64,000 nt of DNA from NCBI GenBank assembly GCA_021234155.1, contig JAJEKV010000041.1, positions 5,942,829 to 6,006,828 of the forward strand, read 5' to 3'. The notes below the pieces were generated by a model. It had not been told where the DNA came from. It was given only the letters and a program-made list of their open reading frames with translations, and searched no databases. Source of the DNA: Isoetes taiwanensis. Lineage: Eukaryota > Streptophyta > Lycopodiopsida > Isoetales > Isoetaceae. The translations under genes were made by a program, and so were the position numbers. Of the stretch, positions 1 through 64,000 are shown piece after piece; position 1 is the first letter of the stretch; each line of letters starts with the position of its first letter.

Positions 1-1054
1 TTCCCTATCTAGTATACCATGTTCAAACCGACTACGTTGCAATCGTAGTCACTAATCTACCATGAGTATACACAACAAAAGTATCTATTCTTTGTTCCAA
101 ATAAAGAAATTCAACTTAGGAACTTTACCCATAAGCATGTCCCATAGGAAACAATTTGAGATTCCGCATCCAAATTTTGCGTCCATATCCTTGACAGCTT
201 CTACGTAAAGTGTCCTCCCAATGACTAAGCAAACCTGCAAATAAGGTCAAGTGTTAATATAGATGACTTCCCAAGTCGAATATTTATATAATTGACTCCC
301 ACGGCCAATCAGTCTCTCAGATCACCACGATCTGACTCCGCAATCCCAAGCAGGATACTTTTGCGGTTCTCCATACTCAGGCTTAAAGATTGGAATTTAC
401 TCAGGCTCAAATGACCAAGATGAACTTCTAGAGATGGCAAGAGGTTATGGCGGGTAGTTTGGCTATTATGACAAAGCAGAGCTCAATGTTTTGTAGCAGT
501 GGTTTACTTGTCTCCATGACAAGCTATTTGTCTCCATGACAAGCTTTTTCATGACAGCCCAGCAGTCATCCTTATTATTCCATAATCCCCAAAGGATCAT
601 AGAAGTTTCCCCAATAATCCGAACGCGTTCACAACAAGTCGGTCCATATACTTCGAGCATTCTCCACGAAATCACTGAGTTTTCCCTGCTACTGATGCTC
701 CAGATTCGCTAGCAGCAATAGTCACCAAATCCACCTCAGTTCCACTAACTGCTCTAATATTGAACCACATGATTTCCCTTCATGTATAAAAGCCTTTACT
801 CCATTAGGATAATCCAAATATCTTCTTGTGATCCTCAAAATGATAATCTCCTCTTCATTCCGTTGCCATGCTCCAGCAAAATAAGAACTAATAGTAGTTC
901 TTGCAGCACATACAAGAACAATGATCTTTACGGCCCTCTGGGAAATTCCTAGCTCCATCGTTTCTGATCTCTTTAATTCCTCTCACAGATTAGTGAGTCC
1001 AAATTCCACTGGTGATCCCATTGTCCATGGTTCCCAAAAGAATCTCAAACCTCC
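1..1054 (-). mobile_element. Internal region of a minus-oriented LTR retrotransposon, running off the left edge
   Basis: This stretch lies immediately downstream, in minus-strand sense, of a tRNA-Met-type primer-binding site and so should be the 5' internal region of the element whose LTR is at 1069-1850. Two short minus ORFs (722-958 and 466-675) occupy the place where gag would begin, but I see no zinc knuckle or other gag signature, and no pol motif before the window edge. Either gag is decayed or the element is non-autonomous. The retroelement assignment rests on the PBS and LTR only. Confidence 0.45.
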
Positions 1055-1066
1055 GCTCTGATACCA
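1055..1066 (-). other. Primer-binding site, tRNA-iMet type
   Basis: The minus strand reads TGGTATCAGAGC, the standard complement of the initiator-Met tRNA 3' end. It lies two bases from the TG...CA end of the LTR at 1069, which fixes the element's orientation. Confidence 0.8.
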
Positions 1067-1068
1067 CT

Positions 1069-1850
1069 TGATACAATTCATGTATATTTGGGAAGTTGTG
1101 GCACCATAGAATCATAGAACCATAATGAAATAATAGTAGAACACTGGACTAAAGAAACTTTTTTCATGCACGGTTGATATGGCAGCATCATTAACCACCC
1201 AACCGGATCCACTAGGTTATGGCAAAACACAAGTGCTATGGCAAATACAAAGCCTTGGCATCTAGCTTATTGGCCTTCCAGACTAATATAGCTACTCCAA
1301 GTAGCCACACATCATAAAAATAATTGCAGATCTGTGAAGTCGCTATGGCAATGTTTTGTGACCCCTTGTCACCTTTTCGGCCATTACTCTCTCCTCCGGG
1401 TGAATTACGGAATGTGCCGCCCCAATTCGGAAACTAGACTTCGAATCGGTTCCAACGAGATAAAGGCGCTTCAATTGGAGCTCTGGTTGCGGAGATATAC
1501 CCAACTGAAGTTTAGGTTCTATTTATAGATCTCTCTGCGACTAGCCTTTTTTTAGCAGGCAGTTGCTTTTTTTCTCAAAATATCTCCTTGCCTTTAATTA
1601 GATTATATGACTTATCATACGGGACATTATCTATGATCTTTTTCTCAACCAATAACCATCCCAATGATAGTACCTCGATCCCTTCCATAAATATCAATGG
1701 TTCTTCACATCCAAATGCTATGTTATCCTATGCCCCTTTATATTATTAGGTAACCTTAGGAGTAACATTTACATAATATTTGCCATAATATTTGCCATAT
1801 TCCAATAACCCATTCGTCGTGGACCACTCCCCCGTGCTTGCTCCATATCA
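1069..1850 (-). repeat. LTR (5' LTR of minus-oriented element), family A
   Basis: On the minus strand this LTR begins TGATATGGAGCAAGCACGGG and ends with TGTATCA next to the PBS. It contains a TATA box, CTATAAAT, at 1521-1528 (minus). It aligns with the LTR at 53551-54215 (plus): same TGATATGG start, same GGGGGAGTGG block, same TATA followed by a shared block about CTCCGCAACCAGAG. Partial copies lie at 10715-11207 and 12332-12850. The window therefore holds at least three insertions of one LTR family. Confidence 0.75.
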
Positions 1851-3774
1851 GTATGTGTGTCCGTAAGTAAGGAAATTGAAACGCAATGATATATTGTGAG
1901 TTATTATGCTCATGCAAAAATTAAAACTTTGGTCTATGGTGCATTTACATTTAAAGACCCATAGTTGAAAATACATCTCACGTAGAAAATACATGTCAAT
2001 GAAAGAAAATCATAAGAGAGAAAATTGAAGAAAACCAAATATATATCACAGGAAAAAACTGGATGTTTGAGATTGGTTGGAGGCTTGGGCCAATTTTGTG
2101 CCCACCATGTAGACATGATTGGAGCAGTGTGCAGCTCCTTATGACTGGAATTAAGATTCGGGTATCCCAAGATCTTCTTGCGAGTTCCACAGCTTTGATT
2201 TGATAGGAATTGGATTTACGAAAGCGCAGGTGTATCCTGCAAGTTTCGCAGCTTGCTTTTTGTGCCAGGGATTATATTTAGATTGCTTTGTGTGTCTTTA
2301 AAGGAAGAAGCTCAAGTCAGTACAGAAATTTGGATTTAAGATCTATTCTGGTAGTCATTTTTGTTTCTTCTATTCTAAATACTTATTGACAGATTTCAGT
2401 GCTTGGTGGCCTCATGCATGTAGGATCCCGAATTAGTTTAATAAAGTTCCAATCAGGCTATAATAATCATCGGAAGGAGTTTGAGAGGCCCATAAGATGT
2501 ACAGAGTTCATGATTTTAAACAAGAACTCTTGCACAATCAGAGGTAATTGGGTCTAATTGGGCCTGTATCAAACGCACTAAATCATACCAGGTCGTTCGA
2601 GTGCTGCCTTCATAGAGGTAGTTTTTCCTGTTTAGGCAGGCTGTTAGAGCTTCAAAAACATATGATAGAAGAGGACGATGACATGCTTGCAAATTGCCTT
2701 TTCTTGCTTCCTGATTCGGCACCTACAATAGAACCAATAACCCAATAGCAATTGGAGGCAAAATTTGTCCTTCAGCTCGGTCTTATTGTCATTTTCTAGA
2801 GTCGCATTTATTCTGCGGCATTTATTCTGTGGTAGATATTTTCCTTGGCCGATTTTCTTTCCCTCTTCCATCTTTCATTCTATCTCCAATTATAACCTTA
2901 AAACCCAAACAGTGGATTCACATCTGGCAACAGAGCATGGTTAGTTCTGGCTTATGGGATCGGCATTGCTTCAATAATACAGTCACATCTGATCAGGTAA
3001 GATTCACCTCAGGTATTTGTCAAGGAATGGGAATTGATCTCCGAAAACCGGGATCTTTGAAATGGGTTGCTGGGAAGAGTTGTTTCGTTCATATTTTGAT
3101 TCCACAATGAGGTAAGGTCTCTAAGCAAAACTCACAAGCAAAACTGTATTTACGCTCTTATTGCACAGACCAACACTATAACAACCGACATACTAATGGT
3201 TTGTGTTTGGATCTAAAGAAAGAGAAGGGTTCAGGTCCGGATTCAAGGAAAACATTGCATAAATTGAGAAGGAATTGAAGTAGATTGATTGGAAATAAGA
3301 GTAGACTTACTTGGAAGCAATCGAAGGACATGGACTGGAGCAAAGCCGATTGGAGCAAAATTTTAGATTGGAGTCGGATCAAGCTGTCCTGCTAGACTGG
3401 ATCATTTAATTATGGTGCTAGACTGTTCACCGACATAAGATATTGCCACATGTTACAGCATCGAACATCTTTGAATAAAACGTGGCAATAAAATAAAATG
3501 TAAAACTAGATTGCGCGCGGAAAAATTCAGGAGGAACAAAAACAAAAATGAAAAACTACAAACCCCATTTCATATGTAATGAAAATGCTTGAATCGCATA
3601 TGGACTTCTATAACTAGTTATAGATATGTAAAGGAAATGATATCTCATTTTGCAATATGCATTTGGCTTGTAAGCTTGCTGAATAGCGGCCACCTCCTTT
3701 TTAATATGCACGAATCGTCATGAACTTATTTCTAGTTTGGAGCACCATGCATCAGAGTATATGCAAACACGCCC
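1851..3774. other. No gene recognised
   Basis: AT-rich sequence with only short ORFs. The longest, 2829-3110 plus (93 codons), has no recognisable motif or splice context. I see no RNA gene or clear repeat in this stretch. Confidence 0.5.
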
Positions 3775-5735
3775 TCATCTACCATCAATTTTATCCTTCA
3801 CCTCGTCATGCGGCAAATGGCTATGCAAGTGCCTCCATGTCTGAATGACATCTAACTCATAACATCTAACTGGTTCCCTAAAATCCTCAGGCTTGCATTT
3901 ATTTATGCCGCCATGCCAGTTCTTGCTTGTTGTCTCATAATACTCAATGTAATCTCTCACAAAATCCTTGCCAACATTAATTTGAAAATCTCGTACCTTA
4001 CGAAGTTCTGCCCCACCTCGAATCGAAACGTGTCATACAATAGAACACAAACCTTTTCTGCAAACTTGTTGGAGAATTCACTTGATGTATGGAATGCACC
4101 AATTTTGTATACTGGTCTTCCCTGCTTAATATATCACTCTTTCTTCTCTTTGGAAGCGCTGCCCCTGCAGTAGCAGACTGCTCCATAGCAACTTCTAGAG
4201 CTTTACTTGCTCTCAAAAAATTAACATCATGATAGATATCAATTATCTTCTCATCTATCCTTGTCTGCAGAATTCTCGACTCCTGATGTCTCCTCAATAT
4301 TCGGTTGAAGGTTCGATACAAATTCTGCAACCTGCACAGCCAAAAGATCACAACAAATAAAAAACAAAACATCAAAACAAATAAAAACTGAACTTACGAG
4401 TCTGGAGGGTATCTTCCACCGTCCTGCGGATGTACACATAAGATATCTTTCCAACATATCTGCAAAATCGACCAATGGAATGTCCTCAACACTTCTATCA
4501 ATTGGAAGATTGTTTCGAATCCTTCAAGCATCAAAATGGCCCCTAGCCCATTCATCCTTCGCCTCTAAAGCATTAGATCCCGCAGAATTGGCCTTATCAA
4601 CCAAATCTGGATCAAGATCCTTGATCCCAACAGTATTATTTATTCTTTTTCCACTACTCCGACCATTGTTCTTTTCCATCTCTTTTTCTTTATTTGAATT
4701 AATACTAGCAACTTCCTTTTCCAGAAGTCTATCAACAGGCGTATCAAAACTAAACGAGGGATGATCTTCCACATTTCCTACAGAAAAAATCATTAAAACA
4801 TACCTTAAAATGGCGAACATACTTGATATACTAGCAAAGTTTGTGGCTTCCTTTTCCATAGAAACTACATCAGAGTTTGTGGCATCTGCTTTCAAACAGA
4901 GTTAGAAACATGCACAAGAACCACAGTTAAAACACAAAAAGAAAAAAAAAAACCTGAAGTTAAGATCGAATCCATAATAGCTGAGCCTACATTACCAAAC
5001 AGTAAGCTCGAATTCAAAAGAGTTAAATTTTGATATGTTCACTCCATTCCGACCTTGCATGCATAAAGATTAACAAAGAAAGCAACAAAAAAAAAAAAAA
5101 AAAAACAATGAATTACCTAAATCTGAACTCGCATTCCCACCAGATAATGTTTCAAGGGCATTCCGACCTGCATGCACAAAAAAATTAGAAAGAAAGAAAC
5201 AAAGAACAAAAAAACGTTGAATCCTTAGACCTAGAGTCGCCTCGTGGCCAGAAGAACCATGAATAACTTCCATTCCACCTGGAAAATTAAAAAAAAAAAC
5301 ACAAACATTACATCCGACCTGCATGCACAAAAAAATTAGAAAGAAAGAAACAAAGAACAAAAAAACGTTGAATCCTTAGACCTAGAGTCGCCTCGTGGCT
5401 AGAAGAACCATGAATAACTTCCATTCCACCTGGAAAATTAAAAAAAACACAAACATTACTTAAAGAATCAATAAACTTGAAAACAAATACTCATTACCTG
5501 CACTAGAACCTCCAAATCCGATCAAAGACGGCTGGCCGCCTTGAAAAGTAACTGCTGAAGCATCAAAACAAGAAATGAAACACCAAAACAACAAAAATAA
5601 AGCATCTAATCCACAAAACAGATCAATGCCTCCTTGCGCCACATTTTTTCCCTTCTGTCGAGCTATGGCTTTCGCCCTAGGAACACAAAATGACGAAGCA
5701 GGCACCATTGGAGGGCGTCTCTCCGACGGCGCCAT
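3775..5735 (-). pseudogene. Decayed multi-exon plant gene with tandem phase-1 micro-exons, function unknown
   Basis: A minus-strand gene can be traced from an ATG at 5735 (MAPSERRPP...) leftwards through several short exons, each bounded by AG acceptors and GTAA/GTCT-type donors. Exons of 48-51 bp (about 5390-5437, 5229-5276 and 5118-5168) all begin after the first base of a Gly codon and end in the same phase, so each adds 16-17 residues. The 48-bp exon is duplicated with its introns. Further left come an acidic/Lys-rich exon (about 4525-4785) and an exon with VDFADMLERYL. A TGA at 4524-4526 interrupts that frame, and the segment at 3998-4375 is in another frame. No known domain is recognised. 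It could be a live gene with sequence errors. Confidence 0.45.
5170..5460 (-). repeat. Tandem duplication of a 48-bp exon plus flanking introns
   Basis: Two near-identical units of about 148 bp lie head to tail, at about 5170-5312 and 5318-5460. Each contains a pyrimidine-rich acceptor, the 48-bp exon encoding GMEVIHGSSGHEATLG in the left copy, a GTCTAAGG donor, and a following intron ending TGCATGCAG. Their similarity, including intron sequence, indicates recent duplication. Because the exon is symmetric, the extra copy would keep the frame. Confidence 0.8.
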
Positions 5736-6049
5736 AGCCGCACCTCTGCCTCGTACAAAACATGGGAGCAAAAAAGGGGGGGGACAATTTTGCTCCCCTA
5801 TTCCATGTTGTGGGGGCGTGGCCATGGGTCCTGGATTCCAGCGTGGACCGGTGACCCGCTCCCGGCTACCACCGGTCGCGGGGCCCCACCGGTCCACACC
5901 GGAATCTGGTCCCATGGCCATGCCCCCATACATCCCCTCCCCTCCCCCCTCTTTTTTTATATTTTTCCTTTGTTGTATTTCTATTTTTCCTTTTGTACTT
6001 TCCCTTGCTATATTTTCTTTTTTTTCTTATGATCATTTTTTTTCACAGG

Positions 6050-6440
6050 AAAATGGATTGGGGAGGCGCGTGAGGACAGGATTTGTCAGCTGCCAACTGG
6101 GAGTCGTTGAGGATGAGTGGAACACTCTCCAGAACTATCCGGCATTCGATATCCGGGCATGCTAGATGTGATGTTGAACATGGCTTCAGTGCGATTATTG
6201 GGATCATACCTTCAGGGGGTAATACTCAGCTATGTCATCGGACAGTACCTTGACATGTATCATAATGTATCATGAAGTATCCTTGTACAGTTTATGAGCG
6301 TTCTTATTACTATCAAGGTTTTTTTCTCGAAAACCATTCGAGACAATGGTTTTTTAATCTTGGCAGCAATACGTTTGATGTGCTCTTTTGATTAAGTCCC
6401 ATCAGCCTATTGGTCTGCTTGGACGATAAAAATCCATACA
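6050..6440 (+). mobile_element. 3' end of a LINE (family L)
   Basis: This region parallels the 3' part of the LINE at 23590-23880 (shared blocks about TTTGTCAGCTGCCAA, GTTGAGGATGA and GACTTCAGTRCGATT). It ends in a GGTTTTTTAATC hairpin module and then CAGCCTATTGGTCTGCTTGGACGATAAAA, which also ends the copy at 55020-55853 and resembles 46642-46672. No complete ORF remains. It lies upstream of the RING-H2 gene, in the same direction. Confidence 0.6.
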
Positions 6441-6826
6441 TTCATTTATTCATTTTTTTCTTTTATGTTTTCTTGATGGATTGCATCCTATATTGTACGT
6501 ATCTTGTACTCAATGCAAGGTGTATAGCACAGCCTATAACCTCCGTGCCAACAACAAATGCAGCTCTTAACACAAGTGTGCAAAATGAATATTCTCCTCA
6601 AAATGGTTACTTAGTGAGGTTGTCCGAAATGGCTCATTGGATTCCATAGCCATAAAATGGCCCATCAAATATGGGCCTCATCGGCGTGTGCATTTTCATA
6701 TCCTCTGCCCTTAACGAATGGCAGCGAGCAGGAGAGAAGGGCAGGAGAAGCCGCCGCCGGCCTAGTTAGGGTTGCCGTCTTCCCATCGTTCCAATCGTTC
6801 TGATCCACTTTCGGATCCCACTCTCA

Positions 6827-7110
6827 GGTAGCGTTTTTTCTGGATTTGGTCAGTTTGGCTTACGCGGTTTAGATAGGGCATATCTGATTGATTGATTGGT
6901 TTATGTTTTTGCTTTCACGATCTGCAGAAGTTGGTGATTTGGGTAAGAAAGCTCAGCTTTTTGAAGTGGTCTAACAACATATGGATGGTGGGTTTGAGGT
7001 AGGAACCTAATTGATTTGGGCAAGATAAAAAAAAAAGATTGTATTTGAGCTTGGTGATATAATAAGCAGATCTTTGATTCGCATTTTATTCGCCTCAAAC
7101 CTCTCCTAGT
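6827..7110 (+). other. Probable 5' UTR intron of the RING-H2 gene
   Basis: The sequence CTCTCAG|GTAGCG at 6826/6827 looks like a donor, and CCTAG|TTTGCC at 7110 a possible acceptor just before the coding start. An alternative acceptor is TCTGCAG at about 6928. The GC-rich, GCCGCCGCC-containing stretch at 6720-6780 would be the first part of the 5' UTR. Confidence 0.4.
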
Positions 7111-7128
7111 TTGCCCACAAGCATATCA

Positions 7129-8388
7129 ATGTCATCTTTAGCAGAACCGCTCACACACTGGTGCCATCAATGTTCTCGAGCAGTCAGGCCAGCTCCAGGG
7201 AATGATATAATCTGTCCCCTCTGTAATGAAGGCTTTATTGAGGAAAATGAAAATCCAACAGAAGGCTACTATCCTGGACGTCTGTTTGAAAGGCCTACTT
7301 CAGCACAGGGAGGTGGAGGTGTTGCCGTTGCAGATGGTGGGGGTGAATTACCATCAGGATTTCCAAGGTTTTTGCAGTTTCCTCCAAGGGCTAGAAACTT
7401 AGGTGGTGGTGGTAATCCATCTATTCTGCAAGCAATTCATGCTATGACATCCGTTCTGCAGCAGATGCAGCCACCTCCTCCACCTGGAGAAATGCCAGCA
7501 GTAGGTGAGAGAGGTAACCAGCTACCAGACGGGGTGCCTTTCAGTCCACTCATATTACTCCAGGGTCAGAATTTCTTAGGAGAGCTTTTAGTTGATAACG
7601 GCACTGGAACAGGAGCTAGAAGATTGCAAGGCAACTTGGGTGATTACTTTTTTGGTCCAGAATTTGACCAGCTGCTGCAGCGATTGGCCGAGAATGACCC
7701 GAATAGATATGGACCTCCACCAGCATCTAAAAATGCAGTTGAAGGTTTACCAACTTTGAAAATATCTGAGGAGCATATGGGTACAGATGCAGCCCAATGT
7801 GCTGTCTGCAAGGATGAATTTGAGCTTGGAACTGAAGTTCGTCAAATGCCCTGCAAACATATGTACCATGGGGATTGCATTCTGCCTTGGCTGGCACAGC
7901 ATAATTCTTGTCCAGTCTGTCGTTATGAGTTACCTACAGATGATCCTGACTACAATCAGGCAAGGGCTGGTCAAAATACATCTGCATCTGCACCAGTCAA
8001 TTTAGTGAGCCGAGGAGGAAATAGGGGGTTCACGATTTGGGGCAGTCCTGGTAGTGGATTTTCCATGAGTCCAGTTCAAACAGATGGCGGGAATCAGGCA
8101 GGTAACCGTGAAAACATGCCTACAGTTGAGGCTTCCAGAACAGAAGATACCAATAGAGCAGGAGGAACATCTGGTGGAGGTGGAAGTGGTGCAAGGCGTA
8201 TCTCATTTAGTTTTCCATGGCCATTTCGTTCAGCTTCTCAAACACCTTCTACTGGACAAGCTGAAACTTCTTCTTCCTCCGATGAATCAAGAGCACAGGC
8301 AGAAAATAATAATGTTCAATCGACTCAATTGCATATGCCAACTGATGAAGATGGAATGTCAGAAGCCAGGCAAGAAGAGCTGGACTGA
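7129..8388 (+). CDS. RING-H2 E3 ubiquitin ligase of the RNF115/RNF126-like (RING1-like) plant family
   Basis: A complete, intronless 419-codon ORF from ATG at 7129. An in-frame TTG at 7111 lies upstream, but the ATG is the proper start. The N-terminus has a small zinc ribbon, CHQC at 12-15 and CPLC at 29-32, as in plant and animal RNF126 relatives, where it binds client proteins. After a Gly/Pro-rich linker comes a RING-H2 domain at residues 224-264: CAVC, a CKHMYH core with the paired His, and CPVC. Near residues 300-315 is GFTIWGSPGSGFSM, like the conserved segment after the RING in plant RING1-like proteins. The tail is Ser-rich and acidic. It should pass ubiquitin from an E2 to substrates, probably cytosolic or nuclear. 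All zinc ligands are present and I see no breaks. Confidence 0.93.
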   Translation: MSSLAEPLTHWCHQCSRAVRPAPGNDIICPLCNEGFIEENENPTEGYYPGRLFERPTSAQGGGGVAVADGGGELPSGFPRFLQFPPRARNLGGGGNPSILQAIHAMTSVLQQMQPPPPPGEMPAVGERGNQLPDGVPFSPLILLQGQNFLGELLVDNGTGTGARRLQGNLGDYFFGPEFDQLLQRLAENDPNRYGPPPASKNAVEGLPTLKISEEHMGTDAAQCAVCKDEFELGTEVRQMPCKHMYHGDCILPWLAQHNSCPVCRYELPTDDPDYNQARAGQNTSASAPVNLVSRGGNRGFTIWGSPGSGFSMSPVQTDGGNQAGNRENMPTVEASRTEDTNRAGGTSGGGGSGARRISFSFPWPFRSASQTPSTGQAETSSSSDESRAQAENNNVQSTQLHMPTDEDGMSEARQEELD

Positions 8389-9078
8389 GACCCTTTTGTG
8401 ACATAGTTTTGGTACAACCCTAAGTGGTAGCTGTATCTGGCCGATGCAATGTGAATACAGTTGAGTGGTATATTTCAGCTGTACAGGGATAAAACATGAT
8501 ACTCATTTCTTATTCAACGTGAAACCAGATGCTGGACAGCCTTCCTTACTCCCATTACAATGCAGAATTTTAGTAGAGCAGCCTCTTGTTTCTACTGGAA
8601 ATTACTTTCATCTTTTTTGTCTGGAGTTTATTTGCCTGCTAAGCTGTTTTGTGGCACCCACTGGAACTGCTATGCAGTATGAAAGTGGCTATAGTTTAAA
8701 TAATGTGCAAATATAAATTGTTAAAATGAATTATTTGTTATCTTGATTTATTTATAGGGCTGTGACGTATCTTTAGATTCTGTATTGTTGTGCTCTATGT
8801 GATCCTTGAGGTAACAGGCGTTCTGGTAGCTGGCAGAAACGGTATGTCACATTTTAGAAGAGCTCATATTTGTTTCCTTGATGGAAGCAAAAAATGAGCA
8901 AAAAGTTACTCAATCCACTGACTAGCAGAAGTTGCAGCCAAGAAATGCCTTCCATGGATTCTTCTTATACATTTGGCGAGGAAGAGCCTCTAACATCTCA
9001 TCTCCAGCTTCTGCGTAGATTTAGTTTCCCATACTTCTACTACTGTGCATGCCGAGACTTCTTTCATCTTTAGAGAGT
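8389..9078. other. 3' UTR and downstream spacer of the RING-H2 gene
   Basis: Non-coding sequence following the RING-H2 stop, AT-rich near 8700-8760. The end of the transcript cannot be set. The sequence around 8395-8475 is the source of the duplicate at 9140-9245. Confidence 0.5.
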
Positions 9079-9260
9079 TGAGCACAGGCAGAAAATAATA
9101 ATGCTGAAGATGGATGTCAAAAGCCAGGCAAGAAGAGCTGGACTAAGTTTTGGTGCAACCCTAAGTGGTAGCTGTATCTGGTCGATGCAATGTGAATACA
9201 GTTAATAGTGGTATATTTCAGCTGTAATACAGTTGAGTGGTATATTTATGGGGATATGAA
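9079..9260 (+). pseudogene. Duplicated 3' end of the RING-H2 gene (last codons plus 3' UTR)
   Basis: Positions 9083-9245 repeat the end of the RING-H2 coding region and its 3' UTR (source about 8290-8490). The AGCACAGGCAGAAAATAATAATG block, the AGCCAGGCAAGAAGAGCTGGACT block containing the end of the reading frame, and the CCCTAAGTGGTAGCTGTATCTGG block are all recognisable. The copy lacks about 30 bp within the coding part, and its terminal codons read GGACTAAG instead of GGACTGAG. It lacks the RING and cannot encode a ligase. It is a local duplication about 790 bp downstream. Confidence 0.8.
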
Positions 9261-9392
9261 ATGATATTTCATGCAATTTCATGCAGATGCTTCCATACGT
9301 AAAGGACAGTTGGGCCCAATCCATCATTTCATGCAGATGCTTCCAATATACGCGAAGGACGAAGGACGGTTGGGCCCAATCCAGCTGTCTTG

Positions 9393-10118
9393 TTAACCGC
9401 CCAATTCAGCCGTCCTGTCCATTAATGGCGTGACATGTCAATCGTCCAATCTAATCCTGTCCATTAATAGCGCGACATGTGTTGCTCAGGGTTCAAAATT
9501 GGGGGGTTTCGACCCTTAAAAATCTGGCCGTTGCAAAAAAATTTCGATAGCCAAAAAGTATCCCCCGGCGTTTTTCCAGCCTATTTTCGGAGAAGTTTCT
9601 AAGGATTTCCGAGAAATACACTATAATTTCATGTATTTCCAGGAGCTTTAAATGTACGCACGCATTTTTATTGGTTAGGGAAAATTATAATTTCGAACTC
9701 TGGTGTTGCTTCTTCAAATCCTGAAAGTCGTGCACTTGTTCTCCTTTTGAACATTGAAAGTCGTGCAAGAATTTTACTCGTTCTCCTTCTGTTCTTTTTG
9801 CTTCTGTTCTTTCTACCTGCCATGGCATGCAGGACATGTGGCAGCACTAGATTTGGCCTAATCGTCCTCTATGTTGAGGAAAAAGCCTTGGAGGTCAGCC
9901 GTCTTGTCCATTAATGGTGTGCCATGTCAACCGTCCAATCTAGTCATCCTGTCCATTAATAGCACGACATGCGTTGCTTCTTTAAACCCTAAAATTTGTG
10001 CAAGAATTTTTCTCGTTCTACTTCTGTTCTTTCTACCTACCATTGCATGCTGGACACGTGACAACAATGGATTGGGCCTAATCATCCTCTATGTTGAGGG
10101 AAAAGCCTTGTAGTTTTT
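9393..10118. repeat. Direct tandem duplication; copy A 9393-9895, copy B 9896-10118
   Basis: Copy B repeats, with about 10-15% divergence, the order of blocks in copy A: GTCCATTAATGG, CATGTCAA-CGTCCAATCTA, a second GTCCATTAATAGC, GTTGCTTCTT, TCTGTTCTTTCTACCT, and TCCTCTATGTTGAGG-AAAAGCCTTG. Copy A is longer because it holds the MITE at 9487-9702 and a short internal expansion near 9720-9800. No coding function is seen. Confidence 0.75.
9487..9702. mobile_element. hAT-type MITE, 216 bp, with perfect 8-bp TSD
   Basis: The element starts CAGGGTTCAAAATT and ends with the inverse AATTTCGAACTCTG, giving imperfect 14-bp terminal inverted repeats of the hAT type. It is flanked by identical GTGTTGCT copies at 9479-9486 and 9703-9710. 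The homologous site in the downstream duplicate (about 9974-9982) is uninterrupted, an in-window empty-site control. No ORF is inside, so it must have been moved by a transposase encoded elsewhere. Confidence 0.88.
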
Positions 10119-10714
10119 TTTGCTGGAAGGTCAAGCAGGCCGTCGCACTCCATGCATCGATCCGCTTCCCTCCAGAAAAAAGTCCACAGGGGCTTTCTCT
10201 TATCCAATGCAAAATCTTAGTAACAATACAAAAGGTGGCTTTAATTAGGATTCACGTGGACGGTGGCTTTTGCGGAGGGTGTCTTCAGCTGCCATTAACA
10301 TGTTGGACACATTTAAACCCTACAGCTAGGGTAAAACATGCGAAGATTCTTCTGCATGTGAATAATTGAGCAGCTAACTCGGTGCTTAAGCAGCAATTGC
10401 AAGCGTGCACGAGGTACGCATTGCGTTTGGGGAGACCTAGCTAGGGCATTGCTGAAAATATGTCCAGCCTCTTACCAACACAGCACTAAAAAGGGCCCAT
10501 GTGAATTGCAAATGAGCTAATTAGATGTGATTCATAATCCTAGATATCACGTTGTTAACTGCGAATCACGGACCATAGCTTAACCTATCAATATCATAAT
10601 TTGGAAGTGTTCTTTATCATGTTCTGCAGCTTGCTTTGGTGATGTTTCTGCAAGTTTGAAACCCCCGCTGGAGTTGAACCAAGCCTCTATGAGTGCTGGC
10701 TTTTTTTGGAAAAA

Positions 10715-11207
10715 GGTTAAACTGCTCAATATAAGACACCAAGAGTTAGGCTCTAGGATAGTAACAAGTTATTGAACAAGAACAGCAGACGCTCTAGTAA
10801 AAAGTAATGGCTTTCTTAGAATCAGATTCAAGAGCGAATGAGTAGAGCAGTCTTCTTTGACCCCCTATCACTCTTCCAGCCATATCTCTCTTTTTCGGAT
10901 GAACCATGGGAAGTGCTACCCCAATTCCGAAACTACACTCCAAGACGGTTTCAAAAAACTAAATATCGCCTCAATCGGAGCTTTGATTGCCGAAATATGT
11001 GTAACTGAAGTTCAGCATCCATTTATAGGTCTTTGCTACGACTTTAGCCCCTTTTTATTTAGCTAAGCCTTTTTAGCATCATTTATGTAGACCATAGGTT
11101 GCCTTTATTGCCTTGCCTTACCAATAATTTGTCAAACTTAGACATCCACGCTAGTCCACCAAGACTAACATCCAAGACCACTCCCCCGAGCTACCATATT
11201 TATATCA
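10715..11207 (-). repeat. Truncated 3' LTR, family A
   Basis: Its right end on the plus strand, CTACCATATTTATATCA, is the inverse of the TGATAT LTR start. It includes the inverse of GGGGGAGTGGTC and the block facing CCGAAATATG, as in the LTRs at 1069-1850 and 53551-54215. The R/U5 part is missing on the left. Confidence 0.6.
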
Positions 11208-11222
11208 ATTTCTCCCTTTCTG
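11208..11222 (-). other. Polypurine tract
   Basis: The minus strand reads AGAAAGGGAGAAAT directly next to the LTR start, where plus-strand DNA synthesis is primed in LTR retrotransposons. Confidence 0.5.
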
Positions 11223-11314
11223 AAAAGCAGCTGACCTCAATTGTACCCGTCAACTACAAGTTGAGCACCAACTCAATTCTATAGGTGAGTACCAACACTC
11301 CTTTTCTTGTTTAG

Positions 11315-11576
11315 GTATGAGCAACAACCCATCCCATTCACTTGGATATGGGCAACAACCCATTCCATTTACTTGGACATGAGCAACAACCCATTCCATT
11401 CACTTGGACGAGCAACAACTCTTTCTATTTTCTTGGACAAGAGCACCAACTCTTTTTATTGGACAAGAGCACCAACTCTTTCCATTCTCTTGGACAAGAG
11501 CAATTTCCATTCACTTGAACAAGAGCACCAACTCTTTCCATTCACTTGGACAAGAGCACCTACTCTTTCTATTCTT
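11315..11576. repeat. Minisatellite, unit about 30 bp
   Basis: About eight diverged copies of a unit like GAGCAMCAACYCTTTCCATT followed by YWCTTGGACA, inside the internal region of the non-autonomous LTR element. Frames on both strands stay open through the array as a by-product of periodicity. No function is proposed for these ORFs. Confidence 0.85.
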
Positions 11577-11750
11577 GAGGCACCAACCTCAGTCAGTAGC
11601 ATCAACTGCTGCTCAAAATTTTCCATTGAGGCACCAACCTCAGTCAGTAGCATCAACTGCTGCTCAAAATTTTCCATTGAGGCACCAACCTCAATGCAGT
11701 AGCACCAACTACTGCTCATAATTTTAGACAACAATCTAAAATTATCCTTT
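11577..11750. repeat. Minisatellite, unit 51 bp
   Basis: Two near-perfect 51-bp units (11577-11627, 11628-11678) beginning GAGGCACCAACCTCAGTCAG, and a third diverged one (11679-11729). They follow directly on the 30-bp array, so two different tandem periods abut. Confidence 0.85.
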
Positions 11751-12317
11751 GAGGCACTAACCTCAACCATAAGGATGCAATAAGAAATATCTAAAGATTC
11801 TAATCGCAATCCTTAAACATCAATTTCATACTAGACAAGAGGTAATTGATTTGCAATTTGCTCCTCTCCACCTCTTTGTGCTGTTTTCTTCTCAGCCTTA
11901 TTCTCCTCAGCTTCAGAAGTTTCTGCATCTATTTCGTCCATATGCATATTGTGCATTTGAGATTTACTTTCAGTACGTTTTCTAGACTATGGAAAATATT
12001 CCAGTTTTGCAACAGTCTCATTGTAAATCACATGTACTTAATAAATTCATATATTTTTCTGCAACAAAAAGGAATTTGCGATACAGAGGAGCTACTCTAG
12101 AAGGTTCTTTTGCTTTTAAGAGAATCAGATTGGTAATAAATTAAATCCATGGAGAGAAATCATTTGGGTTCTCAGGATAAGGGATTCTATTCTAGTTTGC
12201 AATCACCAGCAAAACCAGGTGACTTACAAATATCAAGAATAGTCAAAATAAGAATCTCTATTCCAGTTTACAATCTCCAGTCCAACCGAATGACTTGCAA
12301 ATGTCAAGAATAGCCAA

Positions 12318-12329
12318 GCTCTAATACCA
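12318..12329 (-). other. Degenerate primer-binding site
   Basis: The minus strand reads TGGTATTAGAGC, one mismatch from the tRNA-Met-type PBS, adjoining the LTR remnant to its right. Confidence 0.6.
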
Positions 12330-12331
12330 AT

Positions 12332-12850
12332 TCTTATGGATCACACCAATGAACCATACCTTTTATATCCCTGAAACCTTATTTAAGACTTCTCAGTCAA
12401 TTCATGGTCTCCAATCTGTAATCCATCCAGAATTCTGTAATCCATCTAGAATTGCTACATAATCCTCAATCGAACTGTTAGCAATGACAAAAAGATCCCT
12501 ATTTGAAATAAACATAGAATACGAGTTACACCAATAACTCAGATTGTCCAAGCTTTAGTTCACCCAAACCAACGCTAGATCCAGATACAATAACCAATCT
12601 ATGGTAGTTCACCGCCCAACCGGGTCAATCGTGCTAAGAACTGGCAGAATTATGGCAAGGCCTAACAATCAGCTTCCACTGGTAGCTCCTCCCTCGAGCT
12701 AGCAGTCCTCAATATAAGACACAAAGAGTTAGGCTCTAGGATAGTAACAAGTTATTGAACAAGAACAACAAAAGCTCTAGGAAAAAGTAATGGCTTTCTT
12801 ATCAGATTCAAGAGCGAATGAGTAGAACAGTCTTCTTTGATCCCCATCAC
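12332..12850 (-). repeat. Truncated 5' LTR, family A
   Basis: The block around 12590-12720 (GCCCAACCGGGTC..., CAATCAGCTTCCACTGGTAG, CCTCCCTCGAGCTAGCAGTC) is the near-perfect inverse of 54018-54140. The U3 side is cut off at about 12850. Confidence 0.7.
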
Positions 12851-15176
12851 GGAGAAGGCATATCTAGAAGAGCGAGTTCATGATCTGATAAATCAGTGTT
12901 GTTTATTATGCCTATTAAATTACTTAATGCAAGTGTACATCTTCAGTTGCATGCTAGATTATTCATATGTATTGTGCTTACAACTTATGCTTTTGCAGTA
13001 TAGGTTGTCCCAGAGAATTGAATTGAATGGGTTCTTCACTGGAATAGTTGTCCATCATAAGTAATTCTCAGCAACAACATATTATCGAGAATGGAAATTT
13101 CTGCATTGTATATGTTCCTGAAGCATGATCTCCGAAACCATACAATGTTCGCATTATATAAAGACCCCTAACTTTTAACTACAATCGAATACAAAACACC
13201 AGCATTCCTTTACTTGTTGCTATCGCTATGGATTTTCCAAGCTAATACTAGATCCACCAAGATAAAGTCGAGAAAGGAAGATTTGCGAACAAGATGTTGT
13301 TGGGGAATTCACAGCGGCAAAGCGGTCTTGAGCTCAAGCAAAAGAGATCTTGCCGGCCAATTCCAAGATGATAATAAAAAAAATTTCTAAAGATTATTAT
13401 CAGAAAGATCTATGTTGGAGCCACATAGAAGCTGATTCCTGGTGGCATTGTTCTATTATTTGACAACTCATTCAATTGTTTTAGGATATGGATTATGGTT
13501 TCAAGAATTGTTATTTTTACATCCATATCCTGGAATCCCCTGTTATTGTGCTACATATTCCAAAAAATTGACTTCTATCCATTCCTAAAAGGTGGACGCA
13601 GTGGCAGGTTTTCCTAACACAATTATCTGGAAACTCCTACTGCACTTCTACTGCTCATCAATGCCTTCTTCGAAGGCATGAGATTACTTGACGAAAATTG
13701 GAATAGAAACAAAGTCGTGAATGGATTTTTTTTTTCTTTTTTTCCTTAGCTCAAAAGGGCCTTCAAATATATGCGTGATGACATCTCCACCATCTATTTA
13801 AAATATTTTGCATATTTCAACTCCCTCACTACCACCCCTAGAGTATGCACTTCGTGCAGTCTAAAACCGATAGAATGCATTACATATGTACTAATGTTAT
13901 CTTGCATTCGGATTAGTACCAAAACAATTGTATACAAAAAACAATCGTTTTATATAAAAATTTGGATTTGGATTAGTACCAAAACAATTTGGAATAAAGA
14001 CCGGCTGTATGGAGTTGCCCACAAAGACAAAACAGCCTAGTTTGCAATGGTTTGCAAACCATATGACTTGAATGTTGTTATTTATGGTTTCTCTGGGTAG
14101 GAAACCATTGTGCATTGGGAAGCAGGATTTAGGTCAAATTTGTATGGTTTGTATTTTAGTTAAATGGGTTGTAGTTCTCTCTTTTTTTTTAGAGGTGCAG
14201 GCTTGGGCAGATCCTGGCATGTAGTATAGGATTGTTGGAGTTGCTATTCCAATACGCTCTTATCAATTTTGTCTGATGTCAGTTCTATTTTGTCTTTGTT
14301 GTGCTCTGGAGGTCCGGTCAAGCTTGCGCTACACTTCTTGTCCTTGCCTTGCTTTGTTGTGTTTTTTGCTGAAGTTGCCCATTTCTTTACCTGGTAAGAA
14401 GGCTGCTGCGATTTGACTTTATGTAGCCTTTTACTGGGTTTTCAAGATTTGCTGCATAGATTTGAGCAATATAGTAGATTGAGCATATTTGAGCAACATA
14501 GATTGCTGCATAGACCTCTGGCTCATGTCTATAGATGTGGGCAGAAGAAGGTTCTCTATCTGTCAAGCTATAATTACGAGTATGGCTCTTAGTAGAGCTA
14601 GAGCTGTGATACATGGGAAGGTGAGGAGGTATGACATGTTGTGATGCTCTCATATGAATGCGCACCTGAACTGATCTGGAAACTCTCTTTGATTTTGCTA
14701 CTGTGTGTTAATTTTTTGAGTTTAGTTATTATGTTTTTAAAGTGTGGCGGCGATCGTTTGAACATGTGGTGGTGGTGGCGAGGTGATGATGTCACCACAC
14801 TTGTGGTTTGTGTGCTATGATCCTTGATCAGGAAAAATTGTTATGTTTTATTGATATTAGAATATGAGATTAATGACTTGGAAAAGAGCCTCTTCAGGAT
14901 GGAGATAGAAATGATAAAATTGGATGAGCTTGGGATGGTGATGAGATGTAGAGTTCGTGGAATTGCTGTGTGCTTTTGCAAGTGGCGTTGGATATTGGCA
15001 TGGAGCATCGAACAAAGATGCCTGGTATGATTTCAAATTTCAAGCTCAGGGGCAATACTTGGGTTCGATTCCCAAGAAGCATTATTCGAGTTTGTGTTGG
15101 TGAATTATGTACTAATGTAAAGTTGTAGCTGCTAATATATCTATATTTGTATTGTTTGATGAAGGTGGATACACTT
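12851..15176. other. No gene recognised
   Basis: Short ORFs only. A 26-bp motif, GGATTAGTACCAAAACAATT, is repeated at 13911-13930 and 13970-13989, about 60 bp apart. A GGTTCGATTCCC box at 15062 resembles a tRNA T-arm but no cloverleaf can be built around it. Confidence 0.45.
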
Positions 15177-15396
15177 CTTATTGTTAAGAGAGTTGTATTT
15201 CTTGATGTGGATAGTAGATAACGGCTAACCATTACATATTCAATATTTTTCCCAAGCATATCTTATTGTTAAGAGAGTTGTATTTCTTGATGTGGATAGT
15301 AGATGGCTAACCATTACATATTCAATATTTTTCTCAAGCATATCTTATTGTTAAGAGAGTTGTATTTCTTGATGTGGATAGTAGATAACGGCTAAC
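15177..15396. repeat. Tandem array, 82-85-bp unit, interrupted by the MULE
   Basis: Units start CTTATTGTTAAGAGAGTTGT at 15177, 15262 and 15344 and end TATTCAATATTTTTCYCAAGCATAT. The third unit breaks after GATAACGGCTAAC at 15396. Its missing remainder, CATTAAATATTCAATATTTTTCC, resumes at 17920. This shows what the locus looked like before the insertion. Confidence 0.9.
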
Positions 15397-17910
15397 AGGT
15401 GAATACCCTGGTTTTGGTGATTTCATCGCGGTGAATACTTTCCCGCGGAATCACAGACCCTCCGGGAACGGGATCCGTTTCAGAGGCCCCCTTATCCGTA
15501 CCTGACAGTACGGCCGTCCATTTTATACTTCCCCGCGGAATCACAACGGTAGAATACTGTCGGACGGAATCACCATGTAATTATTCCACGTGATGGAATC
15601 ACATTTCCTTGATTCTGCCGGATGGAACCCGTCACTGATTCCACGGCACGGAATCTTGTGGATGATATCTCGCCGGGCGGAATCACAACCTGAAGAATTC
15701 CACCGGACAGAATCACCAACTTGTAATTCCGCCAGACGGAATCACTGACTTGTTATTTCGTCGGACGGAATCACCCCGTTCCACTTCCGCGGGGCGGAAT
15801 CACCATATTCTGATTCCTTCCGATGGAATCACCCCAGATGGGATTCCTCCCGCGGAATCACCCAGATGGAATCACCCACACTTTTATTCTACGCGACGGA
15901 ATCACATGGAATTGATCCTTCGGGGTGGAATCATCATATACCGTAATATTCTCCACCGTGGAATCACCACGTACGATAATATTCTCCCCCCGTGGAATCA
16001 CCGCGTAAATATTCTCCCACGTAGAATCACCGCGATAATATTCTCTCCCGTGGAATCACCACGTATTATTCCTCGGGAAGGAATCACCTGGAGACCTTTG
16101 AATCTGTAATAACTGCAGTCAGGGAGGAAAAATTGGCAGATGGTTCAATCCCAGCAGAAGTTTATGCCTGATTCCATAAAAAATGGTTGAGGATGATTTA
16201 AGCAAAGCCTACGTTACTTGAAGATCATGAAGAAAATTAATACTAAACCAATGGTTGAAAAAAACAAGCTGGGCTACTTCATTTTGTGTGTGCATGTCCA
16301 TTGTTATGCTCGCCCAGAACATTTCTGGTTGGGGATTTGAACCCCTTGCACTGCCCAGAACATTTCTAGTTGGGGATTTGAACCTCCATTATCGGCAATG
16401 CCATGGGCTGCTTCAAAGCAAGAACAAGAAACAACAAACATGCCCGTTTTAAAGCAAGAACAAAAAACATGCCAACAAAATGGAATAGAAACCCATTTCT
16501 CTAGATCCAACACAAACAGAAATTCAAATACGGAACAGGATCTATTTCTGTCACGGGATTCAAACTCTGTCATTAGGATCTATCTCTGTCACAGGAACAA
16601 TGGCCATGCTAGCTTCGGCCATGCTCAGCCAGCATTCCTCCTTCTTAGAAAAAATATGAGATTGCCATTATAGCAAATACAAACACAGTATATCTTATAT
16701 CCCGGCCTAGAGAATAAAGAACTTTGCAACAAACTACGGCTTCTCTGGCAGATGAAACTTCTGGGTATGTCTGATGTGCCTTGTATACCCGGTATTCTTT
16801 GTGGGCAGTGTTGAAATTCTAACCCTTGGAAATTAACAGAAGTCTCACAGCCCAGATGCTAGAAACACGAAAACATGATGCCTATTTCCTGTTCAACATG
16901 TCATGTAGTCTGAAAATGCAGCGCAGAAACATGCCTCAGATCCCACAGACAGTGCTTATTATTTCCCAACAACACCGCCATGGTCCTAAATCCCAGCCTC
17001 CAATATTCCTGCTATCGGACCAGCCTGAAAACGGCGCAAATAAAACAAAGAAAACATGCCTGTGCGGGGATAAAACCTGCCGGAACATGGTCACTTTGGA
17101 GCAAAACCAAAACCATGCCCTTTTGCAACTTCCCCAAAATGCCCAATGCAAGGGAAAGGAAAGATAAGCCGGAAAACCCAAAAAAACCTCGTATAAGCTT
17201 CTGCAACCAGATCGGACTTGTTTGAGTATGTGAAAGATTGGAACTGATGCGGCAAAGAATACATCCAAACTGCTTCAGAAATCCACAACCCAAGAATGAT
17301 CAAGAAGGGCAAAAACAGCTACGGACCCATTTGTAAGGAAAGGGCAGCTTGAAAAAACTGGGTCTGTTCTCCATAGCTATGGAAAAAGGGGAAACGGCGG
17401 GAGGATTGAGTTCTGTTAATGCTTGGAGGGCTGCGCCCGCATAGGCAACAACATAAAAAAAATAAGAGAAGGAAGAACGCCCTTGTTTTCCGCCATAGCC
17501 ATGTTGCCGAATCTCCTCAACCCCAGCCTGTCCAATTGGCATCTTATCGCGAGAGCAAGCTGCCATAGCCAGCACTAGCTGAAAAACATTCCAGAAAAAT
17601 ATATGAAAAATATGACGGTCAAAAATTTGAATTTCGAATAACAGATATTCCAGATGGTGATTCTGCCGTGTGGAATAAATGGGCGATGATTCCATCCGGC
17701 GGTATTTTGCGGAGGTGATTCCGCCGAAAGGTATAAAACGGACGGCCAGGACTGACCCTGTAAACGAATGGCTGAGATCCATCAAAAGGTACACCTAAAG
17801 GTACACGTACGAATAACAGGGCCTCCAGAACGGATCCGCAGGAGAGTATTCCGAAGGAGAGTATTCACCGCGACAAAATCACCAAAACCAGGATAAGAAT
17901 ATTTTCACCC
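15397..17910. mobile_element. Non-autonomous Mutator-like element (MULE), 2514 bp, 9-bp TSD, tandem repeats in its long TIRs
   Basis: The element is bounded by identical 9-bp repeats, ACGGCTAAC, at 15388-15396 and 17911-17919; 9 bp is the Mutator signature. Its ends are long inverted repeats: CCTGGTTTTGGTGATTT, CGCGGTGAATACT, then GGATCCGTT-CAGAGGCCC, ACGGCCGTCC-TTTTATAC on the left recur in inverse order at 17700-17900. Inside these arms lies an array of GGAATCAC-bearing units. The middle (16100-17640) has only short ORFs, no transposase motif, and a duplicated AGAACATTTCTGGTTGGGGATTTGAACC segment at 16317-16385. It may carry captured sequence, but I recognise none. Confidence 0.85.
15440..16095. 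repeat. Imperfect tandem repeats, about 30-bp period, core GGAATCAC
   Basis: About 20 occurrences of CGGAATCACC-like cores separated by variable 18-30-bp stretches that often contain ATTCYNCCGN, so the core and its near-inverse alternate. Inverse-orientation copies appear at the other end (17655-17725, TGATTCCGCC and similar). The subterminal location in both arms suggests a transposase-binding or TIR-expansion role, by inference only. Confidence 0.8.
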
Positions 17911-17919
17911 ACGGCTAAC

Positions 17920-19175
17920 CATTAAATATTCAATATTTTTCCCCAGAATATTTTTGTACTGTTGATATTCCAATTTTATTTATGCTTTCCATCATAGCAG
18001 CTAGGATTAGCTTCAAATAGAATCTTCCAAGTAGGTTCGGGCCAGGATTTATTTTTTCGCCGCATTAGCAAACTCTGGTATTATGCTAAATAATAACCAA
18101 TTGATGATTAAGTTTCATTGAATCAGGTCACAAGAGTTTTCTGATCACCTTTCAGTAATCACCTTTCTTGGCATTGGCAAAATTGCAAAGTAACATTCTA
18201 TTTTTATGGCAATTGAACCAAGGACACTACTTTTTATGCCTGGTGAAACTGCCAGGTTCAATTTCTCTGGAGGGGGGACTATCTTGTGTTCCAACACAAA
18301 ACTATCCAACTAGTTCCAACCCACTGTGATGAAGTTTGAACCCAAATATGCTGCCCTAGGAAATGACACCATGCATGCCTGACTAACAATTAAACATAAA
18401 GCTGGTTGAACATCTGGACATCATAAGTATGTTACAAACGGCATCTTCCTTTCTGCTTATGAATGCTAGGGTTGATTTCCATCCTGCTGACAGTTTTGCT
18501 AAAATCTCACACAAATGTAACTTTATCAAGGAAGACCTTTATCGACAAGTGAAGCTGCTCATCTAAAAATCTCCATTGTCCCCATATTTACAGGAGATGC
18601 AGTACTACGCATGAAGACAAGTCAGTCCAAAACTACAGCACACACCTAAGAATGAGATGCTATTGCAACCTGGTGTCAATATATCACCCTCTGCTTTCCT
18701 TACCAAACAAACTACATTGACAACCTAATGTGTATTAGATCTTCGTTCCCCTCCAGCAGCCCAGACATACGTCTTTAAATAATGAATGCACCAGACTTAT
18801 AAGGAATCAATAGCGTCCAGCTCAAAGATTTCCAAAGAATGCAACCTTCAATTATGTCCATATAACACTTTTTAATGTTTTCCCCAACAGAAATAATAAG
18901 AATTTAGCAATGTCTCAGATTTGAAGCATCAGATCAGAATCCACAAATGATAGATGAATTTGAATCCTTACATATGTAAGGCTTTTAAGTTATAGTGTTG
19001 GGGTCTCAGATGCAGAATTCACTCACATGACGCACCTTTATTTAAATAACAAAAGATAATCCCAGCAATTCTCCATGTCAGTATCCTGAAGCAACTGCAC
19101 CTGATTGTTATAATAGAGAATGCTCTACTATCAACTCCACATGAAACATGTCTTGGAAAACCCTAAATTCCTTAC
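17920..19175. other. No gene recognised
   Basis: The sequence right of the MULE, up to the end of the COX5C gene, shows no ORF of note, no repeat and no RNA gene that I recognise. The part from about 18980 may belong to the COX5C 3' UTR. Confidence 0.45.
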
Positions 19176-19521
19176 CTAGCTTTTCACTTCAACAGTTATA
19201 TCCCCCTTCTTCAAAGCCGCATAGAACTCTGCCGCCTTGCGTTTTTCATTTATATGATACATCTTCCAAATTGAGCCTCCTGTAAAGGAAGAGAAGGCAT
19301 TACAATCAGATCTGAACACGCTAATGGGTAATAAAAAAAATGCAGCACGCCAAAAAAGTTCTAGCTAAGAAAGCCCAACAGAAAGAAAATTACCCTAACA
19401 AAAAGGAGAAATGAAGAAACTTACCGACGGCACCAAGAGAGAGACCCGTAAGAATCTCAAAGACAACACTTGGGGCTCCAGGTTTTGAGGCCGCATGAGC
19501 GAGTCTTGCAGCTCCACCCAT
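19176..19521 (-). CDS. COX5C: Cytochrome c oxidase subunit 5C, two exons
   Basis: Exon 1 is 19425-19521 and exon 2 is 19176-19279, with a 145-bp GTAAG...TTACAG intron (19280-19424) that splits a Gly codon. The joined frame encodes 66 residues, close to the 63-64 of plant COX5C. Visible hallmarks are an N-terminal RLAHAA-K-PSVV segment, a Gly-rich hydrophobic stretch (GLSLGAVGG) that starts the single membrane helix, then IWKMYHINEKRK (family: LWKMHHWNEQRK), FYAALKKGDITV and the stop. The product is a small nuclear-encoded subunit of mitochondrial complex IV in the inner membrane. I infer an intact, functional gene. An upstream 5' UTR intron, common in plant COX5C genes, may exist but is not resolved. 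Confidence 0.92.
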
Positions 19522-22235
19522 TTCTTACTTCGGCGGCGACAGAGTAGACCAAACCTATTACGATAAGAAGTTATGCAAGATATAATACTTGGCACGATAT
19601 ATATATTCGCAAATCGCTAATTTTTGGGTTGTTTGAAGGGCAAACCCTTTGGGAAGTGGGTTAGGAATATGCTGTTGGATGCCGGTGGATGTACTATTTC
19701 GAATGCCCATATGGAAAACCCGAGCGCATTATGGCGGTGTTAATGAAGGGCTCCTTTGTCGTCGATTTCCGTAGGACAAAGTTAGAGCGCCATCAACTGA
19801 CCACAATGCTTCTCCATAGTTGCCTGCATCTCTTTTGGGTTCTAAGCATCAGATTAAAAGGTGTTTTGGTATGATTTGCAGCACTCTATTATCTAGTATA
19901 ATGCCAGCTTGATCATAAAAAAATGCCTATTTTTGCACTGATGAGAACGAACATGAACTCTTCGCCGCTGTTACAGAGCGTAAATTGGGTTTTTTTTTTC
20001 TTAATTCTGTAGAAGACTAAATCTTCAAATTCGACACAAGGAAGAATGGGGGAAATATGGAAAAGTTGTAAAACTGTCTGCCTTTTGTAGAGGAGTGGGG
20101 CATTCAGGTATGGATCCATAGCTAGGCCAGCAACAACGCAAATAGCAGACAGAGGCCAAGCCACTAACAAAAATCCTTGATTTGTACATTGTCTCCAAAG
20201 AACTAACAAAATCCTTGGTCTTGAAGCAAAGATTATGACCCAAATGGGGTGCTAATCCTTTGGCATAATGATTGGATGTGGGTCTTGCATGCGAGGGAAG
20301 AATAAGTATCATGCGATTCTTACTTGTGATTGCTTTCTTGTTGAGCAACCCACAGTGCGATAGCAGATCATTTCATTGTAATTTTGTTGATTATGCATCA
20401 GTTTTAGCAGCCGTGTGGCAAGGCAAGATCATAAAGCATCACTGGTAGACATGTGTCCAAGCCTTGCCGCGCATAGGTAGGAGTTTATATTTATATGGAC
20501 CTTCATTGTAAGATTGATTTTATAGAAAAAAATTGCCCTTGTTGAAAGAAAGAACTTGCCCATGTTCAAGACAGATAAGCATAAGTTCTTCACAAAATAA
20601 CAAATTAGACCATCCTTGCTACCATGTTCTTCAAGTCTGCAATTATCTAAATGAACAAGGTATTGTCGCATGGAGGGTTGCCCATTGCTCAGAAGGTTCC
20701 AAAAGTGTTGAGCCTTACAACTTTACAGAAGGCAAATGAGACAATTGCACCATATTGTTAGCTTATTCACGTCTAAAACTAATAGCCAATTTATGCAAAT
20801 AACCTCAACTCTAAAACAAGGAAAGCAGGCAGAAGAAGTAAAAATCCAAGCTTTTATGAAATAAGTGAAGGAAGAATGCAGTGCAAATGCCATGGCAACC
20901 ATCATAGGAAGAATGATATACAAGATGTCTGCATTTAATCGAAGCTTATTAGAACATGGACTTCAGTCCATGCTTACAAGGAAACAATCAAGTCCATAAG
21001 AACCTGAGACAAGCAATGATATAAGCAGCAAGAGGAAAACAAAACAAAACAAAGAAAAGGAATAGTTATGAAAGAACAAAAGAACATAAACCTTAGACAT
21101 TGTGACCTTTAGTTGATCCACCAGACCCTTCTCTCCTTTGCTCTCAGCTTATTTTAAAAGGCCTTGGACTTCTGCCATAGAAGCCTATATTCGCAATAAT
21201 AAGTAGACGACAAATGCTGAATGATTAGAATAGGGACTTTCAGTATTGATAACTATACTGTTTCTACCAGCTATAGCAGGGTTTTATGAAGCCATAAGAG
21301 TTAACTCCAGAGACTTTCTATTTTTTTGCAAGATGCATCACTTTTAAATCCAACAATAAGAACTAGCATATGATGAGAATCCATGAGTACCTATTATTGC
21401 AAGCATCACCGTTGACATTCTTGAACCAAACCCTCGTTCTTTTAATAGTTAATCAATGTTAATCAAAGGATGCAATGAGGAAGTGAAAAACACCTTGCCT
21501 ATTGCGTCGCCATTTTCTCTGATACACACCCCCTATCTGTCAAAATCATTCCCCTCCTAGTTCCTCAGCTCGCCATAGGCTTCCAAACGAGCTTTTGTTT
21601 GCCATTTTTGCTGCAGTATGACAGCACCCAAACCATCACGAAGTTCTATCTGCTTCAATTAGTAACATATAAAAAAGGATATGTTCTACAAAGGAAGTCT
21701 CAATCGACTGAAATTGCCTATGGAAAGAAAGTCGTGAATGCACCTTTATGTTTGGTCTTAGCTCCAAACGTGATCGTCGCCTTCAAAATGTATCTCTCAT
21801 GGTTTCTCAACCATTTATTTGGAATATAAGTAGGTATTCCATCTCCTTCATTACCATCCCGAGGATATGCCCTTTGGGCAATACTGTTTCCATGACATAA
21901 TAGGGTGAGAAGATGAAGAATGGCAACAAAAGAATTCAAAATATAGCAATGCAGACAGGAAAGGAAAAACTAGATCTAACAGCAAATCCAATGAATATAA
22001 TGGCGAAAAAACTAATAAAAATGGGCATCTACTACTCTGACCCAAACTCTGGCGCTCAAACCCACGACCAACCTGCAAGCCTGCACGACATGCCGACTTG
22101 CTTGAAGCAACTTAAATTCTTAGAATTTATTAAGATGCACATTGAGAGAGAATGCATGACAGAATGGAGTGATAACTCTGGCACCAATAGTGACAAAGTA
22201 AATGTCCTAAGAAATATACTAAATGTGCCGGAGTA
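19522..22235. other. No gene recognised
   Basis: Upstream side of COX5C (its promoter should lie within about 19522-20000) followed by AT-rich sequence with short ORFs of no recognisable family. The short plus ORF at 21913-22236 has no motif. Confidence 0.4.
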
Positions 22236-23880
22236 ATGGTTTACCAAGAAGATGCCGTAAGGCAAGAACTTGACTGGAGTCACCGAAATGAAAGGCAATG
22301 CTATATCAAAGCTTGGAAGGAACCAGATGGCTATAGCTATGCCCTAAAACTCCCTCGCAAAAGTCGATGTATTGCTAAGCTAAGAACTTTGCTTATATCG
22401 CTGAGGGCCTTACCATTAAATAGGCACATTTGCCAACATATTCTTTCAACTCACCTTTGAAAGGGTTTGCAGAATGCGGTATACAGGCTATCTAAGACAT
22501 GCTCAGGCCGGCTGTTCGACAGCAGTATTGGGGTCTGCCAGGGATGCCTTCTCTCTCCAACACAATTTGGGCTTTACATTGATCATTTGGAAAGCTGGCT
22601 GACAATGGGGGCGGTGGAGCTTTCGCACCAGATCATCAGGCATCTCATATACGCTGATGATGTGGACCTCCTAGCTTACATCTTTGAAGACATGCAATGC
22701 CATCTGGATGCCCTGTACACATTCTACTAGGCCACTGACATGTGCCTCAATCTGGCCAAGACTAAGGTGGTCCTCATCTCATCCTCACGACAGCCAAGAC
22801 CTCCCTCATTTATTTACCGAGGACAAAATGTGGAGGTGACATCCACCCACAAGTATTTGAAAGTGGAGTTTCCTTCTAACTAGGACACTTCCACCCGGTT
22901 ACGAGTGATAGCGGACTGGAAAGCATTGTATGTAATGCAAAACAACAATCATAAGGTGGAGCTGTATGACTGGGCCCATCAGTGGGACTTATTTAGGGTC
23001 TTGATGGAGCCCGTTCTTCTATATAGGGTCAGAGTCTGGGACGCGGTGTTGTCCCTTGCTACTTCGAATGGCTTGGATTGGAGCAGGTCTAGAAAGCCTT
23101 CTTAGCACAGGCACTGGGAGTGAAATCCACGATTACTGCTGCAGATGACAGGTTTCTTGCCTCCTCAGAGAGCAACCCTGGATCGCCACATTGTCTACTT
23201 TCAGAAGATGGTCAATATGGATGATGCTTGCCATCTCTCCCCCAAACATGGCTTACACCATGGCAATGGGGTCGCATCACCTTAAGGTCTGCTGGAAGGA
23301 TAAGAGGGCCTGATGGCTAGCCATATAGAATGTGCCAGGAACGCAAACGCATACAGGTGCAAACAGAAGAGGATCGCAATAGCTTGAGGCAGTATTTTAA
23401 CACTTAGTTCCTCGGCAAGTTTTGGGATGTCAACACCCTTGAACAGGTTAAGACAACACATTACCAACACCACATAAATTCCACAATGGAACGGGACCCG
23501 CAATGCTATCGGCGTACCCGTTTGCCTATGAAAAGTGGACTCGTCGCTTCAATTCGCACATATGCGCACCGTGTCCGAATTGAGACAGGTAGATACCATG
23601 CCAAGACAAGGTTTGTCAGTGCTGCCAAGTGGGAGCCGTTGAGGATGAATACACTCTTCCAGCACTCTTCAGAGTTGTCCGACGTATGATCACATTCGAG
23701 CACGTTACACTGACTTGGTCAGGCCCAATCAGCCATGGCATGTGATATTGAGCACGACTTCAGTACGATTGCTAGGAATCATATCTCTAAGAGGTCATGG
23801 ATATATGGCTTAGCTATGTCCTTAGACGTTGTCTTAATATGTATCACACTATTCCATGATGTATAAGGCTCCCAAAATTT
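22236..23880 (+). mobile_element. Degenerate LINE (family L): reverse transcriptase end to 3' UTR
   Basis: The frame at 22467-22730 shows the reverse-transcriptase signatures GVCQGCLLSPTQFGLYID and, at 22650-22661, the catalytic YADD box. Stops (for example at 22728) and frame changes break the rest; 22905-23105 (LFRVLMEPVLLYRVRVWD) is the downstream region of the same ORF. The 3' part (23120-23880) pairs with the copies at 55020-55850 and 6050-6300. The endonuclease half is absent. Inactive. Confidence 0.8.
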
Positions 23881-24242
23881 GAAGCGGGTATCGGGTAACC
23901 CTATGGTTTAGTATGGTTTAGGGCTTGTATTCGTAAAAAAATACGTATGAATCTGATGCTGGAAATTCGAGTCTGAGTGCTGGAGCATTTCTGATGGTTT
24001 TGAAGTCGGATTTTGTGGATAAAGCATGAGGAGCCGATGAGCTGGTAGAGATCCAGATTCCAGATGGCAGAGCGGTTGCAGCACGTTGAAGCAGTTATGA
24101 GGTGGTCGGCATGGCGGAGATTTAAGGAGGGAGGCCGGTTCCAGGTATGCCGTAGTCCTTGCTTTCTGGTAGTCTGTTGTTTGCTGCTGTTCTTTGTATT
24201 GAAGAGGTCAGATTTTGTGGTGGCAGTTGTCAATCATCAGGT

Positions 24243-25651
24243 ATGCTCAAGAGGCAGGCTAGGAAGGGGAAGGTTAGGGCTGGTCTGAATTTGTATGCTG
24301 GTAGTATAGATGAGCTCATGGATGTTGCTGGGAAGGGTAGGGGCAGTGCAAGGGCGAGGGAGGATGGTGTAGAGGAAGGTAGTGGTCTCCTTGATGTGAG
24401 TGTGACTCTGGGATATGCAGGAATGGATATCCCAGAGCACATGTTTGATAGTTTGGTGGGTTTTTGCAAGTCTGAGACTGTTGCTGGAGCAGTGGCATTG
24501 GAAAGGGGTTCAGAATTGGACCACCTGCATTGCCAGGCAGTCTTCAGGACGGTGATTAAGACTCCGAGACAAGTGAACACCGCAATAAAGGAGTACTTTG
24601 GTTGGGGTGTTCAAAAGCCAGCGGGTGTGTTGTTGATCTGTAAGGCCCTAAAGAACACGAAGCTTCATTGCTTCGAGGGAATCGTGGGCAGTGTAGGTTA
24701 CGTATGCGTACGTTACGTTTTCCATATGTAAGGTAGCGTACCTGTACATACTGTACGTACTTCTTCATTTTGTGCATCAAATAAGAAAAAAGAAAAATTG
24801 GTTTGTTGTTTACGTACCCGTACGATACGTACTTTATAGGTACGGTACAAGTACTTTTCAAAAAAATAAAAAAATAAATATTTTTTTTTGGGTTAACGTA
24901 CGTACCGTACGTATTTCATGGTACCGTACGTACCGTACGCGTACTTTAAACAACAACTTTTGACGTACGTTTGTACGTTAAACTGGCCCTCGTACGTTAC
25001 CCTGTACTGTACGTTGCATACGTAATATACACGTATGGTACGGAAAGTACGGTACTACACTGATTGTGGGCTATTGTCTAAAGGACTATGGGAAAGTCCA
25101 TTATAAGGTCTGTCTCGATAATGTGACCGAAAAGCAGATAGAGATAGGCAAGGATCTTTATCTGAGGTATGGTGCAGGAGATTTGAAGAACCTTGTTGTG
25201 TTGGACAATAAGAATGTTTTGCAAAGGGCTGCCCATTACGTTAATTACCATGGTAGAAAACAAGTGTCTGCTAGTTTGGTTTACACTGTTTTGTCGCATG
25301 CTGCGGACGAGGAAGTTCGTGTTGTCCAGTCAATGGATCTTGCCCACAAATACTGCCTTCATATCTGAGCACAGAGTGAAAGCAGCTTGGCGGATGACAT
25401 TGAATCCTGAGCATGCAATGCCTAGTGATGTGAGGTGCGTGCTTTTTGGTGTTCCTGCTGGTATGCAGCCAGTGAAGCGGCTTGGGAAAGCGAGGAAGCA
25501 TTATTAGGATGATGCAGATAGCAAGGGTGATGATGATGAACACTTCGTTGATGCACAGGATGAAGAGTACAGGCCTGATGCAGAGGGAGACGGAATGGGA
25601 TCTGACTTCATTCCTTTGAATCTGGCTGATTACACCATGGCAGTGGGCTAG
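24243..25651 (+). pseudogene. HUH-superfamily (Rep-like, single-tyrosine) endonuclease gene, interrupted by a MITE
   Basis: The first part (ATG 24243 to 24688, 149 codons before the insert) contains a strand segment DVSVTLGY (motif I-like) and ALERGSELDHLHCQAV, whose His94-Leu-His96 is an HUH metal-binding motif. After the insert, the matching frame resumes with GYCLKDYGKVHY; Tyr at 25072-25074, followed by C-L-K, fits the catalytic motif III of Rep proteins. The region beyond (to about 25368) is a basic helical segment. A frame change occurs near 25350, a TAG at 25505-25507 breaks the new frame, and an acidic tail runs to TAG at 25649-25651. I see no Walker A/B, so no helicase domain. This suggests a Y1 transposase such as those of replitrons, or an endogenised CRESS-type Rep. 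A short 5' exon (24064-24144) before a GTATGC donor is possible. Confidence 0.72.
24689..25062. mobile_element. hAT-type MITE, 374 bp, GTAC-rich, inserted in the HUH gene
   Basis: It starts CAGTGTAGGTTACGTA and ends with the inverse TACGG...GTACTACACTG, so the termini are inverted repeats beginning CAGTGTAG. Flanks ATCGTGGG (24681-24688) and ATTGTGGG (25063-25070) form an 8-bp target duplication with one change. The interior is dense in GTAC/CGTACG palindromes. Removing the element and one TSD copy restores continuity of the frame around the Gly before YCLK, which confirms the boundaries. Confidence 0.88.
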
Positions 25652-25794
25652 CATTCAGTTCTTCATGTTTTCTTTGTTTTTTTTCCATATGATGTAATCT
25701 TCAAATGAATGTAAATTTTTTGTTATGTTTGTTTTCAAATGTTTTGTATCTGAGCGCTTTGTGTTGTGGTACTCTAATTTAATTCGTAGTATGC

Positions 25795-26424
25795 ATGTCA
25801 TCTGATGATGCAGGTATGCCAGGCATGGAATCTAATGTCCATGCTGCAAGTGTAGAGGGTAATGGTCCTGCTGATGTAACTCCCGAAGTAATAGAAATAA
25901 GTGACAATAGCAATGACGGCGTTGTAACTGGCCCTTTGTCTCGTCCAGGCCCTCCACCGCCTGTGCACCTTGTTCATGCTTTGCCGGCCTCCTTTCCTGA
26001 ACAGCCACATATCCTTCCGAATGGTGTGCCTTATGGACCTCCTCCTCGTCCTCATGTTGCTGAAGTGGCCCCCGTTTCAAATCTTGTGGCCAATGGATTG
26101 CCGCATCCCATAGTTGTTAATGCAGAGAATGAGCATGTGCATGTGGCAGCAGAAATGCTTGAAACCATTGTCGGAATTAACACAATAGCTGAGAGTGTTG
26201 CTGCGGCTGTTAGAGTGTTGCGAATCCAGTTGGGCTGGTTATTTAACGCAGTGGAGCAGTGCATAGGAGTGATGGATTGGGAGCAGGTTAGTGTCTCGGT
26301 GGAGGAGAGGCGGGCGCTTAGAGCCCACATGAACTTGGCAAGAGGAATTCTCATATGGGAGTTTCATAGGATCGATGGGCTGCAGAGGAGGCATGCAGCT
26401 ACTTTGAATCTGAGGTACAATTAG
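25795..26424 (+). CDS. Companion ORF downstream of the HUH gene, unknown protein with SUMO-interaction-like motif
   Basis: An intact 209-codon ORF starting 143 bp after the end of the HUH gene, in the same direction. The N-terminal part has PEVIEISDNSND (residues 30-41), whose VIEIS followed by acidic and Ser residues fits a SUMO-interacting motif. A Pro-rich linker follows (about 44-95), then a predicted helical region (about 112-205) with many Ala, Arg and Trp residues. CAG|GTATGCC near the start looks like a splice acceptor, and the HUH ORF start has the same CAG|GTATGCT context, so both may be exons of one gene or of paired genes. No family is recognised. It is the best-preserved ORF of this element. 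Confidence 0.55.
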   Translation: MSSDDAGMPGMESNVHAASVEGNGPADVTPEVIEISDNSNDGVVTGPLSRPGPPPPVHLVHALPASFPEQPHILPNGVPYGPPPRPHVAEVAPVSNLVANGLPHPIVVNAENEHVHVAAEMLETIVGINTIAESVAAAVRVLRIQLGWLFNAVEQCIGVMDWEQVSVSVEERRALRAHMNLARGILIWEFHRIDGLQRRHAATLNLRYN

Positions 26425-29049
26425 TGTAGGTGCATGCATTAGATGCACGACATGGTGTGTTTGAGCATTTGAGATCTGCATCCAAGTAGAGATGAAGAAT
26501 GAATTGCAAATACAAAACTGGAAAAAAAAAAAATTGCTTGCCTTGTTTCTACATGTCTGTGTGAGCATGTTTGCATGGAATTAGCCCCCCGGCTTTAGTC
26601 CACGGTGGAGCACCGAGGGTTCGGCTTCGTGAAGGGGTTCAAATCCCCATGCCCCAGACTCTTTTGCTTGTGCAGGTTATGCAGGTGTTGCGAGGCGGTG
26701 ATTGCATGGCAGAAGATGTGGCCTCCTCGTAAGGGAACACGTGTTTCAGTAGCTTGGTTCCATGACATCTACAAATGCAATGGTAAGCACTGCATTTGAA
26801 TTCTTCTTCCTTACTTGCTAGGTAGATTTGATTGCTTCTGAATGTGGTAGACGATTGAGGTTTATTATAAGTAGTTGCATAAGCACTTGTTGTAGTTCTT
26901 TGTTATAACACAAAGAGACATCAGGGTTGTCTGATGTGAACGCACATTTGATTTGCTATTGAAGAACATTAGTTTACCTGGTCCCTCCAATAAAAACAAA
27001 GTTTTTGTTCATTAGATTATTTAAACTTGGAACAGAACATCAGCATTGTGTACTCTGATGATGTAGTATTGAAGAACACAAGCTTACGTGGCCCCTTGAA
27101 CGAAAACAGAGATTTCATTCATTAGATTATCTGAATTCAGAATTTCTTTGCACTTGAGCATGGACTCTATGGTGGAGTGGCGGACTCAATGGCTATGACT
27201 TCTGTGCTGATGCTATTGGGGCAGTTTAGATGTTGGGCATGACGGGGGTAAATATTGTGTTCTGATGGACTAACTGTTGTTCCTCTTATGGACTCACACC
27301 TTGTTGTCTAAGTTGAAGTGCAATGAGAAGCAAGAGTTTCCTCTGTCGATTTCAACTGCATTTTATGTCTGTTGGGGTTGTCTCATATAGGTTCCATGTG
27401 CTTACACCTCTCCAGCTATGTATCTTGTGGAGCATGCAAACAATCTCGGGCTGCCAGTATGCTAGTCATTCAATATTGCTTGATTTATAATTTATATGGA
27501 AGAATTCAAAGCCATTCTATGCTTGCAGCTGGCAGTAGTAGTGGTCTTTGTAGGCATTGCTTCTATATATATAAAATATGCTAGAAGGCACATACGCAAC
27601 TGAAAATGGTAAAACCAAGGAAGCCTTACTTCTAACATCAGGGTGGTAATCTTATTCTCTGCTCATGACATGTAATTTATGACTGAAGCTTTATTGGTGC
27701 AGGATTTGAAATGTTGGAATTGTTTTATTCAAATGTTTAAAATGTTTGCAGATACATGTTTCGCTTGATGCCTCATGCTCAGCAGGTTTGCATGCGGGAG
27801 AAGCTGAGATGACATGTACATGCTGCTGCCACCATACATCCGGCCAGAGTGCTTTAGTTCATGGTTCCGTTTGAAGGTTAAGGGGTTTGTTGCATACTCT
27901 TACACAAGTTGTTGTTCTATTTGAGCTCATTGTATTTTATGCTGTGAATTTGTTGTTCTATTTCAACTAATTCCACTTTTTGCTGAATTCTCTGGCAACT
28001 GGGGTTCAAATCCCCTCATGAGTTCTTCTGTGAGATGTTGGTATGTTGATTTGTATTTTGACTTGTTGCAAAGGTTGGGAAATCTTATGCTGAGGTGGAA
28101 ATGGGGATTTGACCCCATCATGGACTTGGTGGACGGTCTGAAATCCAGGAAAAGGAATATCCATAAGAATATTGTGTTCATCAACGACCCAAAACATATT
28201 GGTGCAATTTGTCAGCATTCTTATTACTGCCACGGTTTTTCCCTCAAAAACCTTTCAGAATGGGGTTTTTTAATCCCGACAGTAATGCGTCTTTTGTGCT
28301 CTTTTTTGGGTTGCCCCTAGGGGGCAAACCCTTGTTTATGTGGGCTTTTGGCATATCCTAGGTATATGCTGGAATATACCTAGGATATGCTGTGACTGCT
28401 CCAAACCTGCTCTTACATGTAAACTCTCGGTCGCCATTGTTGCCGTGCGGCTGGTGTGGGAACTGGTTAACCGGCACCGCCAAGCATTGGAGCAAGGTCC
28501 ATAATCTGGTGTGGGAACTGGTGTTGGAAGAAGGGGGGATTCAGGTAAGCTCCTTCACTCTTTGATGATTCAAAACTGCCGTGACCCCTTTTCTAAAACC
28601 AGATCAAGGAAATAGATGGATTCTTGGATTTGAGTCTCTCTGATACTCAATTCATCTGATACCCATTTCAATCGGCATAATTGTGGCTGTATCTGTCCAG
28701 AAAACCTATTCTAAAGATTTACAGTGGCCTAATTCATAAAAAACTTTCGACCCATCCGGTCTTTTCCTAATTTCCAGCCGATGAGAGGACACCCTGAATT
28801 GCACTCTTGGTGAGCCTTCACCAAAATTATTTGACACAATAATTTGATATTAAATACTCGAAAACCATATTCTATTACATGAGAGATGATGCCGTAATTG
28901 CATGTGCAGCCTTATAATGCTGTAACTTCCTGGAAAATGGTCCAGAGATCTCTGATTAGGGTGTGACTCTTTATCAGGTATTTTTGATTTGCCACAGGAG
29001 TGCAGTGTTTGGATTTGGATTTGTGATTAGATCTAATTTGGGAGATTTG
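26425..29049. other. No gene recognised; LINE 3' module at 28200-28320
   Basis: Short ORFs only. GGGGTTCAAATCCCC boxes at about 26634 and 28003, with an inverse-like GGGGATTTGACCCC near 28105, resemble tRNA T-arms but lack a tRNA body. The segment 28213-28320 (TTCTTATTACTGCCACGGTTTTTCCCTCAAAAACC ... TTTTTTAATCCCGACAGTAATGCG) repeats the LINE 3' hairpin module of 6300-6410. Replication termini of the HUH element may lie in the left part of this stretch but I cannot define them. Confidence 0.4.
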
Positions 29050-29230
29050 TTTTCACACCTCGTTCGATTTTGGTCTCAGATATCGTGGCGTTCGGCCACG
29101 ATATGGCCTCGGGGCATTATACCGTGAATCTTGCCTCACACGCGTACCGCCACTCCCACCGGTGGCGTGTACACTAGCGGTAGCCAGGTGAGTAGCCCTA
29201 GGGGGCAACTTGCCAGAAATATGTGCAACT

Positions 29231-29373
29231 ATTAATGTGCACATTTTCCAATGTACACATTAATGTGGGCACACATTTCCAAGTGGACACTTCAATCCAA
29301 GTGGGCCACACCCATAGGTGCAATTAATGTGCACATTTTCCAATGTACACATTAATGTGGGCACACATTTCCA
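29231..29373 (+). repeat. 51-bp direct repeat pair inside the LTR
   Basis: ATTAATGTGCACATTTTCCA and its following 31 bases occur at 29231-29281 and again at 29323-29373. The same pair is kept in the 3' LTR at about 40937-40987 and 41028-41078, so it is ancestral to the LTR. It lies in the likely U3 region. Each unit is rich in ATTAATGTG and its inverse, a plausible factor-binding enhancer repeat. Confidence 0.85.
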
Positions 29374-30701
29374 TGTGTGCACATTTGGCCACCTAGCCCT
29401 TAAAAGCAAGTGGGCCCATTTCCAATTATCCCACATGCCAAAAGGGGATAATTGGAAACCCTAACGAACCCCCTTGTCTATATAGGGTAGGAAACCCTAA
29501 CTAGCCCAATTTTTCGATTTTAGGGCTTGAACTCTGTTTTTGGCTGCCTCAACAAATTAAAACCGCATCCCGAACATTTGGGAGAATTGCATCCTTAGTT
29601 TCTCTAGATTCGAAGGCGTTTTTGCCAGGATGGTCGAGCTCAGTCGAGGAGGCCCTCAAGGATGGGGTATTTGGCCAATTAGATAGTCTAAACCCTATTT
29701 TAGTCATTGTATCGGTAGGTTTAGCCTATTAGATTGGCCATAGCATTCCCTCTAGATCTCTAGATAGCAGATTCTAACTAAAGAACCTAACTCTATGTTG
29801 TAGATTAGATCTTATTCTTTAGTTCTTACGTGATGTATATGGATGATGTATCTCTATGAACTCCTTGTATTGGGAAGGGGGTAGAGACCTAAAGCTTTTG
29901 TAGTCGATGCTCCTAGAGTAGCCTCTCTAGCACCACTGTAGTTGCGGCACATGTGCACAAGAGCCACACCGGTTGTGGGTGAAGGGGCAGACCGGGCTTA
30001 TAAGGAGGTTCGTGTTCGACTCTTGAGCGATTCCTATGGTGTGTTAGTGCTACGGGGGGATCATTGTGACTAGGTCTAATGGCTTGCCAGCGTGTGGGCA
30101 AGGCATGGGCTCACACTCGTGGAGGTGGTGAATATGACCTTCCATTGAGTTCAAGTCGACACGGGCAAAGGGCCCTCTAGTCACCTTGAGTCAAACATGT
30201 AGATCTCGGAGGGAGAGATCCCTACCTGCCCCATCGAACCGGGGAGATGCAACCCGGGATATAGCCCCTTGGCTATGCATCCGCTGGCTACGGTCAGTCC
30301 CAACACTTTTCAGCCTACTCCGCAAAGTGTGCACGGGGGAGGGGCGGATGGAGTGGACAACCCTAAGCCATGCTCATATGCGGCCCAAATCCATTGCCAT
30401 GAATTACATGCCTCAGATCGACTCGAGACCCAAGCCGCCGGGTCATCCCTTGAGTCCGAGCCTTGGGTAGGACGCCTTTGTCTATGCAGAGGATATGTGG
30501 AGGACCATCCTTCGTGATGGTCATATGATGTTGATGTATGTGCTACCGACATGTATGTTTACGCCCGCAGCCTAGGTAGGCCCCGAGGGAGGCGGGTGCA
30601 ATGACCCTTCCACTCTTCCCCTTTGGAACCCGCCACGGTTGCGGTGTCATGTGGAGGGCCCCAGATTAGCATGGAGCTGGTATGGGGATGAACTCACGGT
30701 T

Positions 30702-30725
30702 GTATACGGTGAGTGCACCGTATAC
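30702..30725 (+). promoter_or_regulatory. Perfect hairpin near the 3' end of the 5' LTR
   Basis: GTATACGGTG and its exact inverse CACCGTATAC flank a 4-base loop. The same hairpin is intact in the 3' LTR at 42420-42443. Conservation in both LTRs amid nearby indels suggests a constrained or well-sequenced element. Its role is unknown. Confidence 0.7.
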
Positions 30726-30744
30726 GCAGTAGGGGACGCCATTG

Positions 30745-30755
30745 TGGTATCGAGC
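30745..30755 (+). other. Primer-binding site of the chromovirus
   Basis: TGGTATCGAGC matches the tRNA-Met PBS (TGGTATCAGAGC) with one base lost. It lies three bases after the LTR end. Confidence 0.7.
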
Positions 30756-30947
30756 TATGTTCTTGGAGACCAAGAGCAAAGCAACCGCCATGTTCCCGAG
30801 AGCACTAACTTGATAGGATCCTCAAACCTCGAAAAAATGAGAAAATTTTTTCTCATTTTTGTAGTTTATGCTAAGCTAGTAACAGTTAAAATGAATAAAA
30901 ACGTAAAAAGACTAAAATTGATGAGCCAACATCCAAAAAGTAGGGTG

Positions 30948-31010
30948 GTCTCACACGTCGCGCCAGGACAGATTTCTACATTCTAGAAATCGGCCAAAAA
31001 AGTCTTAGAC
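30948..31010. promoter_or_regulatory. Imperfect palindrome, copy 1
   Basis: Left arm GTCTCACACGTCGCGCC, inner ATTTCTA-CATT-CTAGAAAT core, and a decayed right arm (AGTCTTAGAC). The most degenerate of four related copies; it precedes the H3-tail ORF module. Confidence 0.75.
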
Positions 31011-31131
31011 ATTCAAATTTTGACACCAAAAAGTTGTAAATTACAGTAAAATACCTTAATAATTCTAAATTTAAGCTAAGAATTAGTAGATTTGGCATGT
31101 TACATGTTAATTTAATAGTGGGCCCCACCAT

Positions 31132-31198
31132 GTCTCACACGTCGCACCAGGACAGGTTTCTAGATTCTAGGAATCAGGCTGGGCGCAACGTGTGAGAC
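31132..31198. promoter_or_regulatory. Imperfect palindrome, copy 2
   Basis: Left arm GTCTCACACGTCGC and right arm GCAACGTGTGAGAC are inverse complements apart from small bulges, around an inner TTTCTAGATTCTAGGAA core. It lies 75 bp upstream of the TATA box at 31274. Confidence 0.85.
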
Positions 31199-31273
31199 CT
31201 TGCTTAATTAGGTGTTTTTAGGTGCTCTAGACAACCCAAAAAGGTAGTTTAAAAATTGACCTAAAATTGGCCC

Positions 31274-31281
31274 TATAAATA
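31274..31281 (+). promoter_or_regulatory. TATA box of accessory module 1
   Basis: TATAAATA in the context CCCTATAAATAGAACC, 107 bp upstream of the first ATG of the H3-tail ORF. The position suits an internal pol II promoter separate from the LTR promoter. Confidence 0.6.
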
Positions 31282-31380
31282 GAACCAGACCCCTCCCATT
31301 TTTCCTGTTCTTCCCTAGAACTTCGCTCGTGACTGTCAAGGCGATCTTCGGGCGCTTAGCTCCGATCGACAAACCGTAAG

Positions 31381-31605
31381 ATGATGGCCCGCACAAAGCA
31401 GACTGCAAGGAAGCCTAGCCGAAGCGGATCCTCCAGCGCCAGCGGCTCCGGCCTCTTTCACAGGATTCTTCGGGAACGCCTTCTCCACGGCGACGAATCT
31501 TCGTCGAGCGAGGAAGCAGGGTCGGACCGGAGCGACCACACCGAGCTCTTGGAGGATGACCGGCCAGATGTCATGAACCAGATCCTAAATTTAAATTGGC
31601 GCTGA
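31381..31605 (+). CDS. Accessory ORF A, N-terminal part: histone H3-tail mimic
   Basis: The ORF starts ATGATGGCC and encodes MMARTKQTARKPSRSG. Residues 3-11 are identical to residues 1-9 of mature histone H3, including the Lys4 and Lys9 sites; after K9 the sequence leaves H3 (PSRSG in place of STGGK). The rest (to codon 74) is Ser-rich and acidic, with no histone fold, so this is a tail, not a histone gene. Translation from the second ATG, which has A at -3 and G at +4, followed by Met removal, would expose an H3-like N-terminus. The frame ends at TGA 31603-31605, but a Gln-rich frame continues in +1, so the native protein was probably longer. By inference it could bind H3-tail readers or writers. 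Confidence 0.75.
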   Translation: MMARTKQTARKPSRSGSSSASGSGLFHRILRERLLHGDESSSSEEAGSDRSDHTELLEDDRPDVMNQILNLNWR

Positions 31606-32570
31606 AGAGGAAAGAAGCGCAGCAGCAGCAGGAGCAACACCAGGAGGACGCCAACCCACGGTGAAGAGCAGAGGGAACAGCGGACCCATCAACAGCCTCA
31701 GAGCAACCCCAGGCCGAGATCCACCCGGCAGGAGGAGCAGGGAAGAGAGGAGCAAAGAGCCACGGAACTCACCCCTAAGAAGAGGCCGACCCGCGACGCT
31801 TCGGCCCACAAGTACGGCCAAGGAGCCACGGAACAGAGGACAAAGAGTCGGGAAGACGACCGACCACTACGCAACGGACCCAAGAAGAGGAGGGCCAAAG
31901 CCGAAGCGCGTGCAAGAGGAAGCCGGGTAAAGGCCTGAAGGAAGCGGAAGGTCCCCACATCAACGAAGCCGCCCGGGAGGGGAGATTCCCACCCACCACC
32001 GAATTTTAATGGGATGGAGACTACGTGTCGGGCGCAGACGGGCAAGCTCTTCAAAGCCCCGTCAGAGAGGAAGAGGTCCCGAGCGCATGCAACCCCAAGA
32101 AGGGGAGGAGACCGGACATTAGCAAAGCCCCCACCGCTCCAACGTGGGATAGAGTCAAAGCCCCGGGCCAAGAACGGGAGGTATATGTGATAGACCCCTA
32201 AAGGTCTACCGAGAAGAGGATCAAGGAGCACAACGCTTATATGGCAAGGTGGGAGGCGCATAACGATATTACCGTGGAGCACCGGGTGAGAACGATTGAA
32301 GGCGACACCGACCTAAGAGCCGCATTAATCAAGCCCCCTCCACCAAAGCCCAAGCCTCCCCGAGCACCAGGGGAAGAAGCGGAACAAGAAGAAGAAGTGG
32401 AAGACGGGGCACTCAAGGAGATCCGCCACTTCCGTAAGAGTTACTTGACTCGATTCCCCCGCCGTTCCGCGTTTGGTCCGAAGTCATACAAGAATACAAA
32501 CACGCATTACGCGCGCGATGACGAGATGCCGCTATGTTTACAAGAGGGCGCCGGGCGCATATAGTAAAGC
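31606..32570 (+). pseudogene. Accessory ORF A, broken continuation
   Basis: GC-rich sequence coding in several frames for charged, Arg/Glu/Pro-rich protein, for example the frame at 31661-31930 (basic, Arg/Pro-rich) and at 32241-32564, which has PPPPKPKPPRAPGEEAEQEEE and a KEIRHFRKSYLTRFPRRSAF segment. The latter is the most protein-like part. No family is recognised. It is followed by AT-rich sequence with AATAAA-like signals (32690-32730), as expected of a 3' UTR. Confidence 0.45.
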
Positions 32571-32812
32571 ATTTTGAAGATTCAACTACCGCGACGGCAC
32601 GCCAAGAGGGTTACCCTCATGAGGCAGGATATGTATCTTGCCAGGCACATCAAGGGTGAACGACCTTGAGTTTTGTAAATAACTGGGAAATTTTGTTAAT
32701 ATAAAGAAAATTTTGTGTAAATAAAGTGTCAAACCTTGTTTAAATAGGTCAAGATATCGATCCCTAGCTTTTGTTTTAATTAAATTAGAGTTTTGAGCAA
32801 AATTGAGACGAT

Positions 32813-32881
32813 GTCTCACACGTCGCGCCAGGACAGATTTCTACATTTTAGAAATCGGGCCGGGCTATAACGCGGTGAGAC
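32813..32881. promoter_or_regulatory. Imperfect palindrome, copy 3
   Basis: GTCTCACACGTCGCGCCAGG...CGGTGAGAC, with a perfect inner ATTTCTA-CATT-TTAGAAAT core and a slightly altered right arm. It begins the regulatory region of accessory module 2. Confidence 0.8.
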
Positions 32882-33013
32882 CATGCCCAAAAATGCCCAA
32901 AACAGCTCCAAATCGACCAAGTAAGGGGTCAATTCTGCCTAACTCGATGAGTTTAGTGGAATTACAGCCTTAGATCACCTAAATTGAGTAATCCTAGCCC
33001 AATTAGGACCCAT

Positions 33014-33080
33014 GTCTCTCACATCGCGCCAGGACAGATTTCTACATTTTAGAAATCGGGCTGGGCGCAACGTGTGAGAC
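33014..33080. promoter_or_regulatory. Imperfect palindrome, copy 4
   Basis: GTCTCTCACATCGCGCC...GGGCGCAACGTGTGAGAC with the same inner core. It lies 180 bp upstream of the second TATA box. Confidence 0.85.
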
Positions 33081-33259
33081 CTCGTACCATTTCTTCACCA
33101 AATGATCTCCAAGTTGTACAATAGGTTCAGTAGTTGTCCTTAGCATGCTCAAACCCTAGAAATAGTCTTCAAACTTGCAATTGCATCCCTTAATAGGTCA
33201 GAATTGCCTAATTTCAGTAAATTCTAGGCCACCCAAAAATTAGGGTTTCCCCCTTTTTC

Positions 33260-33267
33260 TATAAATA
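33260..33267 (+). promoter_or_regulatory. TATA box of accessory module 2
   Basis: TATAAATA in TTTCTATAAATAAGTCC, 115 bp before the ATG at 33382. The context and spacing mirror module 1. Confidence 0.6.
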
Positions 33268-33381
33268 AGTCCCCCATTTCTCAATTGGCACCCTGCAAAT
33301 TTGCTCCCCACTGCTTAGGCGATCTTTCAGCTCCCTGAGGCGCTTCTGCATCCGTTTGATACTCCCTTCTTTGCTAGATCA

Positions 33382-34818
33382 ATGGCTACTGCTGATTTTG
33401 GGCGATGGTACAGCGCCAGTGCCCATGCTACTGAGGCGGATGTCAACGACATCTTCCAAGTCTTTGTGAAAGAAATTGACATCCAAGCTACGTTAAATGC
33501 AACCCCAGCATATAGGCAGGTGCTAGCAGAATTTCAGGCTAGGGTAGGACCCTCCCTTGTCCAAGTCCCCCCTTGCATAGGATACTTCGTTCCCCGCCCG
33601 TCCCTTCAAGCAGCCTTGGGCGATGTCCCCAACATCGCCAAGTACTTGACTAACAAGGCGCAGAGGGTCGCTCGACTACATGGTCCCCGACAGCCAACAG
33701 ACCAAGTACTTCTCTTACACCGCCCTAGCCATCTTCTTATCCCACCGCCGAGAACCCGATGGGGGCAACCTCTATCCCTCCGATGGAGGTAGACCCCATA
33801 GCAAAGGCAAGAGGAAGAGCAAATGTTGTTGCAAAGATCAACAGAATGAGGAAGCAAGAGAGGATGAAGAAGAGTCGGACGACGAAGGATACACCGAGAG
33901 CTCGACTCGCACGAAGAACGGCGCCAAGGAGAGCGGGGAGCTGATCAATTTCGAAAGCCAGCAGGTGGCATCGAGTTGCTCCCCACCGGGCTAGGCATCA
34001 CAAGCCTAGCCCCTATCATCATCGACGGAGAGGAGTATCTACTCCTCGGCGACATCCGTAACCTTCCCGAATGCAGGGAGAGGGAGCTCAGTTGGATTTA
34101 ATCGCTTCCACCACAAGCTGGCAGACCGACATGGACGACTTCATCGTCCGGGGAGCCTCAGACTTCCCGCTTCAAGTGAGGGAGTCCGACACCTACACAG
34201 GGGAGACGACCTCCGATATCCAGGCCTACAGCAGCATCAGGCAATTGATGGACGAGCGGGAGCTGCCAACAGAGGAGGAGTTCCTCGCCCTCCAAGAACA
34301 GATGGGGATCCGTGGGAAGACCACGAGCATCCTAATGCCGGGTCCTTCGATATCACCCCTGCCAAAAGGAGAAGGAATCGACCTCAGGAGGCTCGACCGC
34401 ACAATTGAAGACTACAGGGAGCTCACCGAAGTTGAGGTCGACGAGTACGCTGGGCGGCACAGAGCTGGAGGCCAAACAAGCGGAGAAGCTTCGGCGACAC
34501 ACAACGATTGTGTCGCCAGTACTACTTGCCGCCGATGAATGGGAGAATAGCGGTAATTCACCGCAAGTTCAGTCCCAGAGGCGAAGAAGGAGTGTTTATG
34601 CTGATTGCACTCTCAGGCTTCGGCAGGCATGCTCGAATAGCAACAAATGTCGACTATGCTGTCTTAGTCAAGAGGGCAATGGCACTCGACCTCTTCGACT
34701 TCGCCATACCCCACCGACGCCAGCGAGATTATAATGGATCATGCCCCTTACATCCGACCGCAGGTAGAAGACCCGTGAGAGCCATCCAGTGGAGGCTCGC
34801 CAAAGAAGCATCATCGTG
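33382..34818 (+). pseudogene. Accessory ORF B, unknown protein, frameshifted
   Basis: The first frame (33382-33792) begins MATADFGRWYSASAHATEAD and reads as folded protein up to about codon 105, before shifting. An acidic/basic low-complexity part follows near 33800-33990 in another frame. Then 34071-34538 (MDERELPTEEEFLALQEQMG, VEVDEYAGRHRAGG) and 34508-34819 (MNGRIAVIHRKFSPRGEEG, GVFMLIALSGFGRHARIATN) continue it. No gag zinc knuckle, protease or other known domain is seen. It may be a second accessory protein of about 480 residues. Transposon origin is inferred from its position between the LTRs. Confidence 0.5.
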
Positions 34819-35150
34819 AACTTGGGTCACTTTCGGTAGGGACGGCCCAAGTTAAGAAGTTTCTTGAAGACAACCCGCCTTACCCACGCGATTTCAAGAC
34901 TAGTTAGACTCTTTGATCCCGGAGACTTTTGTATCTAAAATATTATATGATATATAAATACAATTACGCTGACTTTAAATGTTTTGTTGATGTATTTTGC
35001 CCCACAATTATACCAACAAACATAAACAATGCAAGAGAACAAATGGAACTAATCATATAGCCATGAATTGCTTGTGTATGCAGCCCGCAGAGGCCTAAAC
35101 GCTAGTGGGAACGACATAAATCGCGAGACCTTATAGAAGAACAAACCCCG
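34819..35150. other. Spacer between accessory module 2 and gag
   Basis: AT-rich, with ATATTATATGATATATAAATAC at 34945-34970, resembling a 3' UTR or a further TATA-bearing region. TGTATGCAG at 35075-35083 could be a splice acceptor leading into gag. Confidence 0.35.
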
Positions 35151-36330
35151 CCTGCACCCCCGGCAAGAAGGAACCTATTTGAAGATAGGGAACCCATGAC
35201 CCCAGAGGAGGAGATAGCCCAGATGAGGACAGACCTGGAGCAGATAAAGGCATTACCGTCCGCAAGCAAAGGGAGTGGGTTCTGGTGGGCAATGCTCGCT
35301 TGCCGCAAGCATCAGCTCTGAGGGAAGGAAGGGACAAGAAGAGGAGCAAGAGAAGGAGATCCCCAACCGAATCTTCCGACTCAAGTTCGACTCAGACCGA
35401 CTCGAGGAAGAGGAAGAATGTGCTCGTGAACCAACAGAGGGAAGGCAGAGGAACACCCCAGAGGGACTATTAAAGAGATACCGTGGCCTCCGACTACCGT
35501 AAGAAGGTAGATTCCGCGACCGGGCAATGTATGGAAGGTCTGGAATCGGAACAGTTCTCGGGGAGAACAGTCGATTGGAAGCAGAGGCATGGCTGGGACT
35601 AAATGAGCGAAAGTATGGAAATGCTTATGGCATGAAGGATAAGGACAAAGGCAGAGTTGCAACAGCCAACTTGAAAGGAGCCGCCGGATTTGGTGGAAGG
35701 GTTATGCAAAGGCACACGGCTTAAGCGGGTGGATGCTTGTAAGTTCGAAAAGTTTGCTAAAGCCTTCAAGCGCCATTACGCTCCGAGGGAACATAAGTCC
35801 AAAGATGATGCCAGCAGTTTTACAAAGTTACTTACAAGGCAACAAATCGCCCGTAAATATACGAGAGGAATTCATGAGGCTAAGGTCAGATGTGCCGGGT
35901 TGGGAGAGAAGCATGCAAAGAGAAAGCTATATTGAGGGGTGAATGAGGAGATCCGCGAAGTTTGTGAGGGCAATAAACCCTAGGACAAGATCGTGTTTTA
36001 ATCCAAGGCTATAAGCTTGCAGGGTCGAGGACCTCGTAATAGCGGGCACAAGCAAAGAAGATTTCCGTGATAAAGGCAAGGCGACAGAAGCTATAGCCCT
36101 GTGGCAGCTAGCCCAGTCCAAGCCTAGAGCCCCATATGGTGGGAACCAGGGGGAAGCAAAGGAGAGAAGAAGCGTGTGTCCTTCAAGGACAAGCAGAGAG
36201 GTCAAACTACTCCAAAGCAAAGGTAATCCTTTTGCAAGCGATGCCCAAGGAAAAGAGGCAGGAGTGCATAGAAAAGCAAATGTGCTTCGTGTGCTTCCAG
36301 CAAAGCCATAGGACAAAGAAACCGCCTTTA
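35150..36330 (+). pseudogene. gag: gag of the chromovirus, broken
   Basis: Frames starting near 35150 encode an acidic N-terminal region (PMTPEEEIAQMRTDLEQIKA). The typical Gypsy gag core follows at 35730-35990, where EFMRLRSDVPGWE and EGLNEEIREVCEGN-like strings appear in adjacent frames. A zinc knuckle follows at about 36270-36320 (CFVCFQQSHRTK), which keeps C-x2-C and H but lacks the last Cys. At least four frame changes are present. The product would have been the nucleocapsid/capsid protein. Confidence 0.65.
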
Positions 36331-36499
36331 CGCCATGAGTGCAGCTCGAAGCGGAGTTGGGAGATTGGGACGCCGTCCGGGTCCGACGACGACGGGCCGA
36401 AGAGGCCCGCGACTACATTCGTGGTGAGTGTCACATCTTTGCCGCAATAGATACAGAGAAAGCAGAGAGCCAAGATAAGGTAATTTCCAAGAGGGAAGG

Positions 36500-36830
36500 C
36501 CAAAGCTAAGTCCTTCATAGTCTTGATAGACTCGTGAAGTAGCCATAACTTTGCATCCCCTGCAATGGTTCAGATGTGAAGTTGAAGCCGCTTAAAGTCA
36601 AAGCCAAGACCCGTTGTTTTAGCAAGTGGTGTAGTAAGCGCGACGGGCGGGCAAGAGAATTAACTTCGACATCGACTTGCCGTGGATTAATATCCGATGG
36701 GGCAGAAGTAATGGGCATTGGAAAGTATGACTTGATCATAGGAATGGAGTACCTCAACAAAGCAGGGCCATTATCGATCGTGGAAAAGCGGAAGGTGACC
36801 TTCCCAACGCCCGACGGCAAAGATCATTGA
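36500..36830 (+). pseudogene. pol: Aspartic protease domain of pol, active site broken
   Basis: VLIDS at 36520-36534 followed by TGA, then SSHNFAS, is the LIDSGASHNF active-site motif with its Gly codon replaced by a stop (36535-36537). The downstream flap/C-terminal motif DLIIGMEYLNKAGPLSIVEKRK (36729-36792) is well kept and in an open frame (36576-36830). The enzyme would have cut the Gag-Pol polyprotein. Confidence 0.75.
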
Positions 36831-37039
36831 GATAACAGTAAGCAAGTTGCTCCCATCATGCAAGGTGTATGTCTTCTAAACTACTGTTCAAGTGCATCAA
36901 GAGTGAGCAAGTGGCATACATCTTCAAGCTCGAGATTAATGAGCCGGAATCGGAAGGAAGCAAAGAAGACAAGGTGCTCAAAGAAGTTGCCGGGCAAGTA
37001 GCTAAGCTGATCACGGAGTTCCATGATCTCTTTCCGTGA

Positions 37040-37760
37040 TGAGATCAAGCAGCCCTCCTTATAGGGGAGTCGAAAAGCGAGATAGCACTCGAACCAGAAC
37101 AAAGCCAACAAGCAAGGCTCCATATAGAATGACAACGCAGGAGTTATCGGAGTGAAGAAGCAGCTATGAGGAGTCGCCGACCTAGGTTTCATTAGACCTA
37201 GTGTCTCGCCGCTTGGAGCCCATTCTTTTTTGTCAAGAAGAAGGATGGATCTTTGAGAATGTGCATAGACTATAGACGCTTTGAATAAGCACACCATTAA
37301 GAACAAGTATGCGCCTTCCAAGATCGACGACTTGATGGATCAGCTCCAAGGTGCAAAAGATCTTCTCCAAAATCGACTTAAGGTCAGGTTATCATCGATC
37401 AGGATAAAGGAAGAAGATATCCATAAGACCGCCTTCGTAACGCCGGTATGGGCATTATGAGTTCACTGTGAATGGCTTTCGGCTTATCAAATGTTCTCCC
37501 AACGCTCATGAGACTCATGAACGATATCTCTTCAGGAGTTCCCCGGACACCTTTGTGATTGTTTTCTTTGATGACATTTTGGTGTATAGCAGATCCCTTG
37601 AAGAGCACGCATAACACTTGAGAAGAGTGCTAGAGAAGTTGAAGAGGCACCCGCTTGTAACGCCAAGTTGTCGGCGCCACTTCGCAAATGTAGAAGGTGG
37701 AATACCTTGGTCATGTGATCTCGCCAGAAGGCATCTCAACGGACCCCGCCAAGATTGAAG
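37040..37760 (+). pseudogene. pol: Reverse transcriptase domain of pol, frameshifted
   Basis: The motif order of Ty3/Gypsy RT is readable across frames: [11 protein letters not shown] near 37245, KNKYALP-like near 37300, [11 protein letters not shown]-like at 37370-37400, RYGHYEFTV near 37445, and the catalytic box VFFDDILVYS at 37561-37590. Small indels shift the frame at nearly every motif. It matches the RT of the minus-strand chromovirus at 63156-63866. Confidence 0.8.
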
Positions 37761-37999
37761 CCGCCATTCAGTGGGGCTACCAAGAATGTGCATGAAGTCG
37801 AAGTTTCCTCGGCCTAGCAGTGGTACTACAGAAGTTCGTGGAAGAACTTTTGCTAAGATAGCAGCCCCGCTAATGACCGACAAAGGGCGTAGAAGGTGAA
37901 AGATTGGGTAGAGCATTGGCACAAGAAAGCCCAAAAGGGGTTTGAATTGTTGAAGGAAGTTTTAACAACAGCCCCTGGGCCTTAACCCCTCACGGACCG

Positions 38000-38340
38000 G
38001 AGAAAGATAAGCCGGGTAGCAACAGATGGTAGTAAGATAGCTATTGTGTGCAAAGTGTTTATGCAAGAAGGGCGGTGGTGGCGTATGATTCCGTGAAGAT
38101 GAACGACGCCGAGACGCCGCCACCCAACGCACGATCAGGAATTGCTTGCAGCTTGTCGTGGCATTAAGAATATGGAGGCACTACCTTTGGGAAGGAAGTT
38201 CCAGCTTGGATACGCACCACCAGAGCCTCCAATATGTATTCACGCAACCACACCCTCAACCCGAGGGTAGAAGGTGGATGGAGTTCCTTGAAGAGTACGA
38301 CTTTTGATATAGTCTACAAGCCGTGGAAGCTCAATGTGGT
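38000..38340 (+). pseudogene. pol: RNase H domain of pol, frameshifted
   Basis: NDAE-like AERRYPTHDQELLA (38105-38150, in shifted frames), RIWRHYL (38165-38185) and LEEYDF (38292-38310) follow the order seen in the intact frame at 62276-62905. Decayed. Confidence 0.65.
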
Positions 38341-38599
38341 AGCATATGCTTTCAAGGCATCCCCCGACAACTAGAGTGCATTGCAACGCAATTTCGACGA
38401 TATCCAGCCGACTTTGGTAAGAGGATTGAAGAGTCCTTGCCAACGGACGGGATTTCAAGGAAGTATGGGCAAGTCTCTAGGGAGGCTAGAAATGATAAGG
38501 AGCGGGAGGCCTTTAAGCATTTTAAGAAGGAAGGCAACCTCGTTATACCATAAGAACAAGTTGTGCTGCACTAATCATCGTGTAAGGAAATTGATCCTC

Positions 38600-39330
38600 C
38601 ACGACACGCGACAAACAGCCCAATAGCCGGCCATGCGGGATTCATGAAAACATATTTCAAAGTACGCAGCAGCCTATTATTGGCCGTGAATGAAGAAGGT
38701 GTAGCTCGCTACATCAAGGAATGCCAGCCTATGTCACAGACAAAGGCGAGGGCCAATTCTGTGGGCATTGAGCCATTAGCGGTGCCAAACGCTAAGTGGG
38801 AGGTAATCAAGATGGACTTCATCACGTGACTCCCAAGGACAAAGAAGAGGGAAGGATGCCTTGATGGTAGTGGTCGACAAGTTGTCTAAGATGGCACATT
38901 TTGTGCCTTGCGTGACCACGATACAGCCTATGGATACAAAGAAAGCTCTTCACCAAAGAGATCTTCGTGCTTCATGGCATGCCAAGTGAGATCATCTCCC
39001 CATGTGGATCCAAGTTCATGAGTGCCTTTGGCAAGACCTCTTTGCGACGATCCGCACGGCTATCCATGAGCACCCAAGATATCATCCATCGATGGATGGC
39101 CAAACATCGGAGCGGACCAACAGATTTTAGAGGACATGCTATGAAACTATGTCCGAATAAGCAAAGTATGTGGGAAGAATTTATTCACTTGGTGGAGTTT
39201 GCATACAATAGCACCAAGCAGAATCATCCCAAATGTCGCCGCTTATGATCAATTACGGCTATCGCTGTTTAACTCCGCATAATTTGGCACAACCCCGCGG
39301 TCAAAAGTGGAAGTTTCGCAGCAGATGTTG
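38600..39330 (+). pseudogene. pol: Integrase of the chromovirus, frameshifted
   Basis: H2C2 zinc-binding remnants at 38600-38730 (AGHAGFMKTYFKVR-like; YIKECQPM), KWEVIKMDFIT at 38797-38829, VVDKLSKMAHFVP at 38870-38905, HGMPSEIISPCGSKFMSAF at 38970-39026 (second Asp of the DDE triad altered in the frame shown), and EEFIHLVEFAYNSTKQ at 39175-39222. The C-terminal VGDDVWLKIKVKQ is at 39440-39480. It would have inserted the cDNA into chromatin. Confidence 0.75.
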
Positions 39331-39689
39331 GGGCGGATATGCAAAGCAGCCTTGTGGAGGAGGTTCGTGGTTATCCGCTAGCAAAAGAAGAAGTCGTCAA
39401 GAGCATCGCCGACAAGCATCGAAAAAGAAGAGAGTTCAAAGTTGGAGATGATGTTTGGCTCAAGATCAAGGTGAAGCAGCTAAGCTCGTGGATTGGGAAT
39501 TGCAAGAAGCTTGCTCCAAGGTGGGCTGGTCCTTCGTAATAGTCGAGAAAGTAGGTAATCAAGCCTACAAGCTAGACTTGCCAAAGACACCTAAAGATTC
39601 ATAAGGTCTTCCACGTGAGTTTGTTGAAGAAGCATACCCCAAATCCGCATTTAAGTCTTGATTCGCCAACGTTGTTGGAAATGACGAGG

Positions 39690-39850
39690 AGGAGCAACTG
39701 GAAATAGTTCCGCACTGATTCTTGATAAAGCTTTCAAGAAAACGAGGAGATCGAATTCCTCCAAAGATTTGGTCAAGTGGAAACACTTACCGCTGGAAGA
39801 CGCGACGCGGGTACTTAAGAAAGATTTAGTAAAGCAAAGATCCACAATTT
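39690..39850 (+). pseudogene. Chromodomain-like tail of integrase
   Basis: A VKWKHLPLEDAT string at 39774-39809, after KAFKKTRRSNS-like sequence, corresponds to LVKWKHLPAEDVTWV in the second chromovirus and to the core of a chromodomain. This places the element in the chromovirus clade, whose integrases target modified chromatin. Frameshifts lie on both sides. Confidence 0.65.
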
Positions 39851-40770
39851 ATGGAGCAATGGGACGCAAGGTCATCTCCCAAGAAATCGCCCGTGCATGT
39901 CGATTTGTGTAGGTTAATTCTTGTGTAGTTAAGATTAATCTACACGATACAACCCACGCTTTTAGTATGGGTCGCATGCGTTGTTACCGATGATGGGACC
40001 ACTACTACGGTGATCTCTAGGGCGTGGTGTAATGTCAATGTAGGCATGACCGCATTTCCGCTTGGGCGAGTGGAAGATAGATTAGAAAGTCTACTGTCCC
40101 ACTAAGTAGACGACCTCGAGAGAAAGGAGGTCATGAAGGAATGCATTGATAGGGAAAGCACCTTTAGCCCCATATATGCTTTGATAGGAGGAATCTATCC
40201 TTCATACCCCACGCGAGAAGGATATCCTCCACACCGGGCAACTAGAGGTGTAGGCACGAGCGCATATAGGCATATAGGGCGCCCGCTCCGCGGCCATAAT
40301 GGAAGATTCACCCTCTTCCTACGCCGGAGATTAGCCATGCATCCATGTAGATAGGTGGGGGTGGTCACCATATAACCAAAATTTTATTTAATAATTAAAT
40401 GGTACTAACGTAGTGTCGACCGGCAGCCAAGAGAGAGAGCCCTGAGGGCAAGGAGGTTCAAGTTATTTAAGACTTGCAACACAAATTTTGTTGGAATGTG
40501 TTGCAAGGAATGAAGAGGACCCTGACGTTAATTTTAAATTTTGATAAACTTAATTGTAATGTTAAGTGAATTTTGGAGTAACTGCTAGTAATGTTGTGAA
40601 TTGATAAGTTATTTTATAATATAATAATGTGATAATGTCATAAAAATATTACCCTTAAAGTAATTTTAATAAATGTGTAGGAATTAGAGTAGTAATCGAT
40701 GTATCAAGTTGTTGCAAAAGTTAGGTTGATCCCAAGGTGGAGATCCACCATGTCATGGACAAAGATCATT

Positions 40771-40785
40771 TCAAGGTGGGGAGAA
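40771..40785 (+). other. Polypurine tract
   Basis: AAGGTGGGGAGAA directly before TGTGACGTT of the 3' LTR. The second chromovirus has AAGGAGGGGAGAA in the same place. Confidence 0.8.
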
Positions 40786-42460
40786 TGTGACGTTCCAAAG
40801 ACCGTGATACCTACGTGATCGATATACCGCATCGCCTCGGCCACGCTGCGCATTACGCCACACCCAAACCGACGGTACACTAGCGGTAGCCAGTGAGTAG
40901 CCCTAGGGGCAACTTGCCGTAAATATGTGTAACTATTAATGTGCACATTTTCCAATGTACACATTAATGTGGGCACACATTTCCAAGTGGACACTTCAAT
41001 CCAAGTGGGCCACACCCATAGGTGCAATTAATGTGCACATTTTCCAATGTACACATTAATGTGGGCACACATTTCCATGTGTGCACATTTGGCCACCTAG
41101 CCCTTAAAAGCAAGTGGGCCCATTTCCAATTATCCCACATGCCAAAAGGGGATAATTGGAAACCCTAACTAACCCCTTGTCTATATAGGGTAGGAAACCC
41201 TAACTAGCCCAATTTTCGATTTTAGGCTTTTGAGTAATCCTCGCTTTTTGGCTGCAACAAATTAAAACCGCATCCCGCACTCGACCGGGAGAATTGCATC
41301 CTTAGTTTTCTCTAGATTCGAAGCGCCAGCCAGGATGGTCGAGCTCAGTCGAGGAGGCCCTCAAGGATCGGTATTTGGCCAATTAGATAGTCTAAACCCT
41401 ATTTTAGTCATTGTATCAAGAGGGTTTAGCCTATTAGATTGGCCATAGCAGTTCTCTAGATCTCTAGATAGTGATTCTAACCAAAGAACCTAACTCTATG
41501 TTGTAGATTAGATCTTATTCTTTAGTTCTTCCGTGATGTATATGGATGATGTATCTCTATGAACTCCTTGTATTGGGAAGGGGGTAGAGACCTAAAGCTT
41601 TGTAGTCGATGCTCCTAGAGTAGCCTCTCTAGCACCCCTCAGAAGTTGCGGGTCAGGCACAAGAGCCACACCTGGTTGTGGGTGAAGGGGCCGACCGGGC
41701 TTATAAGGAGGTTCGTGGTTCGACTCTTGAACGATTCCTATGGTGTGTTAGTGCTACCGGGATCATTGTGACTAGGTCTAATGGCTTGCCACCTGCGGTG
41801 GGCAAGGCATGGGCTCGACACTCGTGGAGGTGGTGAATATGACCTTCCATTGAGTTCAAGTCAATACGGCAAAGGGCCCTCTAGTCACCTTGAGTCAAAG
41901 ATGTAGATCTCTCGAGGGAGAGATCCCCACCGCCCCATCTGGAACCGGGAGATGCAACCCGTGATATAGCCCCTTGGCTATGCATCCCGCTGGCTACGGG
42001 GCCAGTCCCAACACTTTTCAGCCTACTCGCAAAGTGTGCATGGGGAGGGGCGGATGGAGTGGACAACCCTAAGCCATGCTCATATGCCGCCCAAATCCAT
42101 TGCCATGAATTGCCTCAAGACCGACTGAGACCCAAGCCGCCACCATCCCTTGAGTCCGAGCCTTGGGTAGGATTCCCTATGTGATGTGCCGATCTTTGTC
42201 TATGCAGATATGTGGAGGACCATCCTTCGTGATGGTCATATGATGTTGATGTATGTGCTAACCGACATGTATGTTTACGCCAAGCAGCCTAGGTAGGCCC
42301 CGAGGGAGACGGTGTAATGACCCTTCCACTCTTCCCACCGGAACCCGCCACGGTTGCAAAGGTGTCATGTGGAGGGCCCCCAGATAGCATGGAGCTGGTA
42401 TGGGGATGAACTCCTGGTTGTATACGGTGAGTGCACCGTATACGAGTAGGGGACGTCACA
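40786..42460 (+). repeat. 3' LTR of the 13.4-kb chromovirus
   Basis: 1675 bp, from TGTGACGTTCC to GGGGACGTCACA, with 8-bp perfect inverted ends (TGTGACGT/ACGTCACA). It aligns with 29050-30741. Differences are mostly small indels in GC-rich stretches, while AT-rich blocks of over 100 bp are identical. Confidence 0.88.
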
Positions 42461-45400
42461 GTATCTAGCCTTTAAAGCTTGCTTTTATAGCTTGGGTGAG
42501 CTTGTTGTAGGTTTGGTGCAGACAGCCGTTTAGTCTCTGGGAGCCAAGTAGAGAATCCATAAGAGAGCCAAGGAGCTTCTTGCCCGGGCATGAAATTAGG
42601 TTGAGGTTTCTCTTTCAATATTCTGAAACAATGGAAGCTGAGGAAGAAGGGTAATCATGAAAGATCTTTTCGGCAGAGTATGGCTCCATCTGAGAGTGCC
42701 GTTGTGATAAGGTATGGAATCCTATTTACCATCCTTAAACATTTTAAGCTCAATCTGCATGTTACAATATTCTTCTCTAAGATGCTACAATATTTGATAG
42801 GGATTAACTCCCAGCTTTCAGCCATGTTGCACATAAAGCACATTGTTCCATTGTTCTCAGAAACAATACTGTAGGTAGTGGAGGAATTATAACATGGTGT
42901 TGTTGTCATCAAAAGCCTCAAGATGAAGATGTTGAAGGTATGTTGGCATCTTTGTTGCTCCTTCCAATTTGCAACCTTGAATTTATTCCATTGAAGCTCC
43001 TGCTTCCTTTATCGAATGATGCCAGCTGGCTTGCAAGGCATCTGGCATTTGGAAGTAATAACTTTGCTAGAGAAAGGTATTCCATCGTTTTCCTGTTAAT
43101 TGGACAGCCATGGCCTGCAAATGTACGTATTTTTTTAACTCACTAGTGGGGATAGAAAGCTTTCGCATGTACTCTTGAGATGAATTGCAAGCCAATAGAA
43201 AGTTTCTGATAGTGGCATAGAATTGATGCATGTTCGTCCATTTTCAGGTGTAGTAGACATACTTTTTGCATGCTGATCCAAGATTCGCTGCTGCGGGTGA
43301 AATTCTTTTAGGCTTAGGCATTTTGGTTTATCTGATGACGGCTAGTTACGTCTAAATTGATATGCAAGTAATAGATATGCATGTGGCTTTGGACGATGAA
43401 TAAATGCATTGACTACATCCATTATGTGTTTGATGCAGGATGCTGCTGAAAAATTAACCTTAGAGTGTTTCAATAAGTGGGCTTCAATGAAGGTAATATT
43501 CATAGGTTTCTTGAAAATATGGAGAAAGCATGAGAGCACGAAGTTTGCCTTAAATAACCACTTAAAAATACTGTCCAGAATATGAAGCGTCAATGCAGAA
43601 TGTCAGCACCATCATGCAGTCGACTTTCTGGTATTAAATTTCTTCATAGCCGCATCTTGGATCATCATCAGAATACTCTCAGGCACATGTTTATGGAAGT
43701 TTTGATTTCTTAGGTTTATAAGTTCTGCTGTATGCCTATGTAGAAGAAACCCTTACTTTGATGCTATCTTCTTCACCATAGGCTCTATTACTCTTTATTA
43801 TGCTTACGCCTAAGAATGATCCTGCAGAGCTTTACGATGGTCTAGAATACTGAAAAGGAAGGAGATAGAAAAGGAGATATGTTGTGATTCTGAAGAAATA
43901 TGCAGTAATTGACCCTGATCATTTGAGAAGCCAGAATTGGTTATAGATTAAAAGACCGATAGAGCAGAGAAATGCCATTATGTATTCAATCTGTAGTTCT
44001 GTAGAGGGCATGCAAGAGCTGCACATTAGGTATGTGCTGGAAAGGCAGATAAGATGTTGACAAACTAGCCTTTAAATTTTGAAACGGTCAATCCGAGAAA
44101 GGCATCAAAGGAAGCTTCACGGTGGTGGACCTAATTTTGAGCAGCGCCATCATGCTTGAGAAAGGATATCAATGAGTTTATGCGGCATGACAAAAAACAA
44201 TCCTATATAATCCAGCATGCAGCCCAAAAAGATGTCCTTTAATGCATTGATGTGATAATTTATGGTCCTTAAGCTATCCAAGATATTTAGATATGGAGTC
44301 TCTTTATGCATTAATGTGATAGTTTATAAAGTTCTTAATATGTATAGATTGTATAGAGTGCAGACGAAGCACTAATTATTCTACCAAATAACCTATGATT
44401 CCAGTCACGTTTGAATGCCAAGAGGTTCCTGATAGTTTTCAAGCTCATGTTGGTATGGTTGCTTTAGGAACCATCTTGCACAACCACAACTTAAGACAAA
44501 AAAATATTTAAAGAAGCATTGACATCATATATTGCAGAAAAATGAAGAGACATGAAATGGATACTAAATGTTGCATATGGTAGAACAATGATTTTGTTTG
44601 TTTGCAAGATCTAGATTGTTGTATAGGATTTGAGATGTATGAGCAAGGGTTATCATTGTAACATAATAATTATCTTTGCTTTACAGGGGATATTGACAGG
44701 GGATATTGACAGATAAACAAGAAGGGTTGAATGTTAGCAATAGTCACATTGATAGGTTGAGACTATTAAAGGGATATTGAAGGGGAAACAAGAGGGGTTG
44801 AATGTTAATAATAGTCGCAATCGACTCTTAGAAGGTTTGCTATAGATGTTTATAAGATTTTGGCCAAAGGTTGGGTTGGGTGATTTTTTTTTTTTGTATT
44901 GGCTTTTATTTCAATGGTTCTTCTACTTCATATTTTTCTTTTTTTGTTAGTTTCGTTTCTACGTTTTCGCGGGACAGGGGCCAGATTCATGCATGTGGCC
45001 CCTGTTCTAATCTGTTAGTTCCTGGCCTGCGGGATGTGGCTGGCTGGGATTTGGGCTTCCTTTCTTGGCAGAACCTCTTTCCTGCATAGCAACGATGAAA
45101 GAAGAGGGCAACGGTTTTACCGGGGTTTTACTCTCTGGCCTCCTCTGTTTTGCTCCACTGTTTTGTCTTCGCTCAGACCGCAGATCTGCACTTATGGAAG
45201 AACCATCGATTGGTCTTCAAGATGGCTACTCGATTCAACCTGGGATCGTCAGATTCATCTGCTTTTTTTACTCTCCTCTGTTTCGCCTTCGCTCAGACCG
45301 TAGTCTTCTGTTTCGCCGTCGCTCAGAGCGTAGGTTAGCTATATTTTGTGACCTGTGCTTCGAAGCACAGATGCTCTCTCTGCTGTCAGATGCTTAGTGT

Positions 45401-47406
45401 CTGCAAAAAGAATCGATCATTCAACTTTCATTCCTCTTCCATTTTTGTTCATCCTTGGAGATTTGTGTCATCCAGTTCTGTTGTTGCTTCTACCTCTGAA
45501 TCTCGCTTTTCGGTTGCGGCCATTGCATATGCTGTAGCTGCCACTGCATATCATTTAGCTGCATGTGCTTCATTTGCCAGAGCCTATCAGGTTCAGGCTC
45601 TGGCTTCATGGAACCACTGACTTGTGCATGTATTTGCACATTTTGGTGTATTTATTGTTTGTATATGACAATTCAATGGTTTAACAATGGTTACAACTTT
45701 TAAAAAATACAAAAGGTTGCACTTAGCGATAAGGTAGTGATATAGGCCCACATAAACGACTCTTGAAAAGATGTTGAATGTTTTGTAGGAATTTCATTTC
45801 TGGGAATTAGGTATCTATAAACCTGACATCCTAAGTACTTAGTGCTAACTATAATACATCAAATCCAGTTGTTATAATTGGTGCATTAAACATTAATATG
45901 CATGCTCTACCTATTACATCCATACAAGTTCGAATTAATGCGTTTTCACATTTTAAAGAAAAATGGATGCCAATTTCAACCGAGCAATCTAACCTCAAAG
46001 CCTAAGCAATGTTTTAGAATGTTTGGAAGTTAGGTAAATGTGGTTAACTGGTCAACTCTAGACATGCTTGACTCTGAGGCACTATCCATCATTAACTTAA
46101 GACTATTTGGGCCTGCCCCTTACTCCATCAAGTGCATACAAACTTTGGCCTATATAAAGACCCACTGTTATCATCGCAATCTTACACATTGCAACAATGT
46201 AAACCCCAACTTTTGCAACCCAAGAATTAACAATGTATACTAGCAATTGCTTTATTGCCTTTGCTTCGCACAAATGACGCTTATGTAATAATATTAGTTA
46301 AGTAGATGTGCTTAATTCATGCTATCCTAATAACATTATCACATTGTTCATTTACTTTGCTTCATTTTATTTGTCATGTGCACTCCAAGATATTCGAACT
46401 ATTCAAACCTAGCTGATAAAAACATTAAAAGATAACAACTATGCCAAATCCATTGTAAAGACATTGAGCTTGTGTCCGCTCCCCTTTGCACCATCCCATC
46501 GATGCGTAACTTGTAGTATATATGTTTACATAATGAAGTAATCCAATCATGCCAAAATATGACTTTAAACTATGATTTAAGCCACTTCACCCTCCGGCCA
46601 TGGAGGGCAACCCTCCGTGCGTAGCACCTTGTTTTATTCTCATAGGCCGATTGATCTCTGTGAATGATAAAAATAATTCAATTAAATTCTTTTAAGTAAC
46701 CAAAATTTTATAATTTCCTTATAGGTAAGTGGTAGTGGTAGGGGTAAGGTGACCAATGCGATCCCCTAGCACGACAACTATGGTGTTCAACACCACCGTT
46801 TGGCTAACCAAAATTTTCTAACACGGTAAGTATTTTTAGAATATGCCGCGAGGAACCATATCCAGATCCGATTATGCCATTTGTATCTTACAGACAGGAC
46901 TTTTCGATGGCGGCAGGACGAAATGACATCGGCAATCCGGTGGATCTCAATCACTGATGCCATGTCGCATTAAGAAAGACTAGAAGTCCGAACCTTTTGT
47001 GGTTTACCATATTAAATGGTCTTAACATAGCCGTCGTTGCCTGGACGGCAAAATAGGGTTCTATCTCGGGTTGATTTACTAAAGGTATGGAAACAATCTT
47101 CGTTTCCGTTTCAATAGGCAACAATGTTTTCTTGCTATATTTGCCATGGTTGGATTTTAAGGATATATTTGTTTAAGTAGGCTCAATTTTTTGCTATGTT
47201 CTCTTGGGCTTCACGTTGTTTACTTCTTTTCTTGTAGGCTATTCTAGGAAGATATTCATGGCATAAATGGTAAGTTCGCTTTTCCTGAGAAAGGTCTTAT
47301 GATTCAAGTGCTATTCTCTATTATTATCATGAATGCCTGATAGATATAGTTTGCAAATTTTCTACAGAATCTTAAATAGCTTAGCAAAGGGGGGAGTATT
47401 GTAACA
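42461..47406. other. Mostly gene-free; possible short exons at 42600-43500; LINE 3' tail at 46642
   Basis: Open frames ending at GT donors (about 42600-42710 and 42880-43077, the latter with LLPICNLEFIPLKLLLPLSN) and an AG-bounded block at 43440-43492 (DAAEKLTLECFNKWASMK) look like exons of an unidentified gene, but I cannot join them into one frame. 44690-44820 has GGGGATATTGACA short repeats. 45130-45330 has a repeated TCGCTCAGACCG motif. 46642-46672 (CATAGGCCGATTGATCTCTG) is a LINE 3' tail like that at 55820. Confidence 0.35.
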
Positions 47407-48634
47407 ATGGACGAAGAGGATAAGGTTTCAGTTTTAAAGTTGCAGCTGAAACATTTAGAAATTTTATGGAAGCAAGATGTTGCTAGAAGACAAGCAAGAG
47501 AAATGCATTTAGAATCTGAAGTCCTGGATTTGAAGGAACGTATAACAAACATAGAGAGCAATGGAAAGAAAGAGATTGAATTCCTTAGTAGGAGAGTAAG
47601 AACTTCTGAAACATTTCTTGAGTACTTGAAGTCTAAGGCCAAAATTATGGCTGTACCAAGGTATGCGTTTGCTTCCTGTGGCATGAAGCGGCAGGAAGGG
47701 GTTGGTTTAGTGGATAAGAAAGGGATACCAATGGCAGAGTGGAGTAAACAACCTAGCTTCCATATAACAAGTGATCATTCAATAAAACATCAAGAAGAGG
47801 ATCTTGTTGTCAGCTTGGAGGAAAAAGTTATCAACTTGACAGCTAAGAGTGATGGAAATTATATTGAACAAACGACTGCAGCCGTCATGCATGTAACTGA
47901 GGTGATGGAAATACTTTTGAAGAGGGCGCTTCTAGCAGAGGCAGAAATAGATATAGAAAGAGAAAAGGTTAAGGCAACTGAAGAAGTTGTCAGAAGGAAA
48001 TCTCTTCAAATTGATTCTATGTGGACTAGAGTGGAGGAGATGGAGAAAGTAGCAATGGGTACTAGCGGAATATTAAAGGAAATGCAGGGTAAACTGGAAG
48101 ACATGGAGCAAGAGACCACGAAACAAAGGCAAAGGGCAAATGAGAATGAACAAGAACTTTCTAAAGTTAGGCATGATTTTGAAGTGCTTAGATCAAGTGT
48201 GGACAGTCTTGTGAAGGCCAGAGAAACAATATTATCAATGGAGAAACGGATACAAGAAGTGGAGAAAATTTCGGAGAGGTATGTGTTATTGTTTTAATTT
48301 TTCTTTATAGGTATTTATCCTCGAACATGTTTTACCTTTAGATTGTATCCAGCTCATTTACTTCTGCGGACTAGTCCATATATTTGTTTGCAGAGGTTTT
48401 CCCCTTGTCATTACTTTGTTTCTGTTTTGCAGACTTACAGGTCGAGTCCTGCGGTTAGAGGCAAGCCAACGCGACAAGGAAATGGAAATCAAGAACCTTC
48501 TAGCTGAAAATGATGCTTTGAGGGCTGGGCTAGACTTAAAAGAAGCAGAATTGACTGCCATAAGTGAGCAAGTCAGGATGACAACACTTTGGCCTGAAGC
48601 AAGTGTATATGAAGCTGTCCATCTGCATGCATGA
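47407..48634 (+). CDS. Coiled-coil protein, two exons, function not recognised
   Basis: Exon 1 (47407-48278) and exon 2 (48433-48634) join through a GTATGT...TTTTGCAG intron of 154 bp that splits an Arg codon, giving 357 residues. Almost all of the protein is predicted heptad coiled coil, rich in Glu, Lys, Leu and Arg (residues 1-90 and 130-345). Between them is a less helical block with MAVPRYAFASCGMKRQEG and GLVDKKGIPMAEWSK (about 80-118), which looks conserved rather than random. No transmembrane tail or kinase/motor domain is seen. It resembles plant cytoskeletal or nuclear-envelope coiled-coil proteins in general character only. More exons may precede 47407. Confidence 0.75.
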
Positions 48635-50861
48635 TCTAGACACTTGCTGTAATAAGCAGAGCCAAAGCTTGTATCATATGAGTTCGTGAATCTTAAACTT
48701 AAATAGGACTCCATTTTATGATGGAAGAAGCCTGCAGCAAATCCTCCGAACACGTGTTACAAGTTGCAGTTTTGCAACCGCTTTTGCGCCCAGTAGAGTT
48801 CATTGATTTTGTGCTGGCAACAATGCTTCAGCTTGATCTGTTTTATGTGAATTATTAGTACCTCAAATGGGCTTATTGAGACTTTCTTCTTTCTTCAGCT
48901 ATCTTCTATTAGAAAGTATTAGAATGACCACAGAAATGAATAGGAAAACATTGAAACAAACAGTCCATGCATTTCTTTTATATGGTATTAATACATCTCA
49001 TGGATCTCATAGATATTTCAAGAGTCTTTTTTATTACTTTGGAATGTTGGGATGGACTTTTCGGGGCATTTTCCCACGAGGCATGTAAAGAATTTATGAA
49101 GAGTTGATAGACATTTTCTTTGAAGTTATGGAGATTGTGAAGAGAGAAGATGGAATTGAGTAAGAAGGATATGTATTTGCAACAAGAAAAATAATCTGGG
49201 TTTTATGCTTATTTCTTTCGCTTGGAAATCTTGAATTTGCAAAATTCACATAATTGCAGTCATTGATGCAATATAGTTTATTGAGTGGTTCATGGCAGGA
49301 TGAATACGCCCGTCATAAATACACTTCCTATATATATCCTTTTTCTATAATCTTCGCGAAAGTCTCCAGCGCCTCGACCGGAATCCGTTCCTGCGACCAA
49401 GAATCAGCGCCATCATGTCTCGCCAGCTTGTCCTCCAACAAGGTATTTTCCGCGCCTTCTTTTAGCAGTGCTAAAGTCGAGCACTCCTTTACTTAGTTTT
49501 AGGCTCTGCCACGCTCGACACGATCACGACCGCGATCCTTTTGAGCTTGGGCTGCCACTTTTTAAACTGAAATATTCAATATGGTAAGTCCTTTTTATTC
49601 AATGTAGAGATTTTTTTATTCTAATTTTAAATGCTATCCAAGTGGAGGAATATGGTTGTTTGATTGCCCCCTGTTAAGGGGCAATTTCAATAGGCTGGGG
49701 TGACTTTGGGCATCTTGAGACATATTCTAGGCATATCTAATGATCTAATGGTAATTACTAGTTCATTTTTTGGTAATGAAAAATATTTCTTTATTTTTTC
49801 ATGTAAATGTGGGCCTAGATGCCAAAAACTTTCGAGGCTCATTGAAAATCTTATTCGGCACTAATCAACAGAAGATATAGATAGATAGACATTTCGCAGT
49901 CCAACCAAACTATTGTCTATTTTGGAATGAGTTTTATTTGGGTTGTTGATCCATTGCCTAAACTTCGTCCTGTGTCCGATTTGCTAGATTTGTTTTTTTT
50001 CCTATTGCTTGAAAATAGAATGTAAATTATTATGTCAAGATGTCATAGATATAGGTTTTTCTTGTTGATAAAGAGCTTCATTTAAGCATTTAGATGCTTC
50101 TCTTCGAAGGATGATAAGTTTAAAACCTCAACATTTATATTGTATAAAGAGCTCTATCAAACATATTGAAGAAATTGTCCTTTAGATGTGGCCCATCAGA
50201 ACTGCCAGCCTTTGGGCCTAACGAAACACCCTAAATCTAAAGCTTAAAGCCGCTGCTTTGCACATTTTCTTGCATCCATTGACATATTGTCAAATTTTGA
50301 GGAGGAATATGCTACTCTTGTGACGAAGTTCTAGCCCTTGGTACTTTCATGCGTGTATTTGGGCTTGCATCTTTTGCATAATGTATTTTCTTTCTTTTAT
50401 TCTTGTTCCTAGATTTGAAAAATGTATTGATATTACATTCTTGAATGTTTGTAATAGAGCAGGAATATTGGGCGAGATTTTGTAACGTTGAAATTTCATA
50501 TAATTTAATTATTGCATGGGATATGGACGCAGTAAGGAGGAGGAGGAGGAGTAAAGGAAAAAAATGGTTTTGCTTCATTGTATAATATGTTGAGTAGATT
50601 GCGATAAGGTCACACAAATTGATTGGTTTATGACACTAAGGGTGTTCCTTAGCCGATGTGAGAACATATCGTTAAGGGTTTGTTTTAAGTATGTGGGACC
50701 ATTGATTTCATTGGATAAGGCAATTTTTTTTTTTCCTTTTGAAGGATCAGATATATATTAATTGGAACTCATCAACGACATACATACGCCAAGTGATATC
50801 ATACACCTACACACCATATTTGGTTCTGTAGGGATAACCACTCGGCTATGAATCTAAACTT
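48635..50861. other. No gene recognised
   Basis: 3' UTR of the coiled-coil gene and AT-rich sequence. A possible first exon (49414-49441, MSRQLVLQQ then GTATTT) in a TATATAT-preceded context cannot be followed further. Confidence 0.4.
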
Positions 50862-52040
50862 TTATAAAAATGATGAAAGAGCGTCGTGAGCTTGGGAAGC
50901 CCACTCCTCCTCCTTAAGTGCTGCAACGTATTGGCAGGCCTTTTGCTTCAAAGATGGCCATAGGTTATTAGAATGGAGATATTCTTGGGAGAACACAAAT
51001 TTTCTCCGCCTTTTCCATATTAGCCATAGAAGCCATCCTTTGCATAAATTCAAAGCAACTCTTTTTCCAGTTTGCCAAGATGATGGATATAGGCCTAACA
51101 AGATCTCCTTTTCCATACTGGATGGAGTTCTCTACAATTCATGAAACAGTGTTCAATTGTTTCTACTTCTCGCCCGCACATTGGACAACTCGGTGATACA
51201 TCACGGTTGAACTTGCTCACTAATGTGTTGACCCTGATTGCTCTATGGAAAATTTGCCATATTAGTGTGGACATCTTTGGTGGCAAGTGGCTCCTCCAGA
51301 CCCAATTCCATACTCGAGTGACTTGGGTGTTGTCAATTCATTCACATGCAAGATCTTGTATGCCTTTGAAACAAAATGGTTTTTATCAAGATTTTTGCGA
51401 GATAAGCAGAAAGCACCTACTTGTGGAACCGCATAGGGTGGAATATTGTCCATGTTCCAAATTCGCTTATCTCGCATTTTCAAGTTAACTTCGCTTTGAA
51501 ATGACTCCCAAGAACACTGTACACCGCATCGATACCAATCTTCAATGCAAGATAAACCTGCCCCAATCCATCTGTATTGTGTTCTTTTGTTCACCACCGA
51601 GAAAAGTGGCACACGGCCTCTGTTGGTTTCCACTTGCAGACCACCACAAAGGCATGGACACAGAGGTACAATTTTTTATATCCAGGCGCCACAGAACTTT
51701 TACTGTCTCCCAAGCACTTAACAATCCTTTAAGAAATGGTGAGGCTCTTACGTATGGTTTCAATTTGAAAAGGGAGCCCAGGGCAGATCTACTTTATGAG
51801 ATGGTTTTCCGCAAGGCGTACAATGAATTAAAGATTGTTTGATAAGCTCAAGGCCCGGAGAAGATATAGAGACTGTTGGACAAAGAAATGGAAGAAAAAC
51901 CCTACTCCCCCATGAGATTTGGATTTCAAACACTTTCTCCATGCTACTTTGACATTTGCCCCCTCCTCATTTCCACCTCGGACAAAATTTCGCACCATTT
52001 TTGATAACTCTGCTAGTTTTGATTGAGGAGCCAACAACAC
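50862..52040 (-). mobile_element. Degenerate L1-type LINE, C-terminal part with zf-RVT
   Basis: Minus-strand frames show the plant L1 end: IWQIFHRAIRVNT and SCPMCGREVETIEHCFMNC (51095-51286), the reverse-transcriptase zinc-binding domain with C-x2-C...H...C ligands, then WLLWLIWKRRRKFVF (50990-51040). Upstream, VKVAWRKCLKSKSHGGVGF-like sequence (51880-51960) belongs to the RT C-terminal region. At least four frames are used; inactive. It differs from the plus-strand LINE family L. Confidence 0.75.
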
Positions 52041-52482
52041 CGATGCAGCATAAATGTGAGTATTCTTAAGTACTGACTAGGAGGCAACAGACGTGCAAAT
52101 TACCAAATATAAGAGGGTTTGATGTGGTAAGTGGAGTCATATATGAACCCAAGATGCTAGCATATGGCCCTCAGATATTTAAGAACAACTCTAGGTACTT
52201 CTCAAAAAGCCAAGCCAGAAAACCAATAATCAGTCAAGAAGACATCCAGATTTATCATCTTCAAGGACTAACCATCAACGGGACCTCTGAAAACATATAT
52301 TGTATTGTAGGCACTCTGGATCAAATCATACGGACACATGCAACTGCAATAAGCCATACCATCTACAGGATTACAAAGATCGTCTTGTCTTTGTTGGTTC
52401 CTGTTTTAGGTCCTTTGGGTGTCTTTATTGCAGTTGCTTCATATTCTTATCAAGTTGTTTGGTTAGATTGGTCCATCCTTCT
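52041..52482. other. No gene recognised
   Basis: Between two retroelement fragments. A short plus ORF (52124-52486) ends in a hydrophobic stretch but has no recognisable family. Confidence 0.4.
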
Positions 52483-52806
52483 CTAATGCTTCGTACCACC
52501 TATTCTCTTAGTCCTACTAGTCCCACAGTAAATGGCTGCTGGATTGGTCAGAAACCCGAGGTCTTCAAATAAGTGTACTAACCATCTCATTTCTTGAACT
52601 GTTGTAACCAAAGCTTTGTGTTCAGCCTCAGTAGTACTAATGCTATTAGTCTTCTGCTTTTTAGAACTCCAGCTTATAGGATTGCCTCCAAAGAAAGAGA
52701 TAGCATGTGATGCATTTCCTTTTCTCAAAATCCGTGGAAGCCATGTCGGAGTCTGAGAATAGTAAAAGACGAGGATCTGAAACTTTGGAATACAAAACTC
52801 CTTCAT
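52483..52806 (-). mobile_element. Ty1/Copia RNase H fragment
   Basis: The minus frame holds NPISWSSKKQKTNSISTTEA followed by EH, the hallmark Copia RNase H segment (family: WSSKKQ-VVALSTAEAEY), and MRWLVHLFEDLG, the following conserved helix. Only this end of pol is present, without RT or LTRs nearby. Confidence 0.85.
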
Positions 52807-53001
52807 TTGGAGTCCCTTTTAGATAATGAACCATTATTTGACTTTAGCATTCCATTCCACGATTCAATAACTTCCCAAAGCCCCATCTGTGCATGACTTG
52901 GCATTACATATACTTGAGGTTCTAGATAATCAGCTTTAATTATTGAGTCCTAAGTAGTCATTACCACCTACTTATATTTTCTTCTTGCTTGTCTAGTATC
53001 A

Positions 53002-53075
53002 TCATTACTGCAAAGGTTTTTCCCTTGAAAAACTTTCGAGGCAGGGGCTTTTTAATCCTAGTAGTAATAGTTGTA
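53002..53075 (+). repeat. Copy of the LINE-family-L 3' hairpin module
   Basis: TCATTACTGCAAAGGTTTTTCCCTTGAAAAACTTTCGAGGCAGGGGCTTTTTAATCC-type sequence aligns with 6303-6370 and 28216-28290. Confidence 0.6.
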
Positions 53076-53550
53076 CTAGGCCATTGTATGTCCTATAGCC
53101 ATATTCTATTCTATTCATTTAATGTTAGCAGGAAAAAGAATAAGATAGAATTAAATTGAATCAGCTTTTATTGTCTAGGGAGACTAGATGGACTATGGGC
53201 TCAAACAAACAAATAAAGAGTAGCTGGCCTATTACTGTCCAGGATTAAGAAAACCTCGTTCTGAAGGGTGTCAAGGAAAAACTTTGGCAATAATAAGCTT
53301 GCTGGTAAATTGTACATTCGTACATGACAGTAATGATAAGGGGCACAATTGAGCCCACATGTCTATTATCTCTTGGATATAAGATGCTAGTAACCCTATT
53401 GAAACCGGATTCTGGGTTCACCATCAAGTGTAGCAGTTGGCCAGATGTAACCAATCCGTCGTATCATGCCCCGACGGGTGCAAATGTAAGGCAAATTTAA
53501 AGAGTGTGGAACTTATCTTCAATAACTCCTAGCTAGTAGCATTGGCAGGT

Positions 53551-54215
53551 TGATATGGTTAAGGTTAATATCTAACCGTGAGCTTGGGGGAGTGGCCAAT
53601 ATGATTAAGCATTAGGTGAAATCATATAGAGTTAGTATATATCATGGTTGGGAATAAAAGGCAAAGTCAAAGGCAAAGGAAAGGCAAAGGCAGGCCAAAG
53701 AAGGCTAAAGTCGTAGATACTTCTATAAATAGAATCCAAACTTTAATTGGCGATATCTCCGCAACCAGAGATCGGATTTGGGCGAACTTTACTTTTCTGG
53801 AACCGACTTGGAGTCTAGTTTCCGGATTGGTTTGCTACTTGTTCTGATTCATCCGAATGAGAGAGAAATTGCAGAAAGAGTGACCGAGGGTCAAAGAAGA
53901 TTGCTTTACTCTTAGTTCTTAAATTTGATTCTAAGAAAGCTATTTCTTTTCCTAGAGCTTCTGTTGATCTTGTCTAGTAACCTATTACTATCCCTAAACT
54001 CAATTCTCGGTGTATCATATTGAGGACTGCTAGCTCGAGGGAGGAGCTACTAGAGGAAGCTGATTGCCAGATATGCCTTACTGTCTTTATGTTCCACCCT
54101 GATATTGCTAGCTGAGTGGCCCGGTTGGGTGGAGAGCTCCTTTGAATAAGGCTTTGGCTATTAATTTGTGTAAAAGTTCTTATGTTTATTCAAGTATTCA
54201 GGGAAGTTCGTATCA
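53551..54215 (+). repeat. 5' LTR, family A (plus-oriented element)
   Basis: 665 bp from TGATATGG to GTATCA. It carries GGGGGAGTGGCC, TATAAATA at 53724-53731 and the GGAGGAGCTACTAGAGGAAG block, and is directly followed by a perfect PBS. It aligns in inverse orientation with 1069-1850 and 12332-12850. Confidence 0.8.
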
Positions 54216-54217
54216 AT

Positions 54218-54229
54218 TGGTATCAGAGC
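54218..54229 (+). other. Primer-binding site, tRNA-iMet type
   Basis: Perfect TGGTATCAGAGC, three bases after the LTR end. Confidence 0.85.
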
Positions 54230-54655
54230 GCAGTTTCAATTTTCTTTGGAACTGTGGTAGTGGAACCATTGTCATGATCTTCGGCGTGATCATGAAGCAG
54301 CTCTAAGTATTTTGAAGGATGATGGAATTCAACAAAGGAACAAAGAGGGGAAATATTCCAACGAAACAAGAACTTGGTTGATTTCTCGAGTTTTAATTGA
54401 AATAGTTTCCAACTCAAAGTTAGTTAATGACAAATACTTTGGATCAATCATTGCAAAGCTACAAAAGGGAGAGGTAGTTGACTATTATCTACTCCAAAAT
54501 GGAATTCTATATTACAAGGATAAGATATGTATACCGATGTAATTCAGAGGATTTTATATGAAATGCATGATAGCCCAATAGCGGGGCATCCTGGAATCAA
54601 TAAGACTCTAAGGAAAGTTCGGCACCAATTCTTTTGGCCAGGAACTGAAAAAAAA
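54230..54655 (+). mobile_element. Internally deleted Gypsy remnant: PBS followed by integrase zinc-binding region
   Basis: The frame 54312-54542 ends VDYYLLQNGILYYKDKICIP, the segment just before the integrase H2C2 domain. After a frame change, MHDSPIAGHPGINKTLRK and FFWPG follow (54560-54640), the first half of the H2C2 zinc finger. Gag, protease, RT and RNase H are missing, so about 3 kb has been lost between the PBS and this point. It shows that LTR family A belongs to Ty3/Gypsy. Confidence 0.75.
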
Positions 54656-55019
54656 AATAAAAAATATGCTCAGGCACATATTGACCAAATTTCATAGTAG
54701 AAAATCAGCTCTCGTTTATTGGTATTCATAACTCAGGCATAATTCTCAGTAGTACAGAGCTTGCAATGGCCTGGTCTTGCCCATTTACCATCCATCGCTC
54801 CATCTACTAGTATAGTTTAGCACACCATCAGCTTATATTGATATACATATGGTTACATATGAGCAATAGCTTTTCAAAGCCCTAGCAACTCCAGCTTTAT
54901 TGATTGCTATATTTTATCTTAAAAAGCTAGATGTTTCAGCAACTTTATGCTAACAACTATTCAGAATGATTACTTCAATAAATTCTTGACTCAGATGTTT
55001 ATATCTCCTCAGTTCCATA
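54656..55019. other. No gene recognised
   Basis: AT-rich spacer between the Gypsy remnant and a LINE 3' fragment. Confidence 0.4.
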
Positions 55020-55853
55020 TCAGATCTTGTTGCAGGAGACAGGATTCATGCCCCTGCAGCATGCGGCCATCGATAGACACATTGTTTATTTCCAGAAGGT
55101 GGCCAACATACACTTTCGGCCCCCGTGACTTGGCTTACGCCGGGCGATGAGCCCGCAACCACTCGTGGCTTGTTGGAAGGACAAGAGAGCCCTGGGCGGG
55201 CGCTACCGAACGTAGATCTGTATCCAGTGCACACAGACGGCGGGATAGGCCGAGGGGGTACTTAGACTCTTGTTTCGGGAAGCTCTGGGACCACCATGCT
55301 CGAAATGTAAAGATGGCACACTACAAACATCACATAAATTCCACCTTGGTTCGAGGCCCACAATTTACCACCAAGGCTCTCGCTTGCCCATGAAGAAGCC
55401 CGGGACCATCGCAAGGCCCATTCGAATCAGGGCCCACCATCTTCGGGGCTTGAGACGGGCCTGGGTTGGAGAGCCACCAGATGTGCTTTGTCGCTGTTGT
55501 TCACCGGGGTTGTTGAGGATGAAAGCCATGCCTTCGTGAGCGGTCCGCCCTATAGTCGATTCGGCTCGCAAACATTCTCTTTGGTGCGACCTGGTTCGCC
55601 AGACGAAGCTACTCAAGACGCCGCCATTTCGATCCCTTGGCTCCTACCTCCGTGAGGTTTTGGATCTCAAGGACTCACCTCACCTCCCAAGCCCCACCGA
55701 GGTGCCGAGAATTCATGTGTATATGTATATTTGTACAGCTGCCAGCAGGCTTGTTGCTGCGACGGTTTTTCCCTCCCCTGGGGCAGCAACGGGATTGCTA
55801 CACCTGTAATTTGGGTCCCATAGGCCGATTGGCCTCCACGGACGATAAAAGAA
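55020..55853 (+). mobile_element. LINE family L, 3' fragment with complete 3' tail
   Basis: QHAAIDRHIVYFQKVANIHF (55055-55115, one frame) matches 23170-23220 of the other LINE copy. The following degenerate sequence parallels 23290-23700 (CACTACAAACATCACATAAATTCCAC, TGCCCATGAA). It ends CGACGGTTTTTCCCTCCCCT, TAGGCCGATTGGCCTCCACG, GACGATAAAA, then a CCTT microsatellite. Confidence 0.7.
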
Positions 55854-55896
55854 CCTTCCTTCCTTCCTTCCTTCCTTCCTTCCTTCCTTCCTTCCT
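55854..55896. repeat. (CCTT)n microsatellite at the LINE 3' end
   Basis: Ten uninterrupted CCTT units directly after GACGATAAAAGAA. Its position suggests that the LINE tail seeded it. Confidence 0.95.
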
Positions 55897-58020
55897 CCAC
55901 TTGTTGATGTAGGATGGTACGCAGTTATTCAACATTAAACAATGAGATATGATGCATATGACCTAATGACTGCTTCAGCCATGTAAGTTTAGATTTTATA
56001 GATGCTATAAAGGATCCATGTTCCACAAATCATAAAGATAATTTACATTTGCCTAGATTCTTCCCATGTACCATACAATATATTCTTCTTATGAAAATCA
56101 AATCAAGGTCTTGGAACTAAGAGAAATGGAGAGAACTTTCATGACATTGTTCTTGCAGTGAAGACCTTTCCTTATTTTCCCAGAAATATCACTTCAAAAC
56201 ATCAATGTCTCCCATGGGATTCACCTATATATATTTTGGATATGGCATCTGCATTGCTAGGGTCAGACAAAACCCCCTTATCGTACTCAGAAAACTGGCT
56301 TGATATACCCTTATACTCCTTAAAATATGACTAGACAAGTGAAATAAATGGTAAATACCCCTTATTATAAGTACAATGGCGGCAGTGGCGGCTTGTTGAA
56401 TCCTTCATAACTTCTGCATCCGGACTCCGTTTTCAGCAATCTTTGGTTCGTTGGAAAGCTCTTTCAGTGATCCTTCTTCTTACACATATCTTTCTTTGGT
56501 TTTTGCTGTGTTTGGGGGCCGGATTTGATCCCCCTGTTGCGGCCTCCTGCCAGAAACCCCCAACATGGTGATGGCGGGAATTCTCGCGACCGAAGTTTGG
56601 GCCTCGAGAAGGCCGGGCTGTGGATTCGTGGTCGAGATGCTTTGAGAGGGAAGAAAGGAGGCAAGGACATATCCAAAACCCAAGGCCTTTGGCCGATCTT
56701 CAAGAGCCAATTCTTAGCCAGATGTATCCAAAGAGGGCAGCCGGGTGGATTCCCGTGAGTCGGCTTTTTGGGAATTGGATAGGATGGAGAATAGAGAGGT
56801 GGTGCCCAGCTCAATGCCAATTTTTGAGGCTGTAACTTTGCCATCCTTGGTTGGTGTGAATGGTGATGTGCTGCCGTAAGACCCCTTTCAGATATCCGCA
56901 GCCTTCCCGTGCAGGTGATGCCTCAACCGCCACGCCCAATTCCTCATGCATGGAAAGGTAATGACACCGCTGTCCGCCTTTCTAGGCCTAGGTTTTCTCG
57001 ATTGATTAGGCAAACGCTGTAAAGCAAAAAGTGCAGAGAAAAGTTCTAGGGTGACAGAGGCACCGCTTATCTTAGAGCGTAATAACAAGAAGGATTTGCA
57101 AAGAAGTTTTTAAATCATTACCTTCGTTGTAGAAATCAATCACCGTAAGCATGTGCAAGATACGAGAGAATTTTGTTGCATCTTCAAAGGTTAGGCCATT
57201 TCACGTGGGCCTTTTTAGATATGCAGAGGCTTGGGCACGGGCTACTGGCTCGCTTTAAGAGGTCGGGTTGCCTCCATATGTGACCCCTCAAGTCTCGGAT
57301 AATAATTTTTTCTTATTATGGTTGATTTCGGAGACCACTGCGGAGCAGCTTGGTCTCGCATGGAGTGGCACATATGGGAGGGGCTTATGTTTTGTTCCAA
57401 AGATTATGCTCCGTGTTTCTCTTCTTCCGCTAGGGCCCGCCGCAGCTTAGAGTGCCATGCGGGCTTCAACCGGATCCGGCCTCGTGAGATGATGGTGTCC
57501 GAGTTTCTAGTGGCCATGGCCAAAGGCCCGGGAAGTCACATAGCACACTCAATTGTGGGTGCACCACGATATGTGTAGGTATTCTGGATGATGAGGTGTT
57601 ACCGTGAGTCTTGTGGTTAAAAGTGGTGATTATTATTCTTACTTCCGCTTGGACTTGCTCAATGGGGAGAGCTTTTGGCAATGTTTCCCTCGCTAAGCAA
57701 GCCACCAAAGATAAACCCTCATTCAAAGACCCAAGGCAGAGCAAATAGTGACGGCCGCCTTCACCCTCTGCGCTTGTTCCCCGGGTGTTGAAGGTCGCGG
57801 GAGCGTGGGCACCCAGAGACACAACCCGAACCCTCCCTCGCATGGTGGATCCCGAGGTATATAGGAGACTTGCAATGCATTGAAGAGTTGCAGCAGTAAA
57901 AAGGAAGGGTGGCAACAAGTTGTTTCTAGGAGGTGAGCTCTGATGAGAGCTCCTCAAGAGGGTCACTTAGCCCATCCGCAGCCCACCTGCATGTGTCCCT
58001 CCTCAAGTGGATCGAATGGT
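55897..58020. other. No confident gene; possible LINE 5' region
   Basis: 56390-56860 is GC-rich with no supported ORF. 57318-57578 (plus) contains RRSLECHAGFNRIRPREMMV, which could be an ORF1 fragment of the LINE whose endonuclease lies at 58457-58876, since it precedes it in the same direction. I cannot confirm that. The minus ORF at 57466-57966 is judged a shadow. Confidence 0.3.
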
Positions 58021-58876
58021 GATTGATCGTGCATTCCGAACTTTTCTTCCCTGGGCTGATCATGTTGAGGCATGTGAGGCTTTGCAAGGGATCCCGACCC
58101 TTGGTGCACAAACCACCCACATGGATAAGAAAATTTATCTTGGAATGTGAGAGGCATCAAATCCTCTCATGTAATAAGCGAAAGCACGCCTCGCCATGGC
58201 TGCGGAAGAATCTTAATCCAGATATCTTGTGTTTGCGGGGAGCATAAATGTGCCGACATAATATATTAACAACCTAATGAATATCTTGGGTAATCGCGAT
58301 GTGGTCTGCGCAATTGCTACAACGGGTGAGGCCGTGGAAGGTACTTTGATTTGTTGGAAAATGGGTGTACATGTAACCTTTTCAGCCACAGATAGCCTGT
58401 GTACAATTAGGCGTTGATTAAATGGAAGGAGGGCCAGTTTGAGTGGGGCTTACTAAATGTGTATGCACCAATTGGGGCCACTCAGAGAGGTTGCTTATGG
58501 GCACAACTGTGAAATAAGCTCCAATCCTTTGGAATGGATTATACATGGTTTGTCCTGGGTGACTTTAACATGGTGGAGCTCCCAGAGGACAGGCATGGTA
58601 TTGGTTCAGATATTGTGCAGGGTTTTGAGCGTGACCAATAGCTTAGGCTTGTGCAGGAGTGGGGTTTGACAGAGCTTCTCGGGGATCGGAATTTTACTTG
58701 GTGCAATAATTGGCTGGGGCACGGTAGGGCATACTCTAGGCTGGATAGAGTTTATGGCACTCCAGCAGTCTTGGATTATGCTCCAGCCTTCACTAGGGTG
58801 AATGTTCTGGCCACCTCTGTCTCTGATCACATGCCCCAGATCATTCAGCGGCTTCATGACCACCCACAGCGGCCTC
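58021..58876 (+). mobile_element. LINE endonuclease (APE-type) fragment, cut by the second chromovirus
   Basis: MDYTWFVLGDFNMVELPEDR (58533-58592, allowing for frame) has the GDFN motif of AP-like endonucleases. WGLTELLGDRNFTWCNNW and RAYSRLDRVYG (58654-58765) and SVSDHMPQI (58818-58845), containing the SDH motif, follow in order. The sequence stops at 58876, where the LTR begins. Earlier sequence has stops. Probably family L, whose RT halves are elsewhere in the window. Confidence 0.8.
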
Positions 58877-60482
58877 TGTGACGCTCCCAGAACATATACG
58901 ACACTCAGACGTATACATATGGGGACTTTCCCCTCCCATGGCAACTGACTCGCCAGGAGTAGGGCCCTCCGTCAAACTCGGGCCATCTATAGAAAGATGC
59001 TCGAGTGAAGGACACAGAGGGGTCATTCGGCCCACGCCTTCAATGGGGCTCCTATGTCGCGGAAGCGTGAATACAAGGTTAGCACACATCATAATCATAT
59101 CATAAAATACCACCACGAGGGGTGGCACATCCATCCACATGACAACATCAACAAAGAATATGCATTTAATACTAGGGAAAACGCCCCAAACCCATGGTTC
59201 TACCCCGGCTCGGACTCCAGTGAGGATCGACTGACGGCTAGATCTCAAGAGATCAGCAGACCGAATCTTGGCATGGCGTTGGCTGGCATAGAACATTGGC
59301 TAGGGTTGTCCACTCCATCCGCCCCTCCTGTGCACACTTTGCAAATGAGTCGAATCATGCTATGGCGTCACTATAGCGTTAGGAGATTAGACTCAAGGTA
59401 TCACCCTTCGAGCCTACCTGTGGTTCATGACATTGACGCCTGGGCCCGATGAGGAGTGTCGGGGAAGTGTCCCTTCCGGGATCACGGTGGTTCCATGGAT
59501 GAGCTAGAGAATACGTGCCGCTTCAGCACCCCCCCGCATCCATGCCAACTTACTCACCCTAAATCTACTCAAAGCATGGGGTGCCCCATAATGGTCACAC
59601 CTCCGGACCTGTGGAGTGTCGGGACCCATACCCCGCCCCTCTACGCGGACAGGCCATCGCCTAGCCCATTGTAGGAGTCCCGTGAGCCTTGTATGTTGGT
59701 GCAAGTCCCCACCCCACTTCACCACTGCTCGTGCAAGACCACCCCCACTTCACCACTGCGTCCCTTCTCTGGTGCTAAGCCATTCCATAGCATCCACGAC
59801 TCGGTGGTCTCTTGTGCACAGGCCGCATCAATTGGGAATTAAAGGAGCTACTAGGAGCATACTAAAGCATATGGCACAGAGGTCTCTACCCCCCTCTAAT
59901 CCCTGCTTTATGGAAGTTTAACAGAGCTACTTTCATAACACATCCATCCATCCATAATAAACATAATCCATAATCGAAATGTAAATCCTAAATACCAAAG
60001 AAGGGTTAATCCTAAGTAAGAACAACCAAAGAAGACTCAAAGAACTTAACTGAAACTTTATCCTTAAAGATATCAACTAGATTATCTACTAACCCGAGTT
60101 CCAACTTGATCCATTGTCATGAGGCGCCTCCATCTCTCAGAATCTGGGTGTTCAGCAATCCCGGGGGTGCTCCTTCTCCTGGGTCGATTTAGGGTCAAGT
60201 GGAATAGTGATCCACCTTGATGGCCCAAATTAGCATTCCCCATGCTGGCCAATCGAGTTTGGCCAGGTGGCGCCTTCCCAAATCATTAATTAACTTAATT
60301 AACCCACTTAGATATTAATTCCTTAATTATAGGTTATTATCCTTAATAATTAAATTAGCATAGCTAATTTAATCCCTTTTAGGTCAACCCCCTAGGTTAC
60401 AATACCCCATGGTGGCGTACCTTTACTGGGAGACGTGTCAGTATATTTATGCGTATACCGTATAAATACTTGGAACGTCACA
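58877..60482 (-). repeat. 3' LTR of the second chromovirus
   Basis: 1606 bp; on the minus strand TGTGACGTTCCAAGTATTTA to GGGAGCGTCACA. Next to it on the right is CATTCTCCCCTCCTT, the inverse of the polypurine tract. Its body is not obviously similar to the LTR at 40786. Confidence 0.88.
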
Positions 60483-60497
60483 TTCTCCCCTCCTTAG
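60483..60497 (-). other. Polypurine tract of the second chromovirus
   Basis: The minus strand reads AAGGAGGGGAGAAT directly before TGTGACGTT. Confidence 0.85.
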
Positions 60498-60966
60498 AAA
60501 TAATGCCGTCCTCAGCACTGGGGTTAGATACAAATATAGGAAATTACATTATGAAGGAAGGTAATTCCTTATTTTCGAAGGTAATACATTAAAAACGTTA
60601 AAGTTTGAAACAGTTTAAGCATCGAGGTGCATTTGACATGATTATCACAAGAAAAGAGTTCAAGGACCAAAGTCCAATATCAACATCAGAGTAACAAAAG
60701 GACAAGACTTGTAGACAAAATAAAACTGGAGAAGTCGGGCCATCAGCAACCCTCTATACATGGCCAGGTCACGTACTGCTCACTGTCCTGCACATGTCAG
60801 TACATTAGTTTATATAGATAAAATAATTAGGTTGTGGTTGAAGGGACCACCCCCATAAAAGAAATTCTATCTACAGGGGAACCTATCATGCTTATGGTTC
60901 GCAATTCATTGCGGCGTAAGGAGTGGTCAAGTTCCTATTATAGCCGAGATGAACGCGGGCTATCAA

Positions 60967-61833
60967 CTACATGCTTTCCAAGCAATTCGCGGTCATGTCC
61001 ACATTGACAGTACACCACGTCCTAGGGAACACGAAGGTGATCCCATCATCGGTAACTATTATCAAGTACGATGCATCAACCCCTCTACTGCATGATTCTC
61101 GGCGAATCAAGCCTTCAAGCTTACCGCCGGGAGAGGGGTTGATAGCATCGTTGATGGTGCGGCCCTGAGATTCGCGCATGAAGTCCAGATAGTGCTTCTC
61201 AAGGTCCATCTTCATCACCCACGTAACATCCTCTGCTGGCAAGTGTTTCCACTTAACCAAGTATTGTAGCATTTGACTCCTTCTGGTCTGCTTATAGGCC
61301 CGATCAAGAAGAGCTTCAGGCACTATATCTAGATGCTCTTCCGTCATTTCAAGAAGGGTGGGTGTATCCAAGATCTCCTCTGGATCTGGGGTGTGTTGTT
61401 TCAGAAGACTCACGTGAAAGACCTTGTGGATCTTCAAGCGGGGTGGCAAATCCAAGCGATATGCCTGTTCTCCAACACGTTCAGTGATGTTGAACGCCCC
61501 AACCCATCTGGGTGCCAGCTTCTTGCAGTTACCAATCTTAAGCTTGGCTTGTTTTACCTTAATCTTAAGCCAAACTGACTCGCCCACCTGGAAGTCTCGT
61601 GGGGTTCTGTGCTTATCCGCCACACTCTTCTGGCGACTACGTGCAGCCAATAAGTAACCACGAACTTCTTCAACCAAAGCTTGCAATTCCAAGAGGAGTT
61701 GTTGAGAAACCTCCACTTTAGAAAAGGGATTATGCCATGTGTCTGGAGTAAGGCATTGATAACCATAATTTATCATAAAGGGAGACATTCTGGAAGACTC
61801 CTGTTTCATGCTGTTATAGGCAAATTCGACCAA
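60967..61833 (-). CDS. pol: Integrase C-terminal region with chromodomain-like tail (chromovirus pol)
   Basis: An open frame of 288 codons, the end of pol. It starts VEFAYNSMKQESSRMSPFMI, the conserved end of the integrase core, followed by VWLKIKVKQ and KKLAPRWVGAF (the GPF/Y-type module), then HKVFHVSLLKQH. The chromodomain-like part is near residues 190-235: SQMLQYLVKWKHLPAEDVTW with MDLEKHYLDF. By family knowledge, this tail directs integration to marked chromatin. A stop separates this frame from the catalytic core at 61849-62295. It terminates about 485 bp before the LTR. Confidence 0.85.
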   Translation of the reverse strand: MVEFAYNSMKQESSRMSPFMINYGYQCLTPDTWHNPFSKVEVSQQLLLELQALVEEVRGYLLAARSRQKSVADKHRTPRDFQVGESVWLKIKVKQAKLKIGNCKKLAPRWVGAFNITERVGEQAYRLDLPPRLKIHKVFHVSLLKQHTPDPEEILDTPTLLEMTEEHLDIVPEALLDRAYKQTRRSQMLQYLVKWKHLPAEDVTWVMKMDLEKHYLDFMRESQGRTINDAINPSPGGKLEGLIRRESCSRGVDASYLIIVTDDGITFVFPRTWCTVNVDMTANCLESM

Positions 61834-61848
61834 ATAAATATAGTCAGC

Positions 61849-62295
61849 TCATTGTGATTGTTTACTCCACACATAACTTCGTAGCATATCCTCTATAATA
61901 CGATTGGTACGCTCTGTCTGACCATCCATCTGCGGATGATATGCCGTACTCATAGCAAGCTTGGTTTGGATGGTTGCAAAGAAATCTTTCCAGAATGCAC
62001 TTACGAATTTGGGATCTCTGTCGGATACAATAACTCGTGGCATTCCATGCAATCTGAAGATCTCCTTCGCGAATAGCAAAGCGGTATCGAAGGCTGTGTC
62101 TGTGGTACGACATGGCAAGAAATGAGCCATTTTCGATAATTTGTCGACCACTACCATTAATGCATCATATCCATGGAGAGTTCGTGGAAGGCCTACAATG
62201 AAATCCATGGTTATCTCTTCCCATTTAGCATTGGGAACATCCAGAGGTTGCAACTCTCCTGGAATCCTTAGCTGCTCAGCTTTGGTTCCTGACAC
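61849..62295 (-). CDS. pol: Integrase catalytic core (chromovirus pol)
   Basis: A 148-codon frame with MDFIVGLPRTLHGYDALMVV (first catalytic Asp in MDFI), DKLSKMAHFLPC, HGMPRVIVSDRDPKFVSAFW (second catalytic Asp in SDRD) and AYHPQMDGQTERTNR with the catalytic Glu. The DDE triad is therefore complete. The upstream zinc-binding motif ends the neighbouring frame at 62276, and a small overlap/frameshift joins them. Confidence 0.9.
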   Translation of the reverse strand: MSGTKAEQLRIPGELQPLDVPNAKWEEITMDFIVGLPRTLHGYDALMVVVDKLSKMAHFLPCRTTDTAFDTALLFAKEIFRLHGMPRVIVSDRDPKFVSAFWKDFFATIQTKLAMSTAYHPQMDGQTERTNRIIEDMLRSYVWSKQSQ

Positions 62296-62905
62296 TGCTT
62301 AATATACCTTGCATAGAAGGCCAAAAATAACTGGAGCGGATCTTAAAGTAGGTCTTTATGAAACCTGCATGTCCAGCTATAGGGCTGTTGTGTGTATCAT
62401 GGAGAATAAGCTTACGCACTCCTGAAGTCTCAGGTACACACAACTTGTCTTTGTGATATAACAATTTGCCCTCTTTCTTATACGAACGGAAAGCTTCACG
62501 TTCTTTATCTGTGCGTGCCTCCTTAGCCAAGCTATCCCACACCTCACGGAACTCTGGATCCGTGGCTAAGGTCTGCTTTATCTGTTTTCCAAACTCACTG
62601 GTGAGTGTGGAAATCGCGTTACAATGGGTTCGGGTTACCAAGGGATGGCATGACAACGCATCCGCAACCACATTGTGTTTCCCAGGCTTATACATAATCT
62701 CAAAATCATACTCCTCGAGAAACTCTATCCATCTTCTCTGACGGAGGTTGAGATTGGGCTGGGTTGTTAGATAACGGAGACTCTGATGATCCGTATCGAG
62801 CTGGAATCTTCTACCAAGAAGGTAGTGTCTCCATATACGCAGAGCACGGACAACGGCTAACAACTCCTGGTCATGGGTAGGGTATCGCTGCTCAGTCTCG
62901 TTCAT
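62276..62905 (-). CDS. pol: RNase H C-terminal half plus integrase zinc-binding domain (chromovirus pol)
   Basis: A 209-codon frame: RYPTHDQELLAVVRALRIWR (RNase H, with the catalytic Glu region), DTDHQSLRYL with an RNase H Asp, KPGKHNVVADALSCHP ending RNase H, then the tether and an H2C2 segment, LHDTHNSPIAGHAGFIKTYF. The frame ends before the second Cys pair of the zinc finger. Confidence 0.9.
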   Translation of the reverse strand: MNETEQRYPTHDQELLAVVRALRIWRHYLLGRRFQLDTDHQSLRYLTTQPNLNLRQRRWIEFLEEYDFEIMYKPGKHNVVADALSCHPLVTRTHCNAISTLTSEFGKQIKQTLATDPEFREVWDSLAKEARTDKEREAFRSYKKEGKLLYHKDKLCVPETSGVRKLILHDTHNSPIAGHAGFIKTYFKIRSSYFWPSMQGILSSVRNQS

Positions 62906-62938
62906 TTTCTTTGAATCATAGGCAATAACCCTCCCCTC

Positions 62939-63184
62939 CTATATTAGGACTCCACCGGTAGCAATCTTACTGGCATCCGTGGCTACTAGTTTATCCTTTT
63001 CGGGATCCGACAATGTGAGAACTGGTGCTGACGTTAAAGCATCTTTAAGCTTCTGAAAGCTTTCCTGGACCCTTGCTTTCCAATGCTCAATCCAATCCTT
63101 CACTTTTTCATGCTTTGTAAGATCAGTAAGCGGTGCTGCAATCTTTGCAAAATCCTTAACAAATTTTCGGTAATATCCTGCCAA
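62939..63184 (-). CDS. pol: RT connection / RNase H N-terminal segment (chromovirus pol)
   Basis: MAGYYRKFVKDFAKIAAPLT, then LTSAPVLTLSDPEKDKLVAT-DAS, the canonical connection between RT and RNase H with its first catalytic Asp (DAS). An in-frame stop at 62936-62938 separates it from the next part. Confidence 0.88.
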   Translation of the reverse strand: MAGYYRKFVKDFAKIAAPLTDLTKHEKVKDWIEHWKARVQESFQKLKDALTSAPVLTLSDPEKDKLVATDASKIATGGVLI

Positions 63185-63449
63185 TCCTAAGAAACTTCGG
63201 ACCTCTGCCTGGAATGGGCCAATCCTTTACTGCCTCTATCTTTGCTGGATCGGTAGCAATTCCCTCTACTGAAATGATATGTCCCAAATAATCCACCTTC
63301 GGAGTGGCAAACTTGCACTTAGAGAACTTGGCAAAGAGCTGGTGGCATCTTAGCTTTTGTAGGGCCAACCGAAGATGTTTCTCATGCTCCTCTAGAGTCT
63401 TACTATAGTTGAGAATGTCGTCAAAGAAAATAACAACAAAATCATCCAA
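63156..63449 (-). CDS. pol: Reverse transcriptase, palm/thumb segment with FFDD box (chromovirus pol)
   Basis: The frame starts DDFVVIFFDDILNYSKTLEE; FFDD is the polymerase catalytic box (equivalent to YVDD). It continues with QLFAKFSKCKFATPKVDYLG and HIISVEGIATDPAKIEAVKD before a frame change near 63200. Confidence 0.9.
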   Translation of the reverse strand: MDDFVVIFFDDILNYSKTLEEHEKHLRLALQKLRCHQLFAKFSKCKFATPKVDYLGHIISVEGIATDPAKIEAVKDWPIPGRGPKFLRIGRILPKIC

Positions 63450-63452
63450 GTA

Positions 63453-63866
63453 TTATCGGAAGACATCATTCATCAATCGCATGAAAGTTGCGGGGGCATT
63501 AGTTAATCCAAAAGGCATAACAGTAAACTCATAATGCCCATATCTAGTGCGAAAGGCAGATTTATGGATGTCTTCCTCTTTAATTCTTATCTGATGATAT
63601 CCGGAGCGTAGGTCAATCTTTGAGAAGTACCTGACCCCTTGCAACTGGTCCATAAGATCATCTGCTCTAGGCAAAGCATAGCGATTCTTGATGGTATGCT
63701 TATTGAGTTGCCGATAATCAATACACATCCTCAAGGAGCCATCCTTCTTTTTAACAAAGAGGATAGGAGCGCCAAAAGACGAAACACTAGGCCGAATGAA
63801 GCCTAGGTTTAATAGCTCCTGAAGTTGCTTCTTAAGCTCGCCAATCTGTGGGGACTCATACGGCAC
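63453..63866 (-). CDS. pol: Reverse transcriptase, N-terminal segment (chromovirus pol)
   Basis: 137 codons with [69 protein letters not shown] (first catalytic Asp) and [21 protein letters not shown] stop in MNDVFR*YL just before FFDD splits it from the next frame. Confidence 0.92.
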
Positions 63867-64000
63867 GGGCCTTCTTGGTAGGCTTAGTATCTGGTTCCAA
63901 AGCTATCTCACATTCCACCCCTCTGAATGGAGGAAGTTTCTGGATCTCGTCTGGAAAGAGATCATTAAATTCCCTAAGGAGATTAGCAATGCTTTCTGGC

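Follow-up and report, generated by a model that had tools for sequence, protein, structure and literature searches.

An ORF with a histone H3 tail-like start in a broken chromovirus-type Ty3/gypsy element of Isoetes taiwanensis

An ORF between the LTRs of a broken Ty3/gypsy element in Isoetes taiwanensis opens with the tail sequence of histone H3. Within the window, i.e. the whole stretch of 64,000 nucleotides that was analysed, this ORF occupies 31381-31605 (+) and comprises 74 aa (full translation MMARTKQTARKPSRSGSSSASGSGLFHRILRERLLHGDESSSSEEAGSDRSDHTELLEDDRPDVMNQILNLNWR). Sequence and translation bear out the predicted start, MM-ARTKQTARK-PSRSG, the codons from 31381 being ATG ATG GCC CGC ACA AAG CAG ACT GCA AGG AAG CCT AGC CGA. 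Counted from the second Met, the next nine residues agree exactly with residues 1-9 of mature H3, as the original prediction had claimed. The match breaks off sharply after K9, where the ORF has P10 and H3 has S10, and the residues behind ARTKQTARK form a Ser-rich, acidic, non-histone stretch. Our preferred, though tentative, reading is that the ORF is the start of an accessory gene of a chromovirus-type element, the product of which would work as an H3-tail mimic.

A profile search against Pfam recognised no histone fold in the ORF, with no family reported at E values of 1 or less, and a PDB search with the ORF returned one irrelevant match at E 1.7. None of the six frames of the whole window contains any of the later H3 motifs KSTGGK, TGGKAPRK and KQLATK, so the claim that the ORF lacks a histone fold stands. 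The ORF is thus an extra reading frame between LTRs without gag-pol homology, as are the accessory ORFs (aORFs) of plant elements, and its sequence encodes the unaltered H3 tail peptide in a protein that is not a histone. The coordinates of this ORF and of the features around it are collected in Table 1.

Table 1. Positions in the window of the H3-tail ORF, the two modules and the elements
Feature	Position	Strand	Basis or remark
5' LTR of element A	29168..30741, ends approximate	+	blastn 29169-30738 vs 40875-42455; flank alignment
Putative primer-binding site TGGTATCGAGC	30745..30755	+	sequence, just behind 5' LTR
Module 1 palindromic box 1, mainly left half kept	30947..30993	+	fold z -1.8, equalled by many shuffles
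Module 1 palindromic box 2	31128..31203	+	hairpin -37.6 kcal/mol, z -6.3
Module 1 TATA-box-like TATAAAT	31274..31280	+	
H3-tail ORF, MM-ARTKQTARK start	31381..31605	+	start (31381 or 31384) and length uncertain
ARTKQTARK codons (H3 residues 1-9)	31387..31413	+	sequence
Peptide of the H3-tail start, candidate H3-tail mimic			ARTKQTARKPSRSG
Stop codon of H3-tail ORF	31603-31605	+	
Further open stretch, 120 aa	32202..32561	+	open frame; no Pfam match
Module 2 palindromic box 1	32809..32886	+	
Module 2 palindromic box 2	33010..33082	+	
Module 2 TATA-box-like TATAAAT	33260..33266	+	
Module 2 ORF MATADFGRWY...	33382..33792	+	open frame from ATG 33382
Probable gag remnant, broken	35100..36450, approximate	+	by eye only
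Pol remnant, broken: RT, RNase H, integrase, chromodomain-like end	36998..39837	+	colinear with element B
3' LTR of element A	40875..42457, ends approximate	+	blastn, flank alignment
Element B, better preserved, runs off right window end	58500-64000	-	RT, RNase H, integrase, chromodomain

The frame of the H3-tail ORF opens with two Met codons, ATG 31381 and ATG 31384. Only use of the second, followed by removal of its Met, would expose Ala1 and give an H3-like N-terminus; use of the first would leave Met-Met ahead of A1. Many PHD-type readers depend on a free H3 Ala1. Leader alignment was considered as a way of identifying the second ATG as the old start, and this was dropped, as the pairing had been forced by pieces cut just behind the ATG. 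With free ends, 31384 was paired with 33382, the ATG of module 2, in 0 of 9 settings, and because the pairing is gone in all nine, the shared leader does not tell which ATG is the old one.

The length of 74 aa is not to be trusted, and the ORF can be relied on in its first stretch only, because a second reading frame is also open across 31385-31573, overlapping the ORF, and because the element is full of indels. The two LTRs of the element differ from each other by 55 indel events (34 of one base) against 41 substitutions (18 transitions), which makes the frames of the element unreliable. Such an indel load, with no excess of transitions, suggests uncorrected long-read assembly errors in repeats; a host RING gene in the same window is open across 436 codons. 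The frame breaks in the element and the stop at 31605 may therefore be artefacts or decay. The open stretch at 32202-32561 is possibly the later part of the H3-tail gene in another frame, although this is a guess.

The element that contains the ORF, element A, is by sequence a broken chromovirus-type Ty3/gypsy element. Its LTRs, at about 29168-30741 and 40875-42457, are about 91% identical with gaps counted, and the ORF lies between them as predicted. The sequence TGGTATCGAGC just behind the 5' LTR is close to the plant initiator-tRNA-Met primer-binding site; neither a target-site duplication nor a polypurine tract was recognised by eye in the LTR flanks. Element A matches a second element, element B, colinearly over 36998-39837, with changing frames and 28-74% identity in pieces, and the order RT - RNase H - integrase in its pol is recovered through these translated matches. 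The two chromodomains are 60% identical over 40 aa. Matches of element A to Pfam are weak throughout: among six pieces, RVT_1 (0.0079), Integrase_H2C2 (0.0031) and SH3_Tf2-1 (0.014) all fell below the cut-off, and a set of nine pieces that included the H3-tail ORF gave SH3_Tf2-1 (0.0072, below cut-off) as its sole retroelement-type match. The pieces 35675-35932 and 37269-37457 had no Pfam match, and the pieces of the gag remnant that were tested had no retroviral or retrotransposon one. The predicted label “chromovirus” depends mainly on the neighbouring element: element A is assigned to this type because its pol matches element B colinearly, including the chromodomain, and its own Chromo match is below cut-off (E 0.094).

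Element B exceeds the Pfam cut-off for RVT_1, RT_RNaseH, Integrase_H2C2, rve and Chromo (30.9 bits against a cut-off of 25.1 for the last). Its 5' half, where modules like those of element A would lie, falls outside the window. In an alignment to PDB chromodomains judged by eye, its chromodomain seems to carry I at the first cage position and L at the third, with the positions placed by the corresponding HP1 residues. The domain thus seems to be without an aromatic cage and would fit the type II chromodomains, which are described as lacking aromatic cage residues (PMC6317226; PMC3350952, both in excerpt). Recognition of the mimic by the element's own chromodomain through methyl-K9 was considered and is disfavoured: because the cage of element B seems to be missing, there is no obvious case for this chromodomain as a canonical reader of the mimic.

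The 5' LTR and gag of element A are separated by roughly 4.4 kb, which hold two modules that share their orientation and the order of their parts. Each module consists of two palindromic boxes of ~70 nt followed by TATAAAT, a leader and an ATG, and the H3-tail ORF heads module 1. These two promoter-like modules around the ORF are an anatomy that goes beyond the earlier reading of the sequence. A 24-nt core of the boxes (up to 3 mismatches) occurs four times in the window, always at module positions, against an expectation of 0 from 100 shuffles, and the box regions of the two modules align with 68% identity over 276 nt. Folded as single strands, three of the four boxes do well (z -6.3, -3.6 and -4.9) and one does not (z -1.8). 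The leaders also look related, although the stretches compared were chosen post hoc: from last box to ATG the alignment of module 1 with module 2 beats 999 of 1000 shuffle pairs, and from TATA to ATG 998 of 1000. In local alignment, the likeness of the leader to that of module 2 is lost some 12-15 nt ahead of the ATG. The proteins are a different matter, since translated comparison of the two module ORFs within the region returned only the boxes and chance-level matches, and the module pieces had no convincing match in Pfam. Codon-position G+C along both modules did not discriminate the frames, and a bacterial promoter and terminator scan of 30739-35100 is not meaningful for a plant.

Because the boxes, TATA box and leader of module 1 resemble those of module 2, the comparison supports the view that the H3-tail ORF is part of a gene-like accessory unit and not an H3 gene fragment produced by read-through. 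The palindromic boxes could, speculatively and by analogy with the VANC proteins of VANDAL transposons, be sites for a dimeric regulator, perhaps one encoded by either module. Capture of an H3 gene together with its own promoter was considered and is disfavoured, as the boxes and TATA region match the second module of the element. Since these parts follow the element's own module design, and since the leaders look related and the proteins do not, the H3 tail appears to have come without an H3 promoter or H3 body; if it was captured, only some 30-45 nt (coding and near upstream) would have been taken.

Under the mimic reading, transcription would start from the internal TATA-like boxes of the modules and translation from the second ATG, with removal of Met exposing A-R-T-K-Q-T-A-R-K ahead of a Ser-rich acidic stretch that is presumably disordered. 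The product may be a soluble or element-bound decoy that engages readers and modifiers of H3 K4/K9 (PHD fingers, H3K9 methyltransferases, H3K4 demethylases), and it could shift the chromatin of the element to a state that favours expression, or direct its cDNA to a chromatin context. The tail might have been copied from where a host H3 coding sequence begins (some 30-45 nt), or it might have evolved in place. A more far-reaching proposal is that the family encodes, from an internal promoter, a free H3 1-9 tail with a non-histone body, which would shield or guide the element as a decoy or recruiter, and that this gene belongs to a two-gene module under shared palindromic boxes; we consider this proposal as a whole doubtful.

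Relatives of the ORF were sought in several collections. As a short protein it had 7 candidates in the protein database (40-128 aa), and as the start of a longer protein (residues 1-104 of the frame, with X at stops) it had 373 (160-509 aa); in neither search was any match found at E 10 or better. This database is rich in plants. It has possibly left out the genome of the window itself, and TE proteins often go unpredicted, so the absence of relatives is weak evidence. In viral contigs, pattern matches were confirmed for none of the queries, i.e. the H3-tail ORF (0 of 600), the integrase of element B (0 of 4), the module 2 ORF (0 of 21) and the 32202-32561 stretch (0 of 82). In prokaryote genomes, 0 of 593 pattern matches were confirmed, and phage records had no match to the module 2 ORF. 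The H3-tail start is thus known from a single copy, in a broken element.

These results also bear on the alternative that the first codons of an H3 gene were joined to an accessory ORF in one copy or lineage, e.g. by template switching or repair, and that the tail is functionless. This is possible, though on balance unlikely. It would account for the sharp end of the match after K9 (P10 for S10) and for the missing later H3 motifs, which together look like a junction, as it would for the likeness to the module 2 leader that also ends 12-15 nt before the ATG; no sibling that keeps the tail was found in the protein database, and the element is broken. However, a random piece of 30-45 nt would have had to strike a narrow target, namely the start of a promoter-like module that belongs to the element.

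The whole double module of 4.4 kb might instead be foreign to the element. It would then be either two host genes that were captured together or a further mobile or viral element that had entered between the primer-binding site and gag, and the H3-like start would be that of a passenger. The TATA-like and palindromic boxes are not shared by the LTRs, the module pieces that were tested have no convincing Pfam match, and a sense-strand leader of 4.4 kb ahead of gag is unusual. Some inverted box pairs flank module 1 (e.g. 31147-31198 with 32813-32864) and are conceivable as the boundaries of inserted DNA. Against this, all six inverted pairs of at least 14 nt within 30742-35200 are made of boxes, with no other terminal inverted repeat seen there, and the paired boxes have corresponding positions ahead of the two TATA boxes, as would be expected of promoter parts. 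We consider an origin outside the element unlikely.

An origin of the H3-tail start by chance, in which an ATG followed by nine residues happens to equal the H3 tail, is given little weight. The expected number of ATG-ARTKQTARK in the window, taking in 2807 ATGs on both strands, is 7.6e-9 (composition of the window) to 8.3e-8 (composition of 31381-31580), in agreement with the earlier statement that such a match at the N-terminus is improbable, and the match sits at the start of a TATA-led ORF and not at a random ATG. Scaled from the window to a multi-gigabase genome, however, the expectation is perhaps about 1e-3 to 1e-2, and scanning for any striking motif raises it; no conservation was seen in the searches of proteins, viral contigs or prokaryote genomes either. 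Chance is thus unlikely, neither impossible nor negligible, because any striking motif would have been reported. Finally, capture of a genuine histone H3 or CENH3 gene, of which the ORF would be the remnant, would explain the identity of Met and residues 1-9 but is highly improbable, as the three later H3 motifs occur in no frame of the window, no Pfam match was found and the promoter-like region is that of the second module.

A few proteins of pathogens and hosts are known to mimic histone tails. The NS1 protein of influenza A (H3N2) reportedly carries a shorter H3-tail motif at its C-terminus, for which binding is said to have been shown. NS1 resembles the present case in that a genetic parasite has a short piece of the H3 tail within a protein that is not a histone; its motif is shorter, C-terminal and reportedly backed by binding, whereas the one described here has nine exact residues at the predicted N-terminus. 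Histone mimicry by a dengue protein has also been mentioned (PMC8121366, in excerpt) and is not relevant here. Among the open-licence literature matches listed, there was no report of a transposable element with the K4-K9 tail of H3 at an N-terminus. Two of the papers listed contain both the ARTKQTARK peptide and the word retrotransposon; judging from their titles, one deals with histone marks on a mouse retrotransposon and the other with a G9a inhibitor.

Plant Ty3/gypsy elements are known to carry aORFs with their own promoter, e.g. gene23 of maize Grande, which is antisense, and aORFs upstream of gag-pol have been reported less frequently (PMC7264820, in excerpt). Gene23 and the H3-tail ORF are both extra ORFs between LTRs, unrelated to gag-pol and with their own promoter, which is putative in the present case (PMC7264820). 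They differ in that gene23 is antisense and 3' of pol (PMC7264820) and the H3-tail ORF is sense and upstream of gag; also unlike gene23, element A has two modules with like promoter regions and the H3-tail start. Orchid Ty3/gypsy elements have acquired an ORF for AlkB, an m6A demethylase (PMC9289625, in excerpt). In both cases a plant Ty3/gypsy element has an additional ORF for host-type regulation (putatively so here), but the orchid AlkB is an enzyme domain retained over subfamilies (PMC9289625) and the present case is a short peptide in one known copy. In Arabidopsis, the anti-silencing VANC proteins bind motifs that are repeated within the VANDAL transposon encoding them (PMC5735166, in excerpt). 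Element A likewise combines a putative element-encoded protein with repeated non-coding motifs, here the four boxes against 0 expected. Unlike the VANDAL motifs, the boxes are long palindromes before two TATA-like boxes, and the likeness to VANC is one of description only.

If the tail is kept across copies, the element would be an example of a transposon that intervenes in the very histone code by which it is silenced, and the peptide would lend itself to direct tests of proteins that read K4 and K9 in unmodified or methylated form. If it is not kept, the ORF is a curiosity of one broken copy.

Several other features were observed in the window. Rfam over 28500-43000 gave two matches up to E 1, both to mir-5014 and one in each LTR (29215-29372 and 40935-41060, -); they score 30.8 and 27.6 against a gathering threshold of 101 bits and overlie an inner direct repeat of the LTRs. 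The stretch 24982-25365 (+) matches Pfam Replitron_HUH (E 2.6e-6, 28.2 bits, just below the cut-off of 28.5) and may be what is left of a replitron transposon in this plant. At 52486-52818 (-) the translation resembles, by eye, the RNase H end of a Ty1/copia element (STTEAEHKALVTTVQEMRWL). The host RING-H2 E3 ligase gene lies at 7078-8385 (+) in one uninterrupted frame, and 2184 of 8000 scored candidate proteins match it (7126-8385) at E 1e-10 or better. The first 14 of the best 120 matches share 40-53% identity with the query across 65-100% of its length and include Turnera (first, 40% over 65%), the liverworts Riccia, Marchantia and Calypogeia, and the lycophyte Diphasiastrum. Mosses and Selaginella stand just below these 14 among the best 120 of the 2184.
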